DNA of 64,000 nt from Falsiroseomonas frigidaquae. Lineage in GTDB: Bacteria > Pseudomonadota > Alphaproteobacteria > Acetobacterales > Acetobacteraceae. Within the stretch, counting starts at the first letter, position 1; every line of letters starts with the position of its first letter. Below the pieces are notes generated by a model that searched no databases, had not been told where the DNA came from, and saw nothing but the letters and a program-made list of their open reading frames with translations. Positions 1 to 64,000 of this stretch are shown piece by piece. The DNA lies in NCBI RefSeq assembly GCF_012163145.1, contig NZ_JAAVTX010000011.1, forward strand, positions 25,344 through 89,343. Direction: 5' to 3'. The position numbers were made by a program, and so were the translations under genes.

Positions 1-691
1 CGGTTTCTCCCCCTGGGCCGCCAGGCATCACCGCCATCCCCCACCAGGCCAGCCACTCTGCCGCCGCCGCCTTGGCCGCCTCGGGCGCGGCGGTGAGCCA
101 GCCGGGTTCCCCTGCCGCCAGCGCCGCCGCGGCCGCCATCCCATCCGCGCAGCCACGCCCGAGCGTTGCGAACAGGCGCGGTACCGCCAGGGCCTCGGGC
201 ACCGCCTCCGGCAAGGCAGCCGCCCGCGCCGTGGTGTCCAGCGGATAAGCGGCCAGCAGCGCCGCACGGCCCTCCGGCCATCCCGCCTCCTCGAAGGCCG
301 TCGCGAGCAGGCTGCCGCCCTCGGCGCGCTGGCGCAGCCCCGGCCCGCCCGGCGCCGCCGGCTCTGCCTCCACCAGGGGGTCGAGCGGCATGCCGGGCGG
401 CAGCGGCCGAACCGGATGGCCGGCGGCGGGGTCGCCGGGCTGCCAGGCGGTGATGCGGGTCGCCTTGACCCGCGCCTGGACCGACAGCGGCGTGCCGGCA
501 TCCTCGCCCTCGAACTCGCCGAACTGCCATTGCCGCGCGAGCAGCCAAAGCGGGTCGTGCAGCCGCGCCTCCAGCCCCGGCGTCGGGTCGCCGGAGACCG
601 AGCGTGGCTCCAGGCGCGTCCAGGCCGGAGGTTCGGTGAGCACCTGCGTCAGCAGGCCGGACATGCGCTCCGCAACCAGCAGGTCACTCAT
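1..691 (-). CDS. conserved protein of giant-protein operon (partial, C-terminus outside window)
   Basis: Open from an ATG at 691 to the window edge, giving at least 230 residues; the C-terminus lies outside. The start overlaps the stop of the 1549-residue gene upstream in an ATGA arrangement, so it is the fourth gene of the operon. The N-terminal region contains the motif LLARQWQFGEFEGEDAG around residues 48-64, which I have met in uncharacterised proteins that travel with similar large proteins; this is memory-based, not a search. No signal peptide or membrane segment is visible. Alanine- and leucine-rich with many Trp and Pro, as in its neighbours. Function unknown. Confidence 0.75.
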   Translation of the reverse strand, partial: MSDLLVAERMSGLLTQVLTEPPAWTRLEPRSVSGDPTPGLEARLHDPLWLLARQWQFGEFEGEDAGTPLSVQARVKATRITAWQPGDPAAGHPVRPLPPGMPLDPLVEAEPAAPGGPGLRQRAEGGSLLATAFEEAGWPEGRAALLAAYPLDTTARAAALPEAVPEALAVPRLFATLGRGCADGMAAAAALAAGEPGWLTAAPEAAKAAAAEWLAWWGMAVMPGGPGGET

Positions 692-3600
692 CGATTGGCC
701 TCCTTCATCGCGGTGATCGGCCCGGTCTTGATGATCCGGCCGGCAAGCGCGCCAAGGCGCAGCACCGGCTCGCCCTGCAACGACGCGGTCCGGGTGTAGA
801 GCGCGGGCAGCAGCGCGGCGGCGCCGACCGTGTGTTCCAGCACCACGCCGCGCAGCTTCGCCAGCTCCAGCGTCTCCCGCAGCGTGGTCAGCAGCGCAGC
901 GCTGTCCCAGCGTCGCGCCGGATCGGGCGGCACGGCGAGCAGCCAGGCGTTCGGCGCCCGGGCATTGGGCGCGGCGGCGTGGAAGGCGACACCGGTGGTT
1001 ACACGCGGCCTCGGGGCCGGCGGCGGCTCGCCCGGCTTCGGTGCGCCGGCACGGGCCCGCAGCGGCAGGGTCTCCACCCACTCGTCCAGCACCAGCGCGC
1101 CGACGCTGGCGGCAGGATCGGGCGCGCCCAGCAGGTCGAGCATCCAGGCGACCACCGGCGTCCCCGGCGTCGGCTCGCCTTCGCCCAGTGGCAGGCCGAT
1201 CCAGCGCGCGGGGGGCTCGGGCCCTGGCCCGGCCTGCTGTGCGATGCGCAGCATGGGCGGGGCGCCGGTGACCTCGGCCAGCAGGATCGCCTCCGCAAGC
1301 CGGCGCGCGCCGTCGCGCACCGAGGCGGCATCGGCCAGCCAGCGGCGCGCCGCGGCCCGCGTGGCGCCGGGCGGCGGTGCGGCCAGTGCCTCATCCCAGC
1401 CATCCGCGGCGGGTGCGGGCGCCAGCATGGGCAGCAGGCGGAAGCCTTCCCCGAAGATCGCCTCCGCCGCCTCGGCCAGGCTGGCAGCGCTTGCAGGCCG
1501 CGCCAGCGCCGCCTCGGCCGTGCCGATCCGCCGCGCCGCCTCGGCCAGCGCCAGCTCGGCAACTGCGCCGAGGTCGCCGCCGCCGCCGGCCAGGACGTCG
1601 GCCCGGCTGAAGCCCGGCGCCACGATGCCGAAGCCGGCCAGGCCCTCCATCGCGTCGCGTACCTGCGCCGCCGGGGCACCGGCCTCGATCTGCGAGTCCA
1701 GCGCCTCCGCCCGGTCTTCCAGGCCCGCGAGCGCTGCCCGCAGCCGCGCCTCGGCGGCCGACAGCCAGGCCGGATCGACCTGCCGCGCCACCGGCAGGTT
1801 CGGCACGCCGAGATCGATCGGCAGCGCCGGGCGCCCGGCCGAGAGCAGCCCGCGCAGGGCCGTGGCCAGCGCATGCACGTCGCCGATGGCCCGCAGCCCC
1901 GGCGCCCAGCCTGGCTTCGGCGCCTCCGCCAGCGGGGCCTCCGGCGGCAGGTCGGGCAGCGCGGCGCGCAGGCGCTGGTCGAAGCCGGCGCGATCCGCCG
2001 CGTCATACAGCAGGTCGAGCGCGGCGCGCCCGGCTGCCGCCAGCGTCAGCGGCGTCCCGTCGGCGGCGGCACCGACGACGATGGTAGCCGGGTCGCCGAG
2101 GCGGGCCGCCGCCCAGGCCTCCAGCGCCGGCTCGGCCGCGGCGCGCGGGCGGCTGGCATCCCAGCCCGCCGCCGGCGCCGGTGGCGCGCCAAGCACGCCC
2201 AGCATCAGCCGGTGCGCGACCGGCAGGCCCTCGGCCGGCGTCGTGACCACCTGCGGAACCGGCGCCGGCGCCTCGCCATTGCCTGCGGCATCCAGCGCCG
2301 CCCCTGCCCGCGCCAGGTTGCCCTGCACGAGCTGGTGGACGGATTCCGCCATCAGCAGGTCGCCCACCGCATCCAGCGCGTCCTGCGCCTCCGCCACCGC
2401 GCGCTCCAGTGTCGCTCGCTCCGCGGCCGAGACCGGCGGCCAGTCGCCCGTCAGGTAGGGGTTGTCGGCCGGCCGCTGCGAGAGCCGCGCGACCACCGCC
2501 TCGGCGTTCCAGCCCGTCACCAGCAACACGCCGTCCACGACGTTGGCCGCCGCCACCGCTTCCTGCGCCGCGCGGCCGGCCTCGTCGGCAGCGGCGTCGC
2601 GATCGGTCAGCCGGCCCTGCGTCAGCGGCGCGACGGCGCGCAGCGAGCGGACCAGCCGCGCCGCGCCGCCCTCATGCATCACCCGTTCCACCCGATAGCC
2701 CAGCAGCGCGCCGAGCGGCTGGCCCTGGCGCATCCCGTCGATCAGCTCCAGCGCCCGCCGCACCCGCATGCTGCCGAGGTCGATGGCGAAGGCGCCTTCG
2801 CCGCCGGCTGCCTGCTGCTGCATCCAGGCGCTTCGCAGCACGCCGGCTGTCGCCGCATGGGCCAGGCTCGGCGCATGGATGAAGCCGCCATCGGCCTGGC
2901 GGCCGCGGCCCGGCACGATGCCTTCCACCCAGCCATAGGCGCCGATCTGCACGCCGCGCGGCCGCGCCGCCCGCATCGCCACCCGCCGGCGCTCCACCAG
3001 GGCGGTAACCCAGGCGTCCAGCCGGTGAGAGGCGGTGTCGAGGGTTTCCGAAAGCAGCAGGCGCCGCTGGTCGAGCGGCACCTGCGCAAGTTCGGCCAGC
3101 GCGCCACGCAGTTCCGCCATCCGCGCCTGCGCTTCGAACCAGCCCTGCAGCGCGAAGCGGTCGAAGGTGGCGGCGACGCCGGAGGACTTGGCCTGGGTCG
3201 CCAGCTCCGCGAAGCTGCTGGTCGTCGTGGCGACCGGCTGGAACGCCCGAAGCGTCGGCCGCTCCGCAATGCCGGAGGCCACGCGCAGCTCCGCCGCGAC
3301 CGCCGCCAGCGTCTCCGCTGCGGCGACGGGCGCAACCTGCGGCGCGATGCTTTCGACCCGCCGGGCAAGGCCGGCCACGCGTTCGCGCAGCGGCGGGTCG
3401 AGCGTGGGTGCGACGCGATTGAACACCTCCATCACCCGCTGCCCGGCCGTGGCCCGCACCTCGAGCAGGGCGGCGTCCATCGAGATGGCCAGCAGGGCCT
3501 GCAGCAGGCTGTTCGGCTGGCCGGCGCGCTGCTCCAGCAGCGCGGCGATGAAGGCCGGGTCGTCCTCGGCCACATGCGGCAGCGGCAGGTGGCGGTCCTG

Positions 3601-5337
3601 CCTGCCGAGGAAGCCGATGCGCGACCGCGGGCTGGAGAGGTTCACCAGGTCGTGCCAGATCGCCTGTTCCAGCGCGGCTTCCAGCAGCATCTCCTGCGGG
3701 TCGCCGCCCGATGCCCTGATGCCGAGCCCAGTCGCCTCCTCCGACAGCACCTGGCGGACGAAGACGGCGAAGGAGACCGGGGCGGTGCCCAGCGCGTCCC
3801 GCATCGCCTCGGGCGGCGTCCCCGGCGCCGGGCGCGGCACCCGGCCGATGCCACCGCGCCACCAGCCGCGCGCACGCCGCAGTATCTGCGCGAGGCCCTT
3901 CTCGAAGGCGTCGCCCGGCGTGGCCACCCAGGGCCCGTCCAGCGCGCCGGCCGGCAGCAGGCCATAGGGCTGGTGGCCGATGCGCAGCGTCGGCAGCGGT
4001 CCGCGTCCCCGGACGTGGTCGCGGTGCAGCCTCCGTCCCGCCTCCCGCATGTCATCGGACAGCGCGGCGCCAGCCTGGCCGACGCTGTTGATCCGGTCGA
4101 GGAAGCTACCCCAGCTGGCGTTCCACAGGGCGGTATTGGCCGCCCGCGCCGCCGGCTGCTCCCGCGCCTCCGCCCCCTCCAGCCCGGCGAGCACGGCGGG
4201 ATCGAGACCGAGCGCCGCGGCCAGCACCGCCGCCGCGCTGCCCTCGGCCACGGCCGGCGGGTCGAGCGCGGGGCGCTGCGGGTCGGGCCGGCGCTGCCAG
4301 GCGGCACGCGCCGCCTCCCCGTTATTGGTCGGCGTGCCCTGCCGCACCAGCGCGAGGCCGGCGCCGAAGCGGTGCGCGCGCAGCAGGTCGGTCAGCTCCG
4401 CGGCCGCTTCCTCCGCACCGAGGCTACGACGCAGGCCAAAGGCGAAAAGCTGGTCCACCGGCGCGCCGCGCCGCGCCAGCGGCACCGTCACCGCCAGCCC
4501 CAATTCCAGCGCACGCTCATAATCCGCGATCCATTCGGTGCCGGGGGCGAGCCGCACGCCGCCGGCCTCCACCAGCGTCGCCTCCTCGGTCGGCACCAGG
4601 GCGGCGGGGAGCAGCGCGGGGATCTGGTTGCCGGTGGCCTCGGAGGGCTGGCCAGCCTGCAGGGCGACCACGCGGAACCGGTCCGGCAGCAGCCGGGCCG
4701 CGCCACCGATTCCCGCCGGTGCCAGGGTCGCCGGGAAAGCGGGGGCCTCGGTGGCGCGCGCGGCGAGGTTGGCGGGGCGCGTCGCCTCCCCCACCCAGGC
4801 CGCCCGGGCCCGCCCGACCCGCTCCACCAGGCCGCGCCAGGCGGCTTCCTGCTCCGCCTCCGCCCCGCGCCAGGCGGCGGTCCACCAGGCGAGGCCGGCG
4901 GCGCGCTCGGCCTCGGACAGCCCGCGCTCGAGCCTGTCCACATGGACGTCGTCCGGGAACAGCCGCACGCGCAGCGCGGTGCGGTCGGCGGTGTAGCGCG
5001 TCTCGATCCGCACCGGCAGCAGCAGCAGCGGCACGGCCGGATCGGCGTCGCAGGGATCGATCCGTGCGCCAAGCTGGCCGAGGGCGAGGCGTGCCGCCTC
5101 CTCCAGCCGCAGCCGGTCCGTCACCTGGGCGGCGGCGGCGGCGCGCAGGCCCTGGCGGGCATCCAGCGCCGCCCTGGCCCCCGCAAGGTTCCCCGCCGCC
5201 AGGCTGTGCGCCAGCCCCGCCTCCGTGGCCCCGGCCTGCGCCCCCAGGTCGCGGGCACGGGCAAGCGCGGTGTCGCGGTCCACGGCCTGCTGCCGGGCGG
5301 CGGCGCGCAGGGCTTCGAGGGATGGGTCCTCCGGCAT
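688..5337 (-). CDS. giant conserved protein, 1549 aa, unknown function
   Basis: Third gene of the minus-strand operon; starts 6 bp after the stop of the 1200-residue gene and ends in an ATGA overlap with the next gene. Visible features: an N-terminal helical region (about 1-95), then VPLLLLPVRIETRY and a following FPDDVHVD motif (about residues 103-132), a HQPYGLLPAGAL motif (near 460), and a later block with GAYGWVEGIVPGRG, IHAPSLAHAATAG and GQPLGALLGYRVER (roughly 800-920). These blocks look like those of a widespread uncharacterised family of very large bacterial proteins, but I know of no assigned role. No signal peptide or transmembrane segment is obvious, so it is probably cytoplasmic or exported by another route. 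A long open frame on the opposite strand here is a high-GC shadow. Confidence 0.85.
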   Translation of the reverse strand: MPEDPSLEALRAAARQQAVDRDTALARARDLGAQAGATEAGLAHSLAAGNLAGARAALDARQGLRAAAAAQVTDRLRLEEAARLALGQLGARIDPCDADPAVPLLLLPVRIETRYTADRTALRVRLFPDDVHVDRLERGLSEAERAAGLAWWTAAWRGAEAEQEAAWRGLVERVGRARAAWVGEATRPANLAARATEAPAFPATLAPAGIGGAARLLPDRFRVVALQAGQPSEATGNQIPALLPAALVPTEEATLVEAGGVRLAPGTEWIADYERALELGLAVTVPLARRGAPVDQLFAFGLRRSLGAEEAAAELTDLLRAHRFGAGLALVRQGTPTNNGEAARAAWQRRPDPQRPALDPPAVAEGSAAAVLAAALGLDPAVLAGLEGAEAREQPAARAANTALWNASWGSFLDRINSVGQAGAALSDDMREAGRRLHRDHVRGRGPLPTLRIGHQPYGLLPAGALDGPWVATPGDAFEKGLAQILRRARGWWRGGIGRVPRPAPGTPPEAMRDALGTAPVSFAVFVRQVLSEEATGLGIRASGGDPQEMLLEAALEQAIWHDLVNLSSPRSRIGFLGRQDRHLPLPHVAEDDPAFIAALLEQRAGQPNSLLQALLAISMDAALLEVRATAGQRVMEVFNRVAPTLDPPLRERVAGLARRVESIAPQVAPVAAAETLAAVAAELRVASGIAERPTLRAFQPVATTTSSFAELATQAKSSGVAATFDRFALQGWFEAQARMAELRGALAELAQVPLDQRRLLLSETLDTASHRLDAWVTALVERRRVAMRAARPRGVQIGAYGWVEGIVPGRGRQADGGFIHAPSLAHAATAGVLRSAWMQQQAAGGEGAFAIDLGSMRVRRALELIDGMRQGQPLGALLGYRVERVMHEGGAARLVRSLRAVAPLTQGRLTDRDAAADEAGRAAQEAVAAANVVDGVLLVTGWNAEAVVARLSQRPADNPYLTGDWPPVSAAERATLERAVAEAQDALDAVGDLLMAESVHQLVQGNLARAGAALDAAGNGEAPAPVPQVVTTPAEGLPVAHRLMLGVLGAPPAPAAGWDASRPRAAAEPALEAWAAARLGDPATIVVGAAADGTPLTLAAAGRAALDLLYDAADRAGFDQRLRAALPDLPPEAPLAEAPKPGWAPGLRAIGDVHALATALRGLLSAGRPALPIDLGVPNLPVARQVDPAWLSAAEARLRAALAGLEDRAEALDSQIEAGAPAAQVRDAMEGLAGFGIVAPGFSRADVLAGGGGDLGAVAELALAEAARRIGTAEAALARPASAASLAEAAEAIFGEGFRLLPMLAPAPAADGWDEALAAPPPGATRAAARRWLADAASVRDGARRLAEAILLAEVTGAPPMLRIAQQAGPGPEPPARWIGLPLGEGEPTPGTPVVAWMLDLLGAPDPAASVGALVLDEWVETLPLRARAGAPKPGEPPPAPRPRVTTGVAFHAAAPNARAPNAWLLAVPPDPARRWDSAALLTTLRETLELAKLRGVVLEHTVGAAALLPALYTRTASLQGEPVLRLGALAGRIIKTGPITAMKEANR

Positions 5338-5343
5338 GGCGCA

Positions 5344-8300
5344 TCACTCCGGGCGGGCGGGCGCGAGCAGCTTCCGCGCGTCGAATGCCGCGCGGACGGG
5401 GCTCTGGAGCAGGATGCGGGCGGTGCTCGCGGCATCGGCGCCCCAGGCGAGGCTGGCCGGCGCGCCGCCCGGATTGGCCAGGCCCGCCACGGCGCCAGGT
5501 GCCCCGGCGGCCAGGAACGGCCCCGCTGCTGCCATCGGCAGGGCGCCCCAGGACAGCGCATTCATGTTGCGCGGCGGCGGAGTGCGCCGGCCGGGCGCCG
5601 GCGCGTCCTCCGGCGGCAGGTCGAGGCCGAAGCGCGGGCCGGTCGGAGGCTCCGCCAGCACGAACCACCATCGGGAGGCGGGTGCCGTGATCTCCTCCAC
5701 CGTCAGGTCGAAGCCGACCAGCAGGAGGTCCGGCGGCAGCGGCGCCTGGAACACCACGCGGCCCTTCTGGCCAGGGCCGGGCGGGGCGCCGAGCACGGGG
5801 CGGCCGGCCGCATCCGGTGCCGGCTGCGCCTCGATCGCCAGCGCCAGGACATCCGGGAAGCGGCGCACCAGCTCCGCCCGGATCGCCAGCACGACGATTG
5901 CCTTGGCATCCTCCGCCGCCAGATGCGACCCGAGCGGGGTGGCGCCGAAGCGGTGGATCTCGGCCTTCAGCTCATCCTGCCCGCCATCCCAGAAGCGGCG
6001 GAAATAGGTGCCGCGCTGGTCCGTTGGGTAGCCGCGCCACAGCAACTCCCGCCCCATCTCGTCCGACAGGCCGAGCAGGAAGGCTTCGGTGAAGGCCGGG
6101 TTGGTGGTCAGCAGCGTGACGAAATCGGTCTCCGCGAGCGCGCCAAGGCCGGGCACCAGCCAGTCCCGGTCATAGGCCTCGAGCGCCTGGTACATCGGCC
6201 GGTCGAAGCGCGGCGCCGCCATGATGGGGTTCAGCATGCCGTCATCGAACCAGCCCGCTGGCAGCGCACCCGGCCGCAGCGTCAGCCGCCCGAGCAGCGC
6301 CGCCGTCGCGGTGCGCGCCGGCGCCACGGCGTCCAGCAGCGCACCGCGATCGAGGGCGGCCGGGGCGCGATCCGGCAGCGTCGCCAAGACGCCGATGCCG
6401 CCGCCCTGCGCCAGGGCGGAAACGGCGTCGGCGATCTGCCGGAAGGGCGCCGGCGCCCGTTCCGCCAGCACGGCCTCGACCTGGCGGGAGGCGCGGGTGT
6501 CGAAGCGCTCCGCGAGCGGCAGGCGGATGGTGGCGGCGGCTTCGGGTGCCGGGGGAGCGCGCTCCGCGACCACTGCGCCACCGAGGTCCAGCCCGCCGAC
6601 GAGGGCCTCCCGCCGCAGCCGCCCGGTCGCGCTCAGGGAAAGCTGCGCGGCGGCCGGGGCGGGCGCCGCGAAAGCGGAGCCGGAGCGCGTGGTGGCAAGG
6701 GAAGGTCCCGGCGCCACCGCGGCCCCGCGGCGCAGCATCAGCCTTTCGTCGAGGCGCCCGCCGAGGCCGCCGCCGACCGGCGGCACGCGGATGCCGCCGG
6801 GGGTGCCCAGCGGCGCACCGCCAAGATCACCCGGCCGCGTCTGCGGCACGCTGGCCGGCGCGCGCTCGATGCGCAATTCGTCCCGCCGCTGGGGCGAGAC
6901 CATCAGCGGCACGCGCGCCTCCAGGCCGCGCAGCACCACCGTTGCGCGAACCGAGACGGCGCCGATACCGGCCGCGGCGATGCCGGACAGGATGGGGGCC
7001 AGGGATTCGACCCGCGCCGGCTCCACCGTGGCGTCGCGCGGCATCGCCTGCTCGACCAGCGCGGCGATGCGCTCCGCGGCCTGCATTCGCAGGTCGAGCC
7101 CGCCCTGCGGAACCGCCCAGCCGGCGGCCGGCGACTGCAGGCGGTCCACCACGCCGGGGCGGGCCGTGCCGGCCACCAGACGGTCCAGCGCGGGGGCGAG
7201 CTGCGCGTCACTTCCCACCCGGAAGGCGCGCCGCAACGTTTCCCGCGGCAGCGCCTCGATCGCGGCGCGGGACAGGCCGCCGACACCGTCGAGCGGCGCG
7301 CGGGCCACGCGCATGTCACGCAGCGCGCCGGCCTCGGCCACCATCGCGCGCGCGGCGCCGAGCTGCGAGGGCTGCCGCACCAGCGGCCCACCAAGGCGGA
7401 CGGCGCGCCGGAACGCCGCGGTCATCGCGGCGGGCGGCGTCGCGCTGCCTTCCAGCATCCCATGCACGGTCAGCGGCCCTGCGGCGACGCGGATCTGGCC
7501 CTGCACGCCACGCAGCACCTGCGCCAGGTCGCCGAGCGGCAGCTTCGCAACATGCCGCCGGTGCACGGCCCCGGCAACGAAGCGGCCGAACTGCATGCGG
7601 GTGATGCGCGCATTTGCCTGGCGCAGCGCACCCACCTGCAGCCAGGCCGCCTCCATCAGCGCTTCCTGGTCACGCCGCACCACGCGGGTGCCGAGACCGG
7701 CGATGATGCGGTGGACCGGCGTGGTGTTGAGCTGCGCGAACCAGTCGGCGTCGGCCGCCGCGGTATCGCCGGGCGGCGCGCCGAAGACGGGGCCGAGCCG
7801 CGGCGCGCCGCGCTGGAACCGCGCATAGAGCCGCGGCCCGACAAGCGGCAGATCAGGGTCGCCACCGGCCTCCGCATCCAGCCTGCCGCGAAGCGCGTCG
7901 CGCGCCGCCGCATCCCAGGCGGCGCCTTCCGCCGGCACGTCATCCGGTGGCGGTGCAGGCGAGACAAGGGCGCAGCGCAGCACCTGCACGTCGCCCGGCG
8001 CGCCATCGGCCAGCGGCGCGAGGCCGCCGCCCGGCTCGGCGGCATCGAGCAGCCGGCGCCCGACCTTCCAGGGGGCAGGCACACCATGGATGCGCTTGGC
8101 GAGCTGCTCGAAATCGCCCGCCTCACCGGTTGCAAAGCGCCAGGCATGGTAGGCCGGCAGCAGGATCTCGGCATTGGCGTCGGTACCATCCGCGGCCCGG
8201 GTCCAGGCGGGGCCAAGGCTGCCGCCGGGCAGGCCGAGACCGGCCCGCGCGCCGCAGTCGAAGGCCGGCACCACGCAGGCGATCCAGGACCGGCCGGCGG

Positions 8301-8946
8301 CCAGGCGGCGCGGGCAGATCAGCCGCGAGAGGTTGGCCGGCGCATGCGCATCGGAAAGCCGGTCCGGGATCTCCCCCTCCGGCGGCTGCCCCGCCACCTG
8401 CGCATGTGCAAAGGCCCAGGCATCATCGAGCGGCTGCAACTCGCCGGCGAGCGTGCGCAACCGCTGCGGCAGGCCGGATGGCCCCGGCTCCAGCCTCGCG
8501 GCTCGCGCGTCGCAGACCACCAGCACGATCCAGGGCGGCAGCCGCCCGCCGGCCGGCGGACGTGGCGTGAAGAGCCAGGGCAACTCCGGCCGGTCGAACT
8601 CGACATGGGCGAGGAAATTCTCCTCGGCATCCACGCAGCCATCCTCCGGCACACGGCGGATGATCTGCTGCGGGTCGAGGCCGAGCACGTCGCCCGGGCC
8701 GCGCAGCGTCAGCGTCTTGCCCACGACGCGCTCACCGGTGGCATCCCGCACGGTGACCGAGACGGCGACGGTGGCGCGCAGCGCATCGCCCTCCGGCGGC
8801 TGCAACGCGGCGGCGAGGCCGGAGCGGGCGTAGCCCACGAAGCTGTGGTCGCCGAGCCGCACCGCCTCGGGCCGGAAGGCGACGGCAGGCGCGATGCGCA
8901 ATGCGTTCGGGACAAAGGTCGCGATGCCGCTGAGGGATCCGCTCAT
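5344..8946 (-). CDS. giant conserved protein, 1200 aa, unknown function
   Basis: Second gene of the operon. The frame stays open further upstream, but the ATG at 8946 (MSGSLSGIATFVPNALR) is chosen because it forms an ATGA overlap with the stop of the DUF6603-like gene. Residues about 100-160 read as a beta-rich block with PWIVLVVCDARAARLEPG, followed near 245 by LLPAYHAWRFATGEAGDF, motifs I associate with the same uncharacterised multi-gene family as its neighbours. The C-terminal third has a long stretch with LLTTNPAFTEAFLLGL and GRELLWRGYPTDQRGT. No enzyme motif, signal peptide or membrane helix is recognised. It probably forms a complex with its co-encoded partners; that is inference from translational coupling. 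Confidence 0.85.
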   Translation of the reverse strand: MSGSLSGIATFVPNALRIAPAVAFRPEAVRLGDHSFVGYARSGLAAALQPPEGDALRATVAVSVTVRDATGERVVGKTLTLRGPGDVLGLDPQQIIRRVPEDGCVDAEENFLAHVEFDRPELPWLFTPRPPAGGRLPPWIVLVVCDARAARLEPGPSGLPQRLRTLAGELQPLDDAWAFAHAQVAGQPPEGEIPDRLSDAHAPANLSRLICPRRLAAGRSWIACVVPAFDCGARAGLGLPGGSLGPAWTRAADGTDANAEILLPAYHAWRFATGEAGDFEQLAKRIHGVPAPWKVGRRLLDAAEPGGGLAPLADGAPGDVQVLRCALVSPAPPPDDVPAEGAAWDAAARDALRGRLDAEAGGDPDLPLVGPRLYARFQRGAPRLGPVFGAPPGDTAAADADWFAQLNTTPVHRIIAGLGTRVVRRDQEALMEAAWLQVGALRQANARITRMQFGRFVAGAVHRRHVAKLPLGDLAQVLRGVQGQIRVAAGPLTVHGMLEGSATPPAAMTAAFRRAVRLGGPLVRQPSQLGAARAMVAEAGALRDMRVARAPLDGVGGLSRAAIEALPRETLRRAFRVGSDAQLAPALDRLVAGTARPGVVDRLQSPAAGWAVPQGGLDLRMQAAERIAALVEQAMPRDATVEPARVESLAPILSGIAAAGIGAVSVRATVVLRGLEARVPLMVSPQRRDELRIERAPASVPQTRPGDLGGAPLGTPGGIRVPPVGGGLGGRLDERLMLRRGAAVAPGPSLATTRSGSAFAAPAPAAAQLSLSATGRLRREALVGGLDLGGAVVAERAPPAPEAAATIRLPLAERFDTRASRQVEAVLAERAPAPFRQIADAVSALAQGGGIGVLATLPDRAPAALDRGALLDAVAPARTATAALLGRLTLRPGALPAGWFDDGMLNPIMAAPRFDRPMYQALEAYDRDWLVPGLGALAETDFVTLLTTNPAFTEAFLLGLSDEMGRELLWRGYPTDQRGTYFRRFWDGGQDELKAEIHRFGATPLGSHLAAEDAKAIVVLAIRAELVRRFPDVLALAIEAQPAPDAAGRPVLGAPPGPGQKGRVVFQAPLPPDLLLVGFDLTVEEITAPASRWWFVLAEPPTGPRFGLDLPPEDAPAPGRRTPPPRNMNALSWGALPMAAAGPFLAAGAPGAVAGLANPGGAPASLAWGADAASTARILLQSPVRAAFDARKLLAPARPE

Positions 8947-11912
8947 GCCGCCAGCCTCGCCCTGATGACCTGAAGGCCTTCCCGCTGCCCGACCGCCATG
9001 CCGCGCAGAAGGCGCCGCGCCGCCGATGTGGCCATGGCCGCCGGCACACCCTCCGCGCGCACCGAATCCGCCATCCGCGCGACGGTCGCGAGCCCGGCGT
9101 CGCCGAGGGCGATGCCTGCGTCCGGGGCGATGCCGATGGCGTAGGGGTTGACCCGTGCGCGCGCCGCGATGCCGACCGCGGCGGTGGCGAAGGCGTGCGG
9201 GGCGATCAGCCGGAGGTCCCACGCCGTGCGGCTGCCGGCCATGGCGTCATCATGCGGGAAGACCGTCTCCCAGGTCACCGCCGCCGACGCCACCGGACCA
9301 GGCTGCACCGCGCGCGTGGCGGCCAGCCGGATGCCGCAGGGGAAGGTCTCGAAATCCGGCCCACTCGCCTGGTCCTCGACGGCCATGTCGATGAACTGGC
9401 CAGGTGGAAAGGCGTCCGTCGCATGCGACAGCGCGGCCGCCTCGGCAACCCCGATGCGTGGCGCGTCGAGGTGGACGCGCGGGGCCAGCACGGGATTGCC
9501 GCCGATGCGGTCGATCTCGGTCTCCAGCGGCACCGACAACTGCCGCGCCTCCAGCGCGCCCAGCGGGTGGACCAGCAGCGGCGTGATTTCATCCGACCGC
9601 AGCCGCACCAGTGATTCCGCGCCGGCCGGCAGACGCGGCGTCCAGGCCGCATCCGCCTCCAGCGCCTGCGCCACCACCTGCATGGGCGATATGGCGGGCG
9701 CCGCGACGGCTTCCTCCGCGCCCCAGGTGATCGGCCCGATATCGATCGGGATGTCCCACCACAGGATCTCGATGCTCGCCCGGCCTTCAAGGCGCCAGGG
9801 CGCGGTGCCGGAGATCTCGCCACGGAAGCTGACGCCGAGCAGGGTTTCGCCGAACACCTTGACCTCGAGCCCGGCATCGATGCGGCAGACGAAGCGGAAG
9901 CGTGGCGCCCATTCGAACAGCGCATCCACCGCGAGCCAGGCGCGTGCCTCGGCAGGCCCCACCTTGGCGCGCAGGGTGAAGCTGCCGCCGAATTGCAGGG
10001 TGCTGGCGGTGATCGCGAAATAGCCCTCGGCGCGCAGCGTGATCCAGGGCAGCGGCGGTGAGACCTCGATCGCGATGCGCTTCAGATCGGCAAGCTCGGG
10101 CGGAGCCTCGAAGCCGGGAAAGAAGCCGCCGATCGAGATGGCGAAGATCTCCTCATCCGCCCAGCGAACCAGCAGGCCGAGGTCGCCATTGACCGTCGCG
10201 GTCGCAAGCTTCGAGTTGATCAGGCTGGCGCGCGCCAGAAGATAGTCGTCCGAGAATTCCGCGAAGAACTCCGCGCGAAGGTCGACGATGCGCAGGCGAT
10301 CCGGCGTCTCCGCCGTCGGCACGCCCACCTGCAGCGCGCCGAGCAGCACGATGCGCGGATCGGGCAGCGCGAGCACCAGCCCGACCTTCGCCTTCACGAA
10401 GCCGGCCTGCGAACCCCAGCCGAGTTCAGCGATGGGACCCACGACAAAGCCGCCGGGCTGCGGAGGGAAGATCGTCTTGATGCGGTCGAGAATGCCTGGC
10501 GCGGCCTGCACCGGATCGTCGGGGAACAGCAAGGTGCCGATCGCGCCGTTGCGGATGCCGGCGCGCAGCGCCTCCGTATCCAGGCGCCGCTCCAGCGCCA
10601 GAATGCCGCCGAGGCCGCCGAGGGTGAAGCCGAAGCCGAGCTCGATGCGCGGCGCGAAGCGCACGCCGAGCACGACGACGAGCGAGAAGGGTTCCGTGCC
10701 GATCAGGCATATGGCGGTAACACCGAACTTCGCGAAGGTGAGGTCGAGCACGCCGCCGTATTCGCCCGCGTCCTCATCGTGGCGCAGGAAGCCGCCGCCA
10801 CGCACGATGCCGGCCTCGATGCGGATGCCGGCGGCATGCGGCGGGCGTGGGCGGACCTCGATGGGTGCGTCGCCGCCGCGCCAGGTCAGCACGGCGCCGA
10901 CGCCCTCGGCGACGATGCCGACCGCATCGCCCATGCGCCCGGCAACGGTCGCCATCAGGTCGATGCGCCCGGAATCCGGCGGAGCCTCCTCTTCCGGCGG
11001 GCGGGCGATGGCAAGTTCGCGCAGCTCAAGCCCCGGGAAGGCGAAGCGCACAGGCAGCGTGAGGCGGCGGTCCGCGCCCGCGCCGAAGGTGAGGCCGTTG
11101 GTGGTGTCGAGCGTGACGGCGGTGGGCTCGGTGTCGGCCGTCGGCGCCTGGCCCGGGATGATCTTCTGCAGCAGCTTGTCGCCGCGCAGCCCGGCCTTGA
11201 TGCGCGCCTTGACCAGCACGCCGAGCGTCGCGCGATCGGCGAAGCTGAAGAACCCCTCGACCACCGCACCATCGAGCGTGATCGGACCCAGCGCGGTCGA
11301 TCCGGTGGCTTCGAGCAGCACGGCCAGCCGCTTGCCGGGCTGGTCCCAGCTCAGCCGCGTCCCGATGGCACGGCTGGCACCGTCGAGACCGAGCACGCTG
11401 TTGCAGAGGCTGTCGAAACCCTTGGCGGCATCCTGTGCGAGGCCGCGGAACGGCGCGATCCACGGCTCCTTGATGCCCTTGATCGCAGCGCGCAGCGGGG
11501 CCTTTGCGGCCTCCTCCGGCTCACGCGCCGCGGCGGCGTCGGCAAGGTCGTCGATGGCGCGGCCCAGCGCGTCAATCACAACGCCCAGTTCCGTCGCCGC
11601 ACGCATCGCGGCCTCGGCGGTGAAGGGGTCGGTGCCAAGTTCCGTGGCCATCCTGCCAACCGCGGCCGCCGCCGCCTTGGCCTCATCCTCCACCGCGGCG
11701 ATGAGGGGCTTCACTTCCTCGGCCAGCGCGGCGATCTGTTCCTTCAGCTCCTTCAGGCGCTGCTTGACGCCCGGATCATCCTCCTCGCCGTCAAAGAGCG
11801 ATGTGACGAGCGAACCGGTGTCACGGAACGTGGACTGGGTAAGGTCCCCGGCGCGGCCATGGGCAAAGGCCAGCATGCCCTTCGACATGGCGTGCCAGAT
11901 GTCGTCAGCCAT
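8943..11912 (-). CDS. DUF6603-like large protein, 989 aa
   Basis: First gene of the minus-strand operon. Residues about 40-90 are a predicted coiled coil (KQRLKELKEQIAALAEEV). The rest is glycine-rich and beta-strand-rich, with repeated amphipathic strands such as LGFGFTLGGLGGILALERR and FAISIGGFFPGFEAP, which I associate with DUF6603 proteins; that family assignment is by recollection. No export signal is visible. The gene is translationally coupled (ATGA) to the 1200-residue gene. Function of the family is unknown; a scaffold or shell-like assembly role would fit the beta-rich body and the co-expressed giant partners, but there is no direct evidence. The upstream 610 bp should hold the operon promoter. 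Confidence 0.75.
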   Translation of the reverse strand: MADDIWHAMSKGMLAFAHGRAGDLTQSTFRDTGSLVTSLFDGEEDDPGVKQRLKELKEQIAALAEEVKPLIAAVEDEAKAAAAAVGRMATELGTDPFTAEAAMRAATELGVVIDALGRAIDDLADAAAAREPEEAAKAPLRAAIKGIKEPWIAPFRGLAQDAAKGFDSLCNSVLGLDGASRAIGTRLSWDQPGKRLAVLLEATGSTALGPITLDGAVVEGFFSFADRATLGVLVKARIKAGLRGDKLLQKIIPGQAPTADTEPTAVTLDTTNGLTFGAGADRRLTLPVRFAFPGLELRELAIARPPEEEAPPDSGRIDLMATVAGRMGDAVGIVAEGVGAVLTWRGGDAPIEVRPRPPHAAGIRIEAGIVRGGGFLRHDEDAGEYGGVLDLTFAKFGVTAICLIGTEPFSLVVVLGVRFAPRIELGFGFTLGGLGGILALERRLDTEALRAGIRNGAIGTLLFPDDPVQAAPGILDRIKTIFPPQPGGFVVGPIAELGWGSQAGFVKAKVGLVLALPDPRIVLLGALQVGVPTAETPDRLRIVDLRAEFFAEFSDDYLLARASLINSKLATATVNGDLGLLVRWADEEIFAISIGGFFPGFEAPPELADLKRIAIEVSPPLPWITLRAEGYFAITASTLQFGGSFTLRAKVGPAEARAWLAVDALFEWAPRFRFVCRIDAGLEVKVFGETLLGVSFRGEISGTAPWRLEGRASIEILWWDIPIDIGPITWGAEEAVAAPAISPMQVVAQALEADAAWTPRLPAGAESLVRLRSDEITPLLVHPLGALEARQLSVPLETEIDRIGGNPVLAPRVHLDAPRIGVAEAAALSHATDAFPPGQFIDMAVEDQASGPDFETFPCGIRLAATRAVQPGPVASAAVTWETVFPHDDAMAGSRTAWDLRLIAPHAFATAAVGIAARARVNPYAIGIAPDAGIALGDAGLATVARMADSVRAEGVPAAMATSAARRLLRGMAVGQREGLQVIRARLAA

Positions 11913-12522
11913 CCGCGCCTCCCGCTTGAGCTCGCCTCGTTCGGAGGCGTCGCCTGAATCGCCTCCGCTTCGAACGTCTGCGCTGCCTCAGGGAAGCTCG
12001 GAGCGAACGCCGAATAAGGCCGCTTCGTCAACAAGATTAAAATCTGACTCATGCCTCCATTCTGACGGATCTACATTCTGTTGACTGGATTATCGACAAT
12101 ACACCGAGCAAATCGGGATCTTTATCTTCGGTCCACGTCAGTTGATCCCAGCGCCTGTCTGGAGTCCGGATTCAACCTAAAGGGGCTTTGCGGCCAGCCG
12201 CAGAAGCATGCTGCGGATCGTCGCCATGCGGACGAAGGCCGCGACGATGCGGCGGTGCCGTCCTTGCCTTCTGGCTGTCGATGATCGCCGCGATCGGACC
12301 TGGACATTCCCGCAACGTCTGAGCGGATCAGCGAAGAAGGTCGCCCGGTCGCACCGCATCGCCGGCCGGATCATGACCGGGAACGGCACGGATCACGCCA
12401 GATGCCCGACACTTGCCGCGCATCAAGGCAAAGGCTGCCGTGCCGGCGCAGAGATGGAGTCGCGCGATGTGATCAGGTTCTTATCGAAGAACTGTCATGA
12501 CCGCGCTGTATGGTGATTTTGC
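11913..12522. other. intergenic region between divergent operons
   Basis: 610 bp between the minus-strand giant-protein operon and the plus-strand mgtE operon, so both promoters should lie here. I see no convincing gene. On the minus strand at about 12177-12251 a short frame ends FVRMATIRSMLLRLAAKPL followed by a stop, which resembles the C-terminal tail of some IS5-family transposases; the upstream part does not match, so at most this is a decayed IS remnant (low confidence). The first stretch (11990-12100) is less GC-rich than the flanking genes. Confidence 0.5.
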
Positions 12523-13524
12523 ATGAAACAGGATGCCCCGCCCGTCAGCGGCGCTCCGGCCAGCCGGATCGCCCGCTCGGTTTCCGCATATATCGACGCC
12601 GCCGTTCCTGTCGCCGGTCCAGGCGAGACCGTCGGGGCCGTTCGCTCGTTGATTTCCACCACCGGCTTTGTTGCCGTCGATCCGATCTTCGTGCTGGGGC
12701 CGGGCCGCGCCCTGCTCGGTGCGGTGCGATTGACCACCTTGCTCGCAGCGGCAGATGCGACGCCGCTCGCGGAACTGGCCGAGCCCGCCTGGCCGCAGGT
12801 CTCCGTCACGCGCACATGCGAGGAGGCCGCGAGCCTCGCCATCCGTCATGAGGTGCCGGCGCTGGCCGTGCTCGACCCCGCTGGCGCGTTCCTCGGTGCG
12901 CTGACTGCGACTTCGGTCATGGCCATCCTGCGCGACGAGCATCTTGAGGACCTGCACCACATGGCAGGCATCCTCGGCCGCAGCGAACAGGCCAGGGCGG
13001 CGCTGACGGCGCCCCCATTCCGGCGTGCGCTGTACCGCCTCCCCTGGCTACTGGTCGGCCTGGCCGGCTCGGCCGCCGCGACGGCGGTGATGGCCGGGGC
13101 GGAGGCGAAGCTTTCGGCCCATATAGCCGTCGCCTTCTTCATCCCTGCCATCGTCTACCTGGCGGACGCCATCGGCACACAGGCCGAAGCGGTCGCCGTC
13201 CGCGGGCTCTCGTTCACCGATGGCGGGCCGCTGCGGCTCCTGCTGGGCGAACTCGGCACCGGCGTGCTGCTGGGCGTCACCCTGGCCACGCTGTCCTTCG
13301 GGGCGGTCTGGGCGGTATTCGGCGATCCACGCCTCGCTTTGGCCGTGGCGTTGGCGCTGGCGGCCGCCGGTACCATCGCGACCGGGGTCGGCTTCCTCCT
13401 GCCCTGGGCCTTCCAGCGCACCGGCCTGGACCCGGCGCTCGGCTCCGGGCCGGTGGCAACGGTGGTGCAGGACGTGCTGTCGCTCGCGGTCTATTTCGGC
13501 CTTGTCGGCCTGCTGCTGACATGA
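12523..13524 (+). CDS. mgtE: MgtE-like magnesium channel/transporter (CBS plus membrane domain)
   Basis: 333 residues. Residues about 15-150 form a CBS-type regulatory region; about 165-333 are the five-helix MgtE membrane domain. Diagnostic stretches are FFIPAIVYLADAIGTQAEAV (MgtE helix 2 region) and SGPVATVVQDVLSLAVYFGL near the C-terminus, where the conserved Asp of the pore sits. The N-terminal superhelical N domain of classical MgtE is missing or much reduced, so the protein is shorter than the usual 450 residues. It acts in the inner membrane, gating Mg2+ (possibly other divalent ions) by intracellular concentration. The stop overlaps the start of the P-type ATPase (ATGA), so the two are translationally coupled. 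Confidence 0.85.
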   Translation: MKQDAPPVSGAPASRIARSVSAYIDAAVPVAGPGETVGAVRSLISTTGFVAVDPIFVLGPGRALLGAVRLTTLLAAADATPLAELAEPAWPQVSVTRTCEEAASLAIRHEVPALAVLDPAGAFLGALTATSVMAILRDEHLEDLHHMAGILGRSEQARAALTAPPFRRALYRLPWLLVGLAGSAAATAVMAGAEAKLSAHIAVAFFIPAIVYLADAIGTQAEAVAVRGLSFTDGGPLRLLLGELGTGVLLGVTLATLSFGAVWAVFGDPRLALAVALALAAAGTIATGVGFLLPWAFQRTGLDPALGSGPVATVVQDVLSLAVYFGLVGLLLT

Positions 13525-16448
13525 GGACGGGGGGCAGCCTGCCCGCGCGGCCACGCCGGGCGGTTGGCGTCGCCATCGTGCATGCGCTGCCCGGCCGCTA
13601 CCGCCTTGCCGACCCGCGTCTGCGCAGGGCGCCGGAGCGTGCCGAGGCGGCGCGGCTGGCCCTGCTCGGCGTGCCCGGGGTGACACAGGCGAGCGCCTCC
13701 GCGGTGACTGGAACAGCGCTGGTGCGCTGCGCGGCCTCGGTCACAGCATCGCGTCTCCGCGCCGTGCTGGGTGCGGCGTTGGGCGACCCGCCGCGCGCGC
13801 GCAGCCTTTCCGCTGCAGCCCGGGCGCAGCCCTGCGAGGAACCGCATGCCTGGCACGCCATGCCCGCGGAAGCCGCGGCGGCGGCGCTGGGCTGCGCGCC
13901 GAAGCGCGGCCTGCCGCCTGCCGAGGCCGCGGCACGGCTGGCCGCGGGCGGTCCGAACCTGCTGGCGCGCACCGAGGGGCGTTCCGCCACTGCCATCTTC
14001 GCCGAGCAGCTCACCTCGGTTCCGGTGGCGCTGCTGGGCGCCTCGGCCGTGGTGTCGATCGCAACGGGCGGGCTCGCCGACGCGGTCGCGATCGGCGCGG
14101 TGGTGCTGCTCAACGCCGGCATCGCGACCGCCACCGAGCGATCCGCCGAACGCACCATCCGCGGCCTGTCGGAGGTCACCCCCGCACCGGTGCCGGCGAT
14201 GCGCGGCGGCAAGCGCATGCTGCTGCCGGTCGCGGCTCTCGTGCCAGGCGACCTCATCCTGCTTGAGCCCGGCATCCTGGTGCCGGCGGACGCCCGGCTG
14301 ATCGCCGCGACGGACCTCACGGTGAACGAGAGCGCGCTGACCGGCGAAAGCCTGCCCGTCACCAAGGATGCCGCGGCGCGCGTGCCGGTCGAGGCTCCGC
14401 TCGGCGAGCGCCACGGCATGGTCTTCCGCGGCACCGGCGTGACCGGCGGCTCGGGCCTCGCGATCGTCACCGCGACCGGCGCGGCGACCGAGATCGGCCG
14501 CATCCAGGCGCTGCTCGGCGCCGTCCGCCCGCCGCAGACGCCGATCGAACGCCAGCTCGGCGAGGTCGGGCGCGAACTCATGCTGGTCAATGGTGTGATC
14601 TGCGCCGCCGTCGGCGGCATCGGCCTGCTGCGCGGCCAGCCCTGGCCGGAGATGCTGCGCAGCGCCATCAGCCTGGCCGTTGCCGCCGTGCCGGAAGGCC
14701 TGCCAGCGGTTGCCACCACCACCCTCGCCCTCGGCATCCAGGACATGCGGCACAGGCAGATCCTGGTGCGCCGGCTGGACGCCGTGGAGACGCTGGGCGC
14801 CGTGGAAGTGGTCTGCCTCGACAAGACCGGCACGCTGACCGCGAACCGCATGGCCACCGCCGCGCTGCATCTGGATGGCACGTTGCTGGCGCCCGCGATG
14901 TTCGCCGGTGCACATCGTGGCGTCGCCGCGGCCTTGCTGGAGACGGCGACGCTGTGCAGCGATGTCGAGGAGGCCGCCGACGGGCTTGCCGGCTCCCCGA
15001 CCGAGACCGCGCTGGTGCGCGCCGCGCAGGAGCTTGGCCTCGACCTCGCCAGGCTGCGCGCCTGCTGGCCGAGGGAGAAGGCGGTGTCGCGGGCCGAGGG
15101 GCGCAAGCGCATGACGACGCTGCACCGCGGCCGTGGCGGCGCCCTGCTGGCGATGAAGGGCGACCCGGCCGAAGTGCTGGCGCTCTGCACGAAGCGGCTC
15201 ACCATGTCGGGCGAGGCGACGCTGGACGCCAAGGCACGCGAGGCGATCATGGCTGCCAATGACCGGATGGCGGGGCAGGCGCTGCGCGTGCTCGGCGTCG
15301 CGCGGCGGCAGGGTGGTGGCGACCCGCAGGATGAGGAAGGCCTGACCTGGCTCGGCCTGGCCGGTCTCGCGGACCCGCTGAGGCCCGGCGCGGCGGCGGC
15401 GATCCACGCCCTGCACGTCGCCGGCATCCGCACCATGATGATCACCGGCGACCAGAGCGCGACCGCCTATGCAATCGCCAAGGAACTCGGCCTGCCGCGC
15501 GATGGCGAGGTGCGGGTGCTGGAAGCCGGCGCGCTGCGCGACCTGCCGCCCGAGGCGCTGGCAGCCCTCGCCCCGCAGGCCGATGTCTTCGCCCGCGTCA
15601 GCCCGTCGAACAAGCTGCAGATCGTGCGCGCGCTGCAGGCTTCAGGGCGGATCGTCGCCATGACCGGGGACGGCATCAACGACGGCCCGGCGCTGCGCGC
15701 CGCCGAGATCGGCATCGCCATGGGCGGGGCGGGAACCGATGTGGCGCGTGAGGTCGCCGACATCGTGCTCGCCACCGACGATCTGGGTGGGCTGATCGAC
15801 GCCATCGAGCTCGGCCGCGCGACCTACGCCAATATCCGCAAGGTGCTGCGCTACCTGGTGGGCACCAATGCCTCGGAAACCATGGTGATGCTCGGCGCGG
15901 CGATCGTCGGCCTGCCGGCGCCGCTGACGCCGATGCAGTTGCTCTGGCTCAATCTCGTCTCCGATCCGCTGCCTGCGCTGGCGCTGGGGCTCGAGGCGCC
16001 GGAGCCCGATGTGCTGGAGCAACTGCCGCATGATCCGCGCGCGCCGATCCTTTCGCCCACCGATTTCCGGCGGCTGCTGCGCGAAGGCGCCGTGATCGGC
16101 GGCGCGGCGCTCGCCTCCACCTTCGGTGCGCCGCCGGCGGCGACCTTCCATGGGTTGACGCTGGCGCAGCTGGCGCATGCCTTCCTCTGCCGGTCGGAGA
16201 CTCATGGCCTGTTCGACCGCGACGGGCCGCCGATGAACGCCAGGCTGGTCGGCGCCATCGGGATCTGCCTGGCGTTGCAGGCCGCGGCGCAGGGGGTGGG
16301 GCCGCTGCGCCGGCTGCTCGGACTGGGACCGCTCGGGCCGGCAGGATTTGCGGCGACGGCGGCGACGGCACTGGTGCCGCTTGCGGTGAACGGGATCATC
16401 TCGGCCGCGTCGCAGCGGCGGCGGCAGCAGGAGAGGCCGAATGCGTGA
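13521..16448 (+). CDS. P-type cation-transporting ATPase with HMA_2-like N-terminus
   Basis: 975 residues. Residues about 15-85 resemble a metal-associated (HMA_2-like) ferredoxin fold without a CxxC pair. Then the cation ATPase N domain (about 110-155), actuator motif TGES (274-277), PEGLP in M4 (about 391-395), phosphorylation motif DKTGT with Asp434, nucleotide-binding domain, and TGDGIND around 716-722. The C-terminal region (PMQLLWLNLVSDPLPALALG) fits the Cation_ATPase_C family. PEGLP points to a P2-type pump (Ca2+/Mn2+/monovalent) rather than P1B heavy-metal; the exact ion cannot be read from the sequence. It sits in an operon with mgtE and a MetK homologue, overlapping both (4 bp and 8 bp). 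Confidence 0.9.
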   Translation: MRTGGSLPARPRRAVGVAIVHALPGRYRLADPRLRRAPERAEAARLALLGVPGVTQASASAVTGTALVRCAASVTASRLRAVLGAALGDPPRARSLSAAARAQPCEEPHAWHAMPAEAAAAALGCAPKRGLPPAEAAARLAAGGPNLLARTEGRSATAIFAEQLTSVPVALLGASAVVSIATGGLADAVAIGAVVLLNAGIATATERSAERTIRGLSEVTPAPVPAMRGGKRMLLPVAALVPGDLILLEPGILVPADARLIAATDLTVNESALTGESLPVTKDAAARVPVEAPLGERHGMVFRGTGVTGGSGLAIVTATGAATEIGRIQALLGAVRPPQTPIERQLGEVGRELMLVNGVICAAVGGIGLLRGQPWPEMLRSAISLAVAAVPEGLPAVATTTLALGIQDMRHRQILVRRLDAVETLGAVEVVCLDKTGTLTANRMATAALHLDGTLLAPAMFAGAHRGVAAALLETATLCSDVEEAADGLAGSPTETALVRAAQELGLDLARLRACWPREKAVSRAEGRKRMTTLHRGRGGALLAMKGDPAEVLALCTKRLTMSGEATLDAKAREAIMAANDRMAGQALRVLGVARRQGGGDPQDEEGLTWLGLAGLADPLRPGAAAAIHALHVAGIRTMMITGDQSATAYAIAKELGLPRDGEVRVLEAGALRDLPPEALAALAPQADVFARVSPSNKLQIVRALQASGRIVAMTGDGINDGPALRAAEIGIAMGGAGTDVAREVADIVLATDDLGGLIDAIELGRATYANIRKVLRYLVGTNASETMVMLGAAIVGLPAPLTPMQLLWLNLVSDPLPALALGLEAPEPDVLEQLPHDPRAPILSPTDFRRLLREGAVIGGAALASTFGAPPAATFHGLTLAQLAHAFLCRSETHGLFDRDGPPMNARLVGAIGICLALQAAAQGVGPLRRLLGLGPLGPAGFAATAATALVPLAVNGIISAASQRRRQQERPNA

Positions 16449-17622
16449 CGGCATGATCTTCACCTCGGAATCAGTGACGCCGGGCCATCCGGACAAGCTC
16501 TGCGACCGCATCAGCGATGCCGCGGTGGATGCCTTCCTGCAGCAGGATGCGCGGGCGCGCGCCGTGGTGGAATGCGCGGTAGCGACCGGCATCGTCTTCA
16601 TCGCCGCGCGCTTCGCAGCGGAGGCGGCGGTCGACCTGCCCTCCCTCGCGCGCCGTGTGATCGCCGAGGCCGGCTATGTCGGCGAGGGCTTCGACGCCCG
16701 CACCTGCTCCATCCTGACCAGCATCTCAGAGCTACCGGCGGCGGCACGCGCCCCGCATGAGGCGGCGCGCGACGAGGAGCATGAGGTGGAAGCGCTCAGC
16801 GCGACCGAGCAGGCCAATGTCTTCGGCTATGCCACCGACGAGACGGCCACGCTGATGCCGGCACCGCTGGTCATCGCGCATCGCCTGGCGCGCGCCCTGG
16901 ATGCGGCGCGGGGGAACCTGCCGTGGCTTGCGCCGGACGGCAAGACACAGGCGGGCGTCCTGTATGGCGGAGGCCGCGCCGCGGGGCTGTCCTCCGTCGC
17001 CCTCACGGTGGCGACGCTTCCTGGCGCACCAAGGGCCGGCGCGCTCGCGGCGGCATTGCGCGAGCAGGTGGTGGTCCCGGCGCTGGCGGATGCGCTGTTG
17101 CCTCTGACGCCGCGTACCGAGATCCATGTGAATGCCGGCGGCCCCTTCGCGATCGGCGGCCCGTCGCGCCATGCGGGGCTCACCGGGCGCAAGAACGGCA
17201 TCGACACCTATGGCGAGGCGGCGCGGCAATCCGGCGCCGCACTTTCGGGCAAGGATCCGTCGCGCATCGACCGGATCGGTGCCTATGCGGCGCGGCACGC
17301 GGCGAAATGCGTGGTCGCCGCGGGGCTGGCGCGGCGCTGCGAAGTGCATCTCGGCTACGTCATCGGCCATGCGCGGCCAGTCAGCGTCGCCGTGGAGTGC
17401 TTCGGCAGCGCCGTGGTCGCCGAGCAGGAGATAGCCCGGCGCGTCGCTGCGACCTTCGATTTCCGCCCCGCCGCGATCGAGCGCCGCTTCGCGCTGCGCA
17501 GCCGCGCACAGGCCGCCGGCGCGGCAGGTTTCTTCCGCCCCCTCGCCGTCTATGGGCAGATGGGGCGCGAGGATCTGGCCGTGCCCTGGGAGGAAACCGG
17601 CGAGGCGGCGCTGCTGCGCTAG
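16441..17622 (+). CDS. metK: divergent S-adenosylmethionine synthetase (MetK family)
   Basis: 393 residues, normal family length. Methionine adenosyltransferase makes S-adenosylmethionine from ATP and methionine and needs Mg2+ and K+. The N-terminal FTSESVTPGHPDK (His16, Asp18) and PDGKTQAGVLYGGG motifs are intact, as are GGP...GLTGRK and SGKDPSRIDR. Two classical active-site motifs differ: GAGDQG reads SATEQA (Glu123 where Asp is expected), and GDCGLTGRK reads RHAGLTGRK (His244 where Asp is expected). The second Lys of the SGKDPSK motif is Arg. It therefore looks like a paralogous, specialised MetK rather than the housekeeping copy. It overlaps the P-type ATPase gene by 8 bp, suggesting co-regulation with ion transport. 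Confidence 0.88.
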   Translation: MRDGMIFTSESVTPGHPDKLCDRISDAAVDAFLQQDARARAVVECAVATGIVFIAARFAAEAAVDLPSLARRVIAEAGYVGEGFDARTCSILTSISELPAAARAPHEAARDEEHEVEALSATEQANVFGYATDETATLMPAPLVIAHRLARALDAARGNLPWLAPDGKTQAGVLYGGGRAAGLSSVALTVATLPGAPRAGALAAALREQVVVPALADALLPLTPRTEIHVNAGGPFAIGGPSRHAGLTGRKNGIDTYGEAARQSGAALSGKDPSRIDRIGAYAARHAAKCVVAAGLARRCEVHLGYVIGHARPVSVAVECFGSAVVAEQEIARRVAATFDFRPAAIERRFALRSRAQAAGAAGFFRPLAVYGQMGREDLAVPWEETGEAALLR

Positions 17623-17688
17623 GCTCCGAACCCGGTCTGGCCTGGCCGCAAGGATGGCGCGGACCCTCTCAGCCAGGTCATTCTCGGG

Positions 17689-18111
17689 CTATTCCTCGGG
17701 GTCGGGCGCGGGTGCGCCGCGCAATACGCTGCCCGCATACCATAGCAGGGTGACGGCGGGCGGCAGAACGGCGCCCCGCGCGGCCTGCAGGGCGGCCAGG
17801 ACCCCGAAGGCTGCCGCGCCGAAGGGTGCAAGCTGCGCCGCCGAGGGCATGCGCGTCGCAGGCGCCTGTGCCGCGGCGCGGAAGACGCCTTCCCTGGCGG
17901 CGGCCGCGAGCACCGCCTCCGCCGCGCCACCGAAGCGTAGCAGGAGCCCTGCCGTCATCGGGTTCGCGGCGGCGCCGACGACGCCGGGCAGCATCAGCGC
18001 GCGCTGTGCAAGCAGTGCGAAGAATGCCGCGTCGTCGCGATGTGCCGGCAACCGCAGCCGCATCCGCCCCGCCACTGCGGAGACGATGATGGCGCGCGGG
18101 ACTTCAGGCAT
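17689..18111 (-). CDS. HMA_2-like domain membrane-associated protein
   Basis: 140 residues from an ATG at 18111; the start is chosen because it overlaps the preceding gene by 8 bp, although the frame is open further upstream with arginine-rich shadow sequence. The N-terminal part (RAIIVSAVAGRMRLRLPAHR through the LPGVVGAAANPMTAGLLLRF region) resembles the HMA_2-type fold at the start of the neighbouring P-type ATPase. The C-terminal 60 residues contain two likely hydrophobic segments (AAFGVLAALQAARGAVL and LLWYAGSVLRGA). Probably works with the ATPase operon that converges on it; this is inference from position. Confidence 0.7.
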   Translation of the reverse strand: MPEVPRAIIVSAVAGRMRLRLPAHRDDAAFFALLAQRALMLPGVVGAAANPMTAGLLLRFGGAAEAVLAAAAREGVFRAAAQAPATRMPSAAQLAPFGAAAFGVLAALQAARGAVLPPAVTLLWYAGSVLRGAPAPDPEE

Positions 18112-18433
18112 CGGCCGGCGCCCGCGCAGCCTTGCGCGTCCGCTTGGCGGGCGCCCGTGCCGCACGTGCCGCGCGGGCGGGCCGCGCGGGCGGCGGCTGG
18201 GGCGCCGGCGCCTCGGCGAGCTCGGCCTGCGCTTCCGCATAGAGGTCCTCGACCGTCTCGGCTGCCTCGGACGCGGCGGTACGCATCGCGGTGCCGGCCG
18301 CGATCGCGAGCTTCAGCCCGGCGCGCAGCACGGGGCGGAGGTTGCGCGTTGCCTCCGGCGCCAAAGCGGGCGCCAGCACGGCGGCCCCTGTGCCTGCGAC
18401 GAGACCGGCGAGGAACACGAGTAGAGGAGGCAT
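18104..18433 (-). CDS. DUF5132-like small membrane protein
   Basis: 109 residues. A hydrophobic N-terminal helix (LLVFLAGLVAGTGAAVLAP) is followed by RPVLRAGLKLAIAAG and an acidic AETVEDLYAEAQAELAEA segment, then an Ala/Pro/Arg/Lys-rich basic tail. This layout matches what I know of DUF5132 proteins, which are often encoded near HMA_2 proteins and P-type ATPases. First gene of the minus-strand pair; its end overlaps the next start by 8 bp. Molecular role unknown. Confidence 0.7.
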   Translation of the reverse strand: MPPLLVFLAGLVAGTGAAVLAPALAPEATRNLRPVLRAGLKLAIAAGTAMRTAASEAAETVEDLYAEAQAELAEAPAPQPPPARPARAARAARAPAKRTRKAARAPADA

Positions 18434-18526
18434 CGGCGCGGTCCTGTTCCTACCTGTGGACGCGTTGGCTGCGTTGCCCGCTCATGGTGGATGAAGGTAG
18501 CGTGCGGCGGAAGGGGCAAGTGACCG

Positions 18527-18769
18527 ATGAGCAGGAAGCCGAAAGACGAGGTCGGTACGCCGGAGGCGGCGAAGGTCGCGGCGACAGTGATGCTCTCGCT
18601 CGGGCACACCAAGGCGACGCATGAGTTCGAGGAGGTTTCCATCTCAACCGATGACCCCGAGCACGTCACGGTCCTCCTCTCCTCCGCGGATGGACGCAAG
18701 ATCGCTGTGATGCTGCCGCGCGCCGAGGTCAAACGCCTGCTCTCCTGGCGCATGATCATGTCGCTGTAG
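18527..18769 (+). CDS. small conserved-looking protein, 80 aa
   Basis: Starts ATG AGC at 18527 and ends at 18769. The composition is protein-like and soluble: charged N-terminus, then SISTDDPEHVTVLLSSADGR and KIAVMLPRAEVKRLLSW. It has no Cys and no membrane segment. I do not recognise a family. It lies between the DUF5132-like gene (divergent) and pstB (same strand, 131 bp downstream). Codon use matches the host genes, which supports it being real. Confidence 0.55.
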   Translation: MSRKPKDEVGTPEAAKVAATVMLSLGHTKATHEFEEVSISTDDPEHVTVLLSSADGRKIAVMLPRAEVKRLLSWRMIMSL

Positions 18770-18900
18770 CGGGCGCCGCTGTCGCCAGGCGTATCATGAC
18801 ACTTGGATGAAGTTGATCTTCAGCCGCGACGGCTTGCGGCATCTCAAGCCGGATGGCGCATGGCCGCCGCAAGCTCCGCCGGAAAGCGGAGAGGCGGACC

Positions 18901-19761
<861 letters not shown>

Positions 19762-20079
19762 GATGCCACGCGGCCGAAGGAGGCTCCGACACATGGAGAT
19801 CAGCTCAGGCGCCGATTTGAACTTGAGGTGGATCCAGATGCACTCAGGTTGATGAAGCCGTGGCGGCTGCTGTCCGGAAGGTCGCCTACGAGCTACCGGC
19901 TCGATCCGGCATTCGCCATTTTGCGCTTGGACGACTTGGCGGAACATCCTAGCATGCACGCTGCATCGGGCCAGGCACGCAGCTGCAACGATGCCCTGAT
20001 GCACGTATCCCCGAACCCTGAGCCAGGCGCGCCGCAGTCAGCCCGGTTTCGGGGCTCTGGCTGCGTGGGAGAACGGACC
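19762..20079. other. intergenic region upstream of wHTH/TPR regulator
   Basis: 318 bp between pstB and the regulator. The reading frame of the regulator is open back to 19828, but the extra residues are low-complexity-free yet unlike the wHTH family, and the ATG at 20080 directly precedes the domain. I see no convincing promoter, terminator or small gene. Confidence 0.4.
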
Positions 20080-21726
20080 ATGCGCATCGCGTTCGCCGGG
20101 CATGAGCTGGATCTGCGCCGGCAGGAACTGTGCCGTGACAAGGTGCTCGTCCATATCGAGCCGCAGGTCTTCGACATCCTGCTGCATCTCGTGCGCAACC
20201 GTGATCGCGTGGTCAGCAAGGACGAGTTGTTCGAAGTCGTCTGGAATGGCCGCCTTGTCTCCGAGGCCGCGCTCAGCAGCCGCATCAATGCCGCTCGCAA
20301 GGCCGTCGGCGACGATGGCGATCGGCAGGCGATCATCAAGACCGTGCACAAGCGTGGATTCCGCTTTGTCGCTTCGGTCCAGGAGTGTTCCAGCGAAGCG
20401 GAGCCGGTCGCAGCCGCGTTACCGGATAGCCCGCTGCAGGTTCCTGCCCCCGCATCGCTGCCGGCTTCCAGCACGGGGCGCGCGCGCGGCGACAAGCCCT
20501 CCGTCGTGGTGCTGCCCTTCAGCAATCGCAGCCCGGAGCCGGATACCGATTACTTCAGCTATGGCCTCACCGAGGACATCATCCGCCTCCTCGCCCGCAA
20601 TCGCTGGCTCGAGGTCCTCAGTCGTCATTCCGCCGCAGCCTTCAAGGATCGCGACGTCCCCGCGCAGGAAATTGGCGCCGCCTTGGGCGTCCGATACCTG
20701 GTGCAGGGAAGCGTGACGAAGCGGCAGGACCGCCTCCGCATTATCGCGGACCTCGTCTGTGCGGAAACCGGCCGGCACCTCTGGTCGGAGACCTACGACC
20801 TGACGATCGACGACCTGCTGCAGGTCCAGGACGCAATCGCGCAGCAGATCGCCGCCACGATCGAACCGGAACTTTCACGCCTGGAGCATGAGGCAGCGAT
20901 CCGTCGGCCACCGAGTACCATGGACGCCTGGGACTTCTATCAGCGCGGCCTGTGGAACCTGTGGGGCTTCACGACGCCCAGCATGGCAGAGGCCGAGACG
21001 ATGTTTCGCCGCGCGATGGAACTCGACCCGGGTTTCGCCCGGGCACATGGCGCATTGTCCTATGTCTTCCTGCAGCGGACCTTCCTCAGCGAACCCGAGG
21101 AACGGCCGGCACTGCTCGAAACCGCGATGCGCTACGCCCGGCTGGCGGTGATGCTGGATGATCGGGACTGCATGAATCTCTGCGCCCTCGGCCGCGCCCA
21201 TTGCATGCTCCAGGAATACGAGGACTCCGTTGCTGCCCTCGAGCAATGCGTTGCGCTGAACCCCAGCTTCGCGCAGGGATGGTTCGCGCTGGCCTTCACC
21301 CTGACCTTCTGTGGCCGGCAGGAGGAGGCGCTGGCGATGGTCGGGCGCGCCATCGAGCTCAGCCCCCGCGATCCGCACCTGACCAGCTTCCACCACCTTC
21401 GCGGGCTCGCCTGCTTCGCGCTTGGCGACCTGGAGGGTACCGCCGCCTGCATGCGCATGGCCATCCGGCTGCACAATGCCAGCCATTGCTCCTTCGCCGT
21501 CCACGCCGCGGCACTCGGGCTGCTCGGCAGGCCGGTGGAGGCGCGCGCCAGCGTGACGGAGCTGCTGCGGCGAAAGCCGCACTACAGCAGCGCGAGCGGC
21601 AGGCACGACCTGTTCTTCTGCGCCGACACCGCGATGATCGAGCGCTTTGTCGAGGGACTTCGCCTGGCCGGCCTTTCCGCGCAACCGCAGGCCACGGGCG
21701 CGGCCCGCCGGCTGCGGACCGCCTAG
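20080..21726 (+). CDS. transcriptional regulator: winged helix, TolB-like and TPR domains
   Basis: 548 residues. Residues about 1-105 are an OmpR/PhoB-type winged helix without receiver domain (EPQVFDILLHLVRNRDRVV, then LFEVVWNGRLVSEAALSSRI and VHKRGFRFVA), as in CadC-type proteins. A Pro/Ala linker follows; about 140-270 match the adenylate-cyclase/TolB-N-like module (VVVLPFSNRSPEPDTDYFSY, then GVRYLVQGSVTK). The C-terminal 300 residues are TPR-like helical repeats (MFRRAMELDPGFARAHGALS and later AIELSPRDPHLTSF). No transmembrane helix is visible between the parts, so it is a soluble member. Its tail meets the maoC-like gene on a shared CTAG. Confidence 0.85.
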   Translation: MRIAFAGHELDLRRQELCRDKVLVHIEPQVFDILLHLVRNRDRVVSKDELFEVVWNGRLVSEAALSSRINAARKAVGDDGDRQAIIKTVHKRGFRFVASVQECSSEAEPVAAALPDSPLQVPAPASLPASSTGRARGDKPSVVVLPFSNRSPEPDTDYFSYGLTEDIIRLLARNRWLEVLSRHSAAAFKDRDVPAQEIGAALGVRYLVQGSVTKRQDRLRIIADLVCAETGRHLWSETYDLTIDDLLQVQDAIAQQIAATIEPELSRLEHEAAIRRPPSTMDAWDFYQRGLWNLWGFTTPSMAEAETMFRRAMELDPGFARAHGALSYVFLQRTFLSEPEERPALLETAMRYARLAVMLDDRDCMNLCALGRAHCMLQEYEDSVAALEQCVALNPSFAQGWFALAFTLTFCGRQEEALAMVGRAIELSPRDPHLTSFHHLRGLACFALGDLEGTAACMRMAIRLHNASHCSFAVHAAALGLLGRPVEARASVTELLRRKPHYSSASGRHDLFFCADTAMIERFVEGLRLAGLSAQPQATGAARRLRTA

Positions 21727-22180
21727 CCGCGCTTCATCTGCCGCAGCGGTACCGTGTAGGTCACCGCCGTGCCGGCCAGGCAGATCTCGCCCCTGCCATT
21801 GCGCACTTCCGTCCGCAGCGTGCAGATGGGCTTGTCATCCCGCACCGCGGTCACCTCGACCCGCGCGGTGATGCTCTCGCCGACGCCCACCGCCTTCACG
21901 AAGCGCCATTCGACCCCGAGGAAGACACTGCCCGGGCCCGGCAGGTCCTCAGCCACCACCGCGTTGAGCAGGCCCGAGGTGACGCCGCCCTGGACGATGA
22001 GGCCGCCACCGAATGGCGCCTGTGCCGCGAGCAGCGTGTCGTAGTGCAGCGGGTTCCGGTCGCCTGTCATGGCCGTGAAGTTCTCGACATCCTGCATGCT
22101 GGTCTGCCGGCTGCGCTCGGCGCAGGCGCCGATATCCGGCCGGCGGCCGGCCAAGGTCCCGGCCCATATGTCGGTCTGGC

Positions 22181-22184
<4 letters not shown>
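21723..22184 (-). CDS. MaoC-like hot-dog dehydratase
   Basis: 153 residues. Core motif FTAMTGDRNPLHYD (about 33-46) carries the Asp and His of R-specific enoyl-CoA hydratases, with GGLIVQGGVTSGLLNAVV following and FVKAVGVGESITARVEVT later. The family hydrates 2-enoyl-CoA or ACP substrates. ATG at 22184 overlaps the stop of the FAD-oxidoreductase gene (ATGA), so it is the last gene of the minus-strand operon. The substrate is not deducible. The frame continues far upstream as a shadow of the FAD gene; the coupled start settles the true N-terminus. Confidence 0.85.
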
Positions 22185-23353
<1,169 letters not shown>

Positions 23354-23372
23354 GATGCTTCTCCTTGCCGTG

Positions 23373-24629
23373 TCAGGCGGCCGCATGGCAGCCGGAGGTG
23401 GAGCCGACGCAATGACCGAGGAGGTGCCAGGCGAGCGCTTCTGCATCGGCGCCGACGCCATCGATGAAGCTTGAATTGCGGCGGCGCATGAAGTGCAGGC
23501 CGAGCACGTAGAGGCCCGGCACGGGCAGGACGCCACCCTCGTGAAGCAGCTCGCCCGCGCTGTCGAGCGTCCCCGGAACCTGCAGCCAGTCGTAGCTGCG
23601 TCGGAAGCCGGTAGCCCACAGAACGGTGCGTATGCCTGCCGCCGCGAGATCCAACCTCGCTGGCGTCTCGCCCGGAAGCAGCAAGGCACGCGGCGGATCC
23701 TCGGCAGGGGCGTTGGCTGCGTCGGCCAGGGGGGCGATGCGGTCGAGCAGCCGGTCGAGCGACCGCTGCGACGCCGCGGTGGTTTCCGGCAGGTCATCCG
23801 CCAGGTGCAGTGTGTGCCCCGAGATTCCCCTAAGGCGGCCGACCACGCGCACCCCCATCCGGTGCAGATGGCCAAGGTCGAGGCTCTGCACGTCCGTCCG
23901 CCCAACGAGCTGCAGGGAAGGCTGCGCGCGCGATTGCGCCAGGCTACGGACGCGCTCGGCGCCTTCGCCGAGGATTCCGGCCTGGTCCATCCAGGCCATG
24001 ATGTCGCGCCCGCGCCAGCGCCGCGGCAGCCGCGTGTGGCGGCCGACGGCAAGGGTCACGGGGTGGCCTGCGCGCTGGATCTCCTCGGCGAGCTGAACGC
24101 CGGAGGCCGAGGCGCCAACCACCAGGACACCGCCTGCCGGAAGCCCGGCCGGTGCCCGGTAGGCGCCCGGCGTGCATTGCAGGATATGCCTTGGCAGGTC
24201 GCCTGCCATGGCCGGCACCGCAGGCCGGTCGCAATGACCGGTGGCGATGACGACGGCGCGTGCGCGCCAATCGCCGCGGTCCGTCTCCACCGCGTATCCG
24301 GCCGCAATCCGGCGCACCGCCGTCACCGTCGTATCGGCTTCAACCGGCGCGGCAAAGGATCGGGCATAGCCATCCAGATACGCGGCGACCTCGGGCATGC
24401 TCATGAAGCCCTCTGGCTCCGGCCCGCGATAGCACCAACCGCCCGGCATCCGGCTCATCCAATTCGGAGTCAGCAGGCGGAGCGAATTCCAGCGTTCGCT
24501 GCGCCAGCGTTCCGCGACACGTCCGCGTTCCAGCAGCACGTGCTCGACGCCGAGGCGGGCAAGGCAGTGGCTCATGGCAAGGCCGGCCTGGCCCGCGCCG
24601 ATGATGATGGCGTCGGTTGTGCGCGGCAT
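23373..24629 (-). CDS. flavin-containing monooxygenase / Baeyer-Villiger-like oxidoreductase
   Basis: 418 residues from ATG 24629, which has an AGGAG ribosome site. FAD-binding IIGAGQAGLAMSHCLARLG at the N-terminus, a second dinucleotide motif VLVVGASASGVQLAEE (about 168-183), and ATG motifs VVIATGHCDRPAVPAMAG and LWATGFRRSYDWL are typical of the FMO/YUCCA-like group. The final residues form a Cys/His-bearing tail (HCVGSTSGCHAAA). NADPH-dependent oxygenation is the family reaction. Downstream of osmC by 66 bp and upstream of the FAD gene by 19 bp, so likely co-transcribed. Confidence 0.85.
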   Translation of the reverse strand: MPRTTDAIIIGAGQAGLAMSHCLARLGVEHVLLERGRVAERWRSERWNSLRLLTPNWMSRMPGGWCYRGPEPEGFMSMPEVAAYLDGYARSFAAPVEADTTVTAVRRIAAGYAVETDRGDWRARAVVIATGHCDRPAVPAMAGDLPRHILQCTPGAYRAPAGLPAGGVLVVGASASGVQLAEEIQRAGHPVTLAVGRHTRLPRRWRGRDIMAWMDQAGILGEGAERVRSLAQSRAQPSLQLVGRTDVQSLDLGHLHRMGVRVVGRLRGISGHTLHLADDLPETTAASQRSLDRLLDRIAPLADAANAPAEDPPRALLLPGETPARLDLAAAGIRTVLWATGFRRSYDWLQVPGTLDSAGELLHEGGVLPVPGLYVLGLHFMRRRNSSFIDGVGADAEALAWHLLGHCVGSTSGCHAAA

Positions 24630-24695
24630 GGCTTGGTCTCCTCTGCAAGGCATGGCGCCACCGGCAGCGCGAGGGCCGCCGGTGGCGCGCATGGC

Positions 24696-25289
24696 TCAGC
24701 ATTCGGTCTGGATGGAGACCGGCACACCGTTCCGCAGCACGTCGAGGACCGCCGAGCGCGCGACCGCCTGGGCGACGACCTTCCGCAGCGTTTCCTCGCA
24801 GGCATCGCCCTTCACGTGGAAGCGGGCACGGATGTCGCCGAAGCCGTTGCGGACCTCGTCCGAGAGGCCGAGGATGCCCTGCAGGTCGATATCGCCTTCG
24901 ACGCTGCAATCCACCGAGTGCAGCGTGATGCCGCGGGCGGAGGCGATGTTGGCGATGCCGGCGGTGATGCAGGCGGCCAGGCCGTGCAGCAGGAATTCCA
25001 CCGGCGTCGGCCCGTGATCCATGCCGCAGAGAACCTCGGGATGGTCTGCGTCCGCGCTGTGCGGCGCCTTGCGCTGCATGTCCCCGCCGGCGCCGTAGAA
25101 GCCGGACATGGTGCTGCGCATATGCGTGCCCGAGATCCACTCGCCGTCGGCGCGGAAGCGGAACTGCGCAAGCGAGCGCTGATCGGCGACGGCGGCAATG
25201 GTGGCGAAGAGCTTCGGCGTGTCCACGCCATTCATCGGCACGGGCGGCTTCTTCGCGGCGGTGGGCTTTTCGACGGTGGTGGCGCTCAT
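24696..25289 (-). CDS. OsmC/Ohr family protein
   Basis: 197 residues from ATG 25289 (MSATTVEKPTAAKK). The OsmC signature CGMDHGPTPVEFLLHGLAAC carries the two conserved cysteines, one on the N-terminal side and one in the helix, and a C-terminal CEETLRKVVAQAVARSAV region matches the fold. The family reduces organic hydroperoxides with a Cys pair; some OsmC-like proteins have other thiol roles. First gene of the likely operon with the flavoenzymes; a perfect dyad sits 47 bp upstream. Confidence 0.85.
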   Translation of the reverse strand: MSATTVEKPTAAKKPPVPMNGVDTPKLFATIAAVADQRSLAQFRFRADGEWISGTHMRSTMSGFYGAGGDMQRKAPHSADADHPEVLCGMDHGPTPVEFLLHGLAACITAGIANIASARGITLHSVDCSVEGDIDLQGILGLSDEVRNGFGDIRARFHVKGDACEETLRKVVAQAVARSAVLDVLRNGVPVSIQTEC

Positions 25290-25780
25290 CTCTCGTCTCC
25301 TGGGGTTTGATCGACGGGTGCCTCGCAACAAGCGACGCACCATTGGTGCGACCCCTTGCGGCCAATGCCTGCGGCACGGGGCTTCGGATCACCTTCGGGA
25401 CGCTAGCCAGCCGGACGGCGGCCAGCTTGGAGAAGAGCTTCAGGAATTCCTGAGAATGGCTGCTTTTTTGCCCCTGCTGCCGTCCCGGCCCGCGGAGGGG
25501 CGGCGGGGCGTACCCGGCTGGCGGCAAGCCGTGATGACGGTTGATCGAAGGGCGAGGATCACTCTGTCCCTGACGCAAACAGGCGACCGATCGAAGCGAC
25601 GGCCTGACCTGCGACGTCCATGCGAGTGACGGGGGTCCGGATCAATTGCCAAGGCGGCTGCCGCGGGCACGACTGGCATTCCCCTGCCAGGGCCTCCGCA
25701 TCTGCAGGCTGGGCAAGGGGCAGGTGCGTCCCTGCCCTCCCCAGGCGGTCGGTTGAACCGCGGCGGTCCCCGGCTCGCGC
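25290..25780. other. intergenic region between osmC operon and MBL-fold gene
   Basis: 491 bp without a credible gene. It must carry the promoter of the osmC operon (near its low-coordinate end) and the 3' region of the MBL-fold gene. The only clear structure is the inverted repeat at 25336-25350. Confidence 0.5.
25336..25350. promoter_or_regulatory. perfect inverted repeat upstream of osmC operon
   Basis: CGCACCA-T-TGGTGCG, 7-bp arms around one base, centred 54 bp upstream of the osmC start. Size and position fit a dimeric repressor site (for example of a MarR/TetR-type regulator), but no regulator gene is adjacent on this side. Seen directly; role inferred. Confidence 0.4.
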
Positions 25781-26512
25781 TCAGTTCATGGCGGCCTGAA
25801 ACCGACGGTCGTAGTCATCTGCCAATGCGCGCAGCGCCGCCGCGCCGTCGCCGGCGAAGGATGGGCCGTGCATCAGCGCGAGCGTGCGCGGCGAGAGCGC
25901 TGCCAGTCGGCGGATCGTGGCGCCCATGCCCGGGTTCAGGCTGGAGAAGCCGAACAGATCCTCGGCGGCGATGGCGGGGCCGACCACATCCGCTTCCGTC
26001 AGGGCCGGGCCGTCGCCGATCTGGGTGAAGAGGTCGCCGCAGAGCAGGGTTCCGCTCGCCTCCTCGAACAGCACGCCGGCGTCCCAGCCATGCGGGATAT
26101 GCGGCGTGTCGATCCAGCGCAGGCGGCGGCCAGCGCCGAGGTCGATGACCTCGCCATCGGCCAGCATCCGCGGCGTCCGGTCGGCCATGTCGTTCAGCGA
26201 GACCAGGCAGCCGGTATGGCCATGCGCCGCTTCCGCATGCGGCGCCATCGCCAGCCACTCATTCACCGCGCCGGACTCATCGGCCTCATAATGGCCGAAG
26301 CCGATCCAGCGGAGCCGCTCGGGCGGGACGAGGCGGGCCACCGCCTCCCGCACCAGCGGGAACATGCGCCGCAGGCCGGCGTGGAAGAGCAGCGGCTCAT
26401 CGCCCAGCACCAGGAACTGGTTGAAGGTGAAGCCGGCCGGCGGCGCGATCTGTGGCACGAAGGTCGAGAGCCGGTAGATGCCGGAGGCGATCTCGGCAAT
26501 CCTGGTTTCCAT
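25781..26512 (-). CDS. metallo-beta-lactamase-fold protein of the flavodiiron/ODP type
   Basis: 243 residues from ATG 26512. The metal motif reads GHYEADESGAVNEW, that is H-x-E-x-D as in flavodiiron-type (ODP) proteins rather than HxHxDH; further ligands are the His of HIPHGWDAGV, the Asp of LLCGDLFTQIGD and the His of LALMHGPSFAGD. This suggests a diiron centre and an O2/NO or oxidoreductase-type chemistry rather than hydrolysis. There is no flavodoxin domain. Lies downstream of a cytochrome c gene (86 bp) and an NTF2-like gene, all on the minus strand. The frame extends upstream as shadow; the ATG is followed by a normal METRIAEIASGIYRLST start. Confidence 0.8.
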   Translation of the reverse strand: METRIAEIASGIYRLSTFVPQIAPPAGFTFNQFLVLGDEPLLFHAGLRRMFPLVREAVARLVPPERLRWIGFGHYEADESGAVNEWLAMAPHAEAAHGHTGCLVSLNDMADRTPRMLADGEVIDLGAGRRLRWIDTPHIPHGWDAGVLFEEASGTLLCGDLFTQIGDGPALTEADVVGPAIAAEDLFGFSSLNPGMGATIRRLAALSPRTLALMHGPSFAGDGAAALRALADDYDRRFQAAMN

Positions 26513-26598
26513 GTCGCATCCTCCTTCGCGCCGTGTCCGGCCGGCGGCGCCACGGGTCTTCAGGCGAGCCTGTCCCCGGCAACAGGCCCAGACGCGGA

Positions 26599-27108
26599 TC
26601 AGCGGCCGGGCGGCGCGACCACCGTGAGGTAGGGTGCGGGCGGCGTCTCGCCCGCGCCGGCCATCGGCGGCGTCGCATTGCGCACCGGCGGCAGGCCCTT
26701 CAGGTAGCGCGCGAGCGCCCGGGCATCCGCGTCGGTGAGTGCGGCGTAGTTGTGCCACGGCATCACCGGGGCGAGCACGCGCCCGTCCGGGCGCACGCCG
26801 GTGCGAATGGCGCGGATGATCTCTGCCTCGCTCCAGGCGCCGAGGCCGGTGGCACGGTCCGAGGTCAGGTTTGGCGGATAGAAGACGCCGACGCCCGGAA
26901 TGCCGAAGCCGATGCCGGAGCCGGCCAGGTGCAGCTTCGGGTCCGGCTGGCCCGCCAGCGCACCACCGGTGTGGCAGCCGCCGCAATCCATGATCGTCGC
27001 CAGGTACTCGCCGCGCGGGCGGGGCTGGGGGTTCTGCTGTGCCATCACCACCGGCGGGACGGTAGCACCGAGCAGGGCAAAGGCCGCGATGGCGTGGGAA
27101 AGCTGCAT
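26599..27108 (-). CDS. secreted c-type cytochrome, single haem
   Basis: 169 residues from ATG 27108. A Sec signal peptide (LSHAIAAFALLGATVPPVVMA) ends about residue 24. One haem-binding motif CGGCH (about residues 50-54), with Met in APVMPWHNY as a plausible axial ligand. Class I cytochrome domain, likely periplasmic electron carrier for a dehydrogenase or oxygenase. Encoded between the NTF2-like gene (13 bp upstream) and the MBL-fold gene. Confidence 0.85.
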   Translation of the reverse strand: MQLSHAIAAFALLGATVPPVVMAQQNPQPRPRGEYLATIMDCGGCHTGGALAGQPDPKLHLAGSGIGFGIPGVGVFYPPNLTSDRATGLGAWSEAEIIRAIRTGVRPDGRVLAPVMPWHNYAALTDADARALARYLKGLPPVRNATPPMAGAGETPPAPYLTVVAPPGR

Positions 27109-27121
27109 GGTTCTGCCCTCC

Positions 27122-27580
27122 TCACGCCGCCGCAGCAGTCGCGGCCACCGCCTGCGAAGGCGCGCATCCGAGCTGCTGCTGGATCGCCGCAAGATCGCAC
27201 CAGACATTCTCGCGCAGGATCTTGCCGTCGCGGAACTCGAAGACGTGCAGCAGGCGGAAGCTCACCGGGCCGCTCCGGCCGTCCAGGTGGAACTGCCGCC
27301 CATCCGTGATCTGGCCATGCCAGACCGACTCATCCAGGACGAAATCGTCGCCATAGAGCCGGCGCAGCGGGCTGACGCTCTCGCCCTTCAGGTCGCGGAA
27401 CAGCTGTTCGTAGAAGCGCCGGATGCTGGCGCGGTCGTTCAGACGGCCCAGTGGCGACGGGATGATCTCATGCTCGGCGTCATCGGCGAGGCTGCCGAGG
27501 ACGCCATCGACGTTGTCGGTCGCCTCGAAGCCGAAATGCTCGTCGATGATCCGGTCGATCTGCTCGCGTGAAAGGCCCAT
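27122..27580 (-). CDS. NTF2-like/SnoaL-like protein
   Basis: 152 residues. A cone-shaped alpha+beta barrel is indicated by the pattern IDRIIDEHFGFEATDN, IRRFYEQLFRDLKGE and FRLLHVFEFRDGKILREN, typical of SnoaL-type members. These are isomerases/cyclases or ligand-binding proteins; the substrate is unknown. First gene of the minus-strand group and divergent from the TetR gene across a 63-bp gap that holds an inverted repeat. Confidence 0.75.
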   Translation of the reverse strand: MGLSREQIDRIIDEHFGFEATDNVDGVLGSLADDAEHEIIPSPLGRLNDRASIRRFYEQLFRDLKGESVSPLRRLYGDDFVLDESVWHGQITDGRQFHLDGRSGPVSFRLLHVFEFRDGKILRENVWCDLAAIQQQLGCAPSQAVAATAAAA

Positions 27581-27609
27581 GGTGCGCTCCCTCCGGGTTC
27601 GTGGGACTT

Positions 27610-27635
27610 GCTACTCCTTACGAGACACGAGTATC
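27610..27635. promoter_or_regulatory. candidate TetR operator
   Basis: GCTACTC-N12-GAGTATC: arms match at 6 of 7 positions. It lies between the divergent NTF2-like gene and the TetR gene, exactly where an autoregulating TetR repressor would bind. Its presence makes the downstream start of the regulator (27644) more likely than the in-frame ATG/TTG around 27608. Confidence 0.45.
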
Positions 27636-27643
27636 ATGAAGAC

Positions 27644-28324
27644 ATGAAAGTCTCACGTCAAGGCAATTCGCAGCCTGCCCCGGATGCACGCGCCAACCAG
27701 AAGGGCCGGACCAGGGCCGCGCTCGTCGCCGCGGCCTCGGACCTGCTCCGGCGCGGGGTGACACCCACGGTCGCCGAAGCCGCGGAGGAGGCGAAGGTCT
27801 CCCGCGCCACCGCCTATCGCTACTTCCCGACACAGGAGGCGCTGCTCATTGAGGTGGCCGAGCTTTCCCCCGCCGTGGCACCGGTCGAGGCGGCGCTTGC
27901 GGCACTGCCGCCGGGCGACGTCGAGGCCCGGCTGCTGCACCTGCTGGACGCCTTCAACCCGATCCTGTTCGCCAACCAGGCGCCGATGCGCAACGCGCTC
28001 CGCGTCTACCTCGACACCTGGTTCGAGAACCGGCGTGCCGGCGAGGACGCTTCACCCATCCGCGAGGGCCGCCGCACGCGATGGCTGGACGAAGCCCTGG
28101 AGCCGGCCCGGCGCGGGATGCCAAGAAGGCACTGGCGCCGACTGCAAGCCGCCCTTTCCCTGACCCTCGGCTCGGAGGCCCTGATCGTCATGAAGGACGT
28201 CTGCCGCCTCGATGACGATGAAGCCATGGCCGTGCTCCGCTGGGCAGCGATCACCCTGCTGCGCGCCGGGCTGGAGGAGGCGCGCCAGGCCCCGGCGACC
28301 CGCCCTGGGGCCAGGCCGCGCTGA
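27644..28324 (+). CDS. TetR family transcriptional regulator
   Basis: 226 residues from ATG 27644. N-terminal helix-turn-helix VAEAAEEAKVSRATAYRYFP (about 42-61) is the TetR signature; the C-terminal ligand domain is helical and variable. It is transcribed away from the NTF2-like, cytochrome and MBL-fold genes and probably represses them and itself through the inverted repeat at 27610-27635. Ligand unknown. Confidence 0.85.
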   Translation: MKVSRQGNSQPAPDARANQKGRTRAALVAAASDLLRRGVTPTVAEAAEEAKVSRATAYRYFPTQEALLIEVAELSPAVAPVEAALAALPPGDVEARLLHLLDAFNPILFANQAPMRNALRVYLDTWFENRRAGEDASPIREGRRTRWLDEALEPARRGMPRRHWRRLQAALSLTLGSEALIVMKDVCRLDDDEAMAVLRWAAITLLRAGLEEARQAPATRPGARPR

Positions 28325-28405
28325 GCCGTACGGCCCGGAGCGTGCCGCGCCCCGTGGCGATGCCGCCGCTACGCCCCCTCCCCGGCAGCCCGTCGTGATC
28401 GACGG

Positions 28406-29431
28406 TCAGGCCGCGGCCATGCAGCGGAAGCGCTGGCGATACTGATTGGGTGCGATGCCGGTGGCGCGCTTGAAAATCCGGCGGAATGCCGCCGGCTCCT
28501 GGTAGCCGACCTCGCCGGCGATGGAATCGATCGGCGTGTCGGTTGTCTCCAGCATCTGCTTGGCCTCCTCGATGCGGAGCGACTGCACATAGTCGAGCGG
28601 CAGGTAGCCCGTCGCGGCCTTGAAGCGGCGCATGAAGGTGCGTGCCGCCAATCCGGAAGCCTTTGCCATGCCTGCCACCGGATGGGCGCAGACATAGTTC
28701 TGCGCGATCCAGTCCTGCGCCGCGGCCACTGCCGCATCGTTATGTTGGGGCGGCCGGACGCGCGCAGCAAAAGGCAGCTGGCCATCGCTGCGGTCGCCGA
28801 ACAGGAACAGCTTGGCGGTCCGCCGCGCTTCCTCCTCGCCACAGAAACGCGCGACCAGGTAAAGCGCGAGATCGGTCCATGACGCCGAGGCACCGGACGT
28901 GACCAGCCGGTGGCCGGCGCCCGTCGTCACCAGAACACGCTCGGGATGCAGGCGCACCGCAGGATAGCGGCTCCGGATCTGTTCGGCGGCGGCCCAGTGG
29001 CACGTCGCATCCTCCCCATCGAGCAGCCCGGCCTCGGCGAGCAGGAGCGAGCCGGTGCAGACCGAGCAGATCAGCGCGCCCTGCGCGTGCTGCTGCCTCA
29101 GCCAGGCCGCGGCTGCCGGCCACAGCCCGCGCGTATCCTGGTCCCGCCCGATGGCGAGGTCGCCGACGATGACGATGTCGGCGCGTTTCGCCTGCGCGAA
29201 GGTAAGGTCCGGCGTGATGGGCAGGCCGACCACGTTCCGGAACGGCGCTGCCTGCTCGGCCACGATCCGCGGCACGAAGCGCCTGGGCCCCGGCGGCCAG
29301 CCGGTCATCATCTCCCAGCCCGAGCCCACGAAGGAAAACACCTCGTAGAAGCCGTTCAGCACGCCGGTCGCGATCTCCGGCATCGCCAGGAGGCAGACCG
29401 AGAGGCGGGCCGGGGCATAGGAGGCGACCAT
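28406..29431 (-). CDS. GlxA-type AraC family regulator (DJ-1/PfpI plus AraC HTH)
   Basis: 341 residues from ATG 29431. Residues about 5-185 are a DJ-1/PfpI-like domain with ICSVCTGSLLLAEAGLL (nucleophile-elbow Cys). Residues about 235-335 hold two AraC helix-turn-helix motifs (MAKASGLAARTFMRRFKAAT and IDSIAGEVGYQEPAAFRRIF). Such proteins are cytoplasmic activators or repressors responding to small metabolites. It converges with the TetR gene and is divergent from the nitroreductase-like gene, its likeliest target. Confidence 0.85.
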   Translation of the reverse strand: MVASYAPARLSVCLLAMPEIATGVLNGFYEVFSFVGSGWEMMTGWPPGPRRFVPRIVAEQAAPFRNVVGLPITPDLTFAQAKRADIVIVGDLAIGRDQDTRGLWPAAAAWLRQQHAQGALICSVCTGSLLLAEAGLLDGEDATCHWAAAEQIRSRYPAVRLHPERVLVTTGAGHRLVTSGASASWTDLALYLVARFCGEEEARRTAKLFLFGDRSDGQLPFAARVRPPQHNDAAVAAAQDWIAQNYVCAHPVAGMAKASGLAARTFMRRFKAATGYLPLDYVQSLRIEEAKQMLETTDTPIDSIAGEVGYQEPAAFRRIFKRATGIAPNQYRQRFRCMAAA

Positions 29432-29541
29432 GCAGCAAGCATGGCATATCTGGACCGTTTTCGTCCATTCCTGGCCTGACGCCCCGTCCGCCGACCATGC
29501 GACTGAATGGCATCGCAACCAGGCAGGATTGGAAGATCCCC

Positions 29542-30933
29542 ATGCTCGACACCACGAGACGCAAGCTTCAGGGCGCCACATTGCTTGGCGCCGGTACTGT
29601 CCTCGGCGGCCTTGGCTTCGCCCAGGGCGAGGGACTGACGGCCAAGGGCCGCATCCTTCTCGACTCCCTCTCCCCCAGGCCGCGCGGCCTGGTCGAGGCC
29701 ACGTCCTTTCCGTTGATCGAGGCGATCCATGGTCGCCGGTCCCGGCGCTTCGCGAAGGGCGCTTCGATCCCGGCCGGGCCTTTGGCCTTCACCTCGCGCC
29801 ACGCGCCCGAGCCGCTCGACCCGCTGGAGCAGATGCTGCTCATCGCGACCACAGCCGGCAATACGGGGTGGGCGGAGCTGTTCGCGCATCATCCCGGCTA
29901 CGCGCCGCAGATGCCGAACTACACCACCGCCGCGGGGGGGCGCAGCTTTCCCTCCTCGGCGGGTTTCAACACCTCGGAGTTCTTCTTCACCGACGACACC
30001 GGCGTGTACTTCCTGCCGACGCGGTCCATGTCTCCGATACCCAATGCGGGCGGCACGGACCTCCGCGCCTGGCTCGACGCGCACCGCGCCCGGATCGTGA
30101 AACTTGCCGATGGGCGGCTCAATATTCCAGCCGAGATGCCGCATATGGAAGGGCACAATACCTGGTGCGCGAATGTACGCGGCTCGACGCTGGTATTTCC
30201 GGTGGCCGATCTGGCGCAGCATGTGATCCTGTTGCTGCTCTATCTCGTGCAGAACGGCACGGGCATCTATGATGATGTGAACGGCCGCCCGATCCCGGGG
30301 CTAGAGCGCTACACGCACCGGCTGAATCTCCAAGCCGCCTATCCGATGACCTTCCTTGAACAGACCGCGCTTACCGACGTGTCTGTGGAGATGGGCACGG
30401 CCTGCTATGCGGGTGCGCTGATGCTGCAGGCGCTTGGCCTTGGTGGCTGGATGTACACGGGGCTCAACCCCTTCACCGTCCTGGGCGCGAGCGGCGACCC
30501 GTCGGTGCCGGGCCTCGGCTTTCGCTTCGAGATGCTCGAGGGCAACCCGCTGCCGCACTTCACTGGCCTGCCCGGCGTGTTCGAGGCGCATGTGCCACCA
30601 CACCACGCAAGCATGCGCGCGGCCGTTGAAGCGGCGGTCGCCCGCAAGTTCGGCGCGGGCGGGCCATTCGACCCGAAGCAGGGCGGACCCTACCGGGAGA
30701 ACGCGGCCGTCCGGTCGGGCGCTGCCACGATCGACGCCGAGGCGATCGAGATCACCACGCTGATGGCGCAGTACGTCTTCGAAACCTTCGGCCGCTTCCC
30801 GGCAAGGGTGCCCGCCGTGTTCCTCAATACATACCTGCAGGCCCATCGGCTCGACACCGAGTTCTACGACCGGCACTTCGCACCGGGTGCCTATCTGCGG
30901 ACCCATGCCGGGCACGACCGCAACTGGAGCTGA
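29542..30933 (+). CDS. nitroreductase-like protein with twin-arginine-type leader
   Basis: 463 residues from ATG 29542. The N-terminus (DTTRRKLQGATLLGAGTVLG) has an RR pair and hydrophobic stretch like a Tat leader. Residues about 55-65 (PLIEAIHGRRSRRFAKG) resemble the flavin-contacting start of nitroreductases, and LGLGGWMYTGLNPFTVLG about 310-327 resembles their later core, but the family match is weak. Much longer than the usual nitroreductase (about 200). Likely periplasmic if the leader is functional. Divergent from the GlxA-type regulator. Confidence 0.6.
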   Translation: MLDTTRRKLQGATLLGAGTVLGGLGFAQGEGLTAKGRILLDSLSPRPRGLVEATSFPLIEAIHGRRSRRFAKGASIPAGPLAFTSRHAPEPLDPLEQMLLIATTAGNTGWAELFAHHPGYAPQMPNYTTAAGGRSFPSSAGFNTSEFFFTDDTGVYFLPTRSMSPIPNAGGTDLRAWLDAHRARIVKLADGRLNIPAEMPHMEGHNTWCANVRGSTLVFPVADLAQHVILLLLYLVQNGTGIYDDVNGRPIPGLERYTHRLNLQAAYPMTFLEQTALTDVSVEMGTACYAGALMLQALGLGGWMYTGLNPFTVLGASGDPSVPGLGFRFEMLEGNPLPHFTGLPGVFEAHVPPHHASMRAAVEAAVARKFGAGGPFDPKQGGPYRENAAVRSGAATIDAEAIEITTLMAQYVFETFGRFPARVPAVFLNTYLQAHRLDTEFYDRHFAPGAYLRTHAGHDRNWS

Positions 30934-31224
30934 AACGGCTGTGGTGAATCAGCGGGACCCGGTGCGAAGGGCTGCACCGGGTCCCACAGGCGGAAGGTCG
31001 GCGCAAGACAATTCGGATGGCTGGGGGCCTGGATCCAGCCGGGTCGGCCAGGAGCTCCTTTCCTGGCGTAGCCGCACCTGAGGCAGTCAGGCCGCTAGGA
31101 CTGCGCAGGATGACGTTGACCGCGCACCTGTCCCTGCACCATCGCCACGCGTGGGATGCCGGCATCCGTCTTGCGGTTCCCCGCCCGCGAGGCGACGACG
31201 AGCAGCTCGGCCAGTTGCTGTTGC

Positions 31225-31459
31225 ATGGAGGTGCTGACCCGCTACATGGCCAAGGAGTTCGGCCCGCGCCGCATCCGCGCCAACGCCGTATCACCGGGCG
31301 CGATCCGGACCGAACCGGGCGGCGTTGCTCGCGTCGCAGACGGCGCTGGTCCATGTGGGCGAGGCGGAGGTTGGCCGTGTAATCGTCAGCCTGCTCACCG
31401 GCGATCTGGGCTGGGTGAACGGTCAGTCGATCGAGGTTGACGGTGGCTACTGCATCTGA
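31225..31459 (+). pseudogene. decayed short-chain dehydrogenase C-terminus
   Basis: Starts inside the SDR fold: VLTRYMAKEFGPRRIRANAV then SPGAIRTEPGG, which is the usual helix after the YxxxK motif and the following strand. The frame then shifts; GWVNGQSIEVDGGY, the typical SDR C-terminus, follows in another frame and ends at 31459. The N-terminal Rossmann half is absent. The 290 bp upstream (30934-31224) show nothing coding. The decayed gene abuts the VOC gene. Confidence 0.65.
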
Positions 31460-31472
31460 GGGAGGAGCGACC

Positions 31473-31883
31473 ATGCTCGACCACATCTTTCTGCCGGTCA
31501 GCGACCTCGCGCGCTCGATCGCCTTTTACCAGGCAGCGCTGGCGCCGCTCGGCATCACGGACCGGCTAGATTTCGACGGCCGCGATGGCCCGCCTGGCCA
31601 TCCCGACCTCAAAGGGTTCGGTGCGAACGGGCGCATGATCCTCTGGCTCCGTGCAGGGGAGGCCAAGGGCCAAGTGGCGCATGTCGGCTTCGTGGCGCGC
31701 TCGCGCCAGGCGGTCGATGCGGCGCATGCGGCGGCAATGGCGGCGGGGGCCACGGATAATGGCGCGCCCGGCCCACGACTCCATTACGACCCGCGATACT
31801 ACGCAGCCAACGTCCTCGATCCGGACGGCTACAGCCTGGAATTCGTGTTCAAGAGCTGGCAGCACCCGCAGTCAGACGGCTGA
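31473..31883 (+). CDS. VOC family (glyoxalase-like) protein
   Basis: 136 residues from ATG 31473, with a perfect GGAGGAG ribosome site 6 bp upstream. DHIFLPVSDLARSIAFYQAA at the N-terminus and NVLDPDGYSLEFVFKSW at the C-terminus bracket the metal-binding His and Glu of the vicinal oxygen chelate fold. The reaction is not specified by the sequence: lyase, dioxygenase or resistance roles are possible. Confidence 0.85.
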   Translation: MLDHIFLPVSDLARSIAFYQAALAPLGITDRLDFDGRDGPPGHPDLKGFGANGRMILWLRAGEAKGQVAHVGFVARSRQAVDAAHAAAMAAGATDNGAPGPRLHYDPRYYAANVLDPDGYSLEFVFKSWQHPQSDG

Positions 31884-32042
31884 TGATCTGCGGAGCCAGG
31901 ATGAACCACATTCTCGAAGGGCCGGATGAAGCCTGCGAGGCGGAGCCTGGCTGCTCACCTGGCGTGAAGCACCGGGCCTTCGCGCTGGGCCAGGACTCGA
32001 CGCGGCCCTGCAGGATGCCGTGGTTCCGCTGAACAGCGCTGG

Positions 32043-32243
32043 TCATTTGCTGCGCACCGTGGATCCGCTGATACACGGCGCAATCCGGCGGGCGACCACC
32101 ACCTCGACATCGTCGCCGAACTCGACAACGATATGGTCGGGCACCTGGACCCTGATGCGCGCGCCAGCGTGCCGTAGGTGGACGCGGTAGCGCGTCCCGG
32201 GCGTCCATCGACAATCCACTGGCGGTGCAACCGAGCGCAGCAA
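32043..32243 (-). pseudogene. possible TOBE-domain remnant of an ABC importer ATPase
   Basis: A 66-codon frame with a readable strand pattern TRYRVHLRHAGARIRVQVPD then FGDDVEVVV, reminiscent of a TOBE ligand-binding domain at the C-terminus of ABC ATPases. No ATPase core accompanies it. The rest of 31884-32245 shows nothing else. Tentative. Confidence 0.3.
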
Positions 32244-32245
32244 CG

Positions 32246-32276
32246 CAAAAAGCCCACCGGCTTACGCCGATGGGCT
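32246..32276 (-). terminator. rho-independent terminator, probably the original tRNA-fMet terminator
   Basis: On the minus strand AGCCCATCGGC-GTAA-GCCGGTGGGCT forms an 11-bp stem (one G-T pair) followed by TTTT. Nothing on the minus strand ends here except the att copy 30 bp away, so it most likely terminated the tRNA-fMet gene before the element separated them by 31.6 kb. Confidence 0.65.
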
Positions 32277-32305
32277 GATGGATGTTTTACGGACCTAATC
32301 GAATG

Positions 32306-32316
32306 GGATGCGGGGA
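32306..32316. repeat. attL core
   Basis: GGATGCGGGGA, identical and in the same orientation to the 3' end of the tRNA-fMet gene at 63900-63910. To its left lies the probable tRNA terminator. Confidence 0.65.
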
Positions 32317-32448
32317 GGCGAACTAAGCGCCGCTTCATTCACGTAGCCTGGGACATCGGACCGAAGCCGGCGAGCATCTGAGCCTGCCGGTTGTCTCCGG
32401 CATCCTCTATCTCGCTTGCTCTTGGTTCGGTTCCCACTGCGGGAATCG
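32317..32448. other. possible origin of transfer
   Basis: Noncoding stretch between attL and the mobC-like gene. It contains an imperfect inverted repeat (CCGGC ... GCCGG, near 32368-32390). Position upstream of mobC and relaxase is usual for oriT. Not otherwise supported. Confidence 0.25.
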
Positions 32449-32826
32449 ATGGGCAAGCCAAGGAAGCCGAAGACCACACCGATCTCGATCCGGTTGACGG
32501 ATGCAGAGCGCGACGAGTTGATCGGTCGCGCGGGCCAACGCAACTTAAGCGACTACATCCGGGCGTGCCTCTTCGGCATGGCGGCCAAGGCGCGGAACGC
32601 GAAGGCCCCAGCGCCGGCCTCGCGCGAGCTCGCGCATATCCTGGCGCGCCTTGGAGCATCAGACCTTGGCCCTAGCCTTCGCGAACTTGCTTACGCCGCG
32701 AAGATCGGGGCATTGCCGGTCACGCCGGAAGTCGAAGGCGCCATCAAGTCGAGCTGCGATGCCATCGTCGCGCTTCGCGCCGAGCTCATGCAGGCGGTGG
32801 GACTGAAGGAGGACCGGGTTCCATGA
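32449..32826 (+). CDS. MobC-like relaxosome accessory protein
   Basis: 125 residues from ATG 32449 (an in-frame codon further upstream gives an unlikely N-terminus). KTTPISIRLTDAERDELIGR near the N-terminus is a ribbon-helix-helix motif, and NLSDYIRACLFG follows, as in MobC/NikA-type proteins that bind oriT and assist the relaxase. The stop overlaps the relaxase start (ATGA). Confidence 0.75.
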   Translation: MGKPRKPKTTPISIRLTDAERDELIGRAGQRNLSDYIRACLFGMAAKARNAKAPAPASRELAHILARLGASDLGPSLRELAYAAKIGALPVTPEVEGAIKSSCDAIVALRAELMQAVGLKEDRVP

Positions 32827-34097
32827 TCCTCAAGGCCAGCCAGCGTGCCGGCGGTAAGCAGCTCGCCGTGCACCTTCTTCGCGATGACGAAAACGACCAT
32901 GTCGAACTGCACCAGATACGCGGGTTCGTGGCCGACGATCTGACGGGCGCGCTTCGGGAGGCCTATGCGGTCAGCCGCGGGACGAAGTGCACGCAATATC
33001 TCTTCTCGGTTAGCTTCAGTCCGCCCCAGGAGGAGAAGGTTAGCGTCGCGACATTCGAATCTGCGATCGATGAGCTTGAGCGCCGGGTGGGGCTATCCGG
33101 CCAACCGCGGGTGATCGTCTTCCATGAAAAGAACGGGCGTCGGCACGCGCACTGCGTTTGGTCGCGCATCCGCGCTGATGATCTTCGCGCGGTCAACATG
33201 GCACACTTCAAGCTGAAGCTGCGGGAGTTATCGCGTGAGCTCTATATCGAGAATGGCTGGAAAATGCCGCTCGGCCTAGTCAACAGCGAAGAGCGCAATC
33301 CACTCAATTTCACACGCGACGAATGGCAGCAAGCCAAACGCATTAGCCGCGATGCGGCAGGCATAAAGGCCGCGTTCCAGGATAGCTGGGCAACGTCCGA
33401 TTCTCGGCAGGCCTTTATCCAAGCGCTGGAAGCCCGCGGCTATTACCTTGCGCAGGGCGACCGGCGCGGCTTCGTCGCGGTGGATTATCTCGGTGAGGTT
33501 TATTCCCTCTCCCGCTGGAGCGGCATACGGACCAAGGATCTTGCGAAGCGACTTGGCGACCCAGCCGCTTTGCCGGGCGTCGATGCGCTGAAAGCGCAAC
33601 TCATGGAGAAGGTGGCCGATAAGCTCGCGTCCTTTGCCAGCGAGATCAAGGGCGAGTTCGAAAGCGCACGCCTCGGCCTCCAGGAGCAGAAGAAGCGTCT
33701 TGTCGCTTGGCAGCGGGATGAGCGCGCGATGCTACGAGACTTGCAGGCCGCAAGGGCCGTCGCCGAGGCGCGCACCCGCGCCGAGAGGTTTCGGTCAGGA
33801 CTTAAGGGGCTTTGGGACCGTTTGACCGGCAGGCGCTTAAAGATCGCCGGTCAGAACGAAGCGGATTATATCGCCTCTAAGCGCCGGGATGCGGAAGAAC
33901 ACCAAGCGCTGGTCGATCGCCAACTGGCGGAACGCCGGACGCTCCAACGGAAGATTGCCGAGCGACAGGTTCACCTGGATCGCGAGCTATCTGAACTGCA
34001 CGGCAGACCACCTATAAATCGAGAGCTGTCTATAAACACTCATGATCGGTCCCCGGTGCAGCGATCGAGGCGCCGCAATCCCACTTTATCACCCTAA
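32823..34097 (+). CDS. MOBP-like relaxase
   Basis: 424 residues. Residues about 1-160 carry the relaxase fold; the metal-binding histidine motif is FHEKNGRRHAHCVWSRI (about 98-114). The C-terminal half is Arg/Lys/Glu-rich coiled coil (LAERRTLQRKIAERQVHLDR). It would nick oriT and lead the strand to a recipient. Translationally coupled to the MobC-like gene. Its stop codon is inside the stem of the terminator. Confidence 0.8.
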   Translation: MILKASQRAGGKQLAVHLLRDDENDHVELHQIRGFVADDLTGALREAYAVSRGTKCTQYLFSVSFSPPQEEKVSVATFESAIDELERRVGLSGQPRVIVFHEKNGRRHAHCVWSRIRADDLRAVNMAHFKLKLRELSRELYIENGWKMPLGLVNSEERNPLNFTRDEWQQAKRISRDAAGIKAAFQDSWATSDSRQAFIQALEARGYYLAQGDRRGFVAVDYLGEVYSLSRWSGIRTKDLAKRLGDPAALPGVDALKAQLMEKVADKLASFASEIKGEFESARLGLQEQKKRLVAWQRDERAMLRDLQAARAVAEARTRAERFRSGLKGLWDRLTGRRLKIAGQNEADYIASKRRDAEEHQALVDRQLAERRTLQRKIAERQVHLDRELSELHGRPPINRELSINTHDRSPVQRSRRRNPTLSP

Positions 34098-34122
34098 TAC
34101 TTTTTGGCGCTCAAGTATTAGG
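34093..34122. terminator. hairpin between relaxase and avidin genes
   Basis: CCTAATACTT, 10-base loop, AAGTATTAGG: a perfect 10-bp stem between the convergent ends of relaxase (+) and avidin (-). Only short T/A runs flank it, so it is a candidate bidirectional terminator. Confidence 0.45.
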
Positions 34123-34176
34123 TGCGTTTCCTGGCTAAGCAACAGATTGGCAGCATTTCCGGGTTGCCTGAGAACT

Positions 34177-34560
34177 TTAGCGCCGAAAGCGATCTGTGCC
34201 AGCAAAGACCGACTGCCACATACGGGTTGGCTCCGCTGCTTCGGGGATGTTCGTAGTCATGTGCCAGAGCGTGATTATCACGTCGTGTCCGTCGTCGTTG
34301 ACCATCTGTCCTACCCACGCGGTGAGTGCCGCAGTCGGCCAGTTCACTACGAAAGAGATCAGATCGCCGTTCACATAACCTGTAAGCTGCCCTGTGATAG
34401 GTTGCCCTTCGCCGCTCACAGCACTTTCGTACGCGCCAGCAACAGTCCCGTTCGTGACGGTTAGAGTAGCTCGAGACCCTAGCTGATTGCGCCAAACGCC
34501 AGAGAAATCAACAGGTAGCGCACTGGAACCAGCTTGCAGAAGGGCTTGCTCATGCTGCAT
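34177..34560 (-). CDS. avidin/streptavidin family biotin-binding protein
   Basis: 127 residues from ATG 34560 (GAGG ribosome site 7 bp before; the frame also extends to a TTG at 34653). The whole core aligns by eye with streptavidin: GVWRNQLGS (Trp23, Asn25, Leu27, Ser29), AYESAV (Tyr44, Ser46, Val48), then Trp74, Thr80, Trp82, Trp99, Trp115 and Asp123 in GTDRF. These match the residues that hold biotin, including the four tryptophans and the ureido-binding Asn, Ser, Tyr and Asp; streptavidin Ser88 is Ala. Neither start gives a signal peptide, whereas known avidins are mostly secreted. Divergent from a permease gene and near a biotin ligase gene. Confidence 0.85.
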   Translation of the reverse strand: MQHEQALLQAGSSALPVDFSGVWRNQLGSRATLTVTNGTVAGAYESAVSGEGQPITGQLTGYVNGDLISFVVNWPTAALTAWVGQMVNDDGHDVIITLWHMTTNIPEAAEPTRMWQSVFAGTDRFRR

Positions 34561-34859
34561 GGCGACCTCGATCTCGGCTCGATGCGAGCATAGGCGAGTC
34601 AATGATCGAAATGCAACGTGTGACAGAACAAGGCCCCCGGACTCGACGATCAAGCCGGTGTCCTACCTTATATGGTGCTGCGAGGCGTCGGCCTGAGGCA
34701 TAGCGCCCGGCCGCCACATTCGAGATCTGCGCTTCCCGATGAGGTAACAGATTTGTCTGCTCATCTTCGTTGCCATCGCAAACTTATTCAGTCACAGTTA
34801 GCCCCACAGCCGGTTTCGAACCTTACTCGATCATTGTTTATCCTTTGGAGACAGTGGCA
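34561..34859. promoter_or_regulatory. divergent promoter region avidin / permease
   Basis: 299 bp between the avidin start and the permease start. Composition is mixed and AT-richer than the host part. I looked for a BioR-like box (TTATNNATAA) and did not find one. A ribosome site GGAG precedes the permease ATG. Confidence 0.4.
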
Positions 34860-35831
34860 ATGCAGCATGGTCGACCTTACGGGAGCGATATTGCCATTGC
34901 TGCCGCATTCGGCGCACTAGCCGCGACCGGGTATGCCCTTCAGCACCCATTTTCAAAGCCTGCCGCGACGAGGATTGGCTCTTCATTTAGCGCCGGGCTA
35001 TGGCTAGTGATTTTGACGGAACTTGTCTTGGCATCGGCTGCTGTTGCTCTATTAATCGCAAGCTCAAAAATCCGAGAGCAAGCGGCGTCAATTTTCGTCG
35101 GTAGAACTAATTTGACTGGGCTACTCCTAAATTGTTTCGTCGGCGCGGTCTCGCTACTAACATATTTATACGCCATCTCGATTGCCGATCAAATTTTCCT
35201 CGCAGCGATCCTGAACTGCTTTCCGTTCTGGCATGCCCTGATCGGCAGTTGGTTTTTTTCGAAAGCCAAAATGAGGCTAGCAGAGTGGGGAGTATTTGTA
35301 GCAGCACTGACAACGATTATATTGATTTCGGCATCCGATTTTGAACGCGGGGGTATCTGGCAATTCTTTTTATTCTCCCTTACACCTATTGGATTCTCCC
35401 TCGGAGTTTTCATTCGGGCGTCCTATTGGGGCACACTTGGACCACTGCCGTTTCTCTGCGCAACGACGATCTTTAACGCGCCAATTTTCTTGACCGGCTG
35501 CATAATTGCCTTGGGGGCGTCGTTTAACTGGAATACATTCATGGGCATTCTAAATGAAGATCTAGTATTTTTCGGTATTGGAGCGCTATCTTCCGTTGGC
35601 GCTACATATTTTTTGCACCGAGGGCACTCGATTTCGCCGAAAGTTAGTTGGGTGGCCGGATTTATGCTTTTTCTGGTTCCAGGAATGACGGCATTCTTAA
35701 GCTACGCCACTATTCGACTTTTTAAGACTGATATTCCCTTTGAATTTAGATATGTTGTGCTTTCCGCACTAATGATGGTTTACCTGCTGACATATTACTC
35801 ATACACTCAATGGACCGAATTAAAAAGATAA
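34860..35831 (+). CDS. DMT/EamA-like ten-helix permease
   Basis: 323 residues from ATG 34860 (GGAG ribosome site 10 bp before). About ten hydrophobic helices, for example AIAAAFGALAATGYALQHPF, LLLNCFVGAVSLLTYLYAIS, VFVAALTTIILISA and FGIGALSSVGATYFLHRGHS, in two halves as in the drug/metabolite transporter superfamily. Substrate not evident; because of its neighbours (avidin, biotin ligase, BPL_N) a biotin or biotin-precursor substrate is plausible but unproven. Distinctly AT-rich, unlike the host genes. Confidence 0.75.
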   Translation: MQHGRPYGSDIAIAAAFGALAATGYALQHPFSKPAATRIGSSFSAGLWLVILTELVLASAAVALLIASSKIREQAASIFVGRTNLTGLLLNCFVGAVSLLTYLYAISIADQIFLAAILNCFPFWHALIGSWFFSKAKMRLAEWGVFVAALTTIILISASDFERGGIWQFFLFSLTPIGFSLGVFIRASYWGTLGPLPFLCATTIFNAPIFLTGCIIALGASFNWNTFMGILNEDLVFFGIGALSSVGATYFLHRGHSISPKVSWVAGFMLFLVPGMTAFLSYATIRLFKTDIPFEFRYVVLSALMMVYLLTYYSYTQWTELKR

Positions 35832-35947
35832 CTGCTTGGCTTGCAATGCGATTCTTTGTCGCATCGAGGAACTCGAGCGTGTGGAACGCCAATCCTCACC
35901 CCGCCTCTGAAAGGCCAGTAGGCCATGGCGCGAAAAGCGAGCCTGTT

Positions 35948-35964
35948 GCGGGAGAATCTCCCGC
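35948..35964. terminator. inverted repeat between convergent permease and biotin ligase genes
   Basis: GCGGGAGA-A-TCTCCCGC, a perfect 8-bp dyad between two converging genes, followed by a short T-rich stretch. Likely terminator, possibly bidirectional. Confidence 0.4.
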
Positions 35965-36007
35965 CGCTCTTATTGGAAGGTATCCACCGCCGATGCTTTA
36001 GCCGCAC

Positions 36008-36754
36008 TTAGGGCGCCTTCAGGATGACTTCGCCGGTGATGAGCCTCGATATAGAGCCATCGCTCTTCTTAAGGATAAGAGCACCATCAATGTCGATTCC
36101 CTCGTAAATTCCTTCCTCATAAAACGTCTTATTATGCCCTAGGCCAACAGTAACTCTTTCGCCAAGCCTGTGAGCGCACTGCAAATAGGCTAATCGGATG
36201 GCTGCAAATCCTTTTTGAACCCACAAATCTAGGAACGCGCAAAATCTTATGTTCAGCCGCTCTATGATGGCATCGCGGCTCGCTTGTGGAAATCCAAGTG
36301 AATGAAGCGCACCCGGCGGATACACCATCCCCGCCCCCTCAGGGTGATGCCTTACGTTGACGCCAGTTCCGACGACGATCCAGCCGGGAGTCCTATCTGA
36401 GTAAGCTCCAGCTTCAATGAGAGATCCGCCCACCTTTCTTTCTTGCAGTATAAGGTCGTTTGGCCATTTAAACGAAATACCTGAGTTTGCTCCAAGCGCG
36501 TCATCGATCGCCGCCTTTACCGCCAAGGCGTTTACGAAAGGGAGTTCGCCAACGCTCGGCCACGTTGGTTGGGGCCTGAGCAAAATTGACCAGAAGACAT
36601 TGCCCTCTTCAGATATCCATTGACGATCGTGGCGGCCACGCCCCGCGGTCTGGCGGCGGGCCCAAACGACAGTAAGGTGACCACCCGCCTCACTCGTCAA
36701 TCGCTTTAAGTCATCATTTGTGCTTCCGGTCACGTCCTTCTCAATTACCAGCAT
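36008..36754 (-). CDS. birA: biotin--protein ligase catalytic domain (BirA-like, no HTH)
   Basis: 248 residues from ATG 36754, chosen for the strong GGGAGGAA site five bases before it. Signatures: TAGRGRHDRQWISEEGNVFW (biotin/adenylate loop), FKWPNDLI and KVGGSLIE with the catalytic Lys, then WIVVGTGVNV; a C-terminal SH3-like domain (GIYEGIDIDGALILKKSDGS). No N-terminal helix-turn-helix, so it is a ligase without repressor function. It lies in the mobile element and is AT-richer than the host, so it should be an extra copy. Gene order: BPL_N protein upstream, permease convergent downstream. Confidence 0.88.
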   Translation of the reverse strand: MLVIEKDVTGSTNDDLKRLTSEAGGHLTVVWARRQTAGRGRHDRQWISEEGNVFWSILLRPQPTWPSVGELPFVNALAVKAAIDDALGANSGISFKWPNDLILQERKVGGSLIEAGAYSDRTPGWIVVGTGVNVRHHPEGAGMVYPPGALHSLGFPQASRDAIIERLNIRFCAFLDLWVQKGFAAIRLAYLQCAHRLGERVTVGLGHNKTFYEEGIYEGIDIDGALILKKSDGSISRLITGEVILKAP

Positions 36755-36857
36755 CGATTCCTCCCGGATAGGTTGCATTCAGCGCTTAGCTGCCGCGTTT
36801 CTTTTCGACGGACCTACGCGTGCGTTTACGGGCCACAGAATGAACGCGGACGTGGAT

Positions 36858-37592
36858 TCAAGGTAGCAAACTATCTACCAATTCCCGAAAAGGCTCTAGA
36901 CTTAAGTTGTTCGAGCCGATGAGTGCGGCAATATCTTTAAAGTTATTCCCAACAACTTCGAATCTTATCAGTTCGATCGCCGACGCATCATACTCAACAT
37001 GGGCCGAACTTAACAACCATTTGCCGCTGCCGTAGGTGCCACTAACGATGGCTGGAGAATTATCGTGAAGCTGGCTAAAGGTGGCGATCGTCTCAAAGAC
37101 CGCCTGCGGCCTAGCGACGAATCGACACCCGCCCCAATAGAGAGCCCTCAACTTGCGCGAACCAAAATCTAGATCCACTATTCGCGCATCAGATCCATTA
37201 TAGCTCTCGGCCTGTGAAAAGTCTTTGATAGGGCCTACAGCCTTGCCTGGGAAAAATTCAAGCTCATTGCTCCGAACAATCTCGAACTCCGTGCCCCGCG
37301 CCCACTCTGTAGTCTCACACGCCATATATGCGCCAGCACATATCCCAAAATAGCTGCCTCCGCCACGTACATAATTTTTTATCGCGTCGTTTCCAGGTCC
37401 GGCCAACTTGGCCTCTTTATACCTGGATGCACCGCCTGGCATGAATAGGATAGTGACGTCTCGATGGAGCACGCCGCCTATAACTTCGTTGGCATCAACA
37501 AAATCAACATTCTGCTTCCCAAGAAGCCTGCCGAGAGATGTGTATAGCGTTCCATTTGAGGACACGTTATCCTGATAAATAGCCACCTTCAC
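36858..37592 (-). CDS. BPL_N-type glutamine-amidotransferase-like protein
   Basis: 244 residues from a GTG at 37592 with GGGGGAGG site. Class I amidotransferase-like fold: VAIYQDNVSSNGTLYTSL at the start, LFMPGGASRYKEAK, then GGGSYFGICAGAYMAC with the elbow Cys85. In eukaryotic biotin ligases a BPL_N domain is fused N-terminal to the catalytic domain; here it is a separate gene directly upstream of the ligase, so the two probably work together. The enzymatic activity of BPL_N is not known. Confidence 0.8.
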   Translation of the reverse strand: MKVAIYQDNVSSNGTLYTSLGRLLGKQNVDFVDANEVIGGVLHRDVTILFMPGGASRYKEAKLAGPGNDAIKNYVRGGGSYFGICAGAYMACETTEWARGTEFEIVRSNELEFFPGKAVGPIKDFSQAESYNGSDARIVDLDFGSRKLRALYWGGCRFVARPQAVFETIATFSQLHDNSPAIVSGTYGSGKWLLSSAHVEYDASAIELIRFEVVGNNFKDIAALIGSNNLSLEPFRELVDSLLP

Positions 37593-37700
37593 TTTTGCCT
37601 CCCCCCAGAATGACGCGTACTATAAGCCCTCGCCCCAATCTGCGCAGCAACGATGATCGCCGCTGCGCAACGTTATGATCATGGGCAAAACGCAGGAATC

Positions 37701-38636
37701 TTAGGCCGCTCGCGAAACAGCTTGCACCTCCTTGGTAGCATTGCCTTGCAACGCGTGAAGGTAGTCTGCGGCCCGCTGCGCATGGCTCGCCGCTGAAAAC
37801 ACAAAACGCTTGTCGCCCTTCAGCACCTCCAGCCAAGAGGCGATGTAGGCGGCATGGTCCTCCCGTACCTCCGGCGCGATCCCAAGATCGGCGCCGAGGA
37901 AGGCGGCGCCGAGTTAGGCAACAAGCTCTTCCTTCGCATACCCTTGGTCACCCCATTTCACGCGGCCAAGATCGCGTGCCAGGCGCTTCTCATGCTTGGT
38001 CCAATGGGTCAGCTCGTGCGCCAGCGTTGCGGCATAGCTCTCGGTGTCTCGGAACGTCTCGAAGGGCGGCATCTGCACGAAGTCGGCGCCTTCCGCGTAG
38101 TAGGCACGGGTCCCGCCATGCCGAATATCGGCACCCGTCGCGGCGAAGAACACATCGGCCGCTTCGATGCGCTGGGCAGGCGTCAACACGAGGCCTTGCG
38201 CGCTGGCGTAGTACTGGGCGGGCAAGCCTTCGCACTGCTCGGCATTGAAGACGGTGTAACCTTTGAGGAAGGGTATTTCCCGCTCGGCCTCCGTGCCGTC
38301 GTCCTTGGTTTCGGTGCGGGTGATGGAGTTCGCATAGACCACGAGTTCGCCGGTCTCGCCCTTCCTGACATGGCCGCCGAGTTCGAGGGCCTGCTTGAAG
38401 GTCAGCCACAACGGGCAGGCAAAGCCCTTCGCAACCGATGCCGACCAGAGCATCACGACATTGATGCCGCGATAGGGAATGCCGTTGTGGCGCAGCGGCC
38501 GCGTGATGCGCCCGGCGGCATGGTCTGCCGACCAAGGCTTCATCCAGGGGCGAACGCCGCGCTCCAGATCGGCGATGATCTTGTCGGTGATCCGGCTATA
38601 GACATCGGGCCGGGAGGATTGGTTAGTGCTTGCCAT
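37701..38636 (-). pseudogene. ardC: antirestriction ArdC, interrupted by an in-frame stop
   Basis: The frame starts at 38636 and contains the ArdC N-terminal ssDNA-binding region (WSADHAAGRITRPLRHNGIP) and the zincin motif HELTHWTKHEKR (about 205-216). It stops at TAA 37914-37916, after KEELVA, but continues in the same frame with LGAAFLGADLGIAPEVREDH and KGDKRFVFSAASHAQRAADY to a second stop at 37701-37703, which is the normal ArdC C-terminus. So one nonsense change splits a normal 311-codon gene. The truncated product (240 residues) keeps the zincin motif and may retain some activity. ArdC protects incoming DNA from restriction. Confidence 0.75.
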
Positions 38637-39015
38637 CTTCTTGATCTCCTTTGGTTTTGAGGAACAGCTCGTCTGTTCCTCTGCCCATCGGCGAGATCGG
38701 GGTGTGCAAGCGGAAAGGGGCTTCGCGGGGACCCGGCTGCACGGAGGCGAAGCGCAAGCGAAGGCGAAGGAAGCTGGGCGGAAGGCCCTTGGAGCGCGCT
38801 GAGGGGCTGGCCCCTAAGCCTGGCGCAGCCAGGTCAGGCCGCGTCTGCGGCCATCATGGCCTACTGCTCGGTTAAGGTGCCGAACCTGCTGCTAATCTGG
38901 GATTTGTTGTGGAGTCATGGTGGAAGACGGCCGCTGCTAACCGGCCGCAGAACCGGACTTCCCAGCGGTCCATTCAGAGCTACCGCTCTTCCTAATATTA
39001 TGATATCATTGAACT
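38637..39015. other. noncoding region upstream of ardC and fic
   Basis: 379 bp between divergent ardC and fic genes. A ribosome site AAGGAGAT precedes ardC. Contains the hairpin at 38659-38681. Near 38994-39012 an AT-rich stretch with the palindrome ATGATATCAT immediately precedes fic and probably includes its promoter. Confidence 0.45.
38659..38681 (-). promoter_or_regulatory. leader hairpin upstream of ardC
   Basis: GAGGAACAG-CTCGT-CTGTTCCTC, a perfect 9-bp stem 23 bp upstream of the ardC start codon. It would form in the ardC leader RNA or be a protein site; function unknown. Confidence 0.4.
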
Positions 39016-40257
39016 ATGACGCCAAAAAAAGAGGACATGAAACCGGACATCGACGAGGCGCCGGATCGGGGTGAGACGATCGGGCTGATGGAGCCCATGC
39101 TCATCGGCGAAAGCTCTATCCGGCGCGGGGAAATCACCGATCTCGCTGTGGATCTGGTGGCCAAGGCGGCTGGCTTCCGGCGCAGCCTCCAGCCGAACAT
39201 CGCGGCGTCGCTGGCCGATCTCGTGCGCTCGATGAATTGCTACTACAGCAACTTGATCGAAGGGCACGACACACATCCGATCGATATCGAGCGGGCGCTG
39301 AATGAAGATTTCAGCAAGGACGCGAAGAAGCGCGATCTCCAGCTGGAGGCGAAGGCGCATATCGCCGTCCAGAAATGGATCGACGCCGGCGGCCTCACCG
39401 GCCGTGCCTTCACCCTGGCCGGCATCAATGAAACGCATCGCCGCTTCTGCGAACTGCTGCCGCCCGACCTGCTGTGGGCGGAGAACCCCGAAAACAAGGA
39501 ACGCATCCCGGTCGTCCCCGGTGAGCTTCGCCGGCGCGATGTGATGGTCGGAAGCCACACCGCGATCAGCCCCGGCGCCGTGCCACGCTTCTTCCAGCGC
39601 TTCGAGGGCGCGTATGCGCGGATCGGCAAGACGGATTCGATCATCGCCGCAGCGACCGCGCACCATCGCCTGCTATGGATTCACCCCTTCCTCGACGGCA
39701 ACGGGCGGGTTGCGCGCCTCATGTCGCACGCGGCGCTTCTCGAGAAGCTTGACACCGGCGCGCTCTGGTCGGTCGCGCGCGGCCTCGCGCGCAACGTCGC
39801 CGCCTACAAAGGCCACCTGGCCGCCTGCGACCTGCCCCGCCGCAATGATCTGGATGGCCGCGGCACGCTGAGCGAGGAAGCGCTGGCCGAATTCACGCGC
39901 TTCTTCCTGCGCATCTGCATCGACCAGGTCGAGTTCATGGAAGGGCTGATCCAGCCCGACAAACTCCGCGTCCGCATCGCGCTCTGGGCGGAGGAAGAAA
40001 CCCGCCTTGGCAATTTGCCGCCCAAGGCCAAGGATGTGCTGGAAGTGCTGCAATATCGCGGCGAGCTGCCACGCGGCGGGCTTACCGAGATTGTCGGCAC
40101 CGGCGAGCGCCAGGCAAGGCGGATTGTGGAGGCGCTGACCAAGAAGGGTGTTGTGAAGGCGGCGTCGTCTCGCGCACCGTTGCACCTCGCGTTCCCCGCC
40201 ACATTGGCTTCGCGTTGGATGCCAGGGCTGTTCCCAGATAAGACTGTAGATGAATGA
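39016..40257 (+). CDS. Fic domain protein with N-terminal inhibitory motif
   Basis: 413 residues. The Fic motif HPFLDGNGRVARLM lies around 222-235; the catalytic His and the Gly-Asn-Gly-Arg anion hole are intact. An inhibitory motif SNLIEG (S-x-x-x-E-G, about 78-83) precedes the core, marking a class II Fic protein that self-inhibits AMP transfer. The C-terminus (QYRGELPRGGLTEIVGTGER and beyond) looks like a winged helix. Fic proteins transfer AMP to target proteins; target unknown. Stand-alone gene in the defence-rich element. Confidence 0.88.
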   Translation: MTPKKEDMKPDIDEAPDRGETIGLMEPMLIGESSIRRGEITDLAVDLVAKAAGFRRSLQPNIAASLADLVRSMNCYYSNLIEGHDTHPIDIERALNEDFSKDAKKRDLQLEAKAHIAVQKWIDAGGLTGRAFTLAGINETHRRFCELLPPDLLWAENPENKERIPVVPGELRRRDVMVGSHTAISPGAVPRFFQRFEGAYARIGKTDSIIAAATAHHRLLWIHPFLDGNGRVARLMSHAALLEKLDTGALWSVARGLARNVAAYKGHLAACDLPRRNDLDGRGTLSEEALAEFTRFFLRICIDQVEFMEGLIQPDKLRVRIALWAEEETRLGNLPPKAKDVLEVLQYRGELPRGGLTEIVGTGERQARRIVEALTKKGVVKAASSRAPLHLAFPATLASRWMPGLFPDKTVDE

Positions 40258-40455
40258 CAAGAAGACTGCAGCAATCGACGGCTGGATAGCTCATGATGAA
40301 GCATGTTATTAGGTTCGCGAGAGATTTATAGGCGCTTCATTGCGCTCTGCGCGGCATGCGCGAGGTATCGAAGCATGACGGCCGAGATGCGCTAGCCGGC
40401 TCCGTTCACGAGATTCTGTTACCTGCCCGCGCGCGCCATCACCAGAAACGACACG

Positions 40456-42573
40456 TTACTCGCCATCCGGAGCGATCCCATCATCAGCCGGTCTTTGCTC
40501 CCAACAAGGCGCGATTGCTTTCCAGTCTGGGGCCGCACCTTCGTCACCAAGCCAAGTCTTCCAGAACCCCGGATCGTCCGAGCGTGGCCGCTGCTGCCGT
40601 TCAAGATCGCGCAATCTGACCAGCACCGGCGTCGGTACGGCCCAGCCAAGCAGGATCGCCTGCTGCGAAGGCAGCGTCGGCAATTCCCCGAGGAGGCCAC
40701 CAAGCGCGTCGGGAACGAGCCTGCGTACAAGATTCTGGTCGACATCGTTGACGATGCGATGAAGCAGGAAGGAATTGCACTGGGCCAGGACGGTCGGCGA
40801 CAACTCGGACGGACGCTGGGACGCCAGCATCATCCCCAAACCAAATTTCCGGCCCTCCCGGGCAATGCGCTCGAAGGTCTGACGACAGATTTCCGCCGCC
40901 TGGGCATTGGCGCCGGCATCCGCATCCTTGCGCACAAAGCTGTGCGCCTCTTCAAGCACGAGCACTGTCGGCAACGGTGTACCGTGGGTTTTGAGGTGCC
41001 TTTGGAGCGCCTCGAAGATTAGGCGCGAGATCACAGCGACCGCGATGTGGATGACATCGGCCGGGACCAGCGAGAGATCGAGGATGACAACTGGTTCGAT
41101 CGCATCCGTAGTCGGACCAAGCAGGCGATTGAGCCAATCATCAATGGATGCCGCCCCTGCGCTGTCGATGACTGTTCGTAGCGACGAATCGCCGAGTATC
41201 ACCTGGATGCGGTTTACAAGCGGCTCGGCATTCGCGACTGCCTGGCCGCCAGTTGCCAACGCAACTTCGTGGAGCCGCTCCGGCAGTGCGTCGACGTCGA
41301 ATTTGACGGGCGCGTCTTCGCTGACTTCGCCATGCAAGTCAGCAATAGGGTGAGCTTGCACGAGGGTTCGAAGCGCCGTCAGCACCTGCTGAACGTCACC
41401 AGGCTGGAAATCGTTGTATCCTGATGACGTCGTGGAAGCCCATTGCCTCGACGACCTGACCGCTTCGACCGGTGCTCGTATCCCTGATATCGCCGCAATC
41501 AACGGAGCGCTCTCGGCTCCATATTCTCCTAGCGCGCCTTCGTCGGCTTGGATAAGCGCAAGCAAACCCTCAAGCATGCTGCCGAATTCGCGATTTCGCG
41601 GAAAGCCTGCAACGCTTTGTGGTACGTCTGCGTAAGTCTGCTCAAGTTGCCGCACATAGCCGGAATAGCGCCGGATCGTCTGCGCCTTCGCTGTTGCTGC
41701 TGTCGAGCCCGCGTTGCGAAGCTGGCGCAGCGCGCGAAGCAGCAGTGGCCGCTGCGCCCCTGGGGCCGCAGCCGTGAACGCCGCCCATTCCTGACCGCTC
41801 CAAAGCCAGCCCGGGACCGTCAGCGGCCCGGCGCCGCCGGCACCGCCAACGGCAAGCCGCCGACTCGGGATCGTGCCGTCACTGAAAGCCTGGGCATACT
41901 CGCCGTTTGGATCGAGTATGATGAAGCGGGCGTTTGGTGGCGCGCCTGCCTTTCTTGCCGCCGCGGCTTCCAGCGACCAACGGATGATGCCGGCAACGGT
42001 GCAGGATTTTCCGCTGCCGGTGTTGCCCAGCACGGCGACATGGCGACCGAAGAGCTTGTCGGGATGCACCCATACTTTCGCATTCCCAGCAAACGGAGCC
42101 GTTCCCACTTCCACAATCCGCTCGTCAGTCTTTGCCTCGACGATGGCGCGAAGCTGCGCCGCACTCGGCAGCAGCACGGGATCACCGACCGAGGGCAAGA
42201 CCGGGACGCCGCGCTCAAGCCCGTAATGGGGTCGGCCGTTGTCATCGACGACCTCAAGGCACAGAGTGCCAAAAGGGATTGTAAATACGAGCCGGGACGG
42301 AAACGGGAGATCGACCATTCCGTCATCGGGCGCGCCACGAACCGGCTTCGCCCTGTTGATGGCGATTTCACGAACAACGGCGACCACTGCCCCCGTTTCG
42401 TTGGAGATCAGGACGTAGGCGTTGATCCTTGGAAAGGCGGTGGGAACGCCGGTGTTCAGTGCCGTCGCCTGGGGCGTCTCGTCGAACAGAACGATCCGAA
42501 TATCCGCAGCCGTCACCGCTTCGACGCGGCCAACGGCAAACGAACCGATCCGTTCAACGATGGTCGCCATCAT
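40456..42573 (-). CDS. herA: HerA-family hexameric ATPase of a HerA-SIR2 defence pair
   Basis: 705 residues. N-terminal HAS-barrel-like region (ERIGSFAVGRVEAVTAADIR), Walker A LGNTGSGKSCTVAG (around 183), Walker B VLVLEEAHSF (around 540), sensor region GLGMMLASQRPSELSP, and an arginine-rich C-terminus. FtsK/HerA ATPases form hexamers. It is coupled (ATGA overlap) to the SIR2 gene just upstream. In known HerA-SIR2 systems the pair forms a large complex that depletes NAD+ on phage infection and blocks phage growth; function here inferred by gene pairing. Confidence 0.85.
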   Translation of the reverse strand: MMATIVERIGSFAVGRVEAVTAADIRIVLFDETPQATALNTGVPTAFPRINAYVLISNETGAVVAVVREIAINRAKPVRGAPDDGMVDLPFPSRLVFTIPFGTLCLEVVDDNGRPHYGLERGVPVLPSVGDPVLLPSAAQLRAIVEAKTDERIVEVGTAPFAGNAKVWVHPDKLFGRHVAVLGNTGSGKSCTVAGIIRWSLEAAAARKAGAPPNARFIILDPNGEYAQAFSDGTIPSRRLAVGGAGGAGPLTVPGWLWSGQEWAAFTAAAPGAQRPLLLRALRQLRNAGSTAATAKAQTIRRYSGYVRQLEQTYADVPQSVAGFPRNREFGSMLEGLLALIQADEGALGEYGAESAPLIAAISGIRAPVEAVRSSRQWASTTSSGYNDFQPGDVQQVLTALRTLVQAHPIADLHGEVSEDAPVKFDVDALPERLHEVALATGGQAVANAEPLVNRIQVILGDSSLRTVIDSAGAASIDDWLNRLLGPTTDAIEPVVILDLSLVPADVIHIAVAVISRLIFEALQRHLKTHGTPLPTVLVLEEAHSFVRKDADAGANAQAAEICRQTFERIAREGRKFGLGMMLASQRPSELSPTVLAQCNSFLLHRIVNDVDQNLVRRLVPDALGGLLGELPTLPSQQAILLGWAVPTPVLVRLRDLERQQRPRSDDPGFWKTWLGDEGAAPDWKAIAPCWEQRPADDGIAPDGE

Positions 42574-43862
42574 AATGCGCCTTCGGGAGCGGCGTCCCCG
42601 CTCGGCCTTTCGGTGTTGCCGCGCCGTTCCTTCAGTTCTGCCATCCTTATGGTGAGCGGATCGATGGCGGGTTTGGGCAGATAGTGCGACACCAGCTGCC
42701 GGATGTCCCCGAAATGCCGCCCGATGAGGAGCGTCAGCTGCTGAGGCCGACCGACTCTCGCAATAAAGGAGGCAATCTTGTCGTGCGGCTTCTCACTCCA
42801 GGCAATGATGACCAAATGGGTGGAAGGGATCGTCAGCATATCGGCGATGATCCGGTTCACGTGGTCGTCGCCAAAACTGTAGCCATAGAAAACTACGACA
42901 CTGTTCGGCCGGCATATCGACGCCGAGAAATCCCTGAAAAGGTCAGCATAAGGGTAGGCGGCCGTCTCGATATCCTTGACGGCGTTTGGGTAGATCATGA
43001 CGGAGTTGCTCGGCTTGGGCGGTACGGCTGGATGGGCCGGCTCGGCTCCGAACGGCAGCGCCGTGCGCCAGACCCGGGGGCGCTCGTAGCGCCAGTCCAG
43101 TGATCCATGCAGCTTTGTGAGATGCACAACGCCTTCAAGGTGACGCGGCTCGCCGCGCACCCCGGGAGGCGTGTAGTGCATGTCGATCTGTAAGCGCGAT
43201 GACCTGAATTCAGGCTCGATAGCCCCCACGAAGCGGTCAAGAATCCGGACGCCGGAAAGATCGCAGGCTCGCTCGATTAGACGGTCATAATTGGTCGTGA
43301 AGATATTTAGCCGGTCGCGGGACGCTGTTCTGCTGGCAAAACTCATGAGGAACGAGATCAGGATTTCGCGGGCGCTGGCGCTGCCTGCCGGCGCACCGGT
43401 CGATACGTGCAGGCCAGCCGCGATGCCTTTTTCGGTGGCTAGGACGTCATGAATGAAGCCGCCAAGGACCCGGTCAATCGCGGCCTCCCAGGTCGCTGCG
43501 TCCGGACTGCCCAGAATTTTTAGCCCTGAATGCAAGACGGCTGCGGCCGATAAGCGATCCTCTATGTTGGCCGTGCCCCGGCCGCTGTTGGTCGCGATGG
43601 CGGTTGCATGTGCATCGACCTTGTCTTGATGCGGACAGCCTTCGAACGCCCCTCCGGTCATCGTGACTGGGGACGCCCCCGCGCAATCCGCGATGGCCGT
43701 CGTAAAGCCATTTCCGAGGAGCACCGACAGATGTTCGGACTGAAAGACCGCAGAGAGCCAGGGCTCAATCCGCTTCCTCAGTTTTGACGTCTCGGAGGCA
43801 GGATCGTCCGGGACGATCGTTTCTCCGCCGAGGTGCAGTATATGATCGTAATCCCAGTTCAT
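42570..43862 (-). CDS. SIR2-domain NADase subunit of a HerA-SIR2 defence pair
   Basis: 430 residues from ATG 43862 (an in-frame TTG further upstream is a weaker choice). SIR2-like signatures: LLGNGFTTAIAD (about 47-58), FTTNYDRLIE (about 188) and KLHGSLDW with the catalytic His (about 250), then YGYSFGDDHVNRII. These give NAD+-cleaving activity in the SIR2-type defence proteins. Ends in an ATGA overlap with herA, as usual for such pairs. Confidence 0.82.
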   Translation of the reverse strand: MNWDYDHILHLGGETIVPDDPASETSKLRKRIEPWLSAVFQSEHLSVLLGNGFTTAIADCAGASPVTMTGGAFEGCPHQDKVDAHATAIATNSGRGTANIEDRLSAAAVLHSGLKILGSPDAATWEAAIDRVLGGFIHDVLATEKGIAAGLHVSTGAPAGSASAREILISFLMSFASRTASRDRLNIFTTNYDRLIERACDLSGVRILDRFVGAIEPEFRSSRLQIDMHYTPPGVRGEPRHLEGVVHLTKLHGSLDWRYERPRVWRTALPFGAEPAHPAVPPKPSNSVMIYPNAVKDIETAAYPYADLFRDFSASICRPNSVVVFYGYSFGDDHVNRIIADMLTIPSTHLVIIAWSEKPHDKIASFIARVGRPQQLTLLIGRHFGDIRQLVSHYLPKPAIDPLTIRMAELKERRGNTERPSGDAAPEGAL

Positions 43863-44016
43863 GTCGCCCCACGCCCGCCGGTTACCGAATGACAAGTCTC
43901 ATCACGCCCGCAGCGCGGGTCACGACTTCGCAGCGCGAGATCGACCACGAACTCCGACCCCGGTTCCAGTTCTGAGATCAGCAGTCGGGCGTGAGCGGGG
44001 TTGCAGTGTACCGGTC

Positions 44017-47000
44017 TCATGCCGCCGCCCTTCTGCCAACCTCAGTGAGGAGCTGTACAATCTGCTGCACGTCGGCCTGAGGAAATAAGCCACTAACGCC
44101 TTGATCATCGAAGTCCGTGAATGGGCTCTCGTAGAGGCGGCGTGGGTCCATCGCGCCGCGTTCTGTGAGATAGTCAATGATCATATTCACGAATTCAATC
44201 TGATTGGCATTAAAGTTCCGACCGGCAAGGAAATCGGCGAACGCTGCCTTGGCTGCGTCACATTCGAGCCCGACAATTGAACGAACAAATAGCCCAAGCC
44301 CGCCTTGAGAGCGCGCTTCATCGATATCGGAGGGTGTTGCGCCAACGTCTTCGACCAAAATGCGCTCCAGCACTCCGAGGTCCTGAGGCGTAAGTTGTTC
44401 ATTACGACGTAGCTTCTGAATCGTAATGTGGTCAAGGTGGCGCCTGAGGAAGCCTTGCGCCTTCATCTGGAAGCGAACGCGGTCTGTTCCAGCACCCGCT
44501 CGCGGCAAGGCTACGACAGCACCTCCGCCAATCTCGTCGATGAAATCGGTATAGACAAGGATGCGCTCCTCACCCTCGATCAGCTTGATAAGGCCCCGCA
44601 ATCGTCGGCGCAGGTGCTCAAGCGACCATGCATCGATGTCCTGCCAGAACTCATCCGTTTGCACCTCCAGGATCAGCGCCATGGCGGCGGCGACCATTGG
44701 CACATTGCCGAGGCTCTCCAGCTTCGCCGCTATCGCCATCACCTTCTCTTTGCAGCGAACGAATGTTGCATCACCCTTCAACAAAGAAAGCTGACCGCTT
44801 AGAACGATGAGATCGAATTGCTTGGCTGCCAAGTCGTCATCGATCAGCGATGTTGGCAGCCCGGCTACCTCGTTAATCAACGTCTCACATTCCGCGCTCG
44901 ACAGCGCATCCCAAGCTTCTGGCTGCTGGAAGACTTCAACGGCGCGCCTCTTGGCGCGAACGAGAAAGTTATCGAGTGACATCCCCGAAACTTCATCATG
45001 GAGGCGCTTGCGGATCTCGGCGTTTAGCTGCCCGAGGCGCTCTGTTCGATCGGCCTCAGGTATATCCTGAAGCGCGCTAGCGATTTCGACGCGCGCAGCA
45101 AACAGGCGCTGACTGAGCGACAGAACCGTGGTGCCATCCGACACGTTGGGGTTCTGATTGAAAAATTCGAAGTTTTGGCAAAAATCGAAAATTAGAAATT
45201 CGCCTTTGTTCTGACCAGGACCGAATAGGTCTGGGCTGAGGCGTGTGCCTCGTCCGATCATCTGCCAAAACTTCGTTTTGGAGCGCACGATCTTGAAGAA
45301 GACGAGGTTAACCACCTCCGGCACGTCAATTCCAGTATCGAGCATATCAACTGAGATGGCGATATGCGGCGCGCGATCGGGCACAGAAAAATCATCGATC
45401 AGGGATTGCGCATACTCCGTCTGATAATCCACGACACGTGCGAAATGGCCTTTTAGATGCGGGTAATTTGCATCAAAGCGCTCTGCGATGAATCGCGCGT
45501 GGTCGTGATTCTTTGCGAAGATGATCGTCTTTCCCAGTCGATCGCTACCGGCAACTTTGATCCCGAACGTCATGAGATGTTCCAGCACCTTGTCGACCGT
45601 ATCGGTGTTAAAGAGCCATTTGTTGACTGCGCTGGCATCAACGTCGCTTGCAGGGAGCTTCCCCTCCCATTCCAGCGCATCCCATTTGGTCTTCTCTTCC
45701 TCGGAAAGGTCATCGTACTTAATGCCCTCTCTCACGAAACGTAGTGGCACGGAGATCGCGCGCGGCGGAACGAGGAAGCGATCGGCGACCGCCTGGTCGA
45801 GATCATAGGAATCGGTGGGCACGCCCCGCTCAAGTTCAAACAACGAATAAGTGTCACGGTCGATTTCATCGCGTGGCGTGGCAGTTAGCCCAACCAACAG
45901 GCTATCAAAATAATCAAAAATAGAGCGATACTTCCGATAGATTGAGCGGTGTGCCTCATCGATGACAACGAGGTCGAAATGCCCAGGTCCGAAACGGCGC
46001 TGGCCATGCTCCATCTCGTCGATCAGGTTCATCATCGTCGGATAGGTTGATAGACACACCCGCGCGCCATGGTGGTCGTTCTTCTTAGGGTCGTGGCGCT
46101 CGATCAGGTTGGCGCTCGGCGCGGATGGAAGATGTTTCTTGAAGGCGTTATGCGCCTGGCGCACAAGCGCAACACGGTCGGCCAGAAACAGCACACGCTT
46201 GCACCAGTTGGCCCGCATAAGCTGATCGATCAGCGCAATCACGGTGCGCGTCTTGCCGCTGCCCGTCGCCATGACAAGAAGCGCCCTGCGCTGATGGTCC
46301 TTCTCGAACACCTCCCCAACACGGCGGATCGCGCGGGTTTGGTAGTAGCGTTCCACGATGTCCGCATCGATGCTGGTCGTTGAAAGAGAACGGCGTGCGG
46401 CCTTGCGCTGGCGCCACAGCTCCAGCTCGTCGCGCTTCATGAATCCATGCACGGCACGGGGCGGATAGCGTTCGTCGTCCCAGAGCCAGTGGTCATAGCC
46501 GTTGGTATAGAAAATCAGAGGGCGGAGAGCGAACTGCGTCTCCATGCAATCGGCATAGAGTTTTGCCTGTTGCTGACCGGAGCGCGGATCGCGGCGCGTC
46601 CGCTTCGCTTCGATAACGGCCAGCGGCTTACCGTCACTCCCCCAGAGCACGTAATCGACAAACCCCTCTCCGGCGTTGTTCGGCATGCCCGCTACCGGGA
46701 ACTCGCGATCGCGCGGCTGATCCAGTCGCCATCCCGCTTCGCGCAAGAGCAGATCGATGAATGCGTCGCGGGTCTGTTCTTCGTTGTAGTCGTGTGTGTC
46801 GGCTGCCGCCGTGTTGGTCTGCTTGATTGCCGCGATCTCGGCTTGAAGCCGCGCGATCTCGGCCTCGTGCGTGATCCGGTCGGCCTCGCTCTTGATGCGG
46901 GCCGCTTCCGCCCCTTCCAGCGCCTTGGCTGCGGCCTCGCGCTCCCGCGCCAAGGCCTGGAGTTTGGCAAGCGTCGAGGCTTCGACCTGCACCGCGCGCG

Positions 47001-47421
47001 GTAGAGCATTCGCGTCGAACGCCAGCCCTGGCCCTGGCTTCGTTCCACGCGCATAGGTGCGCACGAGCCAATAGCTGAAGTGGAACAACTCGCGGACGGC
47101 GGTGATGGCATTGCCGGGCGGGATGGCGCGCGTCTCGTGCGCAGCGACATTGCCGTAGTCCTTTATGATCCGCGCCTTAGCGACGAGCGCATTGCCGACC
47201 AGGACGCGGAACGTCCCTTCGTGGATCAATGCCGAGAGTGCAGTGTCATAGGGGGAGCGCAAGCTCCGGTCATGGGCGTACATCCACTTCACCGCGGTCT
47301 CCAGCGCCAGGCGCGCATGGAAGCAAGCGCCGCGGGCGTCCGTGGTCGCGTGCAACTCCGCCTTCCGCGCTAGTGCGAAGACTTCGGGAAATTCGGTCTG
47401 GAGGAAAGCAAACTGGGTCAT
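44017..47421 (-). CDS. hsdR: type I restriction endonuclease R subunit
   Basis: 1134 residues from ATG 47421, overlapping the DUF262 stop (ATGA). N-terminal DUF4145-like helical domain (about 1-130), then coiled coil, nuclease core with the D...ExK-type VDYVLWGSDGKPLAVIEAKR (about 255-275), helicase motif I LLVMATGSGKTRTVIALID (around 385), DEAH box VVIDEAHRSIYRKY (around 485), motif III LTATPRDE, and the VI-like QMIGRGTRL. Belongs to the EcoEI-like HsdR group. It uses ATP to translocate and cut unmethylated DNA. Last gene of the operon. Confidence 0.9.
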   Translation of the reverse strand: MTQFAFLQTEFPEVFALARKAELHATTDARGACFHARLALETAVKWMYAHDRSLRSPYDTALSALIHEGTFRVLVGNALVAKARIIKDYGNVAAHETRAIPPGNAITAVRELFHFSYWLVRTYARGTKPGPGLAFDANALPRAVQVEASTLAKLQALAREREAAAKALEGAEAARIKSEADRITHEAEIARLQAEIAAIKQTNTAAADTHDYNEEQTRDAFIDLLLREAGWRLDQPRDREFPVAGMPNNAGEGFVDYVLWGSDGKPLAVIEAKRTRRDPRSGQQQAKLYADCMETQFALRPLIFYTNGYDHWLWDDERYPPRAVHGFMKRDELELWRQRKAARRSLSTTSIDADIVERYYQTRAIRRVGEVFEKDHQRRALLVMATGSGKTRTVIALIDQLMRANWCKRVLFLADRVALVRQAHNAFKKHLPSAPSANLIERHDPKKNDHHGARVCLSTYPTMMNLIDEMEHGQRRFGPGHFDLVVIDEAHRSIYRKYRSIFDYFDSLLVGLTATPRDEIDRDTYSLFELERGVPTDSYDLDQAVADRFLVPPRAISVPLRFVREGIKYDDLSEEEKTKWDALEWEGKLPASDVDASAVNKWLFNTDTVDKVLEHLMTFGIKVAGSDRLGKTIIFAKNHDHARFIAERFDANYPHLKGHFARVVDYQTEYAQSLIDDFSVPDRAPHIAISVDMLDTGIDVPEVVNLVFFKIVRSKTKFWQMIGRGTRLSPDLFGPGQNKGEFLIFDFCQNFEFFNQNPNVSDGTTVLSLSQRLFAARVEIASALQDIPEADRTERLGQLNAEIRKRLHDEVSGMSLDNFLVRAKRRAVEVFQQPEAWDALSSAECETLINEVAGLPTSLIDDDLAAKQFDLIVLSGQLSLLKGDATFVRCKEKVMAIAAKLESLGNVPMVAAAMALILEVQTDEFWQDIDAWSLEHLRRRLRGLIKLIEGEERILVYTDFIDEIGGGAVVALPRAGAGTDRVRFQMKAQGFLRRHLDHITIQKLRRNEQLTPQDLGVLERILVEDVGATPSDIDEARSQGGLGLFVRSIVGLECDAAKAAFADFLAGRNFNANQIEFVNMIIDYLTERGAMDPRRLYESPFTDFDDQGVSGLFPQADVQQIVQLLTEVGRRAAA

Positions 47422-49529
47422 GCGTCGGCACCATTTCCCAGTTGTAGTTCGAGGCTTTGGCGAACCAAGCCGACCACGTAGGGCAAATCGGCGAGAGAGG
47501 TAAGTTTGACCTCCACGTCGCCATTGCCCCAACGCCCCTTGCCGGAGACGTCAGAGCACACGCCCTTGGGATCGATCAGCTCCTGCCATTTCATGTTGAG
47601 GGAAATGCGAAGGGCGCTCGCCTGCGGTACGACGTCGACAAAATTCGTTTCGGCTTTATAGGCAACATATAGCTTCAGATACTCCTCCGTTACGCATGGA
47701 TCGAGGGCAAGCACCTCACGGCGGAACGCTTCGAAAATTGGCCTTATTTTCTCGGATAGAAGCTGCGGATGATCATTGATCGTGTAGGTAGACTTCGTTG
47801 CGCCGGGCTTGCGATACGTAGCGAGCGTTGCTTCTGCGAGCGTAGGATATCTCCAGACCTCTACCGCTAAACCGGATAGGCGGTCAGCTCGCTTGCGAAT
47901 GTGCTCTTCGTCCCAGCGCTCCAGCGTCCCAAGCCCCTGGTTAACGCGCAGCGGGCTTTCCACGAAGCCCCCGGTCATATCCCGCTTCTCGGTAAAGGGA
48001 CGGTCGCTGTATTCCGAATTGTAGCCGGTGAGCGTGAGGTTTCCGGGCGTGTGCAGCCAAGTTTCGTGCACCCGCTGCCACTCTGCTCCGAGGTCCGCCT
48101 TCCAAGCGCTCGAAAGATTGTCGTTCTGCGGCATGATATGCTCGATAGTGTACTCATCGAGCACGACGCGCTCCTTGCGCCCGTGGTTTTCGAGGCGTCG
48201 CAACCAATAGGACCGGATGCGGGATTTATAGAGATCGCGCGTCTCGAAATCGCGCCGGAACTCGTCATCCCTTGGGAAACGACGGTAGGACGGCAGCAGC
48301 AGGAAATGCGCCCGCACGCTTTCCAGATACCGATCCTTCTTGAGCGCCTTGCCAAAGGTGGCGAACGTTTTGTTGAGCGAATTGGTCGGAATAGCGCAAA
48401 TGGAACGCCTAAAGACATACGCTTCGATGAACCGGACGATCTCTAGCAGATCATCATCCTTGATGCGGCCTTGGGCGCAATCGTTATAGACCTCCAGCAG
48501 GAAGGGGTATGCGACCTCGACCTTCAGCTCGCGCAGGTCCTGAAAAGCTTCGCGTAGTCGCGAGCGTTTCTCCTTGCCAAGTGCCATCGCGCAATAGTGG
48601 CCCGCGAAGGCCCGAATGTCCTTGAGGAGCGCCTCAGTACCGGCTTCAGCGATTGATCTTGAGCGAGCGTGCGCTTTGAACGCCTCGTAGACCTGATCCT
48701 GGCGGGGAATTTCCCCGGTCTTCAGCGTCAGATAGTGGCGCATGAAGGCGTCGAATTCCTCACCGTAGGCCTGCTGTCCAAATTCCAATTCAAATGGTCG
48801 CCAATACTCTTTGTAGAGGCGCGTTTGCAGCGTAGGCTCCAAGCCCATCAGTACGAAATTGCGCACAAGGTCGGCCTGGCTCAATTCCTTGCCGGTTGAG
48901 TTCATGCTTTCGAAGATGAGCTGCGGATTGTCCTCGCCGCGTGTGAGAGAGGTGTCGATTACCAGCAGCTTGGCCACGCCTTGGCAAATGACCTTAAGGT
49001 CGGAGGCGCTCGCGATCCAGTTGCGGAACAGCGCGATATTCTCACTAACACGCAACGATACATCAGTCGGAAGTTCGCGCCGATCAACGAGCGCGATTAA
49101 GGTTTCGCGGTCGGTTTGCGAAAGCAGCAACTTGTAATACCGGTCACCTTCCTCTTCCGGGTTGACGAGGTAATAGTTGCGCAGCTTGCGGGGTGAGAAG
49201 CCATCAATTGGCTCGCGGGCGTCCTCGGGCTGCTTCTCCAATGCGTCGGCGAGCGCCGCGATCAGCAGTGTGATGGTGGTGAGGCGCTGCTGACCGTCAA
49301 TAACAAGCAACGGCGAATTCGTCGTGACCTGATAGAGGCCGTCCTGGATGTAGACCACCGAGCCCACGAAATGGGCCTTGATCTCCGGCGACACACCCGC
49401 GCGGAGGATGTCGTCCCAAAGTTGGTGGCACTCCCGCTCCGTCCAGGAGTAGGTGCGCTGATAGATCGGGATGATAAAGCGTGGCGACTTCTTTATGAAT
49501 TCGAGGAGGTTGGCTTCTGTTGCTTTCAT
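47418..49529 (-). CDS. DUF262/DUF1524 GmrSD-like nuclease
   Basis: 703 residues from ATG 49529. Residues about 1-250 are the DUF262 (GmrS-like, ParB-like) part with IIPIYQRTYSWTERECHQLW and VIDGQQRLTTITLLI; the C-terminal part is DUF1524-like with EHIMPQNDNLS (His-Asn nuclease, around 475). GmrSD-type proteins cut modified phage DNA using NTP. Sits between a relic of hsdR and the complete hsdR, with ATGA overlaps at both ends, so it was inserted without breaking translational coupling. Confidence 0.85.
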   Translation of the reverse strand: MKATEANLLEFIKKSPRFIIPIYQRTYSWTERECHQLWDDILRAGVSPEIKAHFVGSVVYIQDGLYQVTTNSPLLVIDGQQRLTTITLLIAALADALEKQPEDAREPIDGFSPRKLRNYYLVNPEEEGDRYYKLLLSQTDRETLIALVDRRELPTDVSLRVSENIALFRNWIASASDLKVICQGVAKLLVIDTSLTRGEDNPQLIFESMNSTGKELSQADLVRNFVLMGLEPTLQTRLYKEYWRPFELEFGQQAYGEEFDAFMRHYLTLKTGEIPRQDQVYEAFKAHARSRSIAEAGTEALLKDIRAFAGHYCAMALGKEKRSRLREAFQDLRELKVEVAYPFLLEVYNDCAQGRIKDDDLLEIVRFIEAYVFRRSICAIPTNSLNKTFATFGKALKKDRYLESVRAHFLLLPSYRRFPRDDEFRRDFETRDLYKSRIRSYWLRRLENHGRKERVVLDEYTIEHIMPQNDNLSSAWKADLGAEWQRVHETWLHTPGNLTLTGYNSEYSDRPFTEKRDMTGGFVESPLRVNQGLGTLERWDEEHIRKRADRLSGLAVEVWRYPTLAEATLATYRKPGATKSTYTINDHPQLLSEKIRPIFEAFRREVLALDPCVTEEYLKLYVAYKAETNFVDVVPQASALRISLNMKWQELIDPKGVCSDVSGKGRWGNGDVEVKLTSLADLPYVVGLVRQSLELQLGNGADA

Positions 49530-49660
49530 GCTGAGGCCTTCAGCGGCAGGCGCGCATAGAAGCAAGCGGCGCGGACGTTCGTGGTAGCGTGCAACTCGGC
49601 CTTGCGCGCGAGCGCAAAGATTTCACGACACCCAGCGTAGAGAAAGGCGAACTTCGTCAT
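49526..49660 (-). pseudogene. 5' relic of a second hsdR allele
   Basis: 44-codon frame starting at an ATG that overlaps the stop of the upstream gene (ATGA) and ending in an ATGA overlap with the DUF262 gene. Its residues MTKFAFL...EIFALARKAELHATT then RAACFYARL align with the first 42 residues of the downstream HsdR (MTQFAFL...EVFALARKAELHATT, GACFHARL). DNA identity is clearly incomplete, so it derives from a different hsdR allele rather than a fresh duplication. It marks where the original hsdR began. Confidence 0.75.
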
Positions 49661-50598
49661 TGGCTCGCCCCATAAATCGTAGTCGCATTCAATCTATCTG
49701 TGAGATATGGCACCAAGCCGGTGAGCAATACCGATACAGCGATTAAGTCACGCAGCTCAACTTCACGAATCTGGCTCGCTTGTGTCCCGGCGTGCCGAAT
49801 ACCAGGGAACTCATTAGAGAATTTATAAATACACTTAGCCGCTTCCTTTAGTTTTTCATGGGGCCAGGTGCCGACCTGATCACAAATCGCGCCGAGCGTG
49901 TTGCCGGTCACGTTGGGCGCGATCTGCCCAATCGCCTCCAAAAGATTGGCTTGGCGCGAGATGCACGCCTTTATGCGTGCTGGCGTGGGACCGGATTTTA
50001 AATCGCGGAATGCGTCTTCGAAATCCCCCATGATCGAGGCAAGGTGCGCATCATTGAGCGTCGCATGCTTAAGCTGCGTGGCAAGCTCTGTGAAAATTCC
50101 GGAGATGGTCGGATGCAAAGAAAATGGTCTGCGCAAATCGTAGCGCAAATTATATCTTTGAATGAACGCCTCGACCAGGTTTACGTAGCGGTTTGATAGA
50201 GAGTCCCCGCCAATATCGTCAATCGTGACAAACGCTTTCTCCAACGCTCGAACAGCATCAGCTTCGGACTGTAAGGTGACCGGAAGATCTTCTCGAAGCC
50301 ACGTTCGCGCTTGCTCGGGCCCGGAAGTCAGCGCCCTTTCGTAGACCAAGCGCTCATTGTTATATCTCTCTAGCGCTTCTTGATAGGCCGCGTCGGCTGC
50401 AATTTCATCCGGATCGACCATATTCCCATTGGCATCGAACACAGATGGCTCAGGTGGCTGCACCGGGGGCCGGGGCCGAGGGATCAACGCGGCGTATAGC
50501 TCAGAAAAGAGCTCAACCGGCGTGCCCCTGGTTTCGTACAAGCGGGCCCATATCTCGCTCCATACATAAGGCCAAGCTGATTTCAGATCGCCCCGCAT
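49657..50598 (-). CDS. unknown gene between hsdS and hsdR (possible Abi/HEPN-like)
   Basis: 313 residues from ATG 50598, one base after the hsdS stop. Visible: Pro-rich stretch (about 55-70), helical remainder, and a C-terminal KEAAKCIYKFSNEFPGIRHA segment of the kind seen in some abortive-infection (Abi/HEPN-like) proteins; this is a weak, memory-based match. Its position inside an RM operon is typical of accessory defence genes. Function unknown. Confidence 0.65.
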   Translation of the reverse strand: MRGDLKSAWPYVWSEIWARLYETRGTPVELFSELYAALIPRPRPPVQPPEPSVFDANGNMVDPDEIAADAAYQEALERYNNERLVYERALTSGPEQARTWLREDLPVTLQSEADAVRALEKAFVTIDDIGGDSLSNRYVNLVEAFIQRYNLRYDLRRPFSLHPTISGIFTELATQLKHATLNDAHLASIMGDFEDAFRDLKSGPTPARIKACISRQANLLEAIGQIAPNVTGNTLGAICDQVGTWPHEKLKEAAKCIYKFSNEFPGIRHAGTQASQIREVELRDLIAVSVLLTGLVPYLTDRLNATTIYGASQ

Positions 50599-50599
50599 G

Positions 50600-51781
50600 T
50601 CAAAGCTCCCCACGGAACGCGCGATGTTGAAGCGACGCGAAAAGCGAGGACACATGTGAATGCGCTTGATTTTCTCCTTGCTGTAAGGCTTCGATGGTCG
50701 ATATTCGAGAGGAAAATTTGACCTGCAATTCTCTCGGGGGATTTAGAACTGCTAGGCTCTTCAAGTTGACGATCTTTAGCTCTGCGAATGTCGTGCCAGA
50801 AGCAATCGATGCGTAGTCAAATAGAAATCTGTTTTGTAGATACCTCCTGAGATACTCGCTTTCAATCTCGGCTTGGTGAGCCTTAATCCAGAGAACCCGC
50901 CCGTCTTTAAAGTAAAATGGCTTTGGGCTGTCAACCTTCCATATCCTTCCATCGTGGCAAATTGACGGAAGCAGCAAGTCGCCCATGGCGGGCTTTCCTG
51001 ACTGGCTGATCAGACTGTCGTAATGTTCGGGCGCGATGAACAAATCTGGCTCGATATTCTCTCCGGCGGCCAGCTTCCCAACCTCAGTCCCCCTATAAAA
51101 AGGAACACCCCTTTCAACAAACTCTTCTACGAAAACCCTCTTGCTTGATCCTACATCGCACAGATCACCCAACCTTGCCGTCTTCCATCCTTTCGGATTG
51201 GATTTCGGGTCACCAAACATTTCGATGAAAATAGCCTGACCGAGTTGGTTGAGCCGGACAAGAGCGCGCTGTCGTTTACGTAGCAGCTTATCGGCCTGAT
51301 CCAGAATCACCGCAATCCGCTTCTGCTCCGCCAGCGGGGGGAGCGGGATTTTCAGCTGACCAAGTTTAGTCGCATTGATGCCTGGTTGAGCTGCTCCAAC
51401 CGCGGTTGCCGAAATTTGCTGCCAATAAGTCTCGCTGCGAAAAAAGTGGGCCAAAAAGGCTGGTTCAACTGAGGGAGCTGCTCGAACGCGGATGAGGTAC
51501 GACGCGAAAATCGCGTTGTCAGGGCACTCGCGAATTAGGAAGCTCTTTCCGGTAGTCGCCCCGGTACGGGCGAAAACAATATCGCCCTTACGCAACCGTG
51601 CAGCCCGCAGCTTCTGCTCCGACGACTTACAGTAAGGCACCGAGTTCCAATTAACTTGATCGTCCTGAATATCGGTGATCCTGAGAAATTTTGGACCGAC
51701 CGGCCGATCTACAGCGGACTCGGAAACCCCATAGTCAATGGAGTCAGCAAGGTCCCGCAACTGGTATTGAGACCAAGTCAT
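50600..51781 (-). CDS. hsdS: type I restriction specificity subunit S
   Basis: 393 residues. Two target-recognition domains, the first with SESAVDRPVGPKFLRITDIQ, the second with CDVGSSKRVFVEEFVERGVP, each followed by a conserved helix (LPPLAEQKRIAVILDQADKL and a C-terminal ISTIEALQQGENQAHSHV). HsdS sets the DNA sequence recognised. ATG overlaps the hsdM stop (ATGA). Confidence 0.9.
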   Translation of the reverse strand: MTWSQYQLRDLADSIDYGVSESAVDRPVGPKFLRITDIQDDQVNWNSVPYCKSSEQKLRAARLRKGDIVFARTGATTGKSFLIRECPDNAIFASYLIRVRAAPSVEPAFLAHFFRSETYWQQISATAVGAAQPGINATKLGQLKIPLPPLAEQKRIAVILDQADKLLRKRQRALVRLNQLGQAIFIEMFGDPKSNPKGWKTARLGDLCDVGSSKRVFVEEFVERGVPFYRGTEVGKLAAGENIEPDLFIAPEHYDSLISQSGKPAMGDLLLPSICHDGRIWKVDSPKPFYFKDGRVLWIKAHQAEIESEYLRRYLQNRFLFDYASIASGTTFAELKIVNLKSLAVLNPPRELQVKFSSRISTIEALQQGENQAHSHVSSLFASLQHRAFRGEL

Positions 51782-53319
51782 CCCAGCATCGCCTCCAACT
51801 TGGTGAGGCCTTGGCTGATCTCGTCCTCTAGCTTGCGCAGCTCGGCGATGATCGCGTCGGGGCTTTCGTGCTCCACCGCCTCATGCTCCACCTGCTTGTA
51901 GCGGTTGAGCGAGAGGTCATAGGTGCCGGTCGCGGCGATCTCCGCCTTGGGTACGCGGAAGCTCTGCGTCGTGCGTGAGTTTTCCCTCTCCGCCCCGTCG
52001 CGGGCGAACCATCGCGCGAGTGCATCGGGCAGGTTGTTCTTCTCGTGCTCTCCGTCCACCAGCGCCGCGCGTGGCGTTGGTCCCAGCTTTTCGGGCGGCA
52101 ACAGCTCGGCGCGTTTATCGTCCAGGCTCAAGCCATCGGCCTGGAGGTCATAGAACCAGACGTGATCGGTACCACCGACGCCGGTTTTGGTGAAAAACAG
52201 GATGGCGGTGGAGACACCTGCATAGGGGCGGAACACACCGGAGGGCAGCTTGAGCACGCCCTCCAACTTGTGCTTTTCTACCAATAGCTCCCGTAGCGTT
52301 TTGTGGGCAGTGGAGGAGCCGAATAGCACGCCGTCCGGCACGATCACCGCGGCGCGCCCGCCGGTTTTTAGAAGACGCAGGAAGAGTGCGATAAACAGAA
52401 GCTCTGTCTTCTTCGTCTTGACGATCTGCTGAAGGTCCTTCGCCGTTTGCTCGTAATCGAGCGAGCCAGCGAAGGGAGGGTTCGCGAGGATCAGTGAATA
52501 GCGCCCGGCATCGGCGTCATGCTCCTGCGCCAGGCTGTCACGGTAGCTGACATCCGGGTTGTCGACCCCGTGCAGGGCCATGTTCATGGAGCCGATGCGG
52601 AGCATAGTGGGGTCGAAGTCGAAACCGTGGAACATACCGTTGTGAAAGTGCTTGCGCAGCCGCTCATCGCGGAACAATGCGGGATGGTGCTCGCGTAGAT
52701 ACTCTCCTGCCGCGACCAGGAAGCCGCAGGTCCCCGCCGCTGGATCGCAGATCACGTCCTGCGGGGTTGGCTGAGTCATTTCCACCATCAACTGGATGAT
52801 GTGGCGCGGGGTGCGAAACTGCCCATTTTGCCCAGCGCTCGCAATCTTGCTAAGCATGTATTCGTAAAGGTCACCCTTGGTATCGCGATCCTCCATCGGG
52901 ATTTTGTCGAGTAGATCAACGGCTTTGGCGAGCAACGCCGCATTGGAAAATCCAAGGCGCGCGTCTTTCATGTGAGTGCCGTAGCTGGAGCCTTCCTCGC
53001 CTAACTTTCGCAAAAAAGGAAAAACGCGCTCGGCCACCACGTCCATCATCGCGCGAGCTTCGAAATTCTTAAATCGAGACCAGCGCAAATCTGACCATTC
53101 GCGCCCTTGCTCATCCTGCCCTTCGGGGAAAACGCGGCGCTCCATCGGGATACCGAGGGCCGCCGCCTTGTTTTCTTCAAGGGTGTGGAGATCGTCGAGC
53201 CGTTTGATAAAGAGGAGATAGGTGATCTGCTCAATCACCGAGAGCGGGTTTGAAACACCACCTGACCAAAAGGCGTTCCAAATCTGATCGACTTTGTTTC
53301 GTAGATCGCCTGTCAGCAT
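51778..53319 (-). CDS. hsdM: type I DNA methyltransferase subunit M
   Basis: 513 residues. N6-adenine methyltransferase motifs: DPAAGTCGFLVAAGEYL (motif I, SAM binding, around 195) and ILANPPFAGSLDYEQ (motif IV NPPF, around 280). N-terminal HsdM_N-type helical domain (LTGDLRNKVDQIWNAFWSGG). Methylates host sites with HsdS. Stop overlaps hsdS start; start overlaps the small RHH frame. Confidence 0.92.
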   Translation of the reverse strand: MLTGDLRNKVDQIWNAFWSGGVSNPLSVIEQITYLLFIKRLDDLHTLEENKAAALGIPMERRVFPEGQDEQGREWSDLRWSRFKNFEARAMMDVVAERVFPFLRKLGEEGSSYGTHMKDARLGFSNAALLAKAVDLLDKIPMEDRDTKGDLYEYMLSKIASAGQNGQFRTPRHIIQLMVEMTQPTPQDVICDPAAGTCGFLVAAGEYLREHHPALFRDERLRKHFHNGMFHGFDFDPTMLRIGSMNMALHGVDNPDVSYRDSLAQEHDADAGRYSLILANPPFAGSLDYEQTAKDLQQIVKTKKTELLFIALFLRLLKTGGRAAVIVPDGVLFGSSTAHKTLRELLVEKHKLEGVLKLPSGVFRPYAGVSTAILFFTKTGVGGTDHVWFYDLQADGLSLDDKRAELLPPEKLGPTPRAALVDGEHEKNNLPDALARWFARDGAERENSRTTQSFRVPKAEIAATGTYDLSLNRYKQVEHEAVEHESPDAIIAELRKLEDEISQGLTKLEAMLG

Positions 53320-53492
53320 AGTGCTTTTTGTCCCTGGTTAGTCAGAAGGTTGTCATTCTTGTCGATGTTGTCCCGCATGATTTCCCGTGGCACCAGGGCC
53401 GCCGGACGATCTTTCCGGCGGGAGGGTGCGACGAACTTCTCGCGAAGCTCGCGCTCAATTTGAATGCGGAGACCGACATCATTTGAGATCAA
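53313..53492 (-). CDS. possible ribbon-helix-helix regulator upstream of hsdM
   Basis: 59 codons from a TTG at 53492, a weak start. The sequence GLRIQIERELREKFVAPSRR then PAALVPREIMRDNIDKND has the pattern of small RHH DNA-binding proteins (strand then two helices). Its stop overlaps the hsdM start by 7 bp, so it would be translated just before hsdM and could control the operon in the manner of a C protein. No clear ribosome site. Confidence 0.4.
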   Translation of the reverse strand: MISNDVGLRIQIERELREKFVAPSRRKDRPAALVPREIMRDNIDKNDNLLTNQGQKALC

Positions 53493-54029
53493 GTATATCC
53501 GATCGATACACGTTCGACCAGCGCTTGTGTTCGTCTGGCCTTCCACGCCGACATTCGTGCAGGATTGATCGATGGGGTCCAGGGGGCAGGCACGCAATCT
53601 GGCCATGAGGTGTCGGGGAGCATGGAGTCTCCCTGACTGGTGGTGCACCGGCCAAACGGTGCGGCGGCTCGGGATGGGGCTCGCCCCCCCTGATCCGTGC
53701 CGCCTGCCTAGGGGATGCAACGGGGGGCCTTTGCCCCCCTTGCCGATGCGCCGAAGGCGCGTCGCTCTCCGTGCTGTCATACAGCACACATCTTGCGGTA
53801 CGTGAACTTTCCTCTGTTTCCATAGTCTGGTTCCTTTTTGTTGGTTCACTGATTTGCCACTTTCGCATTCGCTCCCTTTTTGGTTCTGCTGTTTTCTGTA
53901 AATCAGTTTTTGCTTTTGCCCTTTTCTCTGTTCTTAGGTGGTGGTTGCCCCCCTGGAGATGCTCGGCTGGCCGATTGAAATTCGCTCCGGCGCGGGATAT
54001 GTCCCCTTCGTCGGATGGGAGCGAAATCT
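53493..54029. other. intergenic region with dyads between RM operon and H-NS-like gene
   Basis: 537 bp, divergent promoters. Two hairpins: GGGGGGC-CTTT-GCCCCCC at 53722-53739 and GCGCC-GAA-GGCGC at about 53749-53761. Then a perfect dyad at 53771-53787. The stretch 53810-53940 is rich in T on the plus strand and could carry the minus-strand promoter. Confidence 0.45.
53771..53787. promoter_or_regulatory. perfect dyad in the RM operon leader
   Basis: GTGCTGT-CAT-ACAGCAC, 7-bp arms. Size fits a regulator-binding site; the RHH product encoded downstream would be the natural candidate. Inferred. Confidence 0.4.
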
Positions 54030-54386
54030 ATGTCGGGTCAGGGCAGCATCGATTTAAGCGGCATGAGTGTTCCGGAGCTGCGTGAACTGATGGCTTCGGC
54101 TGAGGCACGAATTGAGGAAGTCCAGGCTGAGGCGCGGCGCTCGATGCGCAGTAAGATGGAGGAGATGGCGGCCAGCGCCGGCATGACGATCGACGAAATC
54201 TTCGCCATGCGCATTACAGCCAAGCCCACCCGCAAGCCTCGGAAGGCAGCGGTGAGGCCGGCCACAGGGAGCGCCGAGCCGAAATATCGTAGTCCAGCGA
54301 CGGGGGAGACATGGACCGGTCGTGGCCGTCCGCCGGAATGGATGAAGGGGATGGACAAGGCGGCGCGTGAGAAATTCCGGATTTGA
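54030..54386 (+). CDS. H-NS family nucleoid protein
   Basis: 118 residues from ATG 54030 (GGGAGCG site before it). N-terminal coiled coil for dimerisation (LRELMASAEARIEEVQAEAR), linker, and C-terminal KYRSPATGETWTGRGRPPEW, the AT-hook-like DNA-binding motif of H-NS/MvaT-like histone-family proteins. Carried by many mobile elements as a silencer of AT-rich cargo; here the cargo is AT-richer than the host. Confidence 0.85.
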   Translation: MSGQGSIDLSGMSVPELRELMASAEARIEEVQAEARRSMRSKMEEMAASAGMTIDEIFAMRITAKPTRKPRKAAVRPATGSAEPKYRSPATGETWTGRGRPPEWMKGMDKAAREKFRI

Positions 54387-54413
54387 CGGATAGCCCGGCA
54401 GCCGAAGGCGGAG

Positions 54414-54677
54414 GTGCTGGTCACTGAGGGTATGCAGGCCCTCTCCAATGCTGATCGCGCTCGCGTCATCGAAGCCGTGCAGACCTTCTCGGCCTTCACG
54501 GGCGACAACGATCCGCACGGCGAGCATGATTTCGGGGCCATCGACTTGCCTGGAGTCGAACGCGTTTTCTGGAAGATCGACTACTACGATCCGAGCTTCG
54601 AGTTTGGCAGCGAAGACCCGGCTGATCCAAAGATCACCCGGCGCGTGCTGACCATCATGCTCGCATCGGAATATTAG
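54414..54677 (+). CDS. DUF3768 protein (N-terminus shortened)
   Basis: 87 residues from a GTG at 54414. FSAFTGDNDPHGEHDFGA then FWKIDYYDPSFEFGSEDPAD are the DUF3768 core. Family members normally start with an ALNDxLRTTF-type helix that is absent here; a similar stretch occurs on the other strand just downstream (54674-54763). Unknown function, common in alphaproteobacterial elements. Confidence 0.7.
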   Translation: MLVTEGMQALSNADRARVIEAVQTFSAFTGDNDPHGEHDFGAIDLPGVERVFWKIDYYDPSFEFGSEDPADPKITRRVLTIMLASEY

Positions 54678-54763
54678 GCGCGAGCCTTGGCCCGGCGGGT
54701 CAGGAAGGTGGTCCGCAGCATGTCGTTGAGTGCTGCGATGGCTGTAGAGGTAGAGGCGCTCAT
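54674..54763 (-). CDS. 29-codon frame resembling a DUF3768 N-terminus
   Basis: TSTAIAALNDMLRTTF from an ATG at 54763, overlapping the upstream stop (ATGA). The sequence resembles the usual DUF3768 beginning, yet lies on the opposite strand from the DUF3768 core and shares its stop region (three-base overlap). It may be a real short peptide or the relic of an inverted copy. Confidence 0.35.
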   Translation of the reverse strand: MSASTSTAIAALNDMLRTTFLTRRAKARA

Positions 54764-54999
54764 GAAGCGCCTCCGTCCTCAGTGGTAACAGGGATCAAGA
54801 AGAGCACGCCCTGGCGCTGGGTGAGCTCGATGGGGATGATGTCCAGCGAGATGATGCCGCCGGCCTTATCGCCCTTCCTCGCCCAGACGGCGCCGATCTC
54901 CTTCGGCCGTGCGAGAATGTCGTTCCCGCCCTGGTCCTTGCCGGTGATGCGCGAGAATGTTACGCGGAACATCGGACGGTCTGCTTTCGTGGTAGTCAT
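54760..54999 (-). CDS. small conserved element protein, 79 aa
   Basis: From ATG 54999. FRVTFSRITGKDQGGNDILA, then RPKEIGAVWARK and ISLDIIPIELTQRQGVLFLI: a soluble beta-rich protein of a kind I have seen in alphaproteobacterial integrative elements. No known function. Confidence 0.6.
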   Translation of the reverse strand: MTTTKADRPMFRVTFSRITGKDQGGNDILARPKEIGAVWARKGDKAGGIISLDIIPIELTQRQGVLFLIPVTTEDGGAS

Positions 55000-55275
55000 G
55001 GTCTTTCCTTTCGCTTTAACGGCTGGCCAATCCAGCCGATGCGCGAAAAGAACCGGGCGCAAAGGCGCCCGCGTCATGGTCAACACGGGAGGGATGCGGA
55101 CCCGCATCCCGAATGGAGCGGGCCGGCCATTGACCGGGCAACTGCGCCAGGTAAGCGCATCGTATGAAGGCTGGACTTGGCCCGGCAGCGCGACACGGAA
55201 CGGCATGACAGCCAGCGCCAGATCACTATGATCCGAGCTTTCTCGGCTCGCTGCGACTAGGTCAGAAGGATCTTC

Positions 55276-56337
55276 ATGCGCACCTTCGATATCGATGCCA
55301 TTAGCGATGAAGGTCTGCGGCGCGAATACGATTTTCTCCAACGACGCACGGAAAGCCTAGCGGCGTCCATTTCGCGGGCATACGGAAGTGGCCGAGGACC
55401 AATCGAATTCCGCTACATCAACGACGGCAAATTCAATGCCTATGCGGGGGTTGAAGAAAGCGCCTATATCATCGAGGTGAATGCATCAATACCGCTCTTC
55501 ATGATGGTCTTGTTCTCGAGGATTTTATCGGAACGGTCCGTGATAGCCTTTCTGCCAACGGCCGGCACAAAGGCCAGCCGGTTCACACTGCCTGCGATCA
55601 TCGATCCTGCTGACTTTGATCGACGGGCAAACTGGCGTGTCAATCTTAACGGCATTCGGGCATTTGCCGCTGGCACATTGGCGGATATGTGCTCGACCTT
55701 GGTTGCTTTCCATGAGTTAGGCCATATCATCGGCGGCCATGTTGATGCGATATCACGTATCGAAGGTGAAGCACGCATTGCGGAATTACTGTCTCGCGTA
55801 TCACTGAAAGCCGAAGCCGCGGAGCGCAGGCAGGCTTGGGAATATGAGGCCGATGGGATTGCGGCGTTCTTTCTGTCGCATTTCGTTGAAGAGCTAGTCA
55901 GTGAGAGCGGGAAGAATGATCGTGTCGCCGAGGTTTTCGCACGGAAGGATGGCCGCAACGCAGAGAATGCGCTTGCGATCCTGATCGCAGCAGCATTTGC
56001 GTTCTTCTCCTATGTGCAAGGCGTGCGCCGGGAAATGAGAATGGATTCTTCTCACCCATCACCGATGGTGCGAGCCTACCACCTTAAGAACGTCCTGTTT
56101 GCGATCTTCCAGAATAAGCCGGGTTTCGATAGCGACCTGTTTCATCAGCTTCTTGATGAACGCATGGATGAGATGATTGGCGTCCTAATTAAGATTAAGC
56201 TATTTGACGACGATATCTTCACGGAAGAGTACATGGACGCGATCGATGCTGAATTAGAGCGGCTGGCTTTGCTGCAAAAGCGATATAGACCGCTCTGCGA
56301 GCCTTTCGCGTGGATCAGCTGGGATGCGATCAGCTAA
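55276..56337 (+). CDS. soluble M48-like zinc metalloprotease
   Basis: 353 residues. The HExxH motif is in VAFHELGHIIGGHV (His146, Glu147, His150) and the third ligand follows in AWEYEADGIAAFF (about 191), with SSHPSPMVRAYHL further on, as in M48-like gluzincins. Unlike HtpX-type M48 enzymes there are no clear membrane helices near the motif, though FALLIAAAFAFFSYVQG-like hydrophobic sequence occurs around 235-250. Substrate unknown. Stand-alone in the element. Confidence 0.65.
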   Translation: MRTFDIDAISDEGLRREYDFLQRRTESLAASISRAYGSGRGPIEFRYINDGKFNAYAGVEESAYIIEVNASIPLFMMVLFSRILSERSVIAFLPTAGTKASRFTLPAIIDPADFDRRANWRVNLNGIRAFAAGTLADMCSTLVAFHELGHIIGGHVDAISRIEGEARIAELLSRVSLKAEAAERRQAWEYEADGIAAFFLSHFVEELVSESGKNDRVAEVFARKDGRNAENALAILIAAAFAFFSYVQGVRREMRMDSSHPSPMVRAYHLKNVLFAIFQNKPGFDSDLFHQLLDERMDEMIGVLIKIKLFDDDIFTEEYMDAIDAELERLALLQKRYRPLCEPFAWISWDAIS

Positions 56338-56341
56338 TCTC

Positions 56342-57142
56342 CTATCGCCTCTTGAACAGGACGTTGATACGAAACGCGGCACGCAGGCCTCGCGGCGTGG
56401 CCGAAGCCGCGGCGGCAAATTTGTCGAGTGCCGAATTGCGCAGCGGATGATGTGGCGACGCCTCGGTATCCAGGTTGAGGCTCGGACCGCCGGCAGCGAT
56501 CAGGAAGAAGAAGGCGTGCTGCCCGGCATTCGCGTCTTCTCGCAGCGCCGCCGGCCTTCCATCATTGCTGAGTGGAAGCGCGACGGTGCCGCGCGCTGTA
56601 TCGACGACGATCGCTGTCTCGCTCAGGGGCAGAACGAACCACTCACCTCTGAATTCGTGAAACGCGATCACCCGGCCTGCGAACGGCGCGGTTACTTCGA
56701 AGTGGAAGTGGTCCATGAGGTAAAGGTTGGCGGGATCGACCGGCTCGGTTCGCACGAAATCCAGCGCGTTTAAGCCGGGCTTGAGCTTCACCACGCGGAC
56801 GCCATCGAACGCGCCCTCGCGCAGTAGCGCGTCCCAGGTTAGGGCGCGCCGCGGGCTGGATGCCAAGCGCAAGTCGTAGATCGCCTGGCGCACTTCGCCG
56901 GCGAGCGCGGGATCATGCCGCTCGAGCCAAGCGAAGAGCTTGTAGGCCTTGCCAGCGGCAACCTTGCCCTTACGGAGATTATCTTCAAAGCGGTCGCCGA
57001 CATGGTCGCGCTCGCCGAAGGCTTCCTTGAAAGCCTCGCTCCATGTCTGGCCGCGCCGGCGTCGCAGCGCGTTCACGGGCTCGTTGAGACATTTCCGCTC
57101 GGCGATGGTGGTGCGGTGCCAAGCGATCTCCGCAGCATCCAT
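56342..57142 (-). CDS. unknown protein, 266 aa
   Basis: Soluble; basic N-terminal third (RRRRGQTWSEAFKEAFGERD), then strand-rich part with LYLMDHFHFEVTAPFAGR and IAFHEFRGEWFVLPLSETAI. I do not recognise the family. Convergent with the protease gene (4 bp apart) and divergent from the membrane-protein gene. Confidence 0.6.
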   Translation of the reverse strand: MDAAEIAWHRTTIAERKCLNEPVNALRRRRGQTWSEAFKEAFGERDHVGDRFEDNLRKGKVAAGKAYKLFAWLERHDPALAGEVRQAIYDLRLASSPRRALTWDALLREGAFDGVRVVKLKPGLNALDFVRTEPVDPANLYLMDHFHFEVTAPFAGRVIAFHEFRGEWFVLPLSETAIVVDTARGTVALPLSNDGRPAALREDANAGQHAFFFLIAAGGPSLNLDTEASPHHPLRNSALDKFAAAASATPRGLRAAFRINVLFKRR

Positions 57143-57227
57143 TCGGCTCTCCCGTACCGTATTACCCGATCACGCCCCGTATTCGTACCGGACCGCTCAC
57201 GCCTAAGGCGCTGTGTGGAGGTATGAC

Positions 57228-58475
57228 ATGGCGAACCACGAACACGGGCCTTCCGAGCCTATCCGGCTCCCACCCCGGCACAAGTTCTCATTTCAGCAGA
57301 CACTGCTGCTGTTTTGCGCCCTGGCCTCGGCCGGGCTGCTCTTCTTGGCAGTGCCTAACCTGATCGGCGGCACCGGCATCGTGGCGTGGATCAAGGCGCT
57401 GCTGCTGGCGCTGGCAGGTATGGTGGTCGCTTACGGGGTGAACCGGCTCGCGGTGGAGCGCGGGGCGCCGCTTGCGGTGATCGGCTACGCGATCGCGGCA
57501 GCGGCCTCGGTTATCTCCATCGTCATTGTCGGCGCCGGGCTCTTCATGGCCACGTATTCGGGCCTGGTGATCAAAAGCGTCTCCCAGCTGCGGCTCGAAG
57601 AACATGGCGATGCGCTGAGCGAGTATGTGGCGGCGAGTGGCCAAGCCGCGTCGCAGTCGGCGCGTGTGGTACCCGCGATCGCCGCGGTGGTGGCCGATCT
57701 CACGGCGAAGCGTGATTGCGAGGTGCGTAGCTCCTGCATCTCGGGGAGCGGCAATGGGGGCCGCGGCCCCGTGGCCCGCGTGCTCGAAGAGCGGCTGGGC
57801 CGTGCCGAAGCGGTCGCCGGTCAGGTCACGGCCGGCGCCGCGGCGCGGATGGAGATCGCCGGCCGGCTCGAAGCCTTGCTTGGCCGCTACCAAGCGATCG
57901 TGCGCGCCTCCGATATCAGCCTGGAAGACAAATGGCCCCAGCTCCGCGGGGTCGATGGCCAAATCCGCCAAGCCGTTTCCGAGCTCGGCGAAGCGATCCC
58001 GGGTTCGCTGATCGCCGCCTTCGCCGGTGAGCTTGCCGGCGGCATCGATATTCCGGGCCGGGCGGATGCATCGCGGCAGTTCGCGGCGGTCCTGCGCGGC
58101 CATAGCGGCACGCTGCGCAGCGTTGTCGGCTCCATCCCTGGCGGCGGCGGTCCCCCGCCGACCTTCCCGAGCCAAGTCGGTGTCTCCGATACGTTAACCT
58201 ATATCGGGCATTTCGCGCCGATCGCGGCGATTGCGGGCGTGGTGGAGCTGGTCTTCCCCCTCGTGCTGTGGATCTACACCTATTTGATGCTGCGCTGGGC
58301 GGCCTATCGCATCGCGCCGCCGGAACAGCGCCGCCGCCACGAAGACGATGAGGCTGTTGCCCGCCTCTTCGCGCAGGCCTCCGGCCGCGCGGAGACGGAC
58401 GTGCCGGAGATGACCAAGCGCCGCCCGGCGCGCGGTGAGCCGCGTCGGAATGGCCACTATGACGCAGAGCACTAA
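57228..58475 (+). CDS. membrane protein preceding the coupling-protein homologue
   Basis: 415 residues from ATG 57228 (GGAGG site). Three hydrophobic helices at the N-terminus (LLLFCALASAGLLFLAV, WIKALLLALAGMVVAYGV, LAVIGYAIAAAASVISIVIV), a soluble middle (about 130-320), and a pair of C-terminal helices (FAPIAAIAGVVELVFPLVLW). First of seven or more plus-strand genes that overlap or abut, so it belongs with the VirD4/TraG-like gene. Family not recognised. Confidence 0.7.
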   Translation: MANHEHGPSEPIRLPPRHKFSFQQTLLLFCALASAGLLFLAVPNLIGGTGIVAWIKALLLALAGMVVAYGVNRLAVERGAPLAVIGYAIAAAASVISIVIVGAGLFMATYSGLVIKSVSQLRLEEHGDALSEYVAASGQAASQSARVVPAIAAVVADLTAKRDCEVRSSCISGSGNGGRGPVARVLEERLGRAEAVAGQVTAGAAARMEIAGRLEALLGRYQAIVRASDISLEDKWPQLRGVDGQIRQAVSELGEAIPGSLIAAFAGELAGGIDIPGRADASRQFAAVLRGHSGTLRSVVGSIPGGGGPPPTFPSQVGVSDTLTYIGHFAPIAAIAGVVELVFPLVLWIYTYLMLRWAAYRIAPPEQRRRHEDDEAVARLFAQASGRAETDVPEMTKRRPARGEPRRNGHYDAEH

Positions 58476-60201
58476 CGCGATGCGCAAGGTTCGCCCGCGC
58501 GTTCGAAGCGGCCCCGTGAATCGCAGCTTCATCGTTGCAGGCGCCTGCTTCGCGGTTGCCGCATGGACGGCGCCGGACCCGCAGAGCGGCGGCATCCAGC
58601 GCTTCTATCACTGGCTGTCGATCACCTGCGGCGCGGTCTGCACGGCGCAGGGCTTGCGACTGCTGGCGAGAGACTACCGCACCCGCCGCGATCTCGCGAT
58701 CAGCGAGCGGCTGACTGACGACCACGGCTCCGCCCGGCAATCGAGCGCGGCGGAGCGCGCGGCCCGCGGGATGCGCGTCTTTGAGCACGGCGAGCTGCTC
58801 GGGCTTGATGACAAAGGCCGGCCCGTCTGGCGGCCGGCGAAGGCTCCCTTCATGCTTTGGGAGAGCCCGCCCGGCGGCTTCAGGACGGTCGCCGGCGTGA
58901 TGGGCAGCATCATGCACCGCGCGCAGCTCGGCTTTTCGGTCATGGTGCCGGACATCAAGGAAGAGCTGGCGGTGATGCTGGCGCGCAAACTGCGCGGCCG
59001 CGGCCATGAGGTCTGGATTATCTCGCCTTCGCGGCATCACACCGACCTGGTGGGCGAAACCGCGGTCAACCCGTATCAGCCGGTCCTCGATGCGCTCTAT
59101 GGCAACGATGAAGAACGCAAGGATGCAGTGAAGCTCGCGGCGGAGTTCGCAGGCATCCATTACCCCATCAAGGGCGACGAGAAGAACCCATACTTCGCGC
59201 ATGGATCGCGCCGCGCGATCCTGATCGTGATCCTGAGTACGGCCGTCATCGATCCGGCGCGCTGCACGCCGACGGCGGTGTATCGCCTTCTGGCTGATCC
59301 CGCGGCGTTCCTGAAGCGCTGTGAGGAGATTGATGAGGCCTGGCAAAGTCCGCGGGGGCGCGATCCCGTGCTCGAAGTGCTGAAGACGGAAGCACGGAAT
59401 ATGCTTCACCGCGCGGCGAAGAATGAGGAGAATTTCGCGTCCTTCCTCGAAGGCGCCAGTCAGCGCCTGCTGACCTTCAACCCAGCCGGCCATCTAGGCG
59501 ACTACGGGCGCGAGGCGATCCACAATCTGAAGGCGATCCGCGAGCGCCAGATCATCGTCTTCATCATGGCGCCGCTAAGCCACATGCGCGACTTCGCGGA
59601 CTTTATCTCGCTCGTCAACCACAACATCATCGCGGCGTGCAAGGCGGTGCCCGCCGGCCATCCGGTGCACATCGTCGGCGAGGAGGCGCTCAACTATCGC
59701 TTCCACGACTTGGTCTCGGACCTCGAGACGATGCGCCAGCTCGGCGTCACGGCCGACTTCTACATCCAGTCCTTCGTCGGCCTTGAGCTGCGCTACGGCA
59801 AGGAAGCCGCGGCGGCAATCGAGGCCTATTCGGACGTCCGTGTCTACGCGGGCCTGAACTCATTGGCACGTGCCAAGCATGTCAGCGACCAGCTTTCAAA
59901 CGCGACGATCCGCACGCAAGACTATTCGTACCGGACCTCGGTCGATCAGATCAGCCTTTCAAGCCGCGAGATCGGCCGTCCGCTGATGAAGCCTGACGAA
60001 GTGCTGGCGATGCCGCGGGATGAGGCTTGGGTGTTCGTGCGCGGCATGCATCCGGTGCGCGTGAAGCTCGTGCATTACGGCCAGGTCGCGCCGTGGCGGG
60101 ACTGGGTGGATGAAAGCCCGATCACCGGCACCAAGCTCTACGGCGCGCCGATCGTCCATGTGGACTATCCGGAAAAGGAGAGCGGAATTGGCCGGCCCTG
60201 A
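58450..60201 (+). CDS. VirD4/TraG-like protein with degenerate Walker A
   Basis: 584 residues from ATG 58450 (58459 is also possible). The layout follows a type IV coupling protein: a hydrophobic N-terminus, then GFSVMVPDIKEELAVMLARK where TraG has VvvlDpKGEl, NPYQPVLDALYG, and VHIVGEEALNYRFHDLVSDL (about 408) in the Walker B position. The P-loop, expected near residue 137, reads ESPPGGFRTVAG, that is without the invariant Lys. So it resembles coupling proteins but may not hydrolyse ATP. Overlaps both neighbours. Confidence 0.65.
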   Translation: MATMTQSTNAMRKVRPRVRSGPVNRSFIVAGACFAVAAWTAPDPQSGGIQRFYHWLSITCGAVCTAQGLRLLARDYRTRRDLAISERLTDDHGSARQSSAAERAARGMRVFEHGELLGLDDKGRPVWRPAKAPFMLWESPPGGFRTVAGVMGSIMHRAQLGFSVMVPDIKEELAVMLARKLRGRGHEVWIISPSRHHTDLVGETAVNPYQPVLDALYGNDEERKDAVKLAAEFAGIHYPIKGDEKNPYFAHGSRRAILIVILSTAVIDPARCTPTAVYRLLADPAAFLKRCEEIDEAWQSPRGRDPVLEVLKTEARNMLHRAAKNEENFASFLEGASQRLLTFNPAGHLGDYGREAIHNLKAIRERQIIVFIMAPLSHMRDFADFISLVNHNIIAACKAVPAGHPVHIVGEEALNYRFHDLVSDLETMRQLGVTADFYIQSFVGLELRYGKEAAAAIEAYSDVRVYAGLNSLARAKHVSDQLSNATIRTQDYSYRTSVDQISLSSREIGRPLMKPDEVLAMPRDEAWVFVRGMHPVRVKLVHYGQVAPWRDWVDESPITGTKLYGAPIVHVDYPEKESGIGRP

Positions 60202-60457
60202 TCCCGTATCGCGGGCGCCGTTCGTCGCGCCGGTGCGGCCCCGCAACCTGCTTTGGATCGCCGTGCTCTGCGCGGCGGCCGGCGCCCTCGTCAACTACGG
60301 CACGCCGCATCTGCGCGTGACTTACGTGTATTCGGGCTCGTATGAGCGTCCGCACTATCACCGCTGCTTCTATTGGGGCGTGCATCCGTTCGAAGTGGCA
60401 CCGCAGAATGGCAGTTGCCCGATCTTGGTCCTCGCGCATGCGCGGGAGGCGCGGTAG
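60188..60457 (+). CDS. small membrane protein
   Basis: 89 residues from a TTG at 60188, with an AGGAG site. One hydrophobic helix (LLWIAVLCAAAGALVNYG), then a Tyr/His/Cys-rich stretch. Overlaps the previous gene by 14 bp. Unknown. Confidence 0.6.
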   Translation: MAGPDPVSRAPFVAPVRPRNLLWIAVLCAAAGALVNYGTPHLRVTYVYSGSYERPHYHRCFYWGVHPFEVAPQNGSCPILVLAHAREAR

Positions 60458-60459
60458 CG

Positions 60460-60942
60460 ATGGCGAAGGGACCAGTACAGCGCAGCGGGGGCAGCGCCAT
60501 CTCCTCCACCTTCGCGCAGGCAACGCCAAAGGCGTTCGCACGCGTCGGCGGCAATCCGGCATCGGTGAAGGCGCTGGCCGCGATCGAGCGGCGCACGACC
60601 GCCATTAAGGAGAAGGCGGTCCAGCACGCGGAGAAGTTCCGCGATCGCTGGACGGCGAAGGAGGCGATCCGCCTGTGGCAGCATCGCCTGGCACAGAATG
60701 CGAAGTATCCGGCGCCGCCGGGCGAGGATCGATCGATCTCGCCCGAGGAGATGCTGAAGATCGCCTCGCGCAATGTGCAGGCACGCACCATGCGGCGGCT
60801 CGCGAGCATCAACACCATCAAGGCGCGGATGACCAATGCCGTCGTTCGCAACCTGGACTCACCCAAGCTGACGCAGAGTTTCGAGGAGGCCACGCGCGAT
60901 CAGCGTCCAACCCAGCATATGCAGATGAGGAGAAAGCCGTGA
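60460..60942 (+). CDS. basic helical protein, 160 aa
   Basis: Starts 3 bp after the preceding stop. Lys/Arg/Ala-rich with long helices (TTAIKEKAVQHAEKFRDRWT, later NVQARTMRRLASINTIKARM). No known family. Likely part of the same conserved element operon. Confidence 0.55.
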   Translation: MAKGPVQRSGGSAISSTFAQATPKAFARVGGNPASVKALAAIERRTTAIKEKAVQHAEKFRDRWTAKEAIRLWQHRLAQNAKYPAPPGEDRSISPEEMLKIASRNVQARTMRRLASINTIKARMTNAVVRNLDSPKLTQSFEEATRDQRPTQHMQMRRKP

Positions 60943-61409
60943 TTGACTGGATCGACCGTATCCCGGATTCGATGGTCGGCGTCCTGGCGGCCAGCGCGGC
61001 GTGGTTCACCTTCAACTACGCGGTGCTCGCTCCGCGGGCGATGGAACGGCAGCACGTGGAAGCGTCGATTCCAAGCTGCATGGACGCGCTTGAGCGCCGG
61101 CAGCAGCGTATGCGCATCCCTTCGCTCGGCTTGTCCGAGATCCTTGGCCTGCCGCCCGAGCTGCGGGCTCTGGAGGGTCGTATGACGGACCTGATGACGC
61201 CGCGCCCGCTATCCTTCGCCGAGCGGCAGGAACGCTGCGCCTGCGCGGCGCGGCGCGCGGCGGCAGCCGTGCGCTTTGACTATGCAATACACACCGCAAG
61301 CTTCCGCATCATCGAGCCGCAGGCGATCGCCGGTCTTAGCGATGCGACCTTCGGTGCAACAGTCAGCGGTATTTGCGGCGTGATCCCCGAGATGCTCCGG
61401 AGCCGCTAG
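60939..61409 (+). CDS. membrane-anchored protein, 156 aa
   Basis: GTG start at 60939 with AGGAG site, overlapping the previous stop. One N-terminal helix (MVGVLAASAAWFTFNYAVLA), then a soluble part with several Cys (ERQERCACAARRAAAAVRF). Unknown function. Confidence 0.55.
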   Translation: MIDWIDRIPDSMVGVLAASAAWFTFNYAVLAPRAMERQHVEASIPSCMDALERRQQRMRIPSLGLSEILGLPPELRALEGRMTDLMTPRPLSFAERQERCACAARRAAAAVRFDYAIHTASFRIIEPQAIAGLSDATFGATVSGICGVIPEMLRSR

Positions 61410-61411
61410 CC

Positions 61412-61810
61412 ATGCCGAAGATCGTCTATAACGATGGGACCTATCTGGTGACAGAAGCGGTCGTCGCGACGCGGCACCGCTTCTATCCCGTCGCCAACAC
61501 GACGGCGCGTATCCGCCGCGATCCGCTCTGGATTTCGCTCTGCATCACCGCGCTCGGCGTCGCGACCTTCGGTGTCTATGGCGACCTGATCTGCACGGGC
61601 GAGAAGATCGTCTTGGGCCTGACTTGTGTTGCCACGCTGGTGGTGGGTCAGAGCGTTTCCATCCTGTCGATAGACGCTGTCGGCCATCGCCGGGCGCTTA
61701 TCGTGGCTCGGACGATGCGTATCCGTCGCCTGTATTCGGCCATCCGGGCCGTGCGCGTCGTCGATGGAGGCACGGGCCTCATTCAGGCTAAGCATTTTCC
61801 AGAAGACTGA
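61412..61810 (+). CDS. DUF6232-like membrane protein
   Basis: 132 residues from ATG 61412. An N-terminal soluble stretch with RFYPVANTTARIRRDPLW, two hydrophobic helices (LWISLCITALGVATFGVYGD and VLGLTCVATLVVGQSVSIL), and a hydrophilic C-terminus. Pattern as in DUF6232. Last of the operon before the recombinase region. Confidence 0.6.
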   Translation: MPKIVYNDGTYLVTEAVVATRHRFYPVANTTARIRRDPLWISLCITALGVATFGVYGDLICTGEKIVLGLTCVATLVVGQSVSILSIDAVGHRRALIVARTMRIRRLYSAIRAVRVVDGGTGLIQAKHFPED

Positions 61811-61906
61811 AATGGAAGTATTTTCCTGTTTCACGTTCACTTTTTGTTCTTTTCCTGATACAGTGATCGATCCTGTGAACAACCCCGGAAGAAAGGCAGG
61901 AACACG

Positions 61907-62086
61907 TTGACGACGGAAGGCGGTAACCGCGAGGATCGGAAGGAAGGAGCGCCCAAACTGAAGGGGCGAGACCCGCGCGTCCTCGCGTTCGTGCGGCTAC
62001 TCGCCCGCCAAGCTGCCGACAAGGACTATGCAGAGTTGCTGATGAACCACGGCAAGGCGCCTCAACCGCAAACGGGAAAGGAATAG
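61907..62086 (+). CDS. small protein upstream of recombinase
   Basis: 59 codons from a TTG at 61907 (AAAGGCAGG site). KGRDPRVLAFVRLLARQAAD is the readable core. Ends 2 bp before the recombinase start, a typical arrangement; may regulate or partner the recombinase. Confidence 0.55.
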   Translation: MTTEGGNREDRKEGAPKLKGRDPRVLAFVRLLARQAADKDYAELLMNHGKAPQPQTGKE

Positions 62087-62088
62087 CC

Positions 62089-63975
<1,887 letters not shown>

Positions 63976-64000
63976 GTGGTGGTATGTATGATGTTCCGGT

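Follow-up and report, generated by a model that had tools for sequence, protein, structure and literature searches.

Within a 64,000-nucleotide stretch of the Falsiroseomonas frigidaquae genome, referred to here as the window, genes for an avidin, a polytopic membrane protein, an additional biotin protein ligase (BirA) and a BPL_N protein lie together, and the view that this biotin-centred set is carried by a mobile element, put forward in an earlier note on this DNA, is supported by the present analysis. We lean, at slightly better than an even chance, towards reading the set as an accessory module for biotin salvage and retention, carried by a conjugation-related mobile island whose host is probably a biotin auxotroph. 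In such a module, the membrane protein would import biotin or a biotin conjugate; BPL_N might process the incoming conjugate, e.g. through cleavage of biocytin or another biotin amide, or might alternatively assist the ligase; the extra BirA, judging from its family and motifs, would attach biotin to carboxylases; and the avidin, given its residues and a published rhizavidin mutant, may keep a biotin reserve.

Table 1. Features of the window considered here (positions counted from its first nucleotide; start codons of the four cassette genes assigned by eye)
Feature	Position	Strand	Details
NikA-like mobilization protein	32416..32826	+	PF21983, E 1.3e-6; element backbone
MobA/VirD2-like relaxase	32823..34097	+	PF03432, E 2.1e-14; element backbone
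Avidin	34177..34560	-	127 aa from ATG 34560; frame opens at TTG 34653
Intergenic region between divergent avidin and permease genes	34561..34859		from gene layout
Polytopic membrane protein, candidate (biotin?) permease	34860..35831	+	323 aa, ATG 34860
Ligase-only (group I) biotin protein ligase BirA	36008..36754	-	248 aa from ATG 36754
BPL_N, class I amidotransferase-like	36858..37592	-	244 aa, start GTG 37592; Cys85-His198-Glu200
ArdC antirestriction gene	37914..38636	-	PF08401, E 6.7e-42; internal stop closes the frame
TraG/VirD4-type coupling protein	58435..60201	+	PF02534, E 1.5e-21; element backbone
Large serine recombinase	62089..63942	+	PF00239, PF07508, PF13408; element backbone

Layout and recurrence of the gene set

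The cassette is flanked by the genes for the NikA-like protein and the relaxase on one side and by the ArdC gene on the other, and the earlier observation that the avidin, permease, BirA and BPL_N genes cluster between relaxase and ArdC is confirmed. The match of ArdC to PF18818 ends at profile position 82 of 126, and the large serine recombinase gene overlaps a tRNA-Met gene at 63899-63975 (ARAGORN). With a GC content of 0.515, compared with 0.625 at 32-34 kb, 0.588 at 38-57 kb and 0.72 at 1-31 kb of the window, the cassette span is AT-richer than the host, as had been noted. Plasmid DNA matches to the 28-45 kb part of the window were short, and scans for promoters and terminators gave no signal above shuffle level.

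Among the BPL_N and avidin loci examined, none but the window's own combines all four genes. Of 385 class genomes, a single one, the window's own, has both an avidin and a BPL_N gene, and there they are about 2.3 kb apart; avidin or the permease was found at none of the other BPL_N loci (0/80); a single-protein genome scan and the viral contigs yielded no other cassettes; and the BioM, BioN and BioY profiles had no match at the cassette locus (G000:C2:58000-66000, L067). Co-occurrence in other genomes had been named beforehand as the check that could refute the proposal, and it came out divided, with the four-gene set at 0 of 80 loci and BPL_N accompanied by bioY at 26 of 80. The possibility that four unrelated accessory genes gathered at one spot on the island, sharing biotin by coincidence or loose selection, is one that we regard as unlikely. 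It is in keeping with a layout in which genes are found on either strand, in convergent as well as divergent arrangement, with the singularity of the full set among the loci examined, and with Xaviernesmea and Photobacterium, whose close BPL_N genes stand without BioM, BioN, BioY or BirA in the stretch examined; however, three of the four genes, each linked to biotin in its own right, are either rare or supernumerary, which counts against coincidence, as does the proximity of avidin and BPL_N in that one class genome.

Avidin, ligase and membrane protein

The avidin scores 71.3 bits against PF01382 (E 1.1e-19; cut-off 24), which places it in the family, and its best solved relative is zebavidin (E 1.9e-11). 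When compared with streptavidin over what we take to be the biotin-contact residues, 11 of the 17 positions examined are identical, including N23, S27, Y43, S45, T90 and D128, and all four tryptophans (W79, W92, W108 and W120) are kept, in agreement with the initial description of a streptavidin-like protein with biotin-holding residues; N49, A50, R84, A86, S88 and L110 are changed or absent, with Ala at S88 and Met at L110. Inspection by eye found GAGG upstream of ATG 34560 and no recognizable secretion signal, and the protein is probably cytosolic; its closest relative among those examined (L059) has the same N-terminus, MQxExALLxA. Avidin is present in 6 of the 385 class genomes, and a plasmid search returned one avidin (31.9 %) without cassette neighbours; BPL_N and BirA were absent at all six other avidin loci (five in the class and the one on a plasmid). 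A literature search for avidin operons found none. Tight biotin binding by an avidin in the cytosol could deplete the cell instead of building up a store, and this counts against a retention module.

Two alternatives turn on the avidin. In the first, which we consider quite improbable, it cuts off the biotin supply of competitors, predators or phage-infected cells, while BirA, the permease and BPL_N shield the producer. The island does carry defence genes (SIR2-HerA, type I restriction and GmrSD), and the available part of a survey of bacterial avidins (PMC8033661) proposes defence roles for them and finds defence GO terms nearby as well as mobile-element locations. Nevertheless, besides the lack of a secretion signal recognizable by eye, a PADLOC scan of avidin, BirA and BPL_N was negative at E 1e-5, BPL_N was absent from phage records and confirmed in none of the viral contigs, and rhizavidin is reported to conserve biotin in a biotin-auxotrophic rhizobium (PMC8914248, in part), so that the earlier suggestion of competitor or phage interference is not borne out. 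In the second alternative, biotin starvation imposed by a cytosolic avidin would be countered by the ligase, permease and BPL_N acting as antidote, and a cell that loses the element would be penalized. The probably cytosolic location, the divergence from the permease gene and the mobile element would all suit such an addiction device, but the published rhizavidin knockout was harmful rather than relieving (PMC8914248, in part) and the other six avidin loci offer neither BPL_N nor BirA as antidote, and we give it very little credence.

The ligase exceeds the TIGR00121 cut-off of 83.1 with 131.2 bits (E 4.3e-38) and the cut-offs of PF03099 and PF02237, which represent the catalytic and C-terminal ligase domains. 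Since the profile match starts at residue 12 of 256, the HTH domain is absent, just as the earlier note had described. The translation contains KWPND and GRGRHDR, the latter fitting GRGRxxR, which we assume to be the form of the ligase motif, and it is from such features that the protein is predicted to biotinylate carboxylases. In the available part of PMC12582158, the first ligase motif is written GRGRXG. BirA matches occurred in 55 plasmid records; the five examined comprised a BioY-BirA pair, a nuo-operon copy, a copy in a malonate decarboxylase cluster and two lone genes.

The membrane protein is an open, hydrophobic frame of 323 residues, preceded, by eye, by GGAGA as ribosome-binding site. 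Its eight strong hydrophobic segments, a count that also gives eight for Escherichia coli BioP and RhtA, are compatible with the ten helices first assigned to it, whereas membership of the DMT family is unsupported. Even at E 10 it matched nothing in Pfam, and the two PDB matches (E 0.79 and 1.3) were seemingly unrelated; relatives were absent from 15 other genus genomes, plasmids and viral contigs, and the 385 class genomes held, besides its own, weak partial matches (best E 7.5e-5 over 72 residues). A single-sequence AF2 model had a mean pLDDT of 43.5, and an hhalign match covered 23 columns at a probability of 1.9. The z-scores were 1.4 against BioP, -0.5 to 2.4 against four other E. coli DMT proteins and -1.0 to 2.1 against six other membrane proteins, a test of little power because BioP itself scores 1.1 to 2.9 against the other four. 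With Pfam, PDB, z-scores and hhalign giving no support, neither DMT (EamA) identity nor biotin transport is claimed and, as the protein is without an identifiable family, biotin import is a guess. The sequence TTATNNATAA, which we take to be a BioR-like box, was found nowhere in the window.

BPL_N and its neighbourhoods

At 108.9 bits against PF09825 (cut-off 24.2), the BPL_N protein belongs to the family, and it has the class I glutamine amidotransferase fold, in keeping with its initial description as amidotransferase-like; a PDB search with the sequence alone gave no match, and the BPL_N profile found PdxT weakly (E 3.5e-5). By eye, the Cys-His-Glu triad is present in 17 of 17 aligned proteins (the window's and 16 class relatives). 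Among seven other places in the class, both triad motifs occur in three, while in L024 they are split by a stop, L022 and L027 lack one motif by a simple pattern, and L023 is below the cut-off. In the 81-member scan set, His is kept in 81 and Glu in 79, along with Cys in all 81, the Cys having belonged to the scan pattern. To our knowledge, no enzymatic activity has been shown for any BPL_N.

BPL_N exceeds the cut-off in 1 of 348 family genomes; a plasmid search with the window's protein found none, and the Vibrio BPL_N query gave one distant match. The clade of the window BPL_N (support 0.952) has 13 other members, 11 of which lie behind bioMNY, 10 of them adjacent; the remaining two are without BioY. 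Overall, 26 of 80 BPL_N loci have BioY, 22 of the 80 within 500 bp, although it is found at none of the 17 loci with tandem BPL_N genes, and BirA is near in 4 of 80, all Rickettsia, at a distance of 4.3-4.7 kb. Fusion of BPL_N to a biotinyl domain also exists (Biotin_lipoyl, E 1.3e-10). A literature search, conducted mostly at listing level and with subscription papers and supplements outside its range, found no link between free BPL_N and BioY.

These neighbourhoods bear on the idea that the window encodes a bacterial equivalent of the eukaryotic (class III) ligase divided into two proteins, in which BPL_N is a non-enzymatic partner helping BirA to hold its protein substrate, with avidin and permease as separate helpers. 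BPL_N (36858-37592) and BirA (36008-36778) are two separate frames, BPL_N being upstream on the same strand, the order of the fused eukaryotic protein. According to the available part of PMC12582158, the N-terminal domain of yeast BPL has the same fold with a triad of C89, H215 and E217, glutaminase activity was undetected in vitro, and the N-terminal extension interacts with the substrate. However, the prevalence of BioY (26/80) over BirA (4/80) near BPL_N favours a role at uptake, and a triad so highly conserved would be odd if it lacked catalysis; a split ligase is, in our estimate, improbable. A bolder version of the salvage reading, somewhat less doubtful but still unlikely, is that BPL_N could be a bacterial hydrolase of biotin conjugates that has so far been missing. 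As a cysteine amidase it would release biotin from biocytin or biotinyl peptides, acting in many bacteria as the fourth part of import, and its fusion to the ligase in eukaryotes would have come later; the window would then hold a self-contained mobile biotin economy of import, release, storage by avidin and attachment by BirA.

Host metabolism and known systems

In the genus sample (11 of 16 genomes searched, the host included), neither BioB nor BioA was found over cut-off, and BioY was present in nine, the host among them. Many aminotransferases score below the BioA cut-off (host best 344 bits vs 405), so the absence of BioA depends on the cut-off alone. The host is probably unable to make biotin, and the earlier proposal that the cassette loads or retains biotin fits a genome without BioB and BioA over cut-off but with BioY. 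On the other hand, the host has a separate chromosomal BirA as well as BioY, making the extra genes dispensable for basic use, which counts against the module. Across the class, BioB exceeded the cut-off in 0 of 19 BPL_N-bearing genomes vs 24 of 80 without BPL_N (Fisher p 0.005), the 80 controls having been taken in listing order, i.e. non-randomly, with kinship and small genomes uncorrected; at a looser E 1e-20, the association was gone (4/18 vs 28/80, p 0.41).

The cassette suggests that mobile elements can bring the means to salvage and store a vitamin to hosts that no longer make it, and it gives bacterial avidin, the role of which is debated, a biotin-metabolic gene context. Free BPL_N shows linkage to genes of biotin import across several groups of bacteria, and its gene in the window neighbours that for a ligase. 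The N-terminal domain of the eukaryotic ligase carries disease mutations and a Cys-His-Glu triad of unknown use (PMC12582158, in part); free bacterial BPL_N is a small protein suited to probing what the triad does.

Among known systems, Rhizobium etli rhizavidin, a dimeric protein (PMC8033661, in part), is the avidin of a biotin-auxotrophic host that has genes for biotin transport as well, and its mutant indicates that avidin conserves biotin, with storage being reported; BirA, BPL_N and permease neighbours go unmentioned in the available part of that study (PMC8914248). Lactococcus lactis, with birA1, birA2, bioY1 and bioY2, is also an auxotroph with an extra ligase-only BirA, but its transporter is BioY, and the accessible text of PMC4861984 does not mention avidin. 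A 31.6-kb plasmid of Limosilactobacillus gastricus (L173) similarly has adjoining uptake and ligase genes on mobile DNA, differing in its BioY, its 320-aa BirA and the lack of annotated BPL_N or avidin in the stretch. The Trichoplax BPL_N of rickettsial origin is free and has been discussed as possibly taking part in biotin exchange; however, it lies in an animal genome, and no link to BioY, BirA or avidin is drawn in the portion of PMC7750005 at hand. Class III yeast Bpl1 joins the fold and triad of BPL_N to the catalytic domain of a ligase in the same order (PMC12582158, in part), but as one polypeptide where the window has two genes. Finally, the bioMNY ECF importer operons followed by BPL_N in Vibrio, Marinomonas, Oceanospirillaceae, Aliagarivorans and an Osedax symbiont (L068-L072, L075-L080) share with the window a BPL_N of the same clade, at 48-53 % identity, which in those operons belongs to a biotin uptake locus; they have BioM, BioN and BioY, without BirA or avidin in the stretch examined, whereas BPL_N in the window is accompanied, on a mobile island, by BirA, avidin and a permease of unplaced family.

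The cassette and its mobile setting

Four genes make up the cassette (table below); their starts were placed by eye where the window sequence shows a ribosome-binding site. Three of the identities proposed in the earlier note, avidin, BirA and BPL_N, are upheld by family scans. The cassette is indeed AT-richer than its surroundings, its GC content being 0.515 vs 0.625 at 32-34 kb, 0.588 at 38-57 kb and 0.72 at 1-31 kb of the window. Its placement on a mobile element also stands, as the island holds a NikA-like protein, a relaxase, a TraG/VirD4-type coupling protein and a large serine recombinase, whose overlap with tRNA-Met is a possible border of the element. Beside the cassette, ardC looks broken, with ArdC-like C-terminal sequence continuing in frame beyond the internal stop to ~37690 (by eye).

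Features of the cassette and surrounding island, in window coordinates
Feature	Position	Strand	Basis and setting
avidin	34177-34560	-	family scan; start by eye
permease	34860-35831	+	tail to tail with BirA, head to head with avidin
ligase-only BirA	36008-36778, likely start 36754	-	family scan; start by eye
BPL_N	36858-37592	-	5' of BirA, both on minus strand; family scan
ardC frame	37914-38636		ended by internal stop
HerA and SIR2, neighbours	40456-43895		HerA E 9.9e-247, SIR2 E 1.8e-172; SIR2-HerA type defence pair (PADLOC models)
type I restriction genes R, S, M	44017-53319		interleaved with a GmrSD-domain protein having a C-terminal DUF5655
large serine recombinase with tRNA-Met	62089-63975		frame end inside tRNA-Met gene, on opposite strand; ~60 bases from contig end

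The avidin is identical to streptavidin at 11 of 17 examined positions, including N23, S27, Y43, S45, T90, D128 and all four tryptophans. A GAGG motif supports its start, as does the closest relative examined (locus L059), with which it has the N-terminus MQxExALLxA in common. No secretion signal was recognised by eye at either candidate start; since neither resembles one, the protein is likely cytosolic. A survey of avidins proposes a defence role (PMC8033661), and the island does contain defence genes. The permease is hydrophobic and shows eight strong segments when these are simply counted, a method that scores five E. coli DMT proteins at 8-9; family, genome, plasmid, viral-contig and PDB searches returned no family, relative or structure for it, and its reading as an importer is a guess from context.

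Biotin supply in the host

Within the genus, 11 of 16 genomes, including that of the host (6.08 Mb, 19 contigs, completeness 97.9%), were searched for BioB, BioA and BioY. Neither BioB (0/11; top scores ~31-37 bits vs a cut-off of 225) nor BioA (0/11; many sub-cut-off aminotransferases) exceeded its curated cut-off in any of them, and BioY is present in nine, the host among them. On this gene content, the host is very probably a biotin auxotroph that relies on uptake. In two genomes of the genus (G007 and G009), BioY as well as BioB fails to exceed its cut-off. The host also encodes a second BirA outside the cassette, beside nuoM- and nuoL-like frames (by eye).

BPL_N and its neighbours

BPL_N exceeds its cut-off in 19 of 385 class genomes and in only one of 348 family genomes, namely the host, with a sub-cut-off match in one further family genome. 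Its nearest 13 relatives (48-53% identity), within whose clade the window protein falls (FastTree support 0.952), belong to Vibrio, Photobacterium, Marinomonas, Oceanospirillaceae, Aliagarivorans, an Osedax symbiont and a rhizobium. In 11 of these 13, bioM, bioN and bioY lie immediately upstream; BioY adjoins BPL_N in ten of the 11, and a 193-aa frame intervenes in the other (L071). Among the best 80 of 264 relatives from a whole-collection scan with alignment, BioY occurs in at least 26 loci and within 500 bp in at least 22, several loci stopping at contig ends, vs a rough, uncomputed expectation of <1 chance case per 80 stretches if there is ~1 BioY per genome. The linked loci span Gammaproteobacteria including Pasteurellaceae, Rickettsia, Chlamydiae and Brevinema. 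No report of this linkage was found in the literature searched; free BPL_N genes of Trichoplax and its rickettsial symbionts have already been discussed in relation to biotin (PMC7750005). BPL_N has other settings too, since 17 of the best 80 loci (L082-L086, L088-L095, L098, L100, L106 and L133; mostly Micavibrio and other Alphaproteobacteria) hold tandem BPL_N genes, the second copy divergent, and BioY was found in none of these. In one class genome (L053:2559-3608), a single frame fuses BPL_N to a biotinyl domain (Biotin_lipoyl) that contains the motif ESMKM.

An association of BPL_N with auxotrophy is only suggestive, and the signal depends on threshold. BioB exceeds its cut-off in 0 of 19 class genomes with BPL_N vs 24 of 80 without (the first by handle lacking a match; Fisher p 0.005), a test uncorrected for ancestry and genome size and confined to the class, with Vibrio and relatives outside it; at E 1e-20, the figures are 4/18, leaving out the host, vs 28/80 (p 0.41).

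Probable salvage and retention, and known systems

A cell that depends on imported biotin would, when little is available, benefit from additional uptake, from freeing biotin from a conjugate, from storing it and from attaching it. In the co-occurrence check called for by the earlier note, the full set was met nowhere else, which counts against this reading: avidin or permease occurs in none of the best 80 of 264 BPL_N loci, BirA lies within only four, all Rickettsia (L096, L101, L102 and L107; BPL_N and BioY divergent neighbours, BirA 4.3-4.7 kb off), and BPL_N or BirA is absent from all five other class avidin loci examined. The tandem BPL_N loci in which BioY was not found and the defence role proposed for avidins also weigh against it. 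We nevertheless prefer salvage and retention, ranking below it the readings that the genes withhold biotin, act in addiction or are loose cargo, in view of the needs of an importing cell, the avidin of Rhizobium etli and parallels to the extra ligase. For the avidin the evidence from that species is direct: when passaged repeatedly in minimal medium, R. etli CFN42 mutated in rhizavidin fails sooner, and supplying either the gene or biotin rescues it (PMC8914248). Like the BirA of the cassette, an extra ligase is present in Lactococcus lactis (PMC4861984), and on a 31.6-kb plasmid of Limosilactobacillus gastricus (L173) adjacent BioY and BirA genes provide a mobile parallel. Separately, a BirA-like gene lies within a malonate decarboxylase cluster of Rhodobacter capsulatus plasmid pRCB133 (L174). 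Taken singly, biotin uptake genes on mobile DNA, accessory BirA and avidins for storage are already known; what is new to us is to find them combined with a BPL_N gene next to BirA, in a gene order, BPL_N then BirA, that matches the domain order of the fused eukaryotic enzyme.
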